Virus record (IMG/VR): IMGVR_UViG_3300030085_002856 | Coordinates: 268-37,689 of that record | Source: a virus | Reading direction: 5' to 3' (one strand) | Length of the DNA stretch: 37,422 bases | Part shown: in pieces, positions 1-37,422 of the stretch | Layout: each line of letters begins with the position of its first letter | How positions within the stretch are numbered: the first letter of the stretch is position 1 | The notes under the pieces: generated by a model | Seen by the model: only the letters and a program-made list of their open reading frames with translations | Databases searched by the model: none | What the model was told of the DNA's origin: nothing | Program-made: the position numbers and the translations under genes

Positions 1-3000
1 AGGAATAAACAAGGAACCTCTCCACTGACCCAATCTATCAGTCAACAAACGACGATCCTTTACAACTGCAGTAGCACCAGAAGACGCTACTAATAATTCA
101 CCAACTTCAAAATTACCATAGAAAGAACCTACTGCCTGTGCAGCAAGATCTTCGGTGTTGATATTAATATACTCGGTCGTAGAAGAATACGACGATGGCA
201 TTTCAGCATCAGTATAAGGATTGAACTTATAAAAATCATCGGGTGCAGCAATCTTAAATCTTGCACCAGACTTTTGACCAACTACAGTTTCGCCAATAAC
301 AAAAGGTGTAGAATTGGTTCTTGCATCTGTTGAAGGATCTTTAATAACTTCAATCAGTTTAGGAATCATATAATCACCAACTTTTTGTCCATCAAAGAAT
401 GCATAGAACGTAGTTCTAGGCTTCATTCTAACGACAGTTGCATCAATATTTCTAGATCTGATCCAAGGTATACTGGTTGAAGATACTAAAGTATCACCAA
501 GAGATCTACGGTCAATTCTAGGAACAACTCTGGTTCTAATACCACTTCTAACCTGTCTTCTTGTCGTAGTAGTTGTAGTTCTACGATCAACTGCACGACC
601 ACGACCCCAGGAGGAACGACGACCCGATCTCCAAGTTCTAGAACTTCTAGAAGTACCAGTCCAGGTAGTTCTCCATCCTCTCCATTGAATAGGAGCAAAT
701 CCGTTTTGATCAACTCTTAGTCTTTGTCTAGTGGCTTGGAAATCACCTTCAATGTTGGTAACTCTGACGGGAAGACGACGGGTGTCAATCCAGTCATCTG
801 ATGCAGGAACAAGATCAATTCTACCGATATATGCAAAAACGTTAAATGGGTTGACGTTTTCTACACGAGAAGCATAGGGTTGTTCAATAAGTTTCTCTTC
901 AGAATATGGAAGAGTAATCAGAGGACCAGTTTTTCTATAATTTGTAGACAGAGTTTCATTAATTACCAATGCAACATTAGTTGTATAGTGAGAAGGATGG
1001 CAAGCACCCTCTTCAAAATCTAAAGATGCATTGTAATCAGGATTGCTAACTTGAGACTTAGAATGATCTGTAAAATCATCAACAATAAAACCATTCTTCA
1101 GTCTGCTCTTACCAGAAGCATCGGTAATTTCAGTATTAAAAGTATCCGACTCCAACATGTTTAGTGAAGTGTAATACTCAACCTGGTTGATTCTAGTTTC
1201 AAGTTTACCAATATCTCTCATACTATATCTCTTATTCTCCGACTTAATGACAATCATATCATTGTCGGGATCAAATCCATATGGAGCATGGAGGAGAGTT
1301 GCTAACAGCATACCCTCTGACAGATCATCAGGTTCAACAGGATCTTCCGAAGATTGACCTTTGATAATCTGGAATTCACCATTAGGTAACAGATACGCTT
1401 TATCAATTCTACCGAGATACCAATCAAAGTCGCAGCGGAAACTACTAGAAACTTTGGGGATATCAAACAGTGTAGGTGCTGGCGTTGCAGATGTTGGGAA
1501 AGTTCTCGAATCAAAATCAAATGTCGCTACCTGAACGTATGCGGGAGAAGAAACACTACCAGTACCCGTATACAGATTTCTTACTCCAGGACGGAAATCC
1601 AAATAATCGGGCAAGAATTTATCAACATAAAGAGGAACATCTTCATAGCGAGTGTCGAGGTAAGATTGTCCACCAAAATAGTCTCCTGTTGCAGAATGAC
1701 TATAGTAATCTAATACGATCTTAATTTTTCTAATTGGCGTAGCAACACCACTCTTAGAAATACCATAGATAAAATCTGTTTGACCATTTCCTAAGTCATA
1801 ACGATCAGTAATAACCTTAGAACCATCAACAATAGAACCTGCAGAGTCATTAATAATTCCACTAATAGCAGTATCCGTACTGTCTGTTCCCGTTACGGTC
1901 TCGCCAACTACAAACTTACCATCAAGATATACAATAGTAAGTTTCAATGTGCTGGAATTGAAATCTACAACTCTTGCTCTCGCCTTAGATGTCTTGCCTG
2001 TAACAATTGATCCAGTTTCAAAGAATGCTGCCTCAACTAAAGTAATGGAGGGAAGAACAGGATCATTGTCATCTAGAGATTCATAAACAGCATGAATCTT
2101 ATATACATCAGCAATACCAAGAGAAATATCTCTATCTTCAATTCTAGTTCCATAAGTATCAGAATATGTCAATCCATACTTTTGTTTCTCGTTATTGGTA
2201 ATAGTTTTGTTTGCCTTCATGACAAACATTTGCTGAGGAGATTTTGTCTTTCTTTGAGTTACATTTTTAGAGATAGATGCAGTTACTTTAATGGAAGTAA
2301 TATTGGTCAGATTATCAATCTGAATAGTTGTTCTATCAGCAGATGTAAAAGTAGTATATCCTAAAGCACTACTAGATTCTGTATCAATTGGGATTTGATC
2401 ACCAACTGGATGATTAGAGTTACTACTTGCCAGTACAGTGAATGTATAGTTCTCATCAGAAAGTGATTCAAACTGCTCATTCTCAGGCAGAGTAATTGAT
2501 ACTGAGTTAGAAGACACCGTTTGACTATCAAACGTTCTTCTTACAACCATGGATTCATCAGAAATGCTCTTGACATAAGGTCTAGGCATTGGTTGAAGAA
2601 GAGATGCCTTTTCAGTCTCTTTCAACTTTGATCTATATCTAACCAAACTAGTATAGTCTCCTGCCGTAGGAGCACTACTACCAGGTGTTACATTAACAGT
2701 TTGATTTGCAAAATTGAAAATCTTTGTAGTCGAAGGAAGATCAGTAGGATCAATAGAATCTACATCAACAAAATTAGTTTTATTAAAATAAATTCTATCT
2801 CCTGCACGCAAATCTACAGAGAAATTGGAGTTAAGACCAGTGATGCTTGCACCAACAGTAGCAACATCAAATGTCAAACTTGCAGCGCCACCGCCTCCAA
2901 GTTTTGCATCAGTAACAGTAAAGGTCTCATTTACAACATAGTTGTTACCACCATTTGTGATCGTTACTGTAGCACCACCTCCAGAAGCGACTACGATAGA

Positions 3001-4875
3001 AAACTCTGCACCAAAACCATCTTCATCGGTAGTATAATCCGATGCACCAATCACATATGTTCCTGGTGTTCTAGAAGCATCTGCAGCACTAACAGTATCT
3101 ACAGTGAGAACATCTCCCTGAGTAGTACTATATGTAAATGTTGCACCTTGAAGGGTTCTCTGATCTTCTAAAATAATATCCGAAGTAAATTCAATTGCAC
3201 TGTTAGTCTCATCGCGAGCAACAAACTGACGAACGTCTGAATATTCAAAACTATAAATCTCGTCAATGGTATCTTTATCTAAACCATCAACAGTAATCAT
3301 TTCACCTTTCTGGAATGAACCTTCTACTTGATAAAGGTTGGCATCATCCGCAGCAGTAATAGAATCTACAAGAAATGCTCTAGCACCAGAAGTTTTACCA
3401 ATGATTACTGAACCTGCAGCAATAGTCTGATTTGATGCTAATCGAATAGCAGTAAACATTTGAATATCAAACAAATACAACTTGTATCTGTCATCAGCAT
3501 TACCAAATGTAGTATCCGTTCCGTCAGATTTATGCTCTAAAGAAGCAACCCTTGCATATCCAATGAGATCGCCTGCTGCACTACCTTGAGAAGATGTGAA
3601 TGCATCTCTTAATTCTACAGTTTGATATGCATTGGTAATTGTAGAACCAGAAACATTTAAAAACCCATAAACATTATCAATCTCTGAGAAGTTACCGAGT
3701 TCAAAGGGGATAATAGTATTTTGAGCACTATTAGTATCCCTTGGTTTATCGAGATCAACATACGTCGGAGACATATTTTTAATTCGATATCCTCGGACAT
3801 ATGCTGTTCCAGGACCAAATTCTAAAGCATACTTTGCCGAATCTGCGGTGTTACCATCAGAAGTAGTGTCACCTGTTTCATAAACGCCATTGTTAAATCC
3901 ATCGTTCAGATTTTCTCTATTTGTAATTTGGAAATCTTGAACAACATAATCTCCAGACTCTTCATATGTTCTAAGTGCAAGAGATTTTTCTAATTCATCA
4001 TATGCACTACGTTCTACTAGTTTTTCTACCTTACCACCATTAATACGAAGCAATTCAATAAAGTCTTTATCTGCTTCGTCGGTTAGTAATTTCTTAATTA
4101 AATTTGTGGTGATTCTAAATCTATGAGCACCAGGAGCAGCATAGTTAGATGTTCCAGCAGCATTATCGTTAAGACTGAGGTCGTCTTCTGGTGTAACAAT
4201 TGACTCAAGAATTTCGAGTCCAATTCTGTACTTTGGATTGGTTCCATATTGATCAAGAAGAATGTACTGATAAGGAACGTCTACAAAGAAACCTCTGATG
4301 TAATAAACACCATCTTGAACATACGCTGCAGAACCAGTTTGAATTGCCGCAGTAGGAAGTAACTGAGCAAATGGTGATCCGATCTCAATCAGCGTAGTGC
4401 CGAAAGTGATTTCAACGTCAGTAACTAATTGCTCATTATTGATAAACGTCTGAGTTGTATTTGTATCACCACCCGACTCAATATATTTTACATACAGTGT
4501 GATATATCCTTTATCAGAATCAGTTTCTGAAATACTAAACAGAACTTTTGCTTTAACGCCAGATGTCAAACCCTCAATGATTTTACCAGTCAACTGAGTT
4601 CTATACAGTTCAACATCAGCACCCAGGAAAGACTCCTGAAGCATGATTGCATCAACTTCCAAGTCATAACCAACTTGACCAGGAATGACCATGGCACCAT
4701 CTTTGAACAGGTGAGAACCAACGTTCTCTACCTGATTTTGCATGACGCTCTGCATCGTTGTGAGTTCTCTTGCCTGAATAGGAAATCCAGGACGGAACAG
4801 CACTCGATAGAAATTCTTATCCTTATCGAAGTCGTCGTAATAAGGTGTGACGTTGAGATTAGTGTTTTGTGCCAT
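1..4875 (-). CDS. DUF4815-type large virion structural protein (tail fibre/baseplate), 3' end beyond window
   Basis: The frame is open from an ATG at 4875 to the left edge, giving 1625 codons with no stop, so the C-terminus is missing. The N-terminus reads MAQNTNLNVTPYYDDFDKDK, followed by FYRVLFRPGFPIQARELTTM, which I recognise as the start of the DUF4815 family of T4-like cyanophage and pelagiphage tail proteins. Around residue 640 there is a Gly-rich GGGGAASLTF stretch like the GSGY modules of the neighbouring genes. Residues about 1386-1450 are unusually rich in Arg, Trp, Ser and Thr (for example WRGWRTTWTGTSRSSRTWRS). The start codon overlaps the gp8 stop (TAATG), suggesting translational coupling. 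The position after gp8 corresponds to the T4 gene 9/10 region, so a role in peripheral baseplate or fibre attachment is inferred. Family recognition is by memory of the N-terminal motif; exact function is unknown. Confidence 0.82.
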   Translation of the reverse strand, partial: MAQNTNLNVTPYYDDFDKDKNFYRVLFRPGFPIQARELTTMQSVMQNQVENVGSHLFKDGAMVIPGQVGYDLEVDAIMLQESFLGADVELYRTQLTGKIIEGLTSGVKAKVLFSISETDSDKGYITLYVKYIESGGDTNTTQTFINNEQLVTDVEITFGTTLIEIGSPFAQLLPTAAIQTGSAAYVQDGVYYIRGFFVDVPYQYILLDQYGTNPKYRIGLEILESIVTPEDDLSLNDNAAGTSNYAAPGAHRFRITTNLIKKLLTDEADKDFIELLRINGGKVEKLVERSAYDELEKSLALRTYEESGDYVVQDFQITNRENLNDGFNNGVYETGDTTSDGNTADSAKYALEFGPGTAYVRGYRIKNMSPTYVDLDKPRDTNSAQNTIIPFELGNFSEIDNVYGFLNVSGSTITNAYQTVELRDAFTSSQGSAAGDLIGYARVASLEHKSDGTDTTFGNADDRYKLYLFDIQMFTAIRLASNQTIAAGSVIIGKTSGARAFLVDSITAADDANLYQVEGSFQKGEMITVDGLDKDTIDEIYSFEYSDVRQFVARDETNSAIEFTSDIILEDQRTLQGATFTYSTTQGDVLTVDTVSAADASRTPGTYVIGASDYTTDEDGFGAEFSIVVASGGGATVTITNGGNNYVVNETFTVTDAKLGGGGAASLTFDVATVGASITGLNSNFSVDLRAGDRIYFNKTNFVDVDSIDPTDLPSTTKIFNFANQTVNVTPGSSAPTAGDYTSLVRYRSKLKETEKASLLQPMPRPYVKSISDESMVVRRTFDSQTVSSNSVSITLPENEQFESLSDENYTFTVLASSNSNHPVGDQIPIDTESSSALGYTTFTSADRTTIQIDNLTNITSIKVTASISKNVTQRKTKSPQQMFVMKANKTITNNEKQKYGLTYSDTYGTRIEDRDISLGIADVYKIHAVYESLDDNDPVLPSITLVEAAFFETGSIVTGKTSKARARVVDFNSSTLKLTIVYLDGKFVVGETVTGTDSTDTAISGIINDSAGSIVDGSKVITDRYDLGNGQTDFIYGISKSGVATPIRKIKIVLDYYSHSATGDYFGGQSYLDTRYEDVPLYVDKFLPDYLDFRPGVRNLYTGTGSVSSPAYVQVATFDFDSRTFPTSATPAPTLFDIPKVSSSFRCDFDWYLGRIDKAYLLPNGEFQIIKGQSSEDPVEPDDLSEGMLLATLLHAPYGFDPDNDMIVIKSENKRYSMRDIGKLETRINQVEYYTSLNMLESDTFNTEITDASGKSRLKNGFIVDDFTDHSKSQVSNPDYNASLDFEEGACHPSHYTTNVALVINETLSTNYRKTGPLITLPYSEEKLIEQPYASRVENVNPFNVFAYIGRIDLVPASDDWIDTRRLPVRVTNIEGDFQATRQRLRVDQNGFAPIQWRGWRTTWTGTSRSSRTWRSGRRSSWGRGRAVDRRTTTTTTRRQVRSGIRTRVVPRIDRRSLGDTLVSSTSIPWIRSRNIDATVVRMKPRTTFYAFFDGQKVGDYMIPKLIEVIKDPSTDARTNSTPFVIGETVVGQKSGARFKIAAPDDFYKFNPYTDAEMPSSYSSTTEYININTEDLAAQAVGSFYGNFEVGELLVASSGATAVVKDRRLLTDRLGQWRGSLFIP

Positions 4876-6407
4876 TAGAACTCGATTACGATTTTGATGT
4901 CTTCTACCTGGTCGTTTGCACGACTGATTGCTCTTCTATTATCTATATAAACAACTTGACCGCTGTTTGGTTCAATCTCTGGTTTTGCATAACCATTATT
5001 AAATCTCATACCCAAATCATATTCAGTGTTATTAATAGTTCTAGAAGAAGAGTTGGGAACTGCTGGGAAGTTCACATCTGGTTGACCAGATGCACCAGAA
5101 GTTGCTCCACTAATAACGTTAGAACCATCAAACTCATTTTGAGTACCTGTAACTTCTGGGAAAATACCATCAACAGAGTTTTGATAGTATTTTAAAAGTT
5201 TTGTGATGGGATTCCAAGAAACAACACGACCACGAGCAGTAACATTAGTACCACCAACAACACGAGTTTGAGTGATGATTTCGTCAGGAACGTAGTTACC
5301 TTGGAAAGTTGGAGAGAAAATAACTGCTTTTGCAGCAGAAACTGTCAAATCGGAAATAAGTTCCGCTGTTCCAAACTTAAGGGGATTAGTAACCAAACCA
5401 ATACGACGATAGTCGTTATCAATAGGGAAGTCGCCAGCACCCTCATCATATGAGAGTTTGGCATTAATCATGACACGGAATCCACCAAGTTCAATAGCAG
5501 AATCATCACCATGTCCATTTGGAGGAGGAATGATTACATCAACTTCTCCACTTGTGCCAGTTCCGATGCCAGTAATAGAACTAATACTAATCTGACCAAA
5601 AGTATAACCAGTTCCACCCGAAGTTACAGTAGCAGAAGTGATTTTTCCGCCATCAACAACGATAGAAACACGACCACCAGCACCATCTCCATTGATAGCA
5701 ACATTGTCATAAGTACCATTGTTATATCCAGAACCTGCTGAGTTAATGACAACGGTGTCAATTTCACCAGTAACTGCATTAGTTTTTACCGCGTCATTGG
5801 TAAAGACGGGCATGTAATCATTGGAGAAAAACTTGAGGACTGAAGCAACAGGAATGGTGTACATGTATTTCCAACGATATCCATCACCAGTAGTGATGAT
5901 GCTAGTGGAAGTGCCAGTAGGCTCAACTGTAGAAGGTTTACCATTAGGGTCAGAGGGAGACGTACCGTTATAAATGCACTTATAGACTTGATATTGCGAG
6001 TTTACAACATAAAAATCTGCATCATAAAGTTTGGTTGCACCTGAGGAAGCAGTCTTACTAGGAGAATAGTCATGGCGATACATGTCATATGTAAAACCAA
6101 GTCCACCAGTGGTTTGTTCTGGAGATACCCAATCAATTCTACGGACAACCTGAATCGTATCAGACGCCAATACTCTCTTAAGAGAGATCATATCATCATA
6201 TGAGTTGGAAAACTCGGAGAAAGAATCTACCGCCTGAGGAGGAGAGTTCTCATTATCCCAGGGTTGAGGTCTCCCAATATAAACATAAAGTCTATCTCTA
6301 TTAGAACCTGCCGCAGAATCACTCTGAGTTGCGTCAGGACCTTCAAGGGATTTAATAAATTTTCTCGCAGAAAATATTCTGAACTGATCAGTAAGTAGGG
6401 CTGCCAT
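4875..6407 (-). CDS. 8: Baseplate wedge subunit gp8, enlarged by a GSGY insertion
   Basis: This 510-aa protein matches the T4 gp8 pattern: an N-terminal FRIFSARKFIKSL, then a YVYIGRPQPWDNENSPP segment (T4 has a comparable 'FGRSEPW' region), VVRRIDWVSPEQTTGG, and TTGDGYRWKYMYTIP, equivalent to the T4 'GDGYVWEYLFEIP' segment. gp8 forms part of the wedge around the hub. T4 gp8 is about 334 aa; the extra length is explained largely by residues about 213-300, which contain two GSGY-type beta repeats (INSAGSGYNNGTYDNVAING, SGGTGYTFGQISI) and end in VDVIIPPPNG. A near-parallel module occurs in the giant protein. A late promoter motif lies 27-34 bases upstream of the ATG. The stop overlaps the next start by one base (TAATG). 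Confident assignment; the role of the insertion is unknown. Confidence 0.9.
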   Translation of the reverse strand: MAALLTDQFRIFSARKFIKSLEGPDATQSDSAAGSNRDRLYVYIGRPQPWDNENSPPQAVDSFSEFSNSYDDMISLKRVLASDTIQVVRRIDWVSPEQTTGGLGFTYDMYRHDYSPSKTASSGATKLYDADFYVVNSQYQVYKCIYNGTSPSDPNGKPSTVEPTGTSTSIITTGDGYRWKYMYTIPVASVLKFFSNDYMPVFTNDAVKTNAVTGEIDTVVINSAGSGYNNGTYDNVAINGDGAGGRVSIVVDGGKITSATVTSGGTGYTFGQISISSITGIGTGTSGEVDVIIPPPNGHGDDSAIELGGFRVMINAKLSYDEGAGDFPIDNDYRRIGLVTNPLKFGTAELISDLTVSAAKAVIFSPTFQGNYVPDEIITQTRVVGGTNVTARGRVVSWNPITKLLKYYQNSVDGIFPEVTGTQNEFDGSNVISGATSGASGQPDVNFPAVPNSSSRTINNTEYDLGMRFNNGYAKPEIEPNSGQVVYIDNRRAISRANDQVEDIKIVIEF

Positions 6408-6433
6408 CTCTTAGGTACTATTGTCCTCTTGTT

Positions 6434-6441
6434 TATTTATG
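6434..6441 (-). promoter_or_regulatory. T4-like late promoter motif CATAAATA before gp8
   Basis: On the minus strand the 38-bp spacer between the 1386-aa gene and gp8 contains CATAAATA, matching the NATAAATA form of the T4-type late promoter. It lies about 26 bases before the gp8 ATG, leaving room for a short leader. The same motif occurs at two other gene junctions here. Motif read by eye; start site inferred. Confidence 0.65.
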
Positions 6442-6445
6442 TTGA

Positions 6446-9400
6446 TTATGAACGAACACTTGTCAAGTATTCGATACTCTTGATTCTATAGGATGCTCCA
6501 CCATTACCACTAATCTTCTCACCACCAATAATCGCATACCCAGCAGCACCAGAACCAGTTGTATCTGATGCATCATTAGTAAATGTTACTGTTGGGTGAA
6601 GATTGTATGTACCATCAATCGTAGATTCGATACCATAACCACCATTAGTTAAAGTGATACTAGCAACTTGATCACCCGCAGTTGTCATATTCACAGTTCC
6701 AACAGCCTGAATATCACCAACATTTTCAATAGTAACTGTAGGTGCAGCAGTATAGTTGGTTCCAGCATCTTGAATGTAGATATCTACGATGGTGCTATTT
6801 TCGGAGAACTGATACAGATATCCAGATTCACCGACATTTACGTTGCCAGTATTAAATGGAACAATATCTTTTACCTGCAGAATATTTGTATTAGGATCCC
6901 AAGATACGACAGTTCCTTGAATGCCAGAAACTTCTCCTGTTACCAACTCATTAACACTGAAGTTTTGTCCATTACCAGCATTTGGATCTAATGTAATATT
7001 AACAATGGATGTATGGTCTGTTCCTTCGCTAAGTCCTCCTGCGGTAGAAATATTCGCATATACAAATGGAACGCTAGCATCTTTAACACTATCACCAACT
7101 TGAAGCAGGGTTGTATTTGTTCCACCCTGAGTTTCTTCAATACCATAAAGTGAAGTGGCGATTCCACCATCTAAGTTAATCTGATTCTCAAAAGTAGTTC
7201 CAGTATTTACCAGGTCAGCAATTCCATCACCAGCACCATCGTTTTCATCATTATCTTCAAACTTTCTGTTTTGAAGTGTACTGATAGGAACTGTTAACGT
7301 TGTAATAGTTTCTCCATTTTCAATAAGAAGAACATGAGGTTGTTGTCCAGAATTGCTACTATTAGCGACTCCAGCATCAAACTGTACCGTTGCATCTTCA
7401 GCTAACGCCGCACCACCATCAATGAATGCAAGTTCATCAATCTCGAATACAACTAATAGCTCTCTTGTAACTGGATTCCAGTCATAGACTTTAGCTACCT
7501 TATTGTTAGCATTTTCAACTCTACGAATCAGTCTATCACCAACATTAAACTTATAAGTAGAGACTCCATTAATATCGTTTTGAGTGTCATCAAGAATAAC
7601 TCTCTGATCATAGTTGAAGTTTACACCACGAGTGAGACCAACAAACTTCTCGTCTGTTTTTGAAGTATAAGAAATAGTTTCATATCCGACAATAAACTCA
7701 CCAGAACCTGGGAAGGAACTAGTTGATTTAACAAAAATCTCAGTATCTGAAGGTGTTACACTCTTTGTTAGTCCAGACAGGTAAATATTTGATGCATTAA
7801 ATGCTTGACGAGATCTAGTCTTACGCTTCAGATTTACCAATCTAGTGAAAATGACATTAGGTGGAGTTGTATATCCTTCACCCTCTTCAGTAACAGTGAT
7901 TGAAGTTATTTCACCCTGACTAATTTCAGCTACTGCTTTTGCACCAACACCACCACCACCTGTAATCAGAATGTATGGTGCTTCTTGATAGAATTCACCA
8001 CTATTACCAATAGAAATAGAAGTAACTCTACCAGCGGTATCGATTTTAGCAGCACCTTGAGCATCTTGACCACCACCACCTTCAAAAATCATAGTAGGTG
8101 CGGTACTATAACTTCTTCCAGGATTGAGGAGTGTTAAACCAGTAACAGTTTGAACCGTTGGTGTGGCAACTGCTCCAGATCCTTCACCACCTAAGATTCT
8201 TGCTTTTGCAGGTCCATAATAGTTATCACCATTTTTTGACATTTTAATATAAGAGACTGTTCCTGAATCAGTTAATACAACCTCTCCTTCTGCACCATTT
8301 GGAAAAAGTTCTACCACGTCTGGCACAGCATCACTCTCAAAGAGTGGGGTTCCATAATATTTCGGACCAATAGCATATGGATATACAGGATCTCCATTAC
8401 TATCCTCAGTCATAAAGTATGCATAAGTTCCATTTGGATATTCTGGAGTTACTCCAAATTTACCATTGAACTCATCCAGAGTTCCAACTCCAGAATCGTA
8501 AATATAATCACTAACCAAATCTCCTAACAAATAACCAACTTGAACAGTTCTTAAACCGAGATTACTAGTTACATACGCAAAAATGTAAAGTGTTGTTGCT
8601 GCTGTTGCTGGAACTGTAAATCTTATTTCTCTCTGAGACGCAGCATTAAATCCCGCAATATATGCAGCAAAAGTAGAAACCTGAGATCCATCGAGATAAT
8701 ATTCTGATCCTAATGTAAACAGATAGGATGTATTTCCGATATCGGATGGATTACCTGTAGAGTGCCAACCATTTTCGGTTTCCGAGAATAATAAAAACTG
8801 ATCATCATTAGAAGAATCATCTTGATTGAAGACATAAGTTTTTCCCCTTTCAAGAGATAAGAAGTTTGGTCTAGAACCATCAAATAAAAACTGACCACTA
8901 GATACAGTCACATTATAAGTAACTGTTCCATTAGTATTAACCTGTGGTCTTGCACCAGCAAGTTCTGCAGTCGTTCTCAATCTATAAGATGAAACTTCTC
9001 TAGCAACAGTTCCACTAGAGTTATATCCCCAAGGACCATATATGGGATATCCATCAAAGGACATACCAATGACTTTAGAGTGTCCATCCGTATGACGACT
9101 GTAGTCTGGAGTACCACTATTGTCATAGTAGTTACTCACATAATAAGTATTTGGCGTAGTTTCCTCATCATGTTCTGGCTTGATAACCATATACCCTTCA
9201 TCACCATTATATCCAGACATGTCTGGATGACTTTTGCAGTAATAGTAAATCCTATTACTTTCATCTGCATTCATAATGAATAGTGGTTGATATTCATTTT
9301 CGTAGTCAGCCGCAGGTGCTGCAGAAGCACCTGTACTATTGTAATACAGTGTTCCAGGAGTATCATTATGAGTTCCATCCGCAGTTGTACTAAACTGCAT

Positions 9401-10606
9401 TGGGTGACCCAACATGTCTCCCATTGGTTGATTGGAGCTATGAGACTGATCCCATTTAATCAAATAATTTTCGGGAACTGTAATATTTTCAGGAGAAAGG
9501 TAATATGTACCAGGTACAAATGGACCGAAGTCTTCAGCATCTTCACCAAACTCAATATAGAAAATGCCGTTAGGAAAAGTTCTAGGTTCTTCTGAAATAG
9601 TAAATGTAAATCCATTAGATCCCAAACACCTATCATTCTCAGAAAACTGAGCACCAGTAGAAACAAGTCTCAAATAAACTCTGGTTATTTGATTTTCAGA
9701 GTTTCTACTAATCTTTGCAATCTCACCTCTTGCTCCTCCACCAATTTGATCAACGATTCTACCAACAGCGATTGACCCTAAGGTCTCATCGACATTGGTT
9801 ACAGATAACATAATATTATCAAACTCTACTTTTGTTCTCCAAGTATTTTGGATAAGGTTACCCCATTGAAAAACTCCATTGGGGAGAGCAAACTCATTAA
9901 TAGTTTTACTAGAATGATAATACTGAATATTTCCTTCAGTAACAGTATCGTAAATACTATTATTTTTTACATAATCATATTTTACAGAATCGATAGCAAA
10001 GTTAGCTAAAGCATTACCATCTGTACCCCACTCAGGCGTATGTAACAATCCACCATTGGCAAGAATACCCGTTACCTTATCATTTTGATCTAATCTAGTT
10101 CCAGGATTAGGAACGTCTTTACCACCTCTATAAATGAATACTTGATCGAAAGATCTATCTACAAGAGGTCCACCACTAGGTGCTGCCTCTGCTTGAGTCC
10201 AAGTGGGTTTGGGGTGATTATCAGATTCAATACGAAGTCTATCTGTCGTAGTTTGAAATGTTCCTCTTGTTAAAGAATTTGGATGATTTTGCCAAATCCT
10301 ATTGACATCAAACGAAGAAACTACATTTGGAGTTTCTTGCTCTGGAAAAATCTGTAAACGTAAAGGATCATATCCACGACCCCTTTCCAATACTCTTACA
10401 TGAATAATACGACCAGAAGTATCGTCGATGATTGGATACAAAAGAGCTTCTTGATCTGGCGTACCACAACCAGTTACCGTTAAACGTGGTGGATCTGCTG
10501 AATCATATCCAGATCCACCTTCTATTACTTTTATAGCACGAACACCGAAAATCTCATCAAAGATTGGTTCGATGACGGCACCCGACCCAGGAACAGTTCT
10601 AGCCAT
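6446..10606 (-). CDS. 1386-aa virion structural protein with cupredoxin-like and split YHYH-like domains
   Basis: A large beta-rich tail protein. GSGY repeats open it (EGGSGYDSADPPRLTV, ERGRGYDPLRL). Residues about 375-475 look like a cupredoxin domain: GHPMQF (His401), then YYYCKSHPDM with Cys457, His460 and Met463, the His/Cys/His/Met set of type 1 copper sites. Directly after comes a YHYH-like segment (VIGMSFDGYPIYGPWGY, about 512-530), whose second half (FNGKFGVTPEYPNGTYAYF) resumes near residue 710 after roughly 150 inserted residues resembling a second, ligand-free beta sandwich. Residues about 790-920 hold four more GSGY/GGGG repeats, and the C-terminus has another pair. It lies between the fibre-like gene and gp8 in a late cluster, so it is inferred to be a peripheral baseplate or fibre component. 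Metal binding is inferred from motif only. Confidence 0.85.
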   Translation of the reverse strand: MARTVPGSGAVIEPIFDEIFGVRAIKVIEGGSGYDSADPPRLTVTGCGTPDQEALLYPIIDDTSGRIIHVRVLERGRGYDPLRLQIFPEQETPNVVSSFDVNRIWQNHPNSLTRGTFQTTTDRLRIESDNHPKPTWTQAEAAPSGGPLVDRSFDQVFIYRGGKDVPNPGTRLDQNDKVTGILANGGLLHTPEWGTDGNALANFAIDSVKYDYVKNNSIYDTVTEGNIQYYHSSKTINEFALPNGVFQWGNLIQNTWRTKVEFDNIMLSVTNVDETLGSIAVGRIVDQIGGGARGEIAKISRNSENQITRVYLRLVSTGAQFSENDRCLGSNGFTFTISEEPRTFPNGIFYIEFGEDAEDFGPFVPGTYYLSPENITVPENYLIKWDQSHSSNQPMGDMLGHPMQFSTTADGTHNDTPGTLYYNSTGASAAPAADYENEYQPLFIMNADESNRIYYYCKSHPDMSGYNGDEGYMVIKPEHDEETTPNTYYVSNYYDNSGTPDYSRHTDGHSKVIGMSFDGYPIYGPWGYNSSGTVAREVSSYRLRTTAELAGARPQVNTNGTVTYNVTVSSGQFLFDGSRPNFLSLERGKTYVFNQDDSSNDDQFLLFSETENGWHSTGNPSDIGNTSYLFTLGSEYYLDGSQVSTFAAYIAGFNAASQREIRFTVPATAATTLYIFAYVTSNLGLRTVQVGYLLGDLVSDYIYDSGVGTLDEFNGKFGVTPEYPNGTYAYFMTEDSNGDPVYPYAIGPKYYGTPLFESDAVPDVVELFPNGAEGEVVLTDSGTVSYIKMSKNGDNYYGPAKARILGGEGSGAVATPTVQTVTGLTLLNPGRSYSTAPTMIFEGGGGQDAQGAAKIDTAGRVTSISIGNSGEFYQEAPYILITGGGGVGAKAVAEISQGEITSITVTEEGEGYTTPPNVIFTRLVNLKRKTRSRQAFNASNIYLSGLTKSVTPSDTEIFVKSTSSFPGSGEFIVGYETISYTSKTDEKFVGLTRGVNFNYDQRVILDDTQNDINGVSTYKFNVGDRLIRRVENANNKVAKVYDWNPVTRELLVVFEIDELAFIDGGAALAEDATVQFDAGVANSSNSGQQPHVLLIENGETITTLTVPISTLQNRKFEDNDENDGAGDGIADLVNTGTTFENQINLDGGIATSLYGIEETQGGTNTTLLQVGDSVKDASVPFVYANISTAGGLSEGTDHTSIVNITLDPNAGNGQNFSVNELVTGEVSGIQGTVVSWDPNTNILQVKDIVPFNTGNVNVGESGYLYQFSENSTIVDIYIQDAGTNYTAAPTVTIENVGDIQAVGTVNMTTAGDQVASITLTNGGYGIESTIDGTYNLHPTVTFTNDASDTTGSGAAGYAIIGGEKISGNGGASYRIKSIEYLTSVRS

Positions 10607-10611
10607 TTATA

Positions 10612-11832
10612 TCAGATTAATACGTTAATAGTTCCATTCATCTGTGCATGAATGGTGCATTGATAATAAAGGGTGTTAGGAGCGTCCATGGGAACGGTCC
10701 AATACAGAACACCAGTGCCACTACCAGTTTGACCAGTAGTATATGGAGTTCCAGATAATCCTTGAGTGCTTTGGATTCTAAATGGATGAGATCCGCCATT
10801 AGTACTGTTATCAAAGGCATATGTCATTCCTCTCATAACATAAAGAGTAGGATCATTAGTTGCTGCCGAGAATCCAGGACCATTAACAGTAAAATGATTC
10901 GCTCCATCTGCACCCAACTCCCACCAGGTCATTGGACTTCTAGTCACTACCCAATCAGTGCCATTCCAATATAAAGAATCGCCTTGAACAATACCAGAAA
11001 CATCAGTATCTGTCAGTGCTGCTAAAGTTGTAGTAAGAGTACCATTAAAATCAACTGTTAATGTATCTCCAGTAATAGATGTTGCAATATTGGTGCCACC
11101 AGCGATAGTGAGCGTATCTGAAGCACTATTTGCAGTAGTATTGCCCGTATCGGCAGAAATGGTAGCAAAAATATTTTGTTCTCCAGCACCAGCAGTATCA
11201 TCTGCAGGAACCCAGTTAGTTCCATTCCACTTCAAAACTTGATTGGAAGTGGGAGCAGTAGTTGTAGTATCAACATCCGCAAGAGCATCAATCCCCGAAT
11301 ACTCTGTAAGAAGTTTTACTCTACTATCGCCAACACCTCCAGTAGTGATGTTCATATTCACATATGGATTATCATCACCATCAACGGTAAAGAAATAACC
11401 AGGGGTGGATGCTGCAGAAGGAGCATTACCTAAGGAAGTATATTCATTCTTATATGAGATGGTAGAACCAACCTCAACTTTTCCCGTAGCACCATCAAAA
11501 ATAGTTGTTTGTGTTCCCGCAGTAATCCTAACATCACCTGTCCCATTAGGAACAATAGTAATATCTCCATTGGATGCAGACACAATAGAGTTGCCAGCAA
11601 CATCTAATGCGGAAGTTAACGCATTAAGATCGCCAGGAGCAAAAGAAGATCCATCATATTTTAGAACTTGACCCACTGCTGGGTTCAAGACATTAAGTCC
11701 GATTGTCGTTCCATTACCAATGGCGGCGTAAATCTCATTAAAGTTATCATTAATCTTATCACCGCCACTCCTTAGAGTATCACCCGTGCCGTCATTAGCA
11801 ACAGTACCAATGTTTAGGGATTGTTTAGCCAT
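10612..11832 (-). CDS. 406-aa tail-fibre-like protein with C-terminal cupredoxin-like domain
   Basis: The N-terminus (LNIGTVANDGTGDTLRSGG, then KINDNFNEIY) is a motif I associate with cyanophage tail-fibre and structural proteins. The middle carries three copies of a short fibre module: GQVLKYDGSSFAPGD, NQVLKWNGTNWVPADD and DSLYWNGTDWVVTRS. The last about 95 residues look like a cupredoxin fold: a GMTYAFDNS strand, GGSHPFRIQS (His349), and LYYQCTIHAQMNG with Cys392, His395 and Met398. The C-x2-H-x2-M spacing equals that of amicyanin. The gene follows the giant gene after 23 bp, with a late promoter motif overlapping the giant gene's stop codon. The function is inferred as a fibre or fibre-tip protein; copper binding is untested. 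No catalytic motif or signal peptide is visible. Confidence 0.85.
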   Translation of the reverse strand: MAKQSLNIGTVANDGTGDTLRSGGDKINDNFNEIYAAIGNGTTIGLNVLNPAVGQVLKYDGSSFAPGDLNALTSALDVAGNSIVSASNGDITIVPNGTGDVRITAGTQTTIFDGATGKVEVGSTISYKNEYTSLGNAPSAASTPGYFFTVDGDDNPYVNMNITTGGVGDSRVKLLTEYSGIDALADVDTTTTAPTSNQVLKWNGTNWVPADDTAGAGEQNIFATISADTGNTTANSASDTLTIAGGTNIATSITGDTLTVDFNGTLTTTLAALTDTDVSGIVQGDSLYWNGTDWVVTRSPMTWWELGADGANHFTVNGPGFSAATNDPTLYVMRGMTYAFDNSTNGGSHPFRIQSTQGLSGTPYTTGQTGSGTGVLYWTVPMDAPNTLYYQCTIHAQMNGTINVLI

Positions 11833-11852
11833 TACTCGCTACGATTTTTAGT

Positions 11853-11860
11853 TATTTATG
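11853..11860 (-). promoter_or_regulatory. T4-like late promoter motif CATAAATA at the end of the giant gene
   Basis: The minus strand reads CATAAATA, with the TAA being the stop codon of the 6066-aa gene. The motif is about 20 bases before the ATG of the 406-aa gene. It matches NATAAATA and gives that gene its own late transcription start, which would be useful behind an 18-kb gene. Assigned by motif and position. Confidence 0.62.
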
Positions 11861-14800
11861 GGATTACTTCAGGGTCAATTACTTCTTCACCATACAGAGA
11901 AAGATCTGGTGCAGTCCAATCATCGGGAACAGAAGTTTCAACATCCACGCCTGGGTTTTGATATCCAGATCCAGGATTACTTAATGTTACCCCAGCAACT
12001 CCAACAAGTGCTTTTACTTGACCATCGAATCCAGAGATGGAATCAAGTCTTACGACAGGTCTAGATGTATATCCAGATCCACCAGATGTTACCTGAACAC
12101 TCTCAATATATCCGTTAGTTAAGACAGCAGTTGCTTGGGCATTCTGCCCAAATACAGATCCAAGATAATCAAATGTGATGAGTGAGTTAGAGGATTCAAT
12201 AACAGCAACTTCTCTATCAGTAACTTCACCTTCAATTTCAATGAAGTCTCCTACTTCGATTGGTGGTACGACCTCATCAGAGTCAACGTCTGCTTCAGAA
12301 CCAACAAAAGAGAATGCTACAAATGTAGATCCAACACGAGGGATTTCGGAGAAGATGATTCTAGAACCAACAATCTCAAAACCAACACCAGGTTCTTGAA
12401 GAACACCATTGACAGAAACAATGATATTATTCTCTGGGCGAATCACAGATGATTGTACACCATCTGTAAGTGTGAGAGAGTAGAAGACATCATTACGTCT
12501 TAAGTTGAAAGATTGACGCAATGAATCAAACTCGAAAGAAATGTCGTCAAGTTGTCTCAGTTTACCAATATAGAATCCAGTGAATGATGCTCCGATATCG
12601 GGTGCTTCAGTGAACTGAATCTTGTCTGAGAAAGCAGTGTATGCATTTGATGCACCAGGTGGTTGAAGGACACCATTAACAAAGACAAGCAAATGTCCTG
12701 CTGGATCTGGTAGATATTGGCTTCCATTGTCGATAGTAAGATCAAATGTTGTTTGAGTACCATCAAATCCACGGAAGAAACGCTTAACTCTAGCTTTAAG
12801 GGTTTCCTTAGTAAGAACCGCTGCACGATAAGTTCCTGGTCCTCTGATACCATCTCTGGTAGAGAATGTTCCAGCAATATCCGTGAGATAGAGTCTCTTA
12901 TTAAGACCAGAATCTCTAACATCTTGTACAAGTGCAGAAGCAGCACCAACAATAGTGTCTTTATTGGTAACCGTTGCAGATCCAACTAAAGTAGTGCCAG
13001 TTGCACCAAAGTCACCAACAGCATTATTGATAGAAATAGTTCCTTGTACCTGAACGATATAAACGTAGTTATTGTTTAAATCGACTTCAGTAATAATGCC
13101 ATATGTATTTGTAAATGCAGCACCACCAGACTGGAGATACAATCTATTACCAACAGTGAACTGATTGAGATTAGAATCTACATTAAGCGTCAATCTAATA
13201 TGACCAAGAGAAGCGATTTTAGTACCAACTTCAATATCAAGACCAGCATATTTGCTGACTTCTAAGTACTGTCTAGAAGACTCAGGATATACAACAGCAG
13301 TAGTTTCAAGAGATCCAGTAAGAGTCTCAGTATCGATAGTCAATGTACCGCCTGTGTTGTCAGTTACCGCTGCTTGATTTGTTGTATACGAAACAGGATC
13401 TGCAGACTCGGTGCTTGTGTATCCAAGGAAAGGAATATCCTCTTCAAAAGTACCGACAACATCAATCAGATGTAAGCGTTTTTCAATGGCACTAATCTGT
13501 GCTGTTGTTGTATTTTCAGCACCGACAATAGTGTCTAAGATTGCCCATGTTCCGCCAGTTACAGCAACATCAAGATATTTGTAGTTAGCATCTTCAAAGA
13601 ATCCATAAACAACACCAGTTACCGCAGCATCACCTTGTTTTTGAACAGTCTCATTCATTGTAAAGGGACCGTCAGTAATATTGCCATCAATCCTGAATCT
13701 TTGATAGGTTTTGGCAACTTGTGCTTCGTTTTTAGTGATAGATTGGATTTCTGCAAAGACATCTCTATCGCTAGAGTAGAAGAAATCTGATGCAATAAGT
13801 TCACCACTGATTCCAATAGGAATATTACGAGTTCCATAAAGTTTAGTGGGAACACTCAATGCATTGTTTTCATCTACGGTCGTATAATGTTCACTGGATT
13901 TGAGTTGTCCGTTGATGATATCAATGCTAGTTCTTACGAACGACATAATAGTGTCCGTATTATAGTTTGCCGCAGCAGTTGAACTATAGAACTTATAGAA
14001 AGAAGCAGCAGTAGATGGACTTACTAAGGTATTAGAAAGTGATCTTCTAATGTAATCAAGAAGAAGATCTAATGTAAACTTCTTGATATTATATTCAGAG
14101 TTTGCATAGAACTCTTGACCAGAAACCGCAGCATAAGTTCCCAAAGTACCCGTGTTAAGTGCTGCACCCCAGACGTAAATACCAGAGACATCATCACCAG
14201 TGAATGATGATAAATTATCATTATTTCTAATCCTAAGTCTTGTTCTTAAGGTACTAAATCCAAAGGAAATAGTAAATGTTGCGTAAACTCTATACCATCC
14301 ATTACCAAAAGGAATAGTATCCAATGTATAAGACTCTACACCACCCTGACTTTGGAAGACAGAACCATAGGAACCATCGGTCAGATCAATATTAACGAAG
14401 ATGGAGTTCGCATTTGGTTGCCCTTGATCCAACCAAACAATAAAGGCAACTCTAGAGTACTCACCAGCTTTGATAAACATCGAAGTAGTAAATGTTTGAG
14501 TACCAGTAGTCGAACCTTGGTCAAATCTAGATGTATCTGCATCAAACTTAACCGTATCAGCATCCATGGTTGTGTATTGAGTAAGAGCATAGTCTCTATA
14601 CGTTCCATTGTTCTGACCAGAACCAGAAGTAGCAACAAGTTTTTCTGCTGTTAATGTGTTATCTGGAGCAAGAGCAGCATTAGGAGTCCAAGTAGTACTT
14701 ACTGGGGTCCAGTTGACATTGAATGCTTCAGGATTAGTCCAAAGATTTGTAGGAGTGACAGCACCTTCAATCAGAGAAGAAATAGCAGTAGCACTCTCAA

Positions 14801-17800
14801 TACTCTTAATATTACTAATATCGTTATACCACTCATGAGCACTCGTGACTCCACCAGTTGCAATAGTTGCACTACCACCAGATGCAGAGGTAATAGTTGC
14901 ACCAGCAGCATATATGGTTCCACTTAGAGAACCAATAACCAATGTATCTTGAGAGAAATAAAGGACTGTGGATGTTGTTGATCCACCAGTTACAGTTTCA
15001 CCAACATTGAAAGTTCCACTGTAAGCACTAAGGGTTAAAGTATATGCAGTTTGCGTATCGGATGTATCCGTAGTAAGGAGATCATATTGGATATTGTCAA
15101 CAATATTTTCAACAAAATCATTATATTGCCAAGAGTTAGTTCCAAACTGACTATTTACATTAGAAGCGATCTCTGCTTTATAGTAGTTTTCATTATACAG
15201 GATGTTCTTAACAGCACTTCTTGCCTCAATATCACCTGGGAATAATGTATCAATACCAGTATCTACAAGTTCCTTCATTCTGCAAGAGACTGCATCAATA
15301 TCAGTTGGAGTCTCACTGTCTCTATATGCAGTATCATCAGTGTACAATGCAGCATATTGATCTCCTGTTACCGAAGATCCTGCATCGTAAAGAAGATTCT
15401 TGATTGCCTTCTCACTAAGAACTTTGATTTGCTCATGAGCGTAGTAGAAAGCATATAGTTGATCATCGATATCATCACTAATCTTCAGTTGAGCATCTAA
15501 GAAAGTCTCCATCTGAGTGATAACACTATTATTACCACCAGTCTGAAGATCGGAAATCATTGCAATAATGAAATCTTTGATATATGTCTCATATGTGCTA
15601 CGATCATATGTGATTGCAGAGAACGTTCCATTGTTAATGGTATATTGCAACTCTGTACCAAGTAATCCAAGAAGAGTAGAACGACCTGCGATCTCCTCTG
15701 CAATGTATTTTCTATTAAAGTATAATCTATCACCACCAATATTATAATCATCTCCAGTTGGAGCAATAACATCATTGAATGTGGTAATCAGAGTATCAAT
15801 AGCACTTTCGACGTTTGCACAACCACCTGGATCATTAGTAATACCCCAATCACCAGTAATAATATTATCAGTGTTATCATATGTCAGGTCACCATTGATC
15901 GCCTGCTTCATATAATAACCAATTCTTTCGTGTGCATAAACAGACTGCCAAACCTGAAGTCTGATGTGCAACAACTGATTATTACCATCTAAGTAGAACT
16001 TAGACGTAGTAATCGTATTGAGATTACCACCATTCTCAATATCCTTAGCCAACTGCCCAACAATAATAGTAAGGTCAGTCTTACAACGCTCGGTGCCATC
16101 GGTGCTACCACCAACGTTTCTTGGCATCTCATTTGCAAGATCTGGATATCTAGTAAGCATATCATGTGCTGCTTTGTCTACGATAACCGCAGTGTTAGCA
16201 CGAATCAGATTAGCAGCATCTCTAAATCTGTTGCGAGATGTTTCTCCAATGCGATGAGTATAAACAGAATCACCAGTTCCATCATGATATGTTCCTGTAA
16301 AGGGAACTTCGTAATAAGCATCAACAACACCAGAGAGGAACTCAGTTACTGGTTCTACTTTAGTAATCGTAGCAAGGTGATCACCATCAGCAGTATTTGA
16401 CGTGGTTCCAATCGCCTCAGAAATAGTATCCTCAACAATATCCGTTAAGTTTCCTACCGTAGATACAACGTCTGCACAATCCGATGTGGTATAAGGAATG
16501 ACCGTTACTGCATTGGTATCTGCACTTACAAATGTGTGTGCAAACTGTGCATTAGCAGGAGAAACACCAACATTTACAGTAAATGTATCAGTAGAAACTG
16601 CAGTAATATCCAAAACGCGATTGTACGCATGAGTATCACTAACGCGAGGGTGTGCGAGAATACAATCATTACCATCACTGGTGCAGGTAAACTTGAGTGA
16701 ACCAGGTGCAATAGAAATACTATTTGCAGTAGTCAATCCATGTGATGCAGAAGTAATAACAAGATTTCCATTTGCAGGATCATAAGATACAGTAGTTGGA
16801 GTTAAAGTAGTTACAGTTCCATAAGAAGAATCAGTGACAGTGGAATCAGTCCACTGCTTCAATCCATGACTACCTGCAATAGTAATGAGAACATTATTGA
16901 CAATCGAAGACATGTGACCTTGGATTGTCTGATAACCAGTTAACAAGTGATTGTCATCAGTAGTTGAATAACCAACAATACCACTTACTGTTGAACCAGT
17001 TCTATCTACAAGAGCGGCAGCCGTGTCCCACATGTGACTGTTACTTCCATTACGAATATCTTCAATCAGTTGATTAAGGATTGTAGTATATGTCGCACTA
17101 AAGTTTGTGGAAGAAGATCCACCTGCCTGAACTGCAGCATGTTCACCTTCTTCTGCAAGCAGTTGGATGTTTCTACGAATAGCTTCAGAAGCATCATAAT
17201 ATCTGTGAGTTTTGAATGCAAATCCTGTAGGAAGGTTAGCAGAGTTTGCTCTCCAAGTTTCCAAGATAGCATCATTGTGGAACTCTTCACCAGCAGTAAA
17301 CGATTCAGATCCAGACCAATCTTGTGTATAAGTCTGAGCGTCTGCACCATCAAAGTGAATCAATAGAACAGTATTGGCATCACCATGGAACATACCTGTG
17401 GGAGCGGTGAATGCTGCTGTATAACGAGCATTGGTAGAAACTCTAAGATCATCAATATGACCAGGGAATACTGCACTTCCATTAAGGTTTGCACCAATTT
17501 TAATAGGTCGTGTTGAACCATAATCAGTAGTATCTGTAAGATCAGAACCCTCCTGAGTACCATTAAGATACAACTTGGTTACACCACTTGCTCTAACTAC
17601 TGCAACGTGATACCAGGTATCAACAACGAGATTGGTGGTTCCAGTAATAGATCCAGCTCCGTTTGCCGATTGGAATGCCAGTGTAGATCCACTTAAATAT
17701 AAGTTTGCAGCAGTATCGCTACTAGTAGGTCTAAAATCTACAAGCATTTTTGTTCCACTAGCAACGTTCGCAGGGCGAATCCAAGTTTCAACGGTAAAGT

Positions 17801-20800
17801 CGCCAGTACCAAAACCAAACTCTGTAGAAGTTGCAATAGAAAGATAATCACCAGTACCATCAAGTAAGAGTGAAGTTGTACCAAACTTCTTCTGAGCGGT
17901 ATCTAACTGAGCATCACCATTGAAAGTGATTGTATGATAATCTTCACCAGTAGATTTACATCTACCGATTTTACCAAGATACACAGTTTTTCTCGCCTGA
18001 CTGTATCCAATAATTTCCGCTTTAGTATCAGTAGTTCTGATAATCTGACCCTGAGAGAAGAATCCACTACCAAGTGAGTCGGTAAAAGTTAACTTCTTAA
18101 CTTTGAAGTTTTCTCCAACAATAAACTCACCAGTATTGCTACCATAACGAATATTGTAGTTTCTAATATATTCATTATCGTCAAAATTACCCGTTTCATT
18201 ATCATAAACCAAGATGTTATTGCTAATCGACTCATTAGCAGGGAACTTCGCATCAAAAGCAGTCAGATTATCATCAAAATCGACAATACTTGTCTGAGAC
18301 TTAGAGATATCATCAAGAATAACATTAGGATAAGTAATAGATGTCAAACGGTTGAAGAGCAGACCAAAGAAGGAAGATCCAGAGGAAATATTGACCTGTT
18401 CAATAAACTCACTAGTTACAGGATCTTGATATGCACTTGTTTGTGTTACACGAGCAACAACTCCAGACTGAGCACCAATAATATAATCATTCAGTTGAAT
18501 GTTAAACAGACCTGGTGTTGACTGATAAGTACCTGTAGTCTTACTAAGTGTAAGTGTATTGGTAACTTCAATATCAGTAGAATACATTGGTGTATCTTCC
18601 TGATGTGAAGTAGCTGTTGTACCAAGTTGACCTCTAGTAATAGTGATTGTCGTGGACTCAGATCCATTTGATACACTGTCGATTCTAACAATCTCAGAAG
18701 CAAGTTGATAGTTATCACCTACTGTAAATGTTCCTGCAGGCAGAGGTGCATCGGTTGTAGACGTAGTAGAAACCATCTCAACGCTGGTTGATGCAGCACC
18801 GATTGTATAACGAAGTTCTGCAATAGGAGTTTCTTGACCAGTCTCAAGGTTGATTGTTTCTACAACTGCAGTGTCACCAGTAAGATTAGTGATTTGCTCA
18901 TTGAATGCAAATAAACCACTATTGGTTACACTTTCTACAGTCTGTAATGTACCATTAAATCCAGTAGCTGCAACTTGACATTGCTCACTAGTGATGAATG
19001 TTCCTTGAGTAATAAATCCACTAATCTCATTTCCAGCAACTGATGTTACTGTCAGACGTGCATTAGAAACAATACCAACAAGGGTATCACCAATGCTGGG
19101 GAAAATACCACTCGTAAATACAAACGAGAGAGTTACTGTACTAACTTGCTCAATACTAACATTGACATACTTAACACTTGCAGGTGGTTGAGGTGGTTGG
19201 GCGAATACAATAGAATCTCCCTGAACTTCAAACGCAGTGTCTGGAGTTTGTGCAACACCATTGAGAACAATCAGAAGCTGATTTGCATTTGCAATGACAT
19301 TTTCACCATTAACAGTAAGTGGGAACTGAGTTCTCTCACCATCGAAGAGATTTGAAACATCATCTAAGCGTTGAACAACAGAGGTCAAAATATTCTCAGA
19401 AGAAGTCAGTTTCTTCTGACGGAATAAAACTTCACTGTTATTAAACTCAGAATAAACAGGTTCTACTAGAGCAAAGTTTTGAATATTAGGTACTGTTGCA
19501 TCTCTAGCAAGTTCAACTGATTTGGTGAGTTCAAAGTCAATCTCTTTATTTGCAGTGAAACCATATTCATCAATATTAAGTTCACCAAATACCTTAAATG
19601 AAGCGGGGTGAACATTCTTAATCAGAATGTCTTTCCAGTCATCAATAGATACCGAAGACTTAACAGCATAAGAGAAATCTTGATAATAATAAGAATCTTG
19701 AATCTTTTGAATAATCTCAGATGGTTTACCAACATCATCAATAAACTGACCCGTGGTTTTAGTAATAGGACCGATCTCAAGAACACCTTTCGCGATCTTA
19801 AGATCACTGATAACACCCGAAGATTTAGAGATAACACCAGTAATACTTTGACCTTGCGTAAAATCGCCAGTGTAATCTACAACTTTCAAGATTCTAGGAC
19901 CAACTTGCCATCCCTCATTAGTAGAAACATAACCAGTTGCTGTTGCAGTATCTAAAGAATCACCTTGATAAACAAGTTCTCCTTCTAAGAAAGTTGATGT
20001 AATGACATTTGCCTCAGCTTCTGCACCAAAAGATTCAGTCAATACTTGCTGCCTTCCAGTACCAGCATTGGCAAATGCAATAGAATCGCCAAGTTCAGCG
20101 TTAGCTGAAGTAATAGCAAGTTTCAGTTGATCATCTTCAAGAGAGTTAGCAGTTCCAGCAATAGCATAATATGTGGTTGTGCCATTTAATCTACCAACAG
20201 CACCAGAAGCAAGTGGGAACTCGGTTCCTTCACCAGTATCAACAACATTTAGAGTAACTTCCGCACCATTTTGAATGCCGTGAGGGAAAGCAAACTGCAG
20301 CAACCCTAAATCAAGGTTTACAACATAGTTAAAGGAAGATTTAAGTTGAATAGTAGGTGCAGAAGAATATCCTGCACCAGGATCTTTGATGGTGATCTGA
20401 TCGATTCTTCCATTTTTAATCGTTGCTTCAGCAATAGCACCAGACCCACCACCACCAGTAACAACTACAGCAGGTGCTTGTGAATATCCAGAACCAGGAT
20501 TAGTAACAGTAATACTGTCAAGAATGCTTGTAGAGGTTAACTGTGCATTGAGTGGGAAAGTGATTTCAGGACGTAAAGTATAGTCATGTGGATAATCATA
20601 TCCGAAGTTATTGTTCTTCAGTTTTTTGATCTTACCAACGTTAGTTCCTTTAGCAAAGACAACTGCTCCAGTACCAAACGGAGGAATAACTACTTCAACC
20701 TCTGCACCAGATCCAGTGAGTCCAGGTCCAAGAATGCCATTAACTGCTTCAATATCAATGTTTGCAGTGGTATATCCCTTTCCAGGAGAAGTAATGGTAA

Positions 20801-23800
20801 CTGACTGGATTTGACCAGGAATGGTATCTCCTTCATCATTAGTACCATCTGCGACAACAATAGTAACTAAACCACCCTCACCATCACCACCAATAGGTAC
20901 ACTATTGTATGTACCAACAGCATATTCAGTTCCAGGTTCGTTGATCTGAACTCTTTCAATCTTTCTAGAAGATTGAATACCAGTTACAACTGGCAACTTA
21001 GCATAGAATCCACCAGGATTAATAAGTCTAATATCAGCAATACTACCAACTGCTTTTTTAGATGAAGTGCTATAGGTAGCACTAGTGATAGTTGCATCCC
21101 CTTCAGGTTCATTAATCAGAGGGAACTTGATAATATTTGCACCTGTTGTGATAGTCGCACCAGCAATTTCACTAACAGTGAATGTTCCAAGATAAGGTGA
21201 ATCAACAATATCCAGATAACTATTTGTATCGATTGGAGAATCATCACCTACTCTAGATGGATCGAAATAATAAGAAATATTTGTAACAACATTTCTATCA
21301 ACTTTCAACTTAACAGTTGGAGTGGGTTGACCTTCTCCAGTAACTCCAGGAGTTCCAATCCTTTCAATGGAGTTAAAGGAATATTCCAGTTTGTAGATAT
21401 TATCTTTCGAGAAAGAAAGATTAGATCCCAACATAGAAGAATGACTGAGGTCAAACAGATATTGATGACCATAGTACATTTTCAATACAGGAGATTTAGC
21501 AAAAATACTAACACTAGATGCATTTGTTGCTGGAGAAGTTTGAGCTACAGCATCTAACTTATAAACAAATTCCCTATTACTTACAACTCTGTCAACAATA
21601 AAAGAACCATCATATTCATCATAGACAACGCCACCAACAGTTTCAGATGGATTACCATCAACCAAAATATTATCACCAACAGACAGATAATGCCTAGATC
21701 CAGTAATAATATAAACTTCATCGGTATTAGCAACAGCAGTTACCTGCAAAACCTTATCAAGAGTAGAAATCAGAGTAATCTTAGTAACACCCGTAAGATT
21801 TGTGATTTGTGCGGTAGTTTTTGCTGAGTTAAAAGAAATATCACTAGATGTAATACTAACAACAGATCCTGGAATGAATGAAGAAGATCCAGAAATCTCT
21901 TCAATTTTTACTGAATACGAATCAACATCAAATGGCTTAAACTTAGCAAAACTATCTAAATCTCCAGATCCTGCAGATTCTGTTCTATTTAAGTTATAGT
22001 CATTTAAATCAATATCAAAGGTTCCTGGAGTTGTGTTAACAACATTACTAAAATTATACTCAGTGATTACATTTACATCAGTAGGAACTTTTCCGACGAT
22101 TCCGTAAGTATCTTGCGAATCAAACTGTTCTGTAGAAAGAAGACCTGTATTAAGATCATCTGACCATGCATTATTGTTTACAGCAAGATAGATTTTGTTA
22201 TTAGCATTATCTACACGAAGAACATATCCACTGTTGATAAATGATCCAGAGTCATTTCTCAATACGAGTTTAGATCCAATCGTAACATTAAATGCTTGAT
22301 TGATAGTCAGTTCTTGTACATTATCATTCTTAACTGTATTCGTTACCTTCATATAGTAACGATTTTTGACTATTGCTGTCAACTTAAGTTTTTGAGATCC
22401 AGGAGAAGGAACCGTAGCAGTTCTAGAACTCCAAGTATCTGAAGTATAAGACAGTGCTTCGGTGTCTTGCTGCATAGTGGTTGTAGCATCCTCAAAATCT
22501 AATCCCTGGAATCCAGCACTTCCTAATGCAAAACCAGTATTAGATACAGTTAATGTAACTCCAGTAACTGCAGTGACCGATGTTCTAGCAAACCCAACAT
22601 TGGTATTTGTTTGAACTCCTTGATCACCCAATCGATCGGCATCAGAATCTTTATCAGTTTTAAGTCCCCAACCAACATAATCAATATAATCATAACGATT
22701 CATGTTTGTCGTAAACCATGCATCATCTGTCCAATCATAAGTAAGACCAAATGCATCTGCAGCAGGGATTACGGTAACATCACTAGGTACAGTGGGAGTA
22801 ACCGCTCTATTTCTAAGTCTCAGATTGTCAACATAATATTGACCCTGATAAGTTGATGCAAACTGAGTTGCAGTGCCATTCTTACCAGGAATATTACCAA
22901 TATAAAGATCTTTACCATTTAGTTGAGTAGATGCAATAGTTCCAGTTACAATCTGAATACCATTGATATAAGCAGTAAATACATTACCTTCTTTCTTCAA
23001 TCCAACAAACTGCCAAGTATCATCAGCAAACATCGATGTTTGAGTGGATTGGAGAGCACCACTAGCACTATTAAGAGCAGTAGTATTATCAGTAACAACT
23101 AACTCAAGTTTTCCACTAGAAATATCATAATACATCCAAAGACCACCAGTAGCATCGGTTGCATCACCAATAGCAACCAATGTTTGTTGAGTTTGACTAT
23201 GAGTTTGAGAGTTAGTTGCATCTTTATAGAGCATAAACTCTAAAGTCCAATCATCACTAAGTTTAGTTCCAAGACTTGCTGAGGTAAACTGAATAGCAGC
23301 ATTTTCCCAGTTTGCGGGAGTAGCAATATCTTTACCGAACAGTTTTGCAACACCATCACCAACAAGAGTGAGGGAATCAGTCGCATTATTACCAATCAGT
23401 GTTGGTGTATAATGACCAGTTTTATCTGTAGCAGCGTCAGTTTCATCAAACTCAAAGATAAACTCATTTCTGTTCCAAGAAGTTTGACCAAATACATAAA
23501 CATCACCAGAGTTATCTACTGTAATAGCATTTGCAGTAATACCTTCGATGTTATTAGCATTAAACTCATTATTAGTGTGAGTTTTAAGGACACCATCATA
23601 TGCAATCTTAACAGTATCCACTGTCTTATATCCAGTAGTACTATCAGTTCTGGTATATGCAAGATTCAACTGACCAAAGATATCAATAGTGCTTCTACCA
23701 GCAAGTTCAATCGAGTTTCCAGTTGGAGCAAGATATCTGTAGTTCCAAAGTAAATCTCCATCAGTATCTACTTTACCAACCCAGAAACTATCTCTGACAG

Positions 23801-26800
23801 TGTTGTCAGATTTCAGTGCCAAAGTAGCACTAATATAGAACTCGTCAAACTCATCAACAACTAAAGAAGTATCTTTGAAAGAGTATGCAGTATTATTGAT
23901 TTCTTTAATCCATTCAACAGTAATGGCAGAAGTTCCAACCAATACCTTACCAAAAGAAACCTTTGTATCCAAAGATCCATTGCTAGGAGATGTCTCCATA
24001 ACAAAGTAAACCGCATCATTTAATACAACTAAATCAGTGATTTTTTCAGACCCAGATGCTGATGCAAGTTTTCTCTTTGCTGCAATAGTTCCAGTGGAAT
24101 CAATAGAAGCAATAAAAGCATCTTGAGGATTTGCTGAGTTTGTATTAGTAAAACCAGCAATAATGTACCTAGTATCAGAGTACCTCTTAATGTCAGTAAT
24201 ATTATCAGATCTGGTAGCACCAGAAATACCAGAATAACCTTTCTGGAAAGAAAGTGTTGCACTCAATCCATCTAATGCTTGGGTGTATTTTACTAAAATG
24301 ATATCAGGATTATATGCAGCAAGAATCGAAGAGTTTGGTTTATTTTGACCAACTACCCAAATATCATTACCACTAATATCAAGTTTTACAAACTCAGTAT
24401 AAGTTTCTCCAGCTTCACTTTCAAGAGTTTTTTCCCACTCTTTAACACCAAGTTCAGAAAACTTAGAAACAAAAGCAACTTCATTGCCATTTGCCTCTAA
24501 AGTTTTACCACAGAAGAAAATCTCTTTATCGTCATTAACAACTACGTCATTTACTTTTACATATTCTTCATGCTCAATAAGAGAGACATAGTAGTTTGCT
24601 TTTTTGAAGATCTGTGGGTGGCTTAAGATGACTCTTGGATTCTTGGTATACCCAGATCCAGAGTTAACAATATCAACCGACTCAATGGATCCAACAGAGC
24701 TAACTGTTGCTCTAAGTTCTGCAGATTCTCCATCACCATCAATAGTGATAGTTGGAGGAATCTCAGCATCATATCCACCACCTGTTTGATCAATAACAAT
24801 CTCTTCAATACCTTTTAGTTGTCGAACAACAAACTGTTTGTTTGTTGAATCCATAACAGGAGTATAATCAACATAAACAGTGTCACCAACAACAATATTG
24901 TGAGGAACACTTGTAGTCAGAACTCCAACAAAGTCATCTTGAACTGCTTCAAATGTATATGCTGAAATAGTTTCTCCCTTGATTTTAGATATTCTTGCAG
25001 AAACACCTATTCCATCAGTATTTTCATTATCAAAGATAAGAATATCATCTACCTGATAACTTTTACCCGAATCTTCGATAATAAATCCCGTTACAGAAGC
25101 ATCTTCAAACTTTGTAGTAGTTTCAACTTCAATATCAACTTTTGAATCGAATCTTACCGATGGGAAATAATCAAAGAGTTGTAATGGCGACTCTTCAAAG
25201 ATTTGATCAGGATCATCTGTTTCATCCTGACTAATGACACCATCCCTATTTTCATCTTCAACTTCAAATAATAAAATATCACCAGATTCTGTTGTTAGAG
25301 CATTTGTAGATACATTTGGTGCCCTGTCAACATCAATATCAACATTTTCATATGGATCGCGATATCTAACAACACCCGTAGGAATATTTTGCTGGATAGC
25401 ATCTTTGTTTAGATTCCAAGAATCAACAATAGAGTTAAAACTTGGTCCTAAAACATATGGGAATACTGGATTTCCATTCTCAGTAGCATCAACGGTAATG
25501 AAATAACAATATTTTCCTTCTGGGAAATCAGGTGTCTTACAGAAACGACCATTATATTGATCAAGATCACCAAGTCCGAAAGAATATTCATAGTCTTCAA
25601 CAAACTTACCAGCAACTTCGTCCGTTAACAGTGGACCCTCAGTTCTTACTGGATATGGATTTGTAACTTCATCATATACAAGATTACTCTTCAATCTATA
25701 AGAAGTATTCAAACGAGCAATACTAGAAGATTGATCTGTAGGATCACTATATCCATAAGGACCATAGATGGGATTACCATCAAATGCCCATCCAATGATA
25801 GGAGAGTGTTCCAGTTGGGTTTCTTGCTCTAAAATAGATCCTGTAATACTCTCAAAAAGATTGTCTCCAAGAATATATCTAAGTCTTTGTGGATTTGAAA
25901 TGTGAGCATATTCACCACCATATTGATTATTAAATCCAGCAAATACAGATCCCTTTGCTTCGTCAACAGTTGCAGTTTCCTGAAGATTGTATGTCCACTC
26001 AAAAACTCTAGGACTAAAAGTTGCTCCAGATCCAACAGATGTCAGATTAATAAGGGTTGTTCCTTGAATATAGTTAATGCCCCTGTTAATGATTTCGATA
26101 CCAGTAACTTTTCCTGCATTTTCACCATCAATATCAATAGTAGCACGAGCAACAGCACCAAAACCATCGCCTTGAATAGAAACTTCAGGTGCCGTAGTAT
26201 ATCCCTGTCCACCTGAAATAATCGCAATAGAGATGATTCTTCCATTACTTACGATTGCTTGAGCAACAGCACCTGTTCCAGAACTTAATGTAACATCTGG
26301 TTTAGATGTATAAGAAGAACCGCCAGAGGTAACTGCAATGGACTTGATAGGTCCTCTAACAGAAGCAGTAGCTGTTGCACCAGTTCCACCACCACCAACA
26401 ATGGTGATTGAGGGTTGTGACGTATATCCAGTACCACCAGTATTCATTAAAATACTAGAAACAACGCCCCTTGTTACGATTGCAGTTGCTGCAGCACCAG
26501 ATCCGCCGCCACCAACGATGGAAACAAGTGGAGAAGACGTATATCCAGATCCACCATTATCTACAACAATCTCGGTAATGGAACCATTAACAGTTACGTC
26601 TGCAGCTGCACCAGATCCACCGCCACCAGAGAATGTGATTGTTGGTGGTGAAGATGCATCATAATCAGATCCAGATGTTAGAATATCAACGGCAGTAACA
26701 GGTCCAAAAGTTTTTGTAATATCAGATTTGTAAGACCAAACTGAAGTTCCATTAATCCAAGTACCAATAGGACCAGGTTTAATGGCATCCTTAATCGAAA

Positions 26801-29800
26801 TGGTAGAAGGAGATAATGGGAATCTATTTAACTTACGCTGGTTTCCAGGTAAAAGTGCTGATCCTGGGAAAGGACCAATCTTATAGTTTGGAATACCAGT
26901 AGATGCAACATAAACATGATCATTATTGAAAAACGAGTTCTGAATATTTGTAGTGTAAGGTCCAATGGAGTTAAGAACAGCACTATTATCAGACTTACCT
27001 TTATTAAGGTCAACAGATACTAAAATGTTACCTTGAGGTGTAACTTCTGCTGGTTGAGGAAGTTGATATTGAAAAACTGTAGTACTATCTCTAGAAGTTA
27101 CTAAGAAAGATCCATTGTAAATGATTGGATTTGCACCATAAACAGTTACCTGATCTCCAACAAGAAGACCATGATCATTTGAACAAGTAACAGTTGCATA
27201 TCTGTTATCTACACCACCAAATGTAATACTATCTACTTCTAAAAGTTTTTTAACATTATACAACCAAGTTTTAAGTGCTGGATCCTCGGAGGTTCCACCA
27301 AGTTTGGATACTGACAGTTTATCTCCAGAAAGATAATAAGATCCAGTGTCTGTCAGAGTGGTTTCTTGGGCATCTACAATACCAACTACATTCAAGACTA
27401 CTTCTTGAGGTGTATTTCTATTAATATGTACAATAAGATTAGATGTTACTTCGGTGGCAGAATCCCAATCTTCTACAACGTTGTTAACAGAACGAGTACA
27501 TTCAATGAACTGGTTGAGAGACTTTTCTTTATATTGAATAAGTTCAGTGTCACCAATAATAAACTCACCATTTCTTTCAGGCCAACCAATAGTTGAGTCT
27601 ACTGTAATAATACTATCTGTGGTATTGAGAGGTTCTGCAAGTTTTGTTTTATAAGGAACTACAAAAGTACCTTGAATAGTTTCCTCAGAAAGAACTAACT
27701 CAAAAAGTTCTACATCAGAAGTTTTAATAGAGATATAGTTCTCAACTAAGGCACTAGCTTCCCCAATGTTTGGGTCAGCAATATTAGCTTCTTGTACCAA
27801 TAATCCATCTTTAATATTAGTAGGATCTCCACTAACTAAGGTGGCACGAAGAATAGTATCGATAGACCAAGTTGCTGCCGATGGTTTTGTAATCTGATCT
27901 TTAGGATAAGATACTGTTACTTGCTCACCATAAAGAAGTTTGAACAAATATGCAACACTAAAAGAAGTTCCTTTTGTAGAATAAAAATCCTTTACAGATT
28001 TAATCGCATTTCTTACATCAATCTTTTTATAGTCAAGTTCAGGAACATCAGGAAGAAACTGCTCTGTATACTTATCAAGTAATCTCTTTACAAATAATGC
28101 ATCTAAACACTTTACTTCAGTTCCCTCGGTTGCAGAAGCAGCAGTAGTATTATTGGAAAATACTGCATTGCCAGATTCAGTGTAATCTACGATTCCACTT
28201 GCAGCTCTAGCACAACCTTCAAGTTGTGCTTTATTATAACCTTTACCACTCTTTGATACAGTGAAACCAGTAATCTCATTCAATCCAATCTCAACAGAAG
28301 CCCGAGCTTGTGGGGGATCCTGAATAATAACTGTAGGGGGATTGGCAGAAGAATAACCGCCACCAAAGTTAGTGATGTTAATATCTGTGATTTTTCCATT
28401 AAAAACAGAAGCAGTTGCAGTTGCACCACTACCAGGATCTTCACTATTATCTACAATGTAAACTGATGGAATATCGTCATATCCAGTACCACCACTCAAA
28501 AGTTCTACAGAAACAACTCTACCATCACCATCAACTAATGTCTCTAAAACTTGAGCACCTGTAGGATCAACAATAGCAACTCTAGGAACATTAACATATC
28601 CCTGACCAGCATTTACAATATTGATAGAAGTAACTACACCATTTGTTAAAACTGCTTCTAAATTTGGTACGATAGCATTGTCTCCTGTTGGAGCATCAAT
28701 ATACACAGTGGGTGCAGTCGTATATCCAGATCCACCAGAAACGACCTCAATAGTTCCACTCAATCTACCATCAGTAATAGTAGCAGGTCCTAGTTTTGCA
28801 CCACCAGGTTGCTTGAAAGAAACTCTAGGAACAAACGTATACCCACTTCCAGAGTTTACAACTTCAATACTAGATACAGTCCCATTAGTAACAACTGCCT
28901 TTAGTTCAGCTTGCTTTGAATCTACATTTGTAGGTGCTTCAATGATTACTGCGGGAGGATTTGTATCACTATACCCTTTACCACCATCCAAAAGAACTGA
29001 GTTCTTAATGCCATTTACAAGAGCTGTAGCAGCTGCTCCCTGACCATCTACACTATTGATAGAAACTTTTGGAGGATACTTATAGTCATATTGAGATCCA
29101 GTTTCATTAATACTAATGGAAGAAAGTTGTCCAGAATCATTAATGCGTGCATATCCCACTGCACCAGAACCAAAATCAGGAATAGGTGCCTCAATGGAAT
29201 ATAAAGAAAGGAGTCTTCCATTTAAAGGTGCTTCATTAAAGATGAAAATATCACCATCAATAAAAAAGTCTACCTTAGGAACAAGAAGTTCATTATCATA
29301 AACCGCTAAAATGTATTCTTCTGCAATAGGTTCATAAGATACTGCACTTCTAGTGATCTTAAACTCAGTTTGACCTTCTCCAAAAGATCCAGAAATATCA
29401 TCAATAGCAATAATAGCATTTTCAACAAAACCACTTAAAAAAGTGATAGAAGTACTAGTATTATCATCACCAGCAATTCTTGCTCTTGGTGCTGTCGTAA
29501 ATACAATGTCTGTTCCATCAACAGTGTAATCTCTTCCAGGAACTAAAACTTCATTGTAAACAGTTACAATAAGATGCTGTGCAGATGGAGCACTGATAGG
29601 GGAAGATTGAGATGTAAGAGGGAAGCGAACAGTTGTTCCATCAAACAAATCAATGATCTGAGCAAGACCAGTCCACTTTAACTTTACCTGATCATAAGAG
29701 ATACCAGGGCTAAGAGAAATATTTGGAGAAGCAGTAGTCTTCTCATAGTAGATTACTTCGTCACCAATAAGGACTGATCCATTAGCATCAAGAAAACTAT

Positions 29801-30056
29801 CGACACTTTCAACGACAATGGTATCACTCTTATCTGTAATATCTTCTACAACTTTAGTTGCACCATCCAGGATATTAATATCGAGTTTATCAATATCAAG
29901 ATATTGTAAAAAGTTATTGACGATATTTTGACCTAAACCAGTTTTTTCTTGAGACCTATAATAGTACTCAATAAACTTATTGAACAGTGGATATTCTGTC
30001 TTTAAAAACTCAGGAGACTGAGAAGAAATAGACTGGGAGACCTTATTAATATTCAT
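11856..30056 (-). CDS. Giant 6066-aa mosaic virion structural protein in the gp7 position
   Basis: A single uninterrupted frame, starting 6 bp after the gp6 stop and lying between gp6 and gp8, where T4 has gp7 (about 1030 aa). The N-terminus (SPEFLKTEYPLFNKFIEYYY) resembles large cyanophage structural proteins (often called VrlC-like). Modules by residue: two LxVxxNxVxxPG units (130-290); eight GSGY repeats (306-613); a helical stretch (about 630-690); GSGY repeats (1116-1339); a YHYH-like domain (about 1390-1535); two GSGY repeats (1749-1817); beta-propeller-like repeats (1817-2206); LamG-like domain (2200-2423); GSGY (3031-3241); NGV module (3560-3640); LamG-like domain (4038-4236); helical repeats (4278-5000); jelly-roll/CBM-like (5105-5316); two NGV modules (5758-5920); terminal GSGY. 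Roughly 0.65 MDa. It probably forms wedge and peripheral host-contact parts. gp7 equivalence rests on position and is uncertain; structural identity is firm. Confidence 0.88.
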   Translation of the reverse strand: MNINKVSQSISSQSPEFLKTEYPLFNKFIEYYYRSQEKTGLGQNIVNNFLQYLDIDKLDINILDGATKVVEDITDKSDTIVVESVDSFLDANGSVLIGDEVIYYEKTTASPNISLSPGISYDQVKLKWTGLAQIIDLFDGTTVRFPLTSQSSPISAPSAQHLIVTVYNEVLVPGRDYTVDGTDIVFTTAPRARIAGDDNTSTSITFLSGFVENAIIAIDDISGSFGEGQTEFKITRSAVSYEPIAEEYILAVYDNELLVPKVDFFIDGDIFIFNEAPLNGRLLSLYSIEAPIPDFGSGAVGYARINDSGQLSSISINETGSQYDYKYPPKVSINSVDGQGAAATALVNGIKNSVLLDGGKGYSDTNPPAVIIEAPTNVDSKQAELKAVVTNGTVSSIEVVNSGSGYTFVPRVSFKQPGGAKLGPATITDGRLSGTIEVVSGGSGYTTAPTVYIDAPTGDNAIVPNLEAVLTNGVVTSINIVNAGQGYVNVPRVAIVDPTGAQVLETLVDGDGRVVSVELLSGGTGYDDIPSVYIVDNSEDPGSGATATASVFNGKITDINITNFGGGYSSANPPTVIIQDPPQARASVEIGLNEITGFTVSKSGKGYNKAQLEGCARAASGIVDYTESGNAVFSNNTTAASATEGTEVKCLDALFVKRLLDKYTEQFLPDVPELDYKKIDVRNAIKSVKDFYSTKGTSFSVAYLFKLLYGEQVTVSYPKDQITKPSAATWSIDTILRATLVSGDPTNIKDGLLVQEANIADPNIGEASALVENYISIKTSDVELFELVLSEETIQGTFVVPYKTKLAEPLNTTDSIITVDSTIGWPERNGEFIIGDTELIQYKEKSLNQFIECTRSVNNVVEDWDSATEVTSNLIVHINRNTPQEVVLNVVGIVDAQETTLTDTGSYYLSGDKLSVSKLGGTSEDPALKTWLYNVKKLLEVDSITFGGVDNRYATVTCSNDHGLLVGDQVTVYGANPIIYNGSFLVTSRDSTTVFQYQLPQPAEVTPQGNILVSVDLNKGKSDNSAVLNSIGPYTTNIQNSFFNNDHVYVASTGIPNYKIGPFPGSALLPGNQRKLNRFPLSPSTISIKDAIKPGPIGTWINGTSVWSYKSDITKTFGPVTAVDILTSGSDYDASSPPTITFSGGGGSGAAADVTVNGSITEIVVDNGGSGYTSSPLVSIVGGGGSGAAATAIVTRGVVSSILMNTGGTGYTSQPSITIVGGGGTGATATASVRGPIKSIAVTSGGSSYTSKPDVTLSSGTGAVAQAIVSNGRIISIAIISGGQGYTTAPEVSIQGDGFGAVARATIDIDGENAGKVTGIEIINRGINYIQGTTLINLTSVGSGATFSPRVFEWTYNLQETATVDEAKGSVFAGFNNQYGGEYAHISNPQRLRYILGDNLFESITGSILEQETQLEHSPIIGWAFDGNPIYGPYGYSDPTDQSSSIARLNTSYRLKSNLVYDEVTNPYPVRTEGPLLTDEVAGKFVEDYEYSFGLGDLDQYNGRFCKTPDFPEGKYCYFITVDATENGNPVFPYVLGPSFNSIVDSWNLNKDAIQQNIPTGVVRYRDPYENVDIDVDRAPNVSTNALTTESGDILLFEVEDENRDGVISQDETDDPDQIFEESPLQLFDYFPSVRFDSKVDIEVETTTKFEDASVTGFIIEDSGKSYQVDDILIFDNENTDGIGVSARISKIKGETISAYTFEAVQDDFVGVLTTSVPHNIVVGDTVYVDYTPVMDSTNKQFVVRQLKGIEEIVIDQTGGGYDAEIPPTITIDGDGESAELRATVSSVGSIESVDIVNSGSGYTKNPRVILSHPQIFKKANYYVSLIEHEEYVKVNDVVVNDDKEIFFCGKTLEANGNEVAFVSKFSELGVKEWEKTLESEAGETYTEFVKLDISGNDIWVVGQNKPNSSILAAYNPDIILVKYTQALDGLSATLSFQKGYSGISGATRSDNITDIKRYSDTRYIIAGFTNTNSANPQDAFIASIDSTGTIAAKRKLASASGSEKITDLVVLNDAVYFVMETSPSNGSLDTKVSFGKVLVGTSAITVEWIKEINNTAYSFKDTSLVVDEFDEFYISATLALKSDNTVRDSFWVGKVDTDGDLLWNYRYLAPTGNSIELAGRSTIDIFGQLNLAYTRTDSTTGYKTVDTVKIAYDGVLKTHTNNEFNANNIEGITANAITVDNSGDVYVFGQTSWNRNEFIFEFDETDAATDKTGHYTPTLIGNNATDSLTLVGDGVAKLFGKDIATPANWENAAIQFTSASLGTKLSDDWTLEFMLYKDATNSQTHSQTQQTLVAIGDATDATGGLWMYYDISSGKLELVVTDNTTALNSASGALQSTQTSMFADDTWQFVGLKKEGNVFTAYINGIQIVTGTIASTQLNGKDLYIGNIPGKNGTATQFASTYQGQYYVDNLRLRNRAVTPTVPSDVTVIPAADAFGLTYDWTDDAWFTTNMNRYDYIDYVGWGLKTDKDSDADRLGDQGVQTNTNVGFARTSVTAVTGVTLTVSNTGFALGSAGFQGLDFEDATTTMQQDTEALSYTSDTWSSRTATVPSPGSQKLKLTAIVKNRYYMKVTNTVKNDNVQELTINQAFNVTIGSKLVLRNDSGSFINSGYVLRVDNANNKIYLAVNNNAWSDDLNTGLLSTEQFDSQDTYGIVGKVPTDVNVITEYNFSNVVNTTPGTFDIDLNDYNLNRTESAGSGDLDSFAKFKPFDVDSYSVKIEEISGSSSFIPGSVVSITSSDISFNSAKTTAQITNLTGVTKITLISTLDKVLQVTAVANTDEVYIITGSRHYLSVGDNILVDGNPSETVGGVVYDEYDGSFIVDRVVSNREFVYKLDAVAQTSPATNASSVSIFAKSPVLKMYYGHQYLFDLSHSSMLGSNLSFSKDNIYKLEYSFNSIERIGTPGVTGEGQPTPTVKLKVDRNVVTNISYYFDPSRVGDDSPIDTNSYLDIVDSPYLGTFTVSEIAGATITTGANIIKFPLINEPEGDATITSATYSTSSKKAVGSIADIRLINPGGFYAKLPVVTGIQSSRKIERVQINEPGTEYAVGTYNSVPIGGDGEGGLVTIVVADGTNDEGDTIPGQIQSVTITSPGKGYTTANIDIEAVNGILGPGLTGSGAEVEVVIPPFGTGAVVFAKGTNVGKIKKLKNNNFGYDYPHDYTLRPEITFPLNAQLTSTSILDSITVTNPGSGYSQAPAVVVTGGGGSGAIAEATIKNGRIDQITIKDPGAGYSSAPTIQLKSSFNYVVNLDLGLLQFAFPHGIQNGAEVTLNVVDTGEGTEFPLASGAVGRLNGTTTYYAIAGTANSLEDDQLKLAITSANAELGDSIAFANAGTGRQQVLTESFGAEAEANVITSTFLEGELVYQGDSLDTATATGYVSTNEGWQVGPRILKVVDYTGDFTQGQSITGVISKSSGVISDLKIAKGVLEIGPITKTTGQFIDDVGKPSEIIQKIQDSYYYQDFSYAVKSSVSIDDWKDILIKNVHPASFKVFGELNIDEYGFTANKEIDFELTKSVELARDATVPNIQNFALVEPVYSEFNNSEVLFRQKKLTSSENILTSVVQRLDDVSNLFDGERTQFPLTVNGENVIANANQLLIVLNGVAQTPDTAFEVQGDSIVFAQPPQPPASVKYVNVSIEQVSTVTLSFVFTSGIFPSIGDTLVGIVSNARLTVTSVAGNEISGFITQGTFITSEQCQVAATGFNGTLQTVESVTNSGLFAFNEQITNLTGDTAVVETINLETGQETPIAELRYTIGAASTSVEMVSTTSTTDAPLPAGTFTVGDNYQLASEIVRIDSVSNGSESTTITITRGQLGTTATSHQEDTPMYSTDIEVTNTLTLSKTTGTYQSTPGLFNIQLNDYIIGAQSGVVARVTQTSAYQDPVTSEFIEQVNISSGSSFFGLLFNRLTSITYPNVILDDISKSQTSIVDFDDNLTAFDAKFPANESISNNILVYDNETGNFDDNEYIRNYNIRYGSNTGEFIVGENFKVKKLTFTDSLGSGFFSQGQIIRTTDTKAEIIGYSQARKTVYLGKIGRCKSTGEDYHTITFNGDAQLDTAQKKFGTTSLLLDGTGDYLSIATSTEFGFGTGDFTVETWIRPANVASGTKMLVDFRPTSSDTAANLYLSGSTLAFQSANGAGSITGTTNLVVDTWYHVAVVRASGVTKLYLNGTQEGSDLTDTTDYGSTRPIKIGANLNGSAVFPGHIDDLRVSTNARYTAAFTAPTGMFHGDANTVLLIHFDGADAQTYTQDWSGSESFTAGEEFHNDAILETWRANSANLPTGFAFKTHRYYDASEAIRRNIQLLAEEGEHAAVQAGGSSSTNFSATYTTILNQLIEDIRNGSNSHMWDTAAALVDRTGSTVSGIVGYSTTDDNHLLTGYQTIQGHMSSIVNNVLITIAGSHGLKQWTDSTVTDSSYGTVTTLTPTTVSYDPANGNLVITSASHGLTTANSISIAPGSLKFTCTSDGNDCILAHPRVSDTHAYNRVLDITAVSTDTFTVNVGVSPANAQFAHTFVSADTNAVTVIPYTTSDCADVVSTVGNLTDIVEDTISEAIGTTSNTADGDHLATITKVEPVTEFLSGVVDAYYEVPFTGTYHDGTGDSVYTHRIGETSRNRFRDAANLIRANTAVIVDKAAHDMLTRYPDLANEMPRNVGGSTDGTERCKTDLTIIVGQLAKDIENGGNLNTITTSKFYLDGNNQLLHIRLQVWQSVYAHERIGYYMKQAINGDLTYDNTDNIITGDWGITNDPGGCANVESAIDTLITTFNDVIAPTGDDYNIGGDRLYFNRKYIAEEIAGRSTLLGLLGTELQYTINNGTFSAITYDRSTYETYIKDFIIAMISDLQTGGNNSVITQMETFLDAQLKISDDIDDQLYAFYYAHEQIKVLSEKAIKNLLYDAGSSVTGDQYAALYTDDTAYRDSETPTDIDAVSCRMKELVDTGIDTLFPGDIEARSAVKNILYNENYYKAEIASNVNSQFGTNSWQYNDFVENIVDNIQYDLLTTDTSDTQTAYTLTLSAYSGTFNVGETVTGGSTTSTVLYFSQDTLVIGSLSGTIYAAGATITSASGGSATIATGGVTSAHEWYNDISNIKSIESATAISSLIEGAVTPTNLWTNPEAFNVNWTPVSTTWTPNAALAPDNTLTAEKLVATSGSGQNNGTYRDYALTQYTTMDADTVKFDADTSRFDQGSTTGTQTFTTSMFIKAGEYSRVAFIVWLDQGQPNANSIFVNIDLTDGSYGSVFQSQGGVESYTLDTIPFGNGWYRVYATFTISFGFSTLRTRLRIRNNDNLSSFTGDDVSGIYVWGAALNTGTLGTYAAVSGQEFYANSEYNIKKFTLDLLLDYIRRSLSNTLVSPSTAASFYKFYSSTAAANYNTDTIMSFVRTSIDIINGQLKSSEHYTTVDENNALSVPTKLYGTRNIPIGISGELIASDFFYSSDRDVFAEIQSITKNEAQVAKTYQRFRIDGNITDGPFTMNETVQKQGDAAVTGVVYGFFEDANYKYLDVAVTGGTWAILDTIVGAENTTTAQISAIEKRLHLIDVVGTFEEDIPFLGYTSTESADPVSYTTNQAAVTDNTGGTLTIDTETLTGSLETTAVVYPESSRQYLEVSKYAGLDIEVGTKIASLGHIRLTLNVDSNLNQFTVGNRLYLQSGGAAFTNTYGIITEVDLNNNYVYIVQVQGTISINNAVGDFGATGTTLVGSATVTNKDTIVGAASALVQDVRDSGLNKRLYLTDIAGTFSTRDGIRGPGTYRAAVLTKETLKARVKRFFRGFDGTQTTFDLTIDNGSQYLPDPAGHLLVFVNGVLQPPGASNAYTAFSDKIQFTEAPDIGASFTGFYIGKLRQLDDISFEFDSLRQSFNLRRNDVFYSLTLTDGVQSSVIRPENNIIVSVNGVLQEPGVGFEIVGSRIIFSEIPRVGSTFVAFSFVGSEADVDSDEVVPPIEVGDFIEIEGEVTDREVAVIESSNSLITFDYLGSVFGQNAQATAVLTNGYIESVQVTSGGSGYTSRPVVRLDSISGFDGQVKALVGVAGVTLSNPGSGYQNPGVDVETSVPDDWTAPDLSLYGEEVIDPEVIP
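11950..12120 (-). repeat. C-terminal GSGY repeat pair of the giant protein
   Basis: The protein reads VTSGGSGYTSRPVVRL and then LSNPGSGYQNPG, two copies of the GSGY unit. The segment includes one of three identical 18-bp stretches (12067-12084 on the plus strand) that recur at 26539 and 28720. Confidence 0.75.
12290..12785 (-). repeat. Tandem 'NGV' modules 4 and 5 of the giant protein
   Basis: Two adjacent units of about 75-85 residues: GFDGTQTTFDL...LLVFVNGVLQPPG...IQFTEAP and FDSLRQSFNL...IIVSVNGVLQEPG...IIFSEIP. The same pattern appears near residues 130-290 and 3560-3640. In other phages such modules occur in tail-fibre and baseplate proteins; function unknown. Confidence 0.7.
14110..14745 (-). 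other. Jelly-roll / carbohydrate-binding-like domain in the giant protein
   Basis: Residues about 5105-5316 start with LWTNPEAFNVNWTPVSTTW, then APDNTLTAEKLV, FTTSMFIKAGEYSRVAF and NGWYRVYATF, ending in GIYVWGAALNTG. This order is typical of the carbohydrate-binding-like jelly-roll domains of phage tail proteins. Sugar binding is inferred, not shown. Confidence 0.6.
15060..17225 (-). repeat. Helical repeat modules in the giant protein
   Basis: Residues about 4278-5000 contain three to four related alpha-helical units in an otherwise beta-rich protein. Unit A has YYDASEAIRRNIQLLAEEG and LIEDIRNGSNS; unit B has FRDAANLIRANTAVIVDKAA and LAKDIENGGN; unit C has YFNRKYIAEEIAG and MISDLQTGGNNS; unit D has SAVKNILYNENYYKAEIASN. 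The recurring pattern is N-x-x-x-I-A-x-E followed by an (I/L)xD(I/L)xxGxN turn. Confidence 0.65.
17350..17945 (-). other. LamG/concanavalin-like domain 2 in the giant protein
   Basis: Residues about 4038-4236 show the LamG order: TTSLLLDGTGDYLSI, FGTGDFTVETWIRP, DTWYHVAVVRASGVTKLYLN, PIKIGANLNG and FPGHIDDLRVS. Such domains bind glycans or proteins in many families. Recognition is strong by motif; the ligand is unknown. Confidence 0.8.
20335..20965 (-). repeat. GSGY repeat cluster 4 of the giant protein
   Basis: Residues about 3031-3241 include GTYNSVPIGGDGEGGLVTIV, SPGKGYTTANIDI, VEVVIPPFGTG, NPGSGYSQAPAVVVTGGGGS and DPGAGYSSAPTIQL. The first half parallels the insertion in gp8 almost segment by segment. 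Confidence 0.8.
22790..23460 (-). other. LamG/concanavalin-like domain 1 in the giant protein
   Basis: Residues about 2200-2423 read DDWTLEFMLYKDATNS, GLWMYYDISSGKLELVV, DDTWQFVGLKKEGNVFTAYI, GKDLYIGNIPG and YYVDNLRLRNRAV. This is the LamG strand order with the characteristic final 'hhDxLRL' segment. It follows the propeller-like region directly. Confidence 0.78.
23440..24607 (-). repeat. Beta-propeller-like repeats in the giant protein
   Basis: Residues about 1817-2206 contain some six units pairing 'hhFhxGxT' strands with 'AFVSKFSELGVKEWEKTL'-type strands: IILVKYTQALDG, AFIASIDSTGTIAAKRKLA, SFGKVLVGTSAITVEWIKEI, FWVGKVDTDGDLLWNYRYLA and VKIAYDGVLKTH. This resembles SBBP/bulb-type propellers. 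Blade number is estimated by eye. Confidence 0.6.
24607..24812 (-). repeat. GSGY repeat cluster 3 of the giant protein
   Basis: Residues about 1749-1817 contain two units, DQTGGGYDAEIPPTITIDGD and VNSGSGYTKNPRVILS, immediately before the propeller-like region. Confidence 0.75.
26040..26709 (-). repeat. GSGY repeat cluster 2 of the giant protein
   Basis: Residues about 1116-1339 contain five to six units of roughly 40 residues, for example GGSGYTSSPLVSIVGGGGSG, GGTGYTSQPSITIVGGGGTG and GGQGYTTAPEVSIQGDGFGA, separated by AxATAxVxxGxIxSIxVxxG. It is the most regular cluster; the plus strand shows recurrent CCACCACC and ATATCCAG words here. Confidence 0.88.
28215..29140 (-). repeat. GSGY repeat cluster 1 of the giant protein
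   Basis: Residues about 306-613 contain eight units with about 42-residue spacing: GSQYDYKYPPKVSI, GKGYSDTNPPAVII, GSGYTFVPRVSF, GSGYTTAPTVYI, GQGYVNVPRVAI, GTGYDDIPSVYI, GGGYSSANPPTVII and GKGYNKAQL. A tandem beta-repeat rod or solenoid is inferred. Confidence 0.88.
29190..29665 (-). repeat. 'NGV' modules 1 and 2 of the giant protein
   Basis: Residues about 130-290: FDGTTVRFPL...LIVTVYNEVLVPGRDYTV...IVFTTAP and FGEGQTEFKI...ILAVYDNELLVPKVDF...FIFNEAP. They are diverged copies of the module that ends the giant protein. Confidence 0.62.
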
Positions 30057-30062
30057 CTAACT

Positions 30063-32111
30063 TTAGAAGCAACTAGAATCGTTGATTGAACCAGAGTTCG
30101 AGATTGCAGGGATATCAAGAACTGGAGGAGTTACGTTGAAATCCGTTGGCGTCAAACTATTTAGAGGAATTGTTGGGGGTGCTGTAGTACCTACAGGTGC
30201 AACTGTAATCGAAGGAGTAACGATGTTAATAATCGTTCCAGGAGTAGTTGCTGGAATGGTCGAGTTGTTTGCAGGAATGAATAACGTTGGTATTTGAAGA
30301 TTAGTTGGAAGGAGATCTGGATTAGAAACTTCTCCGATTCCTGTTGCTTCATCAGTAATTGTCACTGCACCAGATGGAAGAGCAGATGAACCCGTGCTAA
30401 TAATATTAACTGGTCCAAAACAGACTTCACCAGTATCATAGTTTACAGTTCCTGCATTGTCATTGGTATAGATTTTCCGAGTTCCTGTGTTGTAGAAAGT
30501 TCTAAGATTGCCATATCCATCATCTTCAAACTGTTGATCAACTCCAGGTCTATCAGCGGTTTTGAAAGTACCAGAGAGAAGAACAGGTTCTTTTTTACAT
30601 TGATTACTACCATCCCCTGACCCATCAGATCCATCTTGACTTGGAGCACTATTGTAAAGATTTGAACCTGTAGAAATACAATACGTATTAGTTTGATTCG
30701 TATTTGGTTCAACATACTTCAAAATAGTGGTTTGAAGTGAAGTATCAGTAACACAACTATTTGAAAGACCAATCGCCTTTTCAAGATCTTGTGCTCTAAA
30801 TGTGGAGTTGAAATTATTGATTTGAGTTTGCTTACCCCAATCATTTACTGCATTACTAATATCCGTTTCGATTTCCGAAGGATTAGATCCGCAACCTGTA
30901 TCATAACTTGCAAATATTTTTACATTAATGTAAAGATCATCTGGATCAGTAATAACAGGATCGATAGATGCCATAGCATATGGTCTTAAATCATCAGCAA
31001 TCTGTTTTTTAGTTGCATCATTAAGTAAAGTTCCTGTTTTCGTAGAAATGACAATAAAGACTTTGCCATATATGGGGGGATTTAAAGCATCACCACCATA
31101 TGCAACAACAGATTGTGCGTTGGGGTAAATATTTTTTGTAATGATAGCATAGTCTTGAGCAGTTACTGCTCTGTACTGAGCAGAGTAATATCTTGGTGCA
31201 TAATACTTAATAGACTCTACACTTTCTGCACCATCTCCTTGCTGAGATTTGTCTTTTACTGTAAGATTTGCAACTGTAGGACCATACGTCTGACCAAGAT
31301 TATCGGTAATTCTGCCGATAAAGTTAAATGCAGAAACTTGATTTGCAGCTGGACCTGAAGTAACCAAATATTCTAAATCAACAACTTCACCATCTTTAAC
31401 CGATCTACCAACACTATCATCACCAAATCTAATCTCATATCTCATGTCTTCCGTTTCTGACAAGAAATATGCTCGTGTAGTTGGAGTTACGTTAGAAACA
31501 GTTATAGCACGATTATAAAGATCAAATTGAGTAGAAGATTCATTAGGTCTCACTTTTACCACTAATGTGGAAATATCAGCATCTTCTGAAGGAACTTTAT
31601 AAGTCTGTTTAGCAAAGGTATTGACAACATACGAAAATGTAACAAGACTACCTTCACTGACAAGTAGGTTATCAAATACAGCAACACCTGTTGTCTGATT
31701 TACACTTGTAGTAACATCACTCAAGATATTCCAAACATAGTTGCCACCTGTTGCTACAGAACCCTTAGGTAACGTTACTGATGTTGGATAAGAACCATTG
31801 AGTTGAGTAGTTTGTATCGAAACATATAAACAAGCTTTTGATGCACTAATAGATCTAGGAACGTAGTTAAGTAACTTAGCAATATTAACTACGTTATCAC
31901 GAACTGTTGCTGATGGCAAAAATGCCTCATTCATCGCCATATTAGCGTTGAACGAGGTATAGTAAGTATTATACGCTAATAAATCAACCAAGTATGACAG
32001 GGATGACCCATCAAAATCATAATCACTAAACTCCGAACGAGTCCTCAAATATGACTTGATTGAAGATTTGATATCTTCAAAATCTAATGCGGTTAGGTTA
32101 TTTGGTTGCAT
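30063..32111 (-). CDS. 6: Baseplate wedge subunit gp6
   Basis: A 682-aa protein close to the T4 gp6 length (660 aa). The N-terminus shows the gp6 pattern: LDFEDIKSSIKSYLRTRSEF, FDGSSLSYLVDLLAYNTYY, NMAMNEAFLPSATVRDNVVN and KLLNYVPRS. The central part contains EDMRYEIRFGDDSVGRSVKD and ARYYSAQYRAVTAQDY-like text (APRYYSAQYRAVTAQDYAII), typical of gp6/gpJ-type baseplate proteins. gp6 forms the inner ring of the wedge and drives baseplate rearrangement. The last about 100 residues are a Pro/Thr/Ser-rich low-complexity tail ending in DSSCF, probably flexible. The start overlaps the gp25 stop by one base (TAATG), so coupled translation is likely. The next gene starts 6 bp after its stop. Assignment is firm; the tail function is unknown. 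Confidence 0.93.
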   Translation of the reverse strand: MQPNNLTALDFEDIKSSIKSYLRTRSEFSDYDFDGSSLSYLVDLLAYNTYYTSFNANMAMNEAFLPSATVRDNVVNIAKLLNYVPRSISASKACLYVSIQTTQLNGSYPTSVTLPKGSVATGGNYVWNILSDVTTSVNQTTGVAVFDNLLVSEGSLVTFSYVVNTFAKQTYKVPSEDADISTLVVKVRPNESSTQFDLYNRAITVSNVTPTTRAYFLSETEDMRYEIRFGDDSVGRSVKDGEVVDLEYLVTSGPAANQVSAFNFIGRITDNLGQTYGPTVANLTVKDKSQQGDGAESVESIKYYAPRYYSAQYRAVTAQDYAIITKNIYPNAQSVVAYGGDALNPPIYGKVFIVISTKTGTLLNDATKKQIADDLRPYAMASIDPVITDPDDLYINVKIFASYDTGCGSNPSEIETDISNAVNDWGKQTQINNFNSTFRAQDLEKAIGLSNSCVTDTSLQTTILKYVEPNTNQTNTYCISTGSNLYNSAPSQDGSDGSGDGSNQCKKEPVLLSGTFKTADRPGVDQQFEDDGYGNLRTFYNTGTRKIYTNDNAGTVNYDTGEVCFGPVNIISTGSSALPSGAVTITDEATGIGEVSNPDLLPTNLQIPTLFIPANNSTIPATTPGTIINIVTPSITVAPVGTTAPPTIPLNSLTPTDFNVTPPVLDIPAISNSGSINDSSCF

Positions 32112-32530
32112 TACTCGGGTCTCTGTAAAACAAATTCTATTGTTTCAACAATAGGTAAACCAACTACTTGATATTCAATACTAACATTTAATTTATTACC
32201 TTCATAGATGGGGGTAACATCTACATTCGTAAGTTCTACCCTTGGTTCATACTGGTTAATGGTAGATCTGATTTCGTCTTCAATAGTATCGACAGTAAAA
32301 GCATCTAATGGTTCAAACAGTAAACTATTTACAGATGAACCAACCAAAGGTTGAAACGGTTTTTCTCCAGGAGTAGTTAAAATCAGATTTTTAACTGCTT
32401 GTTTGATGGAGTTATCATTAGTTACAACAGAGAGATCGTCAGTAAAGGGATTCCTAGCAAAGTTCGTCGAAAAATCTTTAAAACTTTTCGATTTTTTGAA
32501 ATCAGCACCACCAATACGTTTTAGTGACAT
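32111..32530 (-). CDS. 25: Baseplate wedge subunit gp25
   Basis: A 139-aa protein (T4 gp25 is 132 aa) with the gp25/lysozyme-like family signature: FARNPFTDDLSVVTNDNSIK, NLILTTPGEKPFQPLVGS, the NSLLFEPLD segment and the conserved EPR motif in INQYEPRVELTNVDV. gp25 sits in the wedge core and links it to the tube/sheath initiation complex; homologous proteins occur in contractile injection systems. It starts 29 bp after the small basic gene, with an AGAGAG purine run before the ATG and a late promoter motif at the upstream stop codon. It overlaps gp6 by one base. No anomaly is seen; assignment is firm. Confidence 0.95.
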   Translation of the reverse strand: MSLKRIGGADFKKSKSFKDFSTNFARNPFTDDLSVVTNDNSIKQAVKNLILTTPGEKPFQPLVGSSVNSLLFEPLDAFTVDTIEDEIRSTINQYEPRVELTNVDVTPIYEGNKLNVSIEYQVVGLPIVETIEFVLQRPE

Positions 32531-32556
32531 CTCTCTGCCATTACTTTATACAAATA

Positions 32557-32564
32557 TATTTATC
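32557..32564 (-). promoter_or_regulatory. T4-like late promoter motif GATAAATA before gp25
   Basis: The minus strand reads GATAAATA, overlapping the TAA stop of the 48-aa gene (CGA TAA ATA). It lies about 26 bases before the gp25 ATG. It is the third NATAAATA motif at a gene junction and would start a gp25-gp6-giant transcript. Confidence 0.62.
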
Positions 32565-32706
32565 GCCCTTGTCCACGATAACGCTTTTTAGCTTTGTTGC
32601 GAGAAGTAGAAGCATATTTGGTATGCTTTCCCATTCCTTGTCGAGTTTTCTTGGGGACAGACTCAATCATCTTGTCTCCCATCAATCCAACTTTTGCCCT
32701 TGCCAT
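32560..32706 (-). CDS. 48-aa very basic conserved small protein
   Basis: The protein starts MARAKVGLMGDKMIESVPKK and ends KKRYRGQGR. I count about 15 Lys/Arg in 48 residues and only two acidic residues. I recall a similar small protein near gp25 in other T4-like cyanophages but know no function. The start at 32706 is chosen because a perfect AGGAGG Shine-Dalgarno lies 9 bases before it; the frame extends further upstream to an ATG at 32775, but that would overlap the PAAR-like gene heavily. The gene sits between the spike-tip and wedge genes. Its charge would suit binding to nucleic acid or to acidic virion proteins; this is inference. Confidence 0.8.
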   Translation of the reverse strand: MARAKVGLMGDKMIESVPKKTRQGMGKHTKYASTSRNKAKKRYRGQGR

Positions 32707-32708
32707 GA

Positions 32709-33281
32709 TTAAATACCTCCTGTCATTAATCCAATAAAAACATTGATGCTTGCTCCAGTAACTACTGAAGTGCATGGAAAAGCAGGTGTAAAGTCTCCTA
32801 GAGGGTCCCCAAAGACGCTCGCCCGCCTTCCGTTAATAAAGACTGTCTTTTGGGTTGCAAAGTGCTTTCTAGGGTGTCCTGTAGGAGCCTCTCGACCTGC
32901 TACAGCACCTATTGTACACCAATGAGCAGGATTTGTCACGCAACCTGGTGGACAACCTTTTGGAATCCCTGTATAACACACTTGGTGAGTAGTGGGTGTA
33001 GGATGGGGAGTTAATATGTCTTGATCTACAATAGGTATAATCCCATTGATAAAAACATTTCTAAGTGCCCCAAGAGGTGTTGCTGGTGACTGCATCAATG
33101 GTGGCCAAAGTGTAGTGGCATTCATTAATGTCACGGTTTTAGGTACAATCTTTGGATCCAATGGAGGCATCATACATCCAGGCAAAACACCACCACCCAA
33201 TCCTGCGTGGTGTGTAGATCCCGAACCTGTTCCATGACCACTACAAGGTCCCTGATAGATTCCTGCTGCTCCTGCTCCCAT
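32709..33281 (-). CDS. PAAR-like baseplate spike-tip protein (gp5.4-like)
   Basis: This 190-aa protein is Gly/Pro-rich with two PAAR-type strands: NVFINGIIPIVDQDIL (residues 75-90) and TVFINGRRASVFGDPLGDF (146-164), followed by SVVTGASINVFIG. PAAR proteins cap the central spike of phage tails and type VI secretion systems with a sharp, often metal-bound cone. Cysteines at 13, 36, 102, 110, 114, 122 and 170 and histidines at 16, 24, 25, 93, 99, 120, 136 and 140 offer metal ligands. T4 gp5.4 is about 97 aa, so this is roughly double, consistent with two PAAR-like halves or an inserted segment. It starts 2 bp after the 980-aa gene; the Shine-Dalgarno of the next gene is encoded in its last codons. 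Family call is by motif and context. Confidence 0.78.
   Translation of the reverse strand: MGAGAAGIYQGPCSGHGTGSGSTHHAGLGGGVLPGCMMPPLDPKIVPKTVTLMNATTLWPPLMQSPATPLGALRNVFINGIIPIVDQDILTPHPTPTTHQVCYTGIPKGCPPGCVTNPAHWCTIGAVAGREAPTGHPRKHFATQKTVFINGRRASVFGDPLGDFTPAFPCTSVVTGASINVFIGLMTGGI
32716..32721 (-). promoter_or_regulatory. Strong Shine-Dalgarno AGGAGG inside the end of the PAAR-like gene
   Basis: The minus strand reads ACAGGAGGTATTTAATCATG. AGGAGG codes for part of Thr-Gly-Gly of the PAAR-like protein and lies 9 bases before the ATG of the 48-aa gene. It is the strongest ribosome site I see here; most other starts have only GAG-type sites. Confidence 0.75.
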
Positions 33282-33283
33282 AG

Positions 33284-36226
33284 TTAGTCTGCGAATGGAT
33301 TACCGTATTCTTGTGCGGCTTTTGTAACTGTCCTAGCTGCTCTTGCAAGATCATGCCACATTGTTATAGATCCTGTTGCTTCCCACTCTTGACATCCTGG
33401 TCCCAAAAGTGCAGACATAGAATATGTTGATGTGACATCTGTTTGTGTAGTTGTATCACCATCAGTTGAAGGTGTTCCTGGTGTTGTGCCCCCTGGCGTC
33501 AATCCTGGTGCTGCACAAGCAAAATGAGAACATCCAAGACTAACAGGAGTGCAAGATAGACTTACATTTATAGTAGTCTTCACAGCATTGTCAGGACGAT
33601 ACTGCCGCATGATGTATTTAGTAAATGTTGATGCTTCTGGAAGCTCAGTAAAACTACCCTGAACGGATTCTACTTTAGTCTCATCGCCAACTCTATATTC
33701 TGGATACTTATCTTGTGTAATACTCGCAATATTTTCGTTGACTGTGTTCTGTGACCTTGGCAAATCATCCGCAATAACTTGCTTGTATTCACTATCGATA
33801 TCTACATTGTCAAGATAGGTTATATCATATTCAGGGACAATCGTATCATACAATGGATCTGTTTGTTCATGAGTCAGTTTTCTTTGAGATTTTTGATTAA
33901 CTCTCTCCCTATCAGGATCCATTTTAATATCAACAACGGGTTCTTGGTTTTTAATCGTCATTGTTTGTGGAACTTCGCTATAGACATCCTCGATTAACTG
34001 CAAATCTTCAGCAGACGCCGAGATCTCTCCCTCTGGAAGACTCTTTAAAATATCTTGAAACTCGGGAACCAAATCACTTCTGTATGCGTCATTATTAACT
34101 TCCTCAGAGACATCCTCATTAAAGTTAGTAATGACAAGTTCGGGTCTACTTGTACTGTTATATCCCCTTCCAGGATTAACGATTCTGATTGCAGTCACCA
34201 TACCACCAGCGATTGTAGGTTCTATTACAGCAAGAACATTATCACCACCGTTTTCAGCATCAACTGGTTCAATATCCGCCAATCCATCTGATGTAGTAAC
34301 AACTTCAAAACTTAATCTTTCTGTTGTCAACTCTATCTCAAACTTAGGTTCACCATCAGCAGTAGATTCCCTTTGCAATGCTGTACCATTATCATTAGGA
34401 GCAGTAAGAGCTAGTTGAGGTGGATTCTGCATTGTGTTTAAACCAGAACCGCCAGTCGTAACTTCTCCGATTCTTACTCGTGCCGATCCGCCAGCAATAG
34501 TGACAACATCACCCACTGCATAGTTAATACCCGCAGTATTGATCAATACTTCTGAAATAGTATCTGATACTGTATTTCCACTCTCGTCTAAAACGCTTTC
34601 AGTGATAACATCTACGGTAAGTCCGCTTCCAGAACCCCCAGAAGTGGCAATATTTCTACCAGCAGTGTATCCAGAGAGGTCAGAATCGTCATTTAGGATC
34701 AAAAAATCTTGAAAATCGAACGAATATGCACCAGAATCGATATTTACGTCTGTTATAGACCCATTATCGTCTACTTTTACGAATGCACGCGGCAATACAA
34801 TGCCTTTAAAGGCACCATCTGCGTCTTGATTGACATCCCCCGTCATAAATTGTATCGATTTATCCAAAAACTCGTACAATCCAATCAAAATAGCACGATC
34901 TACGATGCCATATCCCGCAACTGCGGTGATAATATGGTCTCTACTTGACGTATATTGAGTATCTTTGACAAAATTGTTACCATTTCCGTTCAAATACACG
35001 ACATGATACGGAAATTCACCTACTTCAGTGTGAAAAGCACGGGTAATAGTGTGTCCATTTAGGACATCACCAACTCTTAATACGTCTGCACCCTCTACAG
35101 TTTGCTGAGAAGGGATATTTCCCACACTACTGACCCTAAGATTCAAGGTCAATGTAGTTACAGTGTTGTCTGGATGGCGATGATCGTAAGTAAGAGCAAA
35201 TACATCACCAACAGAAAACCCTGTTCCGTTGTTTAGAATCTCTGTAGCAGTCCATTTAGTGCCAGAAAATACTGTCGTAGCACCAGAATCATCATAAATC
35301 GGTTCAATCCTGAACTTTACTCTAAAATCAACGGCAGTTGCACCATCATTAAGGTCATAGATTTCAAAATCACTATGTCTGTCCTCATTAGTTTGCCATG
35401 GATTTTGACTAGATTCATATGTAATGTTTCCTGTTCCATCCCAAGCATTAACATATGTTACACCATCATAACTAACCTCAAAACCAGTCACACCATTAGG
35501 CACTTGAGTTGAAAACTGATCATAACTAAGCACCAACTTGTTTGAGTCAGTTCCGATTCCAAATAATGTGGGGTGAGGACAATCGGGATCGCCCGTCAAA
35601 TCTTGCTCAGCAGTATATTTTAATGTGGTCTTCGCTGGACTACAAGTAAATGCTGCACAAGGAATGCATCTGATACGACCTTCTGTAGAACTAGAAGCCG
35701 ATGATGATGATGTAGGATCGCCCGTTACTGGATCTGTACCTGTAGTTGTAGTCGTGGTCGTACTAGTTCTTGTTTCTGTCTCTAGGTGATAACATGCTGT
35801 ACCTACATGACCTGCTTCATCTGACGTGTCATACAAATATGCAAACCAAGTATCAGAATACCCAAAGTCAAATGATAACTCATTTGGAGTATAATCTAAA
35901 AATATTGCCGATTCGCTATAGTTATCTCTACCAAAGTTAGTCGTACAGTTATCTACTAATGACTGTTTACCACAAGTATTGCCTGGTGGTCCCTCTGATG
36001 TACTATAAGTTGTCTGTACAGAAGGATACATAACGTGGTTATCACGTCTGTCAGGAATATTATACCCGTGATCACCCTTACGAATCTCAGCAATAGGATA
36101 TTCAGTAAAACTAAATGTTACGCCGCCCGACGTTGGAGTGTAGTATTGACAACTATCCTCATTGATACCAAATCCTGAACACTCCTCTACGGCATCTGCT
36201 CGGGTCGCTGATGTGATACAAGGCAT
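33284..36226 (-). CDS. 980-aa cysteine-containing virion structural protein
   Basis: A large protein next to the spike-tip gene. Residues 1-150 contain several cysteines (MPCITSATRADAVEECSGFG, NTCGKQSLVDNCTTNF). A Ser/Thr-rich linker (residues about 150-185, TSTTTTTTTG and SSSSASSST) is followed by RIRCIPCAAFTCSPAKT. The middle has GSGY-like units (NNGTGFSVGDVFALTY, TAGINYAVGDVVTIAGG, NPGRGYNSTSRPELVITNF). Residues about 715-850 are acidic and helical. The C-terminal region has SLSCTPVSLGCSHFACAAPG and ends DLARAARTVTKAAQEYGNPF. It overlaps the upstream 87-aa gene by one base (TAATG) and precedes the PAAR-like gene by 2 bp. Similar proteins in cyanophages are, as I recall, annotated only as virion structural proteins. 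A link to the central spike/hub is inferred from context. Confidence 0.82.
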   Translation of the reverse strand: MPCITSATRADAVEECSGFGINEDSCQYYTPTSGGVTFSFTEYPIAEIRKGDHGYNIPDRRDNHVMYPSVQTTYSTSEGPPGNTCGKQSLVDNCTTNFGRDNYSESAIFLDYTPNELSFDFGYSDTWFAYLYDTSDEAGHVGTACYHLETETRTSTTTTTTTGTDPVTGDPTSSSSASSSTEGRIRCIPCAAFTCSPAKTTLKYTAEQDLTGDPDCPHPTLFGIGTDSNKLVLSYDQFSTQVPNGVTGFEVSYDGVTYVNAWDGTGNITYESSQNPWQTNEDRHSDFEIYDLNDGATAVDFRVKFRIEPIYDDSGATTVFSGTKWTATEILNNGTGFSVGDVFALTYDHRHPDNTVTTLTLNLRVSSVGNIPSQQTVEGADVLRVGDVLNGHTITRAFHTEVGEFPYHVVYLNGNGNNFVKDTQYTSSRDHIITAVAGYGIVDRAILIGLYEFLDKSIQFMTGDVNQDADGAFKGIVLPRAFVKVDDNGSITDVNIDSGAYSFDFQDFLILNDDSDLSGYTAGRNIATSGGSGSGLTVDVITESVLDESGNTVSDTISEVLINTAGINYAVGDVVTIAGGSARVRIGEVTTGGSGLNTMQNPPQLALTAPNDNGTALQRESTADGEPKFEIELTTERLSFEVVTTSDGLADIEPVDAENGGDNVLAVIEPTIAGGMVTAIRIVNPGRGYNSTSRPELVITNFNEDVSEEVNNDAYRSDLVPEFQDILKSLPEGEISASAEDLQLIEDVYSEVPQTMTIKNQEPVVDIKMDPDRERVNQKSQRKLTHEQTDPLYDTIVPEYDITYLDNVDIDSEYKQVIADDLPRSQNTVNENIASITQDKYPEYRVGDETKVESVQGSFTELPEASTFTKYIMRQYRPDNAVKTTINVSLSCTPVSLGCSHFACAAPGLTPGGTTPGTPSTDGDTTTQTDVTSTYSMSALLGPGCQEWEATGSITMWHDLARAARTVTKAAQEYGNPFAD

Positions 36227-36489
36227 TATTTCTCTAACTCTCCTACTCTTTTATACAACTCATCAAAGTTTTCTTTTAAGTTCATATAATCATCATACCC
36301 TTCTGGTTTATAGTATGTCTTCGCTGGTGTGGGTAACTCACTTACATACTTCTCAACCGCCTCTAAACGCTTTGCAACCGCCGTTAAACACTTCTGGATA
36401 GCTACAATAGCTTCACCAATCTGTTGACCCGTTAGACCAGGTTCAGGTGCTGCCTCTGTGGAAGCGGGGGTGGTGTTCTCTTCACTCAT
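36226..36489 (-). CDS. 87-aa small coiled-coil protein
   Basis: An unrecognised small protein. The N-terminal 20 residues are Ala/Pro/Glu-rich and probably disordered (NTTPASTEAAPEPG). A predicted helix follows, GEAIVAIQKCLTAVAKRLEA, with heptad-like hydrophobic spacing, then a Tyr-rich turn (YYKPEGYDDYMNLKENF) and a second helix ending RVGELEK. It overlaps the AbrB-like gene by 8 bases upstream and the 980-aa gene by one base downstream, so the three are probably co-translated. A chaperone or connector for the large neighbour is possible but unsupported. Confidence 0.7.
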   Translation of the reverse strand: MSEENTTPASTEAAPEPGLTGQQIGEAIVAIQKCLTAVAKRLEAVEKYVSELPTPAKTYYKPEGYDDYMNLKENFDELYKRVGELEK

Positions 36490-36652
36490 CTTCTGCTCTC
36501 CTTAATGTAAATGCTGTGCCGTCTTCAGTGATCTCATACTCTAACTCTGTACCAATATCCCATCCCAACTCTTCACATGCTTCATAAGGAATCGTAAGGA
36601 TAAGATCACCAAAATCATCCTCTTCTAACCTTGTTGTGAATCTATGGGACAT
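36482..36652 (-). CDS. 56-aa AbrB/SpoVT-like small protein
   Basis: Read directly from the minus strand: MSHRFTTRLEEDDFGDLILT, then IPYEACEELGWDIGTELEYE, ending AFTLRRAEDE. The pattern 'GDLILTIPxExCEELGWxxGTELEYEI' is the swapped-hairpin signature of AbrB/MazE-type transition regulators, with a 'DGTAFTLRR' last strand. Such proteins bind DNA as dimers; stand-alone copies also occur as antitoxins. No toxin partner is visible beside it. It starts 4 bp after the stop of the 72-aa gene and overlaps the 87-aa gene by 8 bases, so it belongs to the small-gene operon. Fold assignment is moderately sure; regulatory role is inferred. Confidence 0.72.
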   Translation of the reverse strand: MSHRFTTRLEEDDFGDLILTIPYEACEELGWDIGTELEYEITEDGTAFTLRRAEDE

Positions 36653-36656
36653 AACT

Positions 36657-36875
36657 CTACATACGATTGATTACCTGTGGATTGTCTGTGGGATTATCTT
36701 TCTTCCACTCAGTCCATAGTGTATATAGATCCTCACGTACTTGAGAAGCATAAGATGATGCATAATAGTCTGCACACTCGTACATACGAGGGTCTAGAAA
36801 CCTCTCTAACCTCAATAACTGCTCTATTGCCCATACACGAGTCTCTTGTCTCTCTACACGGGTCTTAGCATCCAT
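36657..36875 (-). CDS. 72-aa hypothetical protein
   Basis: Unrecognised. The protein (MDAKTRVERQETRVWAIEQL and on) is highly charged and probably all helical, with an N-terminal amphipathic helix and a YECADYYASSYASQVREDLY segment. A Shine-Dalgarno (TGAGG) lies 7 bases before the ATG, supporting the start. The 166-bp region upstream is non-coding and rich in hairpins. The next gene starts 4 bp after the stop. No DNA-binding or catalytic motif is visible. Confidence 0.68.
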   Translation of the reverse strand: MDAKTRVERQETRVWAIEQLLRLERFLDPRMYECADYYASSYASQVREDLYTLWTEWKKDNPTDNPQVINRM

Positions 36876-37041
36876 TTTTTACCTCAGAAATTTTTTTAGA
36901 TAGACGTGAAAGTATTATCGAATAATATCTCAAGCGTCTGGGAACCTTTGTAGGTTAGGGTAGTGGCTGTTTTTTATATTTAAGGGGGCTAATTTAACTG
37001 CCCCCAGTAACATCGAAAACTCTCTAATAATCTCTCACATA
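36876..37041. other. Non-coding spacer with three successive hairpins
   Basis: No gene is seen in this 166-bp spacer. It contains three dyads: AGACG(36902-36906)/CGTCT(36935-36939), enclosing TATTAT(36913-36918)/ATAATA(36922-36927); AACCT(36943-36947)/AGGTT(36952-36956); and GGGGGC(36984-36989)/GCCCCC(37000-37005). It forms the 3' trailer of the 67-aa gene and leader of the 72-aa gene. Confidence 0.6.
36984..37005 (-). terminator. Possible terminator or mRNA-stabilising hairpin
   Basis: A perfect 6-bp GC stem (GGGGGC/GCCCCC) with a 10-nt A/T loop lies 36 bp after the stop of the 67-aa gene. On the minus strand it is followed by TTAAATATAAAAAA, not a clean U-tract, so intrinsic termination is uncertain. 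It could instead protect a processed 3' end. Confidence 0.4.
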
Positions 37042-37245
37042 TTATACCTTACTCTCCACATAGTTGTCAACACATTCCCAACACCATCCGATAGACTTGA
37101 TATAATCGAAGGGCGAAGATCTCGGAGTGTTTGGGTATGCATCTCCCAGGTCATTCCGAACCCCATCGATATACCTTTCTAGATCATAGATGCTGTTGAA
37201 AGTTCCTCTGAGGGTCTGTGAATCATCGAAGATTAAGTACTGCAT
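37042..37245 (-). CDS. 67-aa hypothetical protein
   Basis: Unrecognised small protein beginning MQYLIFDDSQTLRGTFNSIY and ending in a Trp/Cys-containing helix (SIGWCWECVDNYVESKV). The ATG at 37245 is the first after a consensus sigma70-type promoter, about 38 bases from the expected transcription start. No clear Shine-Dalgarno precedes it. A hairpin-containing spacer follows. It is probably an early or accessory gene rather than a virion component, judging from its host-type promoter; this is inference. Confidence 0.65.
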   Translation of the reverse strand: MQYLIFDDSQTLRGTFNSIYDLERYIDGVRNDLGDAYPNTPRSSPFDYIKSIGWCWECVDNYVESKV

Positions 37246-37422
37246 AAGACTTGAAGATACTAGGAGGGTTTCTGAACCTCTACAAGGTTATTGTACCATG
37301 TTTCTGATACTTTGTCAAGGGGGTGTTAGTGACACTCAGAGGGGCAATGATTAGCAATGGTGATGAGAGTATCTCCGAGGTGATTAGAGGGGGTTGACAT
37401 CTGTTAGCGAGCGTGCTAAGAG
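37246..37422. other. Non-coding right edge (177 bp)
   Basis: I see no supportable gene here. It contains the promoter of the 67-aa gene. At the edge is a TTAGC(37404-37408)/GCTAA(37415-37419) dyad beside a plus-strand TTGACA (37394-37399), whose meaning cannot be judged without the sequence to the right. Confidence 0.5.
37290..37318 (-). promoter_or_regulatory. Consensus sigma70-type promoter of the 67-aa gene
   Basis: On the minus strand TTGACA (37318-37313) and TACAAT (37295-37290) are separated by exactly 17 bp. The -35 is perfect and the -10 matches five of six bases. Expected start is near 37283. Cyanophage early genes use host-like promoters of this type. Confidence 0.78.

Follow-up and report, generated by a model that had tools for sequence, protein, structure and literature searches.

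The locus described here raises the question of whether two adjacent proteins of a viral baseplate cluster carry copper-type metal sites and, if so, what a metal would do in the particle. The window, that is, the whole stretch of 37,422 nucleotides that was analysed, represents most of a 39,164-base IMG/VR record.

Baseplate genes and their ligand residues

It is apparent that the minus strand of the window carries a T4-like cyanophage baseplate cluster, composed of gp25, gp6, a 6066-aa protein, a 406-aa connector, a 1386-aa wedge protein and gp8. The order from the giant protein to gp8 is the same in S-SM1 and P-SSM4. The 406-aa protein contains the N-terminal domain PF07880 (45.1 bits versus a cut-off of 25) and matches T4 gp10 at 2.4e-8, and it is also present at all but three of the 80 IMG/VR loci of the 1386-aa protein. 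The features relevant to the metal sites are as follows (window positions).

6446–10606, minus strand: 1386-aa baseplate wedge protein (phrog_708; T4-GC399 homologue), from family matches and gene order
9167–9574, minus strand: upstream cupredoxin-type domain of the 1386-aa protein, approximately residues 345–480, with complete ligand set
9404–9406, minus strand: H401, first His ligand of the 1386-aa protein (74/74 rows)
9218–9238, minus strand: C457, H460 and M463 (CKSHPDM) of the 1386-aa protein (74/74 rows each)
10612–11832, minus strand: 406-aa gp9/gp10-type connector (phrog_677), from PF07880, phrog and T4 gp10 matches
10615–10962, minus strand: C-terminal cupredoxin domain of the 406-aa protein, residues 291–406
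10786–10788, minus strand: H349, first His ligand of the 406-aa protein (63/63 rows)
10639–10659, minus strand: C392, H395 and M398 (CTIHAQM) of the 406-aa protein (63/63 rows each)

An earlier note on this DNA had placed a copper-type ligand set at H401, C457, H460 and M463 of the 1386-aa protein, and these residues were read off the open reading frame at those places: GHPMQF begins at residue 400 (window positions 9392–9409) and YYYCKSHPDM at residue 454 (9218–9247). The identical C-x2-H-x2-M spacing reported for the adjacent 406-aa protein was also found there (SHPFRI, with H349; CTIHAQM, with C392, H395 and M398), as was the longer loop between the first His and the Cys in the 1386-aa protein, 56 residues (H401–C457) as compared with 43. 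In each case the ligand order of cupredoxins and type-1 copper sites, His followed by Cys-x2-His-x2-Met, is present in a single chain.

The argument that such a pattern was unlikely to be coincidental holds. The number of C-x2-H-x2-M motifs expected from composition is 0.0003 for the 1386-aa protein, which has three Cys residues in all, and 0.0001 for the 406-aa protein, which has one. When conservation was checked in homologues, all four ligands were invariant in 74 distinct rows for the 1386-aa protein, in whose alignment approximately 26% of columns overall are invariant, and in 63 distinct rows for the 406-aa protein.

The earlier note had further suggested a shared metal-dependent or cross-linking role in the tail. 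The first part stands, inasmuch as the ligand set is common to two adjacent baseplate proteins, and a metal-dependent role is likely. Cross-linking is rejected because in each domain all four ligands come from one chain and only one Cys is present, an arrangement that fits a closed mononuclear site.

Two other proteins of the cluster may be mentioned. In the 6066-aa baseplate protein (11856–30056, minus strand), another YHYH-like stretch (SFDGNPIYGPYGY type) accompanies numerous glycine-rich repeats, and a motif scan of the protein revealed no cupredoxin site. A 190-aa PAAR-motif protein (phrog_281; 32709–33281, minus strand) is situated directly upstream of gp25.

Relationship to type-1 copper proteins

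Both domains are members of a larger domain family, found mostly in marine phages. A family profile was constructed from 17 members, with both window proteins left out, and all 29 of its PDB matches at E<0.05 were type-1 copper proteins (cupredoxin group), the top matches being the type-1 domain of copper nitrite reductase (PDB 6hbe, 9cck). A second family profile, in which both window domains were included, matched amicyanin in the PDB at 1.3e-5. In an alignment of 21 divergent members, invariant columns were limited to the His-Pro, Cys, His and Met positions. One family member from P-SSM2 scored above the cut-off of Pfam Copper-bind PF00127 (23.3 versus 21.2 bits); the window domains gave no match to that model. 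Against the amicyanin model TIGR02657, whose cut-off is 110.2 bits, the 406-aa domain reached 13.5 bits and the 1386-aa domain gave no match. On these profile comparisons, the family is related to the type-1 copper proteins.

The 1386-aa type lies at the divergent end of the family. By itself it found no cupredoxin in the PDB, and the sole direct cupredoxin match of the 1386-aa domain was plastocyanin at E=0.88. The window domain scored 35.7 bits against the family profile, as compared with a maximum of 29.0 and a median of 11.9 for 2,220 shuffles in which the motif was kept. The lowest-scoring upstream domain, at 26.6 bits, falls inside the range of the best shuffles, and the 143-bit maximum among upstream-type scores probably comes from three rows of another type (L102, L123, L126) that were grouped by length; in the tree of family domains these three are labelled as the other type. 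Profile–profile comparison of the 1386-aa and 406-aa domains gave a modest match (E=3e-4, probability 38%). The tie of the 1386-aa domain to cupredoxins thus rests on intermediate sequences, namely the family profile and the profile comparison. A recent tandem duplication was considered for the two neighbouring domains and rejected; the family tree places them on separate branches, in a split that is itself weakly supported (78/92).

The axial position provides additional data. In every complete ligand-bearing domain at the loci retrieved, the His, Cys and His ligands are present, and the fourth is Met except in five cases of Gln and one of Leu. Each of these two residues is a familiar replacement at the axial position of type-1 copper sites, Gln in the stellacyanin type and Leu in the laccase type. 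The change to C-x2-H-x2-Q was observed in virion-type proteins (L091, positions 7311–7715, and also L089, L093, L110 and L115), and L089 carries in addition a cupredoxin copy with axial Leu.

It might be argued that the site holds another metal, such as zinc or iron, or none, the residues being kept for other reasons. The divergence of the 1386-aa type and the Pro in place of the usual Asn after the first His would be in keeping with this. The way in which His, Cys, His and Met are ordered and spaced, the axial variation among Met, Gln and Leu, and the exclusive matching of the family to type-1 copper proteins are not, and this explanation is considered unlikely. It is judged probable from the sequences that the baseplate wedge protein carries a domain of the cupredoxin family whose type-1 copper ligand set is intact, beside a gp9-type connector with a second one, and the reading preferred here is a type-1 copper centre, mononuclear and situated in the outer baseplate.

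Comparison with known proteins reveals both likenesses and differences. Amicyanin (TIGR02657; PDB 1aac, 2gb2) shares the Cys-x2-His-x2-Met loop spacing and the first His upstream; the phage domains differ in having Pro rather than Asn after that His, a longer loop, and a location within large baseplate proteins. Copper nitrite reductase has a second, catalytic copper domain, whereas none was recognised in the phage proteins. Plastocyanin, including the phage petE product, belongs to the same superfamily. In some cyanophages petE is a host-like electron-carrier gene (PMC2984593), whereas the cupredoxin family of the window is located in genes for the tail and baseplate. Misreading of a plastocyanin auxiliary gene was ruled out, the domain being embedded in baseplate proteins. 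In S-SCSM2R (PQ898602; L159, positions 5794–6300), a member of the tail-gene family is annotated as PetE (plastocyanin); it lies behind a peptidase S8 gene, in surroundings that resemble a tail region, and is possibly a misannotated auxiliary gene. No description of this domain family was found among the hits examined in a literature search that covered few subscription journals.

A second domain copy and the one-site pattern

The YHYH domain that the earlier note had seen directly after the site in the 1386-aa protein is PF14240 (65.7 bits versus a cut-off of 25). A second cupredoxin-like copy, which lacks the ligands, interrupts it at about residues 551–693, so that three further features are distinguished in the protein.

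8972–9115, minus strand: N-terminal half of the YHYH domain, approximately residues 498–545 (SRHTDGHSK...DGYPIYGP); PF14240 matches in two stretches, limits set by eye
8528–8953, minus strand: cupredoxin-like copy without ligands that interrupts the YHYH domain, approximately residues 552–693, from a profile match
8396–8533, minus strand: C-terminal half of the YHYH domain, residues 692–737, with YAYF at 728–731 (PF14240)

The YHYH motif reads YAYF in the window. Y728, A729 and Y730 are present in 74 of 74 rows, with Phe or Tyr at 731, and H509 of the same domain is conserved. A role as a metal-dependent hydrolase has been predicted for the YHYH domain in other phages (PMC7824862); the absence of the name-giving histidines speaks against such a metal enzyme in the 1386-aa protein. 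It also bears on the proposal that the copper exchanges electrons with a partner site, which might lie in the host envelope or in the neighbouring YHYH domain. Although type-1 sites are classically redox sites and the domain adjoins YHYH, with its hydrolase role predicted elsewhere, the replacement by YAYF, together with a site in the 406-aa neighbour that has no YHYH domain, makes electron transfer improbable.

The inserted copy matches the family profile weakly (window E=0.0026; lowest value among homologues, 5.6e-7), and in none of the 44 rows was a Cys-His-Met loop found in it. The homologue in ACG-2014d, S-SSM2 and S-ShM2, which represent a sister clade, is different: it is shorter by approximately 200 residues, the upstream domain is missing, and the ligands are found in the inserted copy. 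In the inserted sites the first His is invariant and the residue that follows it is variable.

Exactly one site was present in each of 126 distinct homologues from 254 loci, the upstream copy carrying it in 110 and the inserted copy in 16 (15 identified by script and one, L173, from its sequence). None of the 126 had both sites and none had neither. In a quick tree of the C-terminal part of the protein, the two site states lie on opposite sides of a single branch (SH-aLRT 99), which argues for one switch, kept on both sides, rather than for many independent events. Accordingly, to judge from that tree, the one-site pattern rests on what was apparently a single switch, in either direction.

Because every homologue keeps one site, in either of two copies, it would be the metal site, and not the fold alone, that is selected. 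Since ligand-free copies persist, the ligands appear to be dispensable for the domain and would then not be kept for folding alone; the metal itself would matter to the particle.

Carriers, tail contexts and the possible role of a metal

Matches to the 1386-aa type came from 221 phage records; for the 406-aa type the number was 343 and for the S-SCSM1 type it was 348, with overlap among the three sets. Among the matches listed, the named carriers were almost all Synechococcus or Prochlorococcus phages, including the podovirus P-SCSP2; further carriers were phages of Pelagibacter and Methylophilales and one Actinomycetia phage. These statements of breadth derive from the listed rows and first-word tallies. 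A search of the plasmid collection gave no match. Two contigs from bacterial bins (L153, positions 1101–2453; L154, positions 3122–4432) encode a protein with two ligand-bearing domains that match phage tail families; these contigs may be of viral origin and wrongly binned, or may represent true cellular relatives.

The domain was observed in many tail contexts: the connector, the wedge protein, fibres and a podovirus tail protein. In P-SSM2, a protein at L082 (positions 3827–7111) combines two ligand-bearing cupredoxin domains with a Peptidase_S74 chaperone domain at its C-terminus, a domain that tail fibres typically have. ORF 231 of S-SCSM1, which bears a cupredoxin domain, is marked as a virion protein in its GenBank record, and 45 virion proteins of that phage were identified by mass spectrometry (PMC9602691). 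A virion proteome has also been published for S-SM1 (PMC3037559). The estuarine phage virion protein S-SZBM1_53 (L162, positions 6933–9137), a relative outside the 1386-aa protein family, was detected by mass spectrometry (PMC9146016). It retains the domain and the first His-Pro and has lost Cys-His-Met, so that a rule whereby all family members keep the ligands had to be rejected. That each homologue of the 1386-aa protein examined keeps exactly one complete ligand set suggests that the virus particles may carry copper.

Metal sites on phage tails are not without precedent, since iron-binding HxH motifs are known from T4 gp37 and marine tail fibres (PMC11705849). The cupredoxin domains resemble these in being metal sites on the tail; the ligands, the fold and the presumed metal differ. 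By analogy with iron in the T4 gp37 tip, the metal might do no more than steady a beta-sandwich spacer, with no chemistry involved. The variety of tail contexts, as of a generic building block, is consistent with such a purely structural role, but the ligand-free copies in the 1386-aa protein and S-SZBM1_53 indicate that the domain can do without a metal, and the one full site per 1386-aa homologue is always kept. The explanation thus seems rather unlikely, if the least so of those set against the preferred reading.

Another explanation takes its lead from the iron-based 'Ferrojan horse' mechanism proposed for phage tails (PMC11705849): tail copper might serve as a lure, docking the phage on a copper-uptake receptor of the host. 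The domains do lie in outer tail proteins, and the carriers are mostly marine phages. Type-1 copper sites, however, are usually buried and hold their copper tightly, and the domain is shared by phages whose hosts are unrelated; docking of this kind is improbable.

Under the preferred reading, that of a mononuclear type-1 copper centre, the domain would fold as a cupredoxin and bind one copper ion within a single chain. The copper might be taken up after the particle leaves the copper-poor cytoplasm of the host, and might lock or tune the outer baseplate for adsorption or for the triggering of contraction; these two steps are put forward more weakly. As to the role of the copper, a structural or triggering function would rank first, and docking or redox functions lower. 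A broader hypothesis is offered tentatively: that many marine cyanophage virions, and some of SAR11 and OM43 phages, may be copper metalloprotein particles, in which type-1 centres of baseplate and fibres would act in adsorption or contraction and each wedge protein would be selected for exactly one centre, whose place would have shifted from one cupredoxin copy of the protein to the other.

The sea holds cyanophages in very large numbers, and no function has yet been assigned to many of their baseplate proteins. Because the site has shifted between two copies of the domain, selection for a metal site is more readily told from selection for a fold. A conserved type-1 copper site would be directly and cheaply testable, by colour, EPR and metal analysis. 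If it is real, copper would join the metals that have been proposed for phage tails, and the site would have a bearing on how trace-metal chemistry influences infection in surface seawater.

Follow-up and report, generated by a model that had tools for sequence, protein, structure and literature searches.

The window analyzed here (37,422 bases of a 39,164-base IMG/VR virus record) carries on its minus strand a T4-like baseplate operon. The operon encodes a 980-aa wedge protein (PHROG 719), a PAAR-like protein, gp25, gp6, a giant protein of 6066 aa, and gp8, as well as a gp9-type protein of 406 aa (10612..11832, minus strand) and a gp10-like baseplate wedge protein of 1386 aa that contains a YHYH domain (6446..10606, minus strand; PHROG 708, E 0; PF14240, E 7.2e-18). 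The giant protein is a single open frame between gp6 and gp9 (11856-30056, minus strand); repeats of the GxGYTxxPxV type are numerous in it, and a YHYH-like motif, AFDGNPIYGPYGY, occurs around residue 1445. A 190-aa protein with 7 Cys and 8 His (32709-33281, minus strand) adjoins gp25 and matches PHROG 281 (PAAR motif). A PADLOC search returned no defense-system match.

The 406-aa open reading frame is a gp9-type baseplate wedge protein, or tail-fiber connector, of a T4-like marine cyanophage. Its N-terminal gp9/gp10-like anchor (residues 3-67; 11632..11826, minus strand) matches PF07880 (T4_gp9_10_N) with an E-value of 1.5e-11 and 45.1 bits, which passes the gathering cut-off of 25, and a full-length match (residues 1-405, E 4.1e-191) was obtained to PHROG 677, the baseplate wedge tail fiber connector family. 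The protein thus shares the N-terminal module of T4 gp9 and gp10 (PF07880), and its gene occupies the same position among gp25, gp6, and gp8; to our knowledge, neither T4 protein has a cupredoxin domain. The C-terminal domain was found in 336 records (E <1e-3), and its closest annotated relatives belong to Synechococcus and Prochlorococcus phages, the best being S-CAM22 (86% over the domain). The relatives carry the gene name gp9 and the description ‘baseplate wedge tail fiber connector’, and those examined are mostly annotated in the Kyanoviridae. In S-ShM2, the annotation of gp9 comprises two overlapping frames (SShM2_095 and SShM2_096; L082:3037-4279), possibly a frameshifted or split gene. 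The first-pass annotation had placed the domain at the tip of a tail fiber; it is instead the C-terminal domain of a baseplate connector. Baseplate wedge proteins were detected by mass spectrometry in the virion of the related T4-like cyanophage S-CREM2 (PMC10665884), and by analogy it is reasonable to expect the 406-aa protein in the virion as well.

Translation of the open reading frame places His349 in GGSHPFRIQS (HPF motif; codon 10786..10788, minus strand) and Cys392, His395, and Met398 in YYQCTIHAQMNG (ligand loop 10639..10659, minus strand, with the Met398 codon at 10639-10641), so that the four candidate copper ligands stand exactly where they had been read by eye (within 10635-10790). 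The C-x2-H-x2-M spacing proposed to resemble amicyanin is likewise confirmed. The 43 positions between His349 and Cys392 had been counted correctly and likened to plastocyanin; with gaps between the first His and the Cys of 39 in amicyanin and 47 in plastocyanin, however, the value falls between the two and is not specifically plastocyanin-like. The 406-aa protein has one Cys and three His, and when its residues were shuffled, C-x2-H-x2-M arose in 23 of 200,000 permutations and never (0 of 200,000) with a His 30 to 60 residues upstream.

The C-terminal domain (residues 298-406, about 109 residues; 10615..10941, minus strand) is predicted with high confidence to be a cupredoxin domain, on the evidence of an AlphaFold2 model, VIA comparisons, and profile matches. 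Modeled with 92 aligned family members, residues 298-406 gave an all-beta structure of nine strands (pLDDT 95.4, pTM 0.88). In the numbering of the model, the ligands are H52, C95, H98, and M101 and the relevant strands span 54-57, 90-95, and 102-108, so that the first His immediately precedes a core strand and the Cys, His, and Met are located at and after the end of the penultimate strand, which is the placement seen in type 1 copper proteins. The best VIA match was the N-terminal type 1 copper domain of a three-domain nitrite reductase (2dv6; Z 10.3, rmsd 2.4, 95 aligned residues), followed by rusticyanin (Z mostly 8.3-9.5; at Z up to 9.5, rmsd 2.4 with 94 aligned). The remaining matches listed were laccases, a multicopper oxidase, and auracyanin, and every VIA match listed is a copper protein with the cupredoxin fold, a Greek-key beta-sandwich. 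Foldseek ranked nitrite reductase, laccases, and amicyanin at the top, with some immunoglobulin-like domains at weaker scores. Structure prediction, named at the outset as a check on the copper-ligand reading, therefore returned a cupredoxin fold whose match to type 1 copper proteins extends across the entire domain.

At the level of sequence, only profiles linked the domain to known copper proteins. When the single sequence was searched against the PDB with phmmer, the matches were essentially noise, apart from a weak one to copper nitrite reductase. A profile built from 11 divergent members of the family retrieved nitrite reductase (8.6e-7) and rusticyanin (5e-5) from the same database, and then pseudoazurin, plastocyanin, and amicyanin, and it aligned the phage His with the ‘gH’ of rusticyanin and the Cys, His, and Met with rusticyanin’s ‘YYVCQIPGHAATGM’. 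When the search was repeated with a 92-row profile, the amicyanin loop YHCTPHPFM aligned with YyqCevHsaM, and hhalign gave the same register for both rusticyanin (2.8e-5) and amicyanin (1.1e-4). By both HMMER and hhalign, all four residues are thus in register with the copper ligands of these two proteins. With the ligand columns masked, rusticyanin was still listed, at a nonsignificant E of 0.07-0.15; the sequence link to known copper proteins therefore leans on the ligand motif, whereas the structural link does not. The curated amicyanin model TIGR02657 scored 12.5 bits, far below its cut-off of 110.2, and Pfam Copper-bind (PF00127) listed no match to the domain of the window, although three relatives of the domain matched it weakly (best E 4.7e-4). 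For back-translated scanning, single members were used because an alignment of the divergent members was too variable.

Set beside individual systems, the phage domain has the predicted fold of rusticyanin and of the N-terminal type 1 copper domain of nitrite reductase (2dv6, 6tfd) over its whole length (Z 8.3-10.3), with the same ligand order and, for rusticyanin, the same register. Those proteins are free or enzyme-bound periplasmic electron carriers, whereas the phage domain forms the C-terminus of a baseplate protein; moreover, the ligand-loop spacings of rusticyanin are longer than the C-x2-H-x2-M of the phage domain, which also has a Pro after the first His. Amicyanin shares the C-x2-H-x2-M loop (‘YHCTPHPFMRGKV’ against ‘YYQCTIHAQMNGTI’), but it works in the context of methylamine dehydrogenase, for which the phage domain has no counterpart. 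Plastocyanin (PF00127) has the same fold class and ligand set and is only distantly similar. Cyanophages carry plastocyanin itself as a host gene, petE (PMC3037559). PetE is a separate soluble protein of photosynthesis, unlike the phage domain, which is part of a baseplate protein, and both occur in the same phage group. The type 1 domains of multicopper oxidases and laccases have the same fold (Z about 8), but these enzymes additionally possess type 2/3 copper ligands and a second catalytic domain, both of which the 406-aa protein lacks. Laccases and multicopper oxidases have a His-Pro pair at the first ligand, as does the phage domain.

This Pro follows the first His in 96% of the 287 ligand-bearing copies of the family, in place of the Asn or Ser found directly after it in small blue copper proteins (plastocyanin, amicyanin, azurin). 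It removes the backbone NH that bonds the Cys sulfur in plastocyanin, a property shared with laccases. By analogy, the phage site may be expected to have a high potential and to favor Cu(I).

Conservation of the ligands was assessed in several ways. In a 92-row alignment of ligand-bearing sequences, no columns other than those of H, C, H, and M are invariant, and the four are likewise invariant in a second alignment. For a set assembled blind to the ligands, 80 loci were fetched with the first 377 residues of the diverged S-WAM1 gp9 as sole query. In this set, 78 loci run into the domain and represent 42 distinct sequences; the ligands are kept in all of them (H 78/78, C 76/76, H 76/76, M 70/70), the shortfall from 78 being due to contig ends or alignment ends. 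The four residues thus do not vary freely among homologues. Across 72 distinct gp9 proteins, synonymous codons replace one another freely at the ligand positions (CAC/CAT 42/30, TGC/TGT 36/36, and CAT/CAC 46/26 for the first His, the Cys, and the second His), which shows that the constraint acts on the protein, and in 65 of these 72 the ligand Cys is the sole Cys. A chance coincidence of residues picked out by eye, conceivable for so short a motif, is in our view vanishingly improbable: it is contradicted by the shuffling, the predicted fold, and the register, and the conservation of the ligands rules it out altogether.

A ligand-masked profile was furthermore run over 275 loci and yielded 333 distinct domains in which all four ligand columns are filled. 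All four ligands are retained in 287 of them and none in 42, and only four domains are intermediate, two of which are gap artifacts of a C-x2-H-x3-M variant. Independent loss at the same rates would give 191, 0.1, and 142 domains with four, no, and an intermediate number of ligands, a comparison that serves as an illustration and not as a test because the domains are related. Nearly all of the 42 copies without ligands come from a single gp10 lineage and hence do not represent 42 independent losses.

In the window, the masked profile located two further copies of the domain in the neighboring gp10-like protein. Copy 1 (residues 372-465; 9212..9493, minus strand) has a full set of ligands, H401, C457, H460, and M463, which are invariant in 32 of 32 aligned gp10 homologues. 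Copy 2, the third cupredoxin of the locus (residues 569-683; 8558..8902, minus strand), has lost them, its ligand columns reading Q-A-T-L in the window, and all four were lost in every homologue examined. Where gp10 homologues have both copies, H, C, H, and M are always kept in copy 1, and the corresponding positions of copy 2 have drifted freely (E/Q/N/F/D, A/G/S, and others). The AlphaFold2 model of the gp10 stretch that spans both copies and the YHYH domain was poor overall (pLDDT 57), and only its locally good parts were used; the best structural matches of the copy 2 region were mostly rusticyanin and laccase domains at a modest Z of about 6, and Foldseek listed nothing below E 0.001 for the modeled stretch. 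PF14240 (YHYH) matches the gp10-like protein in two stretches, and copy 2 lies just before the better one (residues 692-737). In one relative, a further cupredoxin copy that retains H, C, H, and M lies between copies 1 and 2 (L015:4698-5048); four others (L030, L054, L079, and L080) have an insertion of similar size in which no cupredoxin copy was detected.

Copy 2 is a natural control for the intact sites. Since it keeps the predicted fold without the ligands, the fold does not need a metal, and the all-or-none pattern indicates that an unneeded metal site decays as a unit while a retained one is retained completely. This pattern is the strongest argument of the analysis that the sites that were kept have a role requiring all four ligands, and a need for all four of H, C, H, and M most likely means copper. 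The main competing explanation is a cupredoxin-derived adhesion or structural domain in a copper-free virion, where the four residues are kept for packing or for another metal, for example zinc. Cupredoxin folds without copper do exist, copy 2 among them, the protein is made in a copper-poor cytoplasm, and the first His is followed by Pro and not by Asn. Packing of single residues, however, would not make the ligands vanish together (287/42/4), and Met is an unusual ligand for zinc, so that this explanation is considered unlikely. The proposal that the residues form a type 1 copper ligand set gains support from the predicted cupredoxin fold and from ligands that do not vary. Homology, predicted fold, ligand register, and all-or-none retention are results of computation, and copper binding is what we infer from them: the domain is probably a cupredoxin module of the virion with a selected type 1 copper site.

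The domain family is widespread. Syn9 and S-CAM8 carry the domain, Foldseek identified it in numerous proteins of cyanophage tails and baseplates, and the GenBank matches include phages of Pelagibacter and Methylophilales. (For counting records with the gp10 copy, a hand-made consensus of that copy served as query and was used for this purpose only.) The PHROGs that contain the domain are labeled tail fiber, tail spike, baseplate wedge, or unknown, and as a mobile building block it has been reused repeatedly in proteins of marine phage tails and baseplates. In the BFVD, weaker resemblance (TM no higher than 0.75, identity near 20%) extended to beta-sandwich proteins encoded in the genomes of Pithovirus LCPAC and Marseillevirus LCMAC. 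Genomes of marine bacteria (SAR86, Woeseiaceae, Actinomarina, and others; L254-L274) carry the domain on very large proteins and on apparent lipoproteins, whose N-termini, judged by eye, resemble lipoprotein signals; lipoproteins are a normal place for cupredoxins. A few of the bacterial contigs look like phage, one of which (L273) begins like gp9, and another locus (L269) has two tandem copies of the domain with C-x2-H-x3-M. None of the curated Pfam, NCBIfam, and PHROGs families names the domain as a copper domain, although an automatic ‘cupredoxin’ label may exist for some of the proteins. In the open-access literature, no paper was found that joins cupredoxin, phage, and baseplate or that joins YHYH and cupredoxin, and a search for cupredoxin and cyanophage returned one paper, on Borgs. 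The domain is thus a member of the cupredoxin family in a place where the sources searched name none.

If copper is bound, the domain would form a complete type 1 (blue) copper site with one copper, coordinated by His349, at the beginning of a core strand, and by Cys392, His395, and Met398, all in the loop that connects the last two strands. Because the protein must fold inside the host cytoplasm, which offers little free copper, the metal would probably be loaded at or after lysis, its source probably being the host envelope or oxic seawater. The bound copper would then lock both the ligand loop and the exposed side of a receptor-facing or fiber-docking module at the end of each gp9 arm, holding the module in its working form outside the cell. 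Granted copper binding, we tentatively favor such a copper-locked attachment module, at somewhat below an even chance, and place it ahead of docking and redox triggering.

In the redox alternative, the site would sense the change from reducing conditions in the cytoplasm to oxic seawater, or else the redox state of the cell surface, and would act as a trigger by altering the conformation or affinity of the arm. The ligand set is that of electron-transfer centers and the nearest structural neighbors are redox proteins; furthermore, the gp9 set shows no variation at the four ligands, although other residues could meet a need for strength alone. Reduction, however, hardly alters the geometry of type 1 copper sites, so that they serve poorly as conformational switches, and neither a redox partner domain nor an electron-transfer chain was seen in the protein or its neighbors. 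A role as redox trigger is thus rather improbable.

The other alternative assigns the site to a docking surface, on which the copper and the exposed His395 would contact a copper-handling or periplasmic electron-transfer protein of the host. An analogous docking has reportedly been proposed for iron in phage tails as the ‘Ferrojan horse’ idea. The known metal sites of phage tails hold iron or zinc in fibers and spikes, not type 1 copper in a cupredoxin domain. They nevertheless provide a precedent in tail fibers: HxH iron sites occur in tail fibers and spikes and likewise place metal on a host-facing part of the virion, and potential iron-binding domains are reported in the tail fiber of an Alteromonas phage (PMC11705849). 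Docking also fits the two intact candidate sites on baseplate proteins and the spread of the domain across marine tail fiber and baseplate families. Against it stand the lack of a known receptor, the presence of bacterial relatives on apparent surface proteins, and the occurrence of the same domain in phages of unrelated hosts (cyanobacteria, Pelagibacter, and Methylophilales), and we judge it to have a low probability. The copper-locked attachment module therefore keeps its tentative preference, with the copper-free or zinc-binding role as its main rival.

T4-like cyanophages are among the commonest phages of the sunlit ocean, and we know of no earlier type 1 copper site in a structural protein of a virion. 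That cyanophage baseplates (gp9 and gp10) carry working blue-copper sites, and that copper or redox state takes part in attachment or in triggering infection, is a possible but still doubtful proposition. If the sites hold copper, each virion could bear tens of copper ions on its host-facing surface; with gp9 and gp10 trimers in six wedges, as in T4, gp9 would contribute 18 and gp10 up to 18. The resemblance of the domain to electron-carrying blue copper proteins, in predicted fold and strictly kept residues, suggests copper sites on the tails of many ocean viruses. Such a finding would give a name to a domain that is now unnamed across many marine tail and baseplate families, and would make the copper content of virions, the effects of copper on cyanophage adsorption, and a viral part in marine copper cycling testable with existing phage-host pairs.

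Follow-up and report, generated by a model that had tools for sequence, protein, structure and literature searches.

In bacteriophage T4 the baseplate wedge protein gp7 is a monomer present in six copies (PMC3004832). In Vibrio phage XM1 the tail spikes sit on an inserted loop and a C-terminal tail of a small gp7 homologue (PMC10457771), and loops of the A-1(L) gp7 homologue anchor spikes or fibers (PMC10966104). The position directly after gp6 is common to gp7 and its orthologues in T4, phiM7, P-HM2, P-SSM2 and others, and between gp6 and gp8 the orthologues reach 896 residues in Melnitz, 1006 in phiM7, 1937 in S-CREM2, 3048 in S-PM2, 4454 in P-HM2, 5195 in P-SSM2 and 7124 in P-SSM7. Given this span, a giant gene at this position is ordinary for cyanophages. 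Both the size and the family of the gene described here are already known, giant genes at this position being annotated as structural in many cyanophages; what is added is that the gp7 assignment of the PHROG 701 branch is strengthened and given an anatomy.

Several orthologues have been detected in virus particles. The S-SM1 orthologue, SSM1_102 (6180 aa), is labelled T4-GC 969; T4-GC969 is listed among the virion proteins identified by experiment, and purified S-SM1 virions yielded several of its peptides (PMC3037559). S-SZBM1_208 (6619 aa, 724 kDa), encoded beside gp6, gave 71 peptides and 13.5% coverage by mass spectrometry, with an emPAI of 0.41 as against 0.23 for gp6 (PMC9146016), and 91 unique peptides were reported for ORF122 of S-CREM2 (PMC10665884). 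A preliminary description of the present DNA, made from its letters, had proposed that the giant gene encodes a virion protein; this is supported by the S-SM1 and S-SZBM1 data on orthologues (PMC3037559; PMC9146016). That description had named absence of the product from particles as a way to disprove the proposal; with mass spectrometry of orthologues published, this check has effectively been made on relatives.

The giant gene and its neighbours

The window, by which we mean the whole stretch of DNA analysed, comprises 37,422 nucleotides (positions 268 to 37,689 of IMG/VR record IMGVR_UViG_3300030085_002856) and is part of a virus record of 39,164 bases, a metagenomic virus contig. The baseplate genes that concern us are the following:

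30063..32111, minus strand: gp6, baseplate wedge (phrog_219, PF21379)
11856..30056, minus strand: giant gene, 6066 aa, very probably an expanded gp7-type baseplate wedge protein; PHROG 701 family
10612..11832, minus strand: gp9/gp10-like tail fiber connector (phrog_677, PF07880)
6446..10606, minus strand: phrog_708 baseplate gene, annotated gp7 in S-CAM22, with no detectable gp7 similarity
4875..6407, minus strand: gp8 (PF09215, phrog_438)

In the direction of transcription the order is phrog_719 gene, PAAR gene, gp25, gp6, giant gene, gp9/10-like gene, phrog_708 gene, gp8 and the gene in the VrlC position. The giant gene, which starts 6 nt past the gp6 stop, thus follows gp25 and gp6 in the order gp25-gp6-gp7; T4 likewise has gp7 immediately behind gp6. 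The earlier placement of the gene between gp6 and gp8 was accurate on the gp6 side, which it adjoins, but two genes (gp9/10-like and phrog_708) separate it from gp8. Between phrog_719 and gp25 (32530-33281) the gene content is exchangeable: this window and S-RIM8 have a PAAR gene there, and S-CAM22 has a hypothetical gene together with a 2OG-Fe(II) oxygenase.

The giant gene is a single ATG-initiated frame with no internal stop; its product has a computed mass of 651 kDa, in agreement with the previous estimate of about 0.65 MDa per chain, and a pI of 4.4. The 6136-position PHROG 701 profile matches over the full length, scoring 5423 bits for residues 1-3000 and 4616 bits for the remainder, and hundreds of cyanophage records contain relatives. 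A search with residues 1-1500 matched 482 phage records, and in 288 of these the match spans at least 80%.

Relationship to gp7

Four parts of the giant protein bear on its relationship to gp7:

29859..30056, minus strand: N-terminal helix-turn-helix arm, first half of the gp7 helical core, aa 1-66 (hhalign, compact profile from T4 gp7 residue 647)
28137..29858, minus strand: beta-rich insertion splitting the helical core, aa 67-640, with NGV-type modules and seven GSGY repeats
27567..28136, minus strand: second half of the gp7 core, aa 641-830, motif DFYSTKGTSFSVAYLFKLLYGE (hhalign, PDB hmmsearch)
19557..19880, minus strand: C-terminal gp7 segment, aa 3393-3500, motif YYYQDFSYAVKSSVSIDDWKDILIKNVHPASFKVFGEL (hhalign against T4 gp7 864-902)

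When a profile of approximately residues 590-960, built from 17 orthologues, was compared with four T4-type gp7 proteins, hhalign returned a probability of 93.6% (E 2e-7). The match widened to T4 gp7 647-833 (95.8%, E 6.5e-9) with a profile in phiM7 coordinates, into which the giant members were entered without the insertion at about residues 67-645; this insertion (aa 67-640 here) has no counterpart in phiM7 or T4. The C-terminal segment matched T4 gp7 864-902 (77.8%, E 1.9e-5), and the gap between the two gp7 segments is about 105 residues in T4 and about 2,700 in the giant protein. In the same type of comparison no control exceeded 1%, neither reversed gp7 nor any of nine further T4 proteins of the baseplate or tail. 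Searched with hmmsearch against 177,635 PDB sequences, the core profiles retrieved gp7 only (E 5.7e-5 and 1.1e-4; 1.5e-4 and 1.6e-4), and the C-terminal profile placed gp7 first and second (E 0.016 and 0.14). These two colinear matches with their clean controls support the equivalence to gp7 that had previously been inferred. A fold search with a model of residues 1-945 ranked the gp7-length chains 9f4a_A0 and 5iv5_BJ first and second, with TM-scores of only 0.06-0.07, and for that reason it adds little to the case. The core helices are of low confidence in a model that lacks their partners; residues 6-39 are helices predicted with a pLDDT of 50-60. Our search for a baseplate structure from a marine cyanomyovirus found none.

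We therefore regard the giant gene as, with high probability, the cyanophage form of T4 gp7, with its core split in three, insertions and a tail that carry phycobiliprotein-like and other modules, and a single chain per wedge that would be anchored there and project outward. The giant protein might instead be an additional baseplate or fiber component, with the true gp7 encoded by the phrog_708 gene (6446-10606), as the annotation of the S-CAM22 product as baseplate wedge initiator gp7 and the PHROG listing of phrog_708 as a baseplate wedge subunit would have it. This is very improbable: the phrog_708 product was rejected as gp7 by profile comparison, its family scoring a probability of 0.1% against T4 gp7 where the giant family scores 93-96%, and P-HM2, P-SSM2, S-PM2 and S-CAM1 have no phrog_708 gene there, the orthologue of the giant gene standing alone between gp6 and gp8 (save for one 175-aa gene in S-PM2). 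The phrog_708 product has a YHYH domain of its own. In Aeromonas phage 65 gp7 is encoded as two genes, 7a and 7b (L021:3737-7264), and is another gp7 chain that tolerates interruption.

Modules of the insertions and tail

Outside the gp7 segments the following domains and motifs were identified:

25482..25997, minus strand: YHYH domain, aa 1354-1525 (Pfam PF14240, E 4.4e-32)
25221..25256, minus strand: canonical EF-hand-like loop DENRDGVISQDE, aa 1601-1612 (motif only)
17424..17861, minus strand: LamG/concanavalin-type lectin domain, aa 4066-4211 (Pfam PF13385, E 8.7e-24)
16698..17207, minus strand: phycobiliprotein-like copy 1, aa 4284-4453, Cys-x-x-Asp lost
15693..16232, minus strand: phycobiliprotein-like copy 2, aa 4609-4788 (PF00502 E 7e-4, sub-threshold; PDB and profile-profile tests)
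16074..16085, minus strand: Cys4658-Lys-Thr-Asp4661 in copy 2, aligned with the phycobiliprotein bilin-site Cys-x-x-Asp
15171..15587, minus strand: phycobiliprotein-like copy 3, aa 4824-4962, Cys-x-x-Asp lost
14142..14573, minus strand: jelly-roll, head-spike-fiber-like domain, aa 5162-5305 (NCBIfam NF048003, 57.4 bits, cut-off 36)

The G-x-G-Y motif of the GSGY repeats has 17 matches in the giant protein, and the NGV modules are recognised by a motif and by recurring similarity. Most of the module types listed in the preliminary description were recovered, namely the GSGY repeats, YHYH, one LamG (PF13385), the jelly-roll (NF048003), the helical repeats (in a model) and NGV, but the first LamG-like region and the propeller-like region had no Pfam match at E 0.01 and nothing significant in NCBIfam. 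BLAST of the giant protein against itself gave no usable repeats, and a search of the window for tandem repeats and tRNAs gave nothing relevant.

The helical repeats as relatives of phycobiliproteins

The helical repeats are indeed helical in the predicted model, but their likeness to phycobiliproteins had been missed. An AlphaFold2 model of residues 4235-5000, made from 12 sequences (pLDDT 68), was searched against 350,542 PDB chains, and among the matches listed all 50 were phycobiliproteins or derivatives, with a probability of 1.00, target-normalised TM-scores of 0.53-0.67 and E-values of only 0.01-0.07. One of these is a bacterial fluorescent protein, which we interpret as an engineered derivative of a phycobiliprotein. 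As the model is of moderate quality, the sequence was tested independently. A search of the record with PF00502 matched the giant frame (E 1.3e-4), and PF00502 was the best Pfam match for three of ten copies (E 4e-4 to 2e-3). These matches score 20-20.8 bits (20.0 in this window), just below the curated Pfam cut-off of 22.2 bits, and for this reason the domains are called phycobiliprotein-like and not members of PF00502. When a profile built from 32 copies was run against the PDB, every one of the 60 matches listed was a phycobiliprotein or a derivative (best E 3.3e-5). Against a reference set of 62 phycobiliproteins from 32 cyanobacterial loci, profile-profile comparison gave 96.2% (E 2e-9), and still 94.8% with the divergent copies alone; a reversed and 20 column-shuffled controls all gave 0.7% or less. 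The bilin-site Cys-x-x-Asp is retained in 34 of 37 copies, though in this window in copy 2 only, one of three. In the alignment the phage pair falls on the Cys-x-x-Asp of phycobiliproteins, whose residues are the bilin-attaching cysteine and the bilin-contacting aspartate (Cys84/Asp87).

On this sequence and model evidence the helical repeats are identified as relatives of the cyanobacterial light-harvesting phycobiliproteins. The resemblance could in principle reflect convergence on a common helical pattern, since the similarity is strongest over, and limited to, about 60 residues that are 14-19% identical, and the model is of moderate confidence. Against this, two independent blind PDB searches listed phycobiliproteins or their derivatives and not globins or other helical folds, the profile-profile comparison gives E 2e-9 with the 20 shuffled controls at no more than 0.7%, and the bilin-site Cys and Asp coincide, so that convergence is very improbable. 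In a limited search of the open literature no report of a phycobiliprotein relationship of virion proteins was found, and the modules are here revealed in virion proteins of marine picocyanobacterial phages.

Besides this record, the domain was detected in 12 of the 19 phage genomes sampled, each of the 12 a cyanophage; it was not found in T4, ZZ1, phiM7, RHph_N34, Melnitz, S-CREM2 or P-SSM2. Among 50,697 phage records 343 match it, by name 270 Synechococcus, 56 Cyanophage, 16 Prochlorococcus and one Marine. The module is thus essentially confined to cyanophages. In S-PM2 it sits in S-PM2d088 and S-PM2d218 and not in the gp7 orthologue, from which it follows that it moves among giant tail proteins. 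Descent from a host antenna protein, with subsequent duplication and shuffling among the giant tail proteins, is the most likely origin.

Possible roles of the phycobiliprotein-like domains

The domains may bind bilin, may act as spacers or adhesins after bilin loss, or may contact the host antenna. A non-pigment role is at present more likely, and it is rather probable that the domains are true phycobiliprotein homologues in which pigment binding has been lost, serving as helical spacers or adhesin modules with the Cys-x-x-Asp kept for structure. The structural virion context and the two copies in this window that have lost the motif point in this direction, as does P-SSM2, which has a bilin reductase and no detectable copy of the domain. 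So do the domain-bearing proteins S-PM2d088 and S-PM2d218, since in chemostat evolution of S-PM2d these giants and the gp7 orthologue S-PM2d081 gained nonsynonymous mutations, those of S-PM2d088 and S-PM2d218 belonging to the set that the authors link to adsorption (PMC9910659). Less easily accommodated is the retention of the cysteine in nearly all copies, although cysteine accounts for only 15 of the 6066 residues of the giant protein.

A more tentative proposal, which we consider possible but unlikely, is that giant baseplate and tail proteins of cyanophage virions bear bilin-binding domains that would act as acceptors for phage bilin enzymes and CpeT-type lyases. How bilin genes help phages of Prochlorococcus, a host without standard phycobilisomes, is regarded as unclear (PMC2984593). 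The benefit of phage-encoded bilin enzymes and CpeT-type lyases has been unclear, especially in Prochlorococcus phages, and because a virion protein conserves the bilin-site cysteine, one answer can be tested directly. All eight CpeT-positive genomes carry the domain, an association that proves nothing because only two of the sampled cyanophages are without it. Bilin reductases exceed the cut-off in four of the 19 genomes, among them P-SSM2, in which no phycobiliprotein-like copy is detectable at E 0.001. The cpeT gene of S-PM2 is located some 1.5 kb upstream of the gene for S-PM2d218 (L399:1909-15224; S-PM2 154408-167723), and S-CAM1 has a CpeT match similarly near a domain-bearing frame; as the phages may be related, this proximity is a lead only.

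Constraint, variation and the reality of the frame

The preliminary description had judged an uninterrupted frame of about 18.2 kb and 6066 residues too long to be chance, and it was found again at the same coordinates. The chance of 6066 stop-free codons is approximately 10^-179 at the base composition here, and comparison with S-CAM22 indicates purifying selection over the full length (dN/dS ~0.18; dN 0.20, dS 1.12). That the frame is an assembly artefact fusing several genes, a concern raised by its source in a metagenomic contig, is refuted and carries practically no probability, because several isolate genomes carry colinear orthologues over nearly its whole length and orthologues of 6180-7124 aa lie at the same position in S-SM1, S-CAM22, S-RIM8, S-TIM4, S-SZBM1 and P-SSM7.

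Constraint is uneven. Residues 600-1650, 3000-3600 and 5700-6000 show high identity to orthologues; identity is low at 4000-5700, the zone in which insertions of 100-550 residues cluster. Against S-CAM22, pN/pS across the gene ranges from 0.13 to 0.60, rising from 0.13-0.18 in the conserved zones to 0.58-0.60 in the variable zone; the most constrained stretch is residues 3393-3500 (0.13) and the fastest-changing is residues 5101-5400 (0.60), which houses the jelly-roll. The variable zone contains the LamG domain, the helical phycobiliprotein-like region and the jelly-roll, and this lectin-bearing zone is likely to be the host-contact part. The S-PM2d chemostat mutations are consistent with host contact. 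The text of a paper on S-RIM8 evolution contained no gene-level information (PMC6722890).

Proposed architecture

Of the added residues, about 570 separate the two halves of the gp7 core, about 2,600 separate this core from the C-terminal segment, and a further 2,560 or so follow that segment. Sequence and predicted structure place YHYH, LamG, GSGY, jelly-roll and tandem phycobiliprotein-like domains in these insertions and in the tail. The gp7 core would anchor the giant chain in the wedge by packing with the gp6 dimer. There would be one chain per wedge and six per virion, for which the six-copy state of gp7 in T4 is the sole basis, and this would amount to about 3.9 MDa of giant protein in each particle. 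The inserted and terminal modules would project outward, at the places where simpler phages dock separate fibers on their gp7 homologue. Since loop and tail hold the spikes in XM1, this suggests that the receptor-binding modules of the giant protein have been fused where other phages dock theirs. The orientation of the modules and the receptor of the chain are inferred, and a host-sensing apparatus is plausible.

Comparison with known systems

If the assignment holds, one of the largest cyanophage genes is identified as gp7, and the wedge scaffold can be seen to have grown from about 900 to more than 7,000 residues by insertion with its core intact. T4 gp7 (1032 aa; PDB 5IV5, 5HX2) shares with the giant protein a helical core followed by a C-terminal YY...W...HP segment. 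The giant protein is about six times as long, and whereas large N-terminal domains precede the core in T4 gp7, the extra mass here lies inside and after the core; none of the lectin or phycobiliprotein-like modules is present in T4 gp7. Sinorhizobium phage phiM7 gp92 and Methylophilales phage Melnitz gp161 are compact and have both conserved gp7 segments, but lack most of the inserted modules, and neither genome has a phycobiliprotein-like copy anywhere. The giant orthologues SSM1_102, S-SZBM1_208 and PSSM7_090 of P-SSM7 resemble the present protein in position and size but differ from it at residues 4000-5700 in the number and type of modules. By its published description, XM1 gp17 (242 aa) is likewise a core split by an inserted loop and followed by a C-terminal tail, with the difference that its spikes are separate proteins whereas the modules of the giant protein are fused into the chain (PMC10457771). 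The PF00502 phycobiliproteins (phycocyanin, allophycocyanin and phycoerythrin) share with the phage domains the helical fold, as modelled, the conserved N-terminal helices and the Cys-x-x-Asp; unlike them, the phage domains stand in tandem inside a virion protein and have a shorter loop before the Cys.
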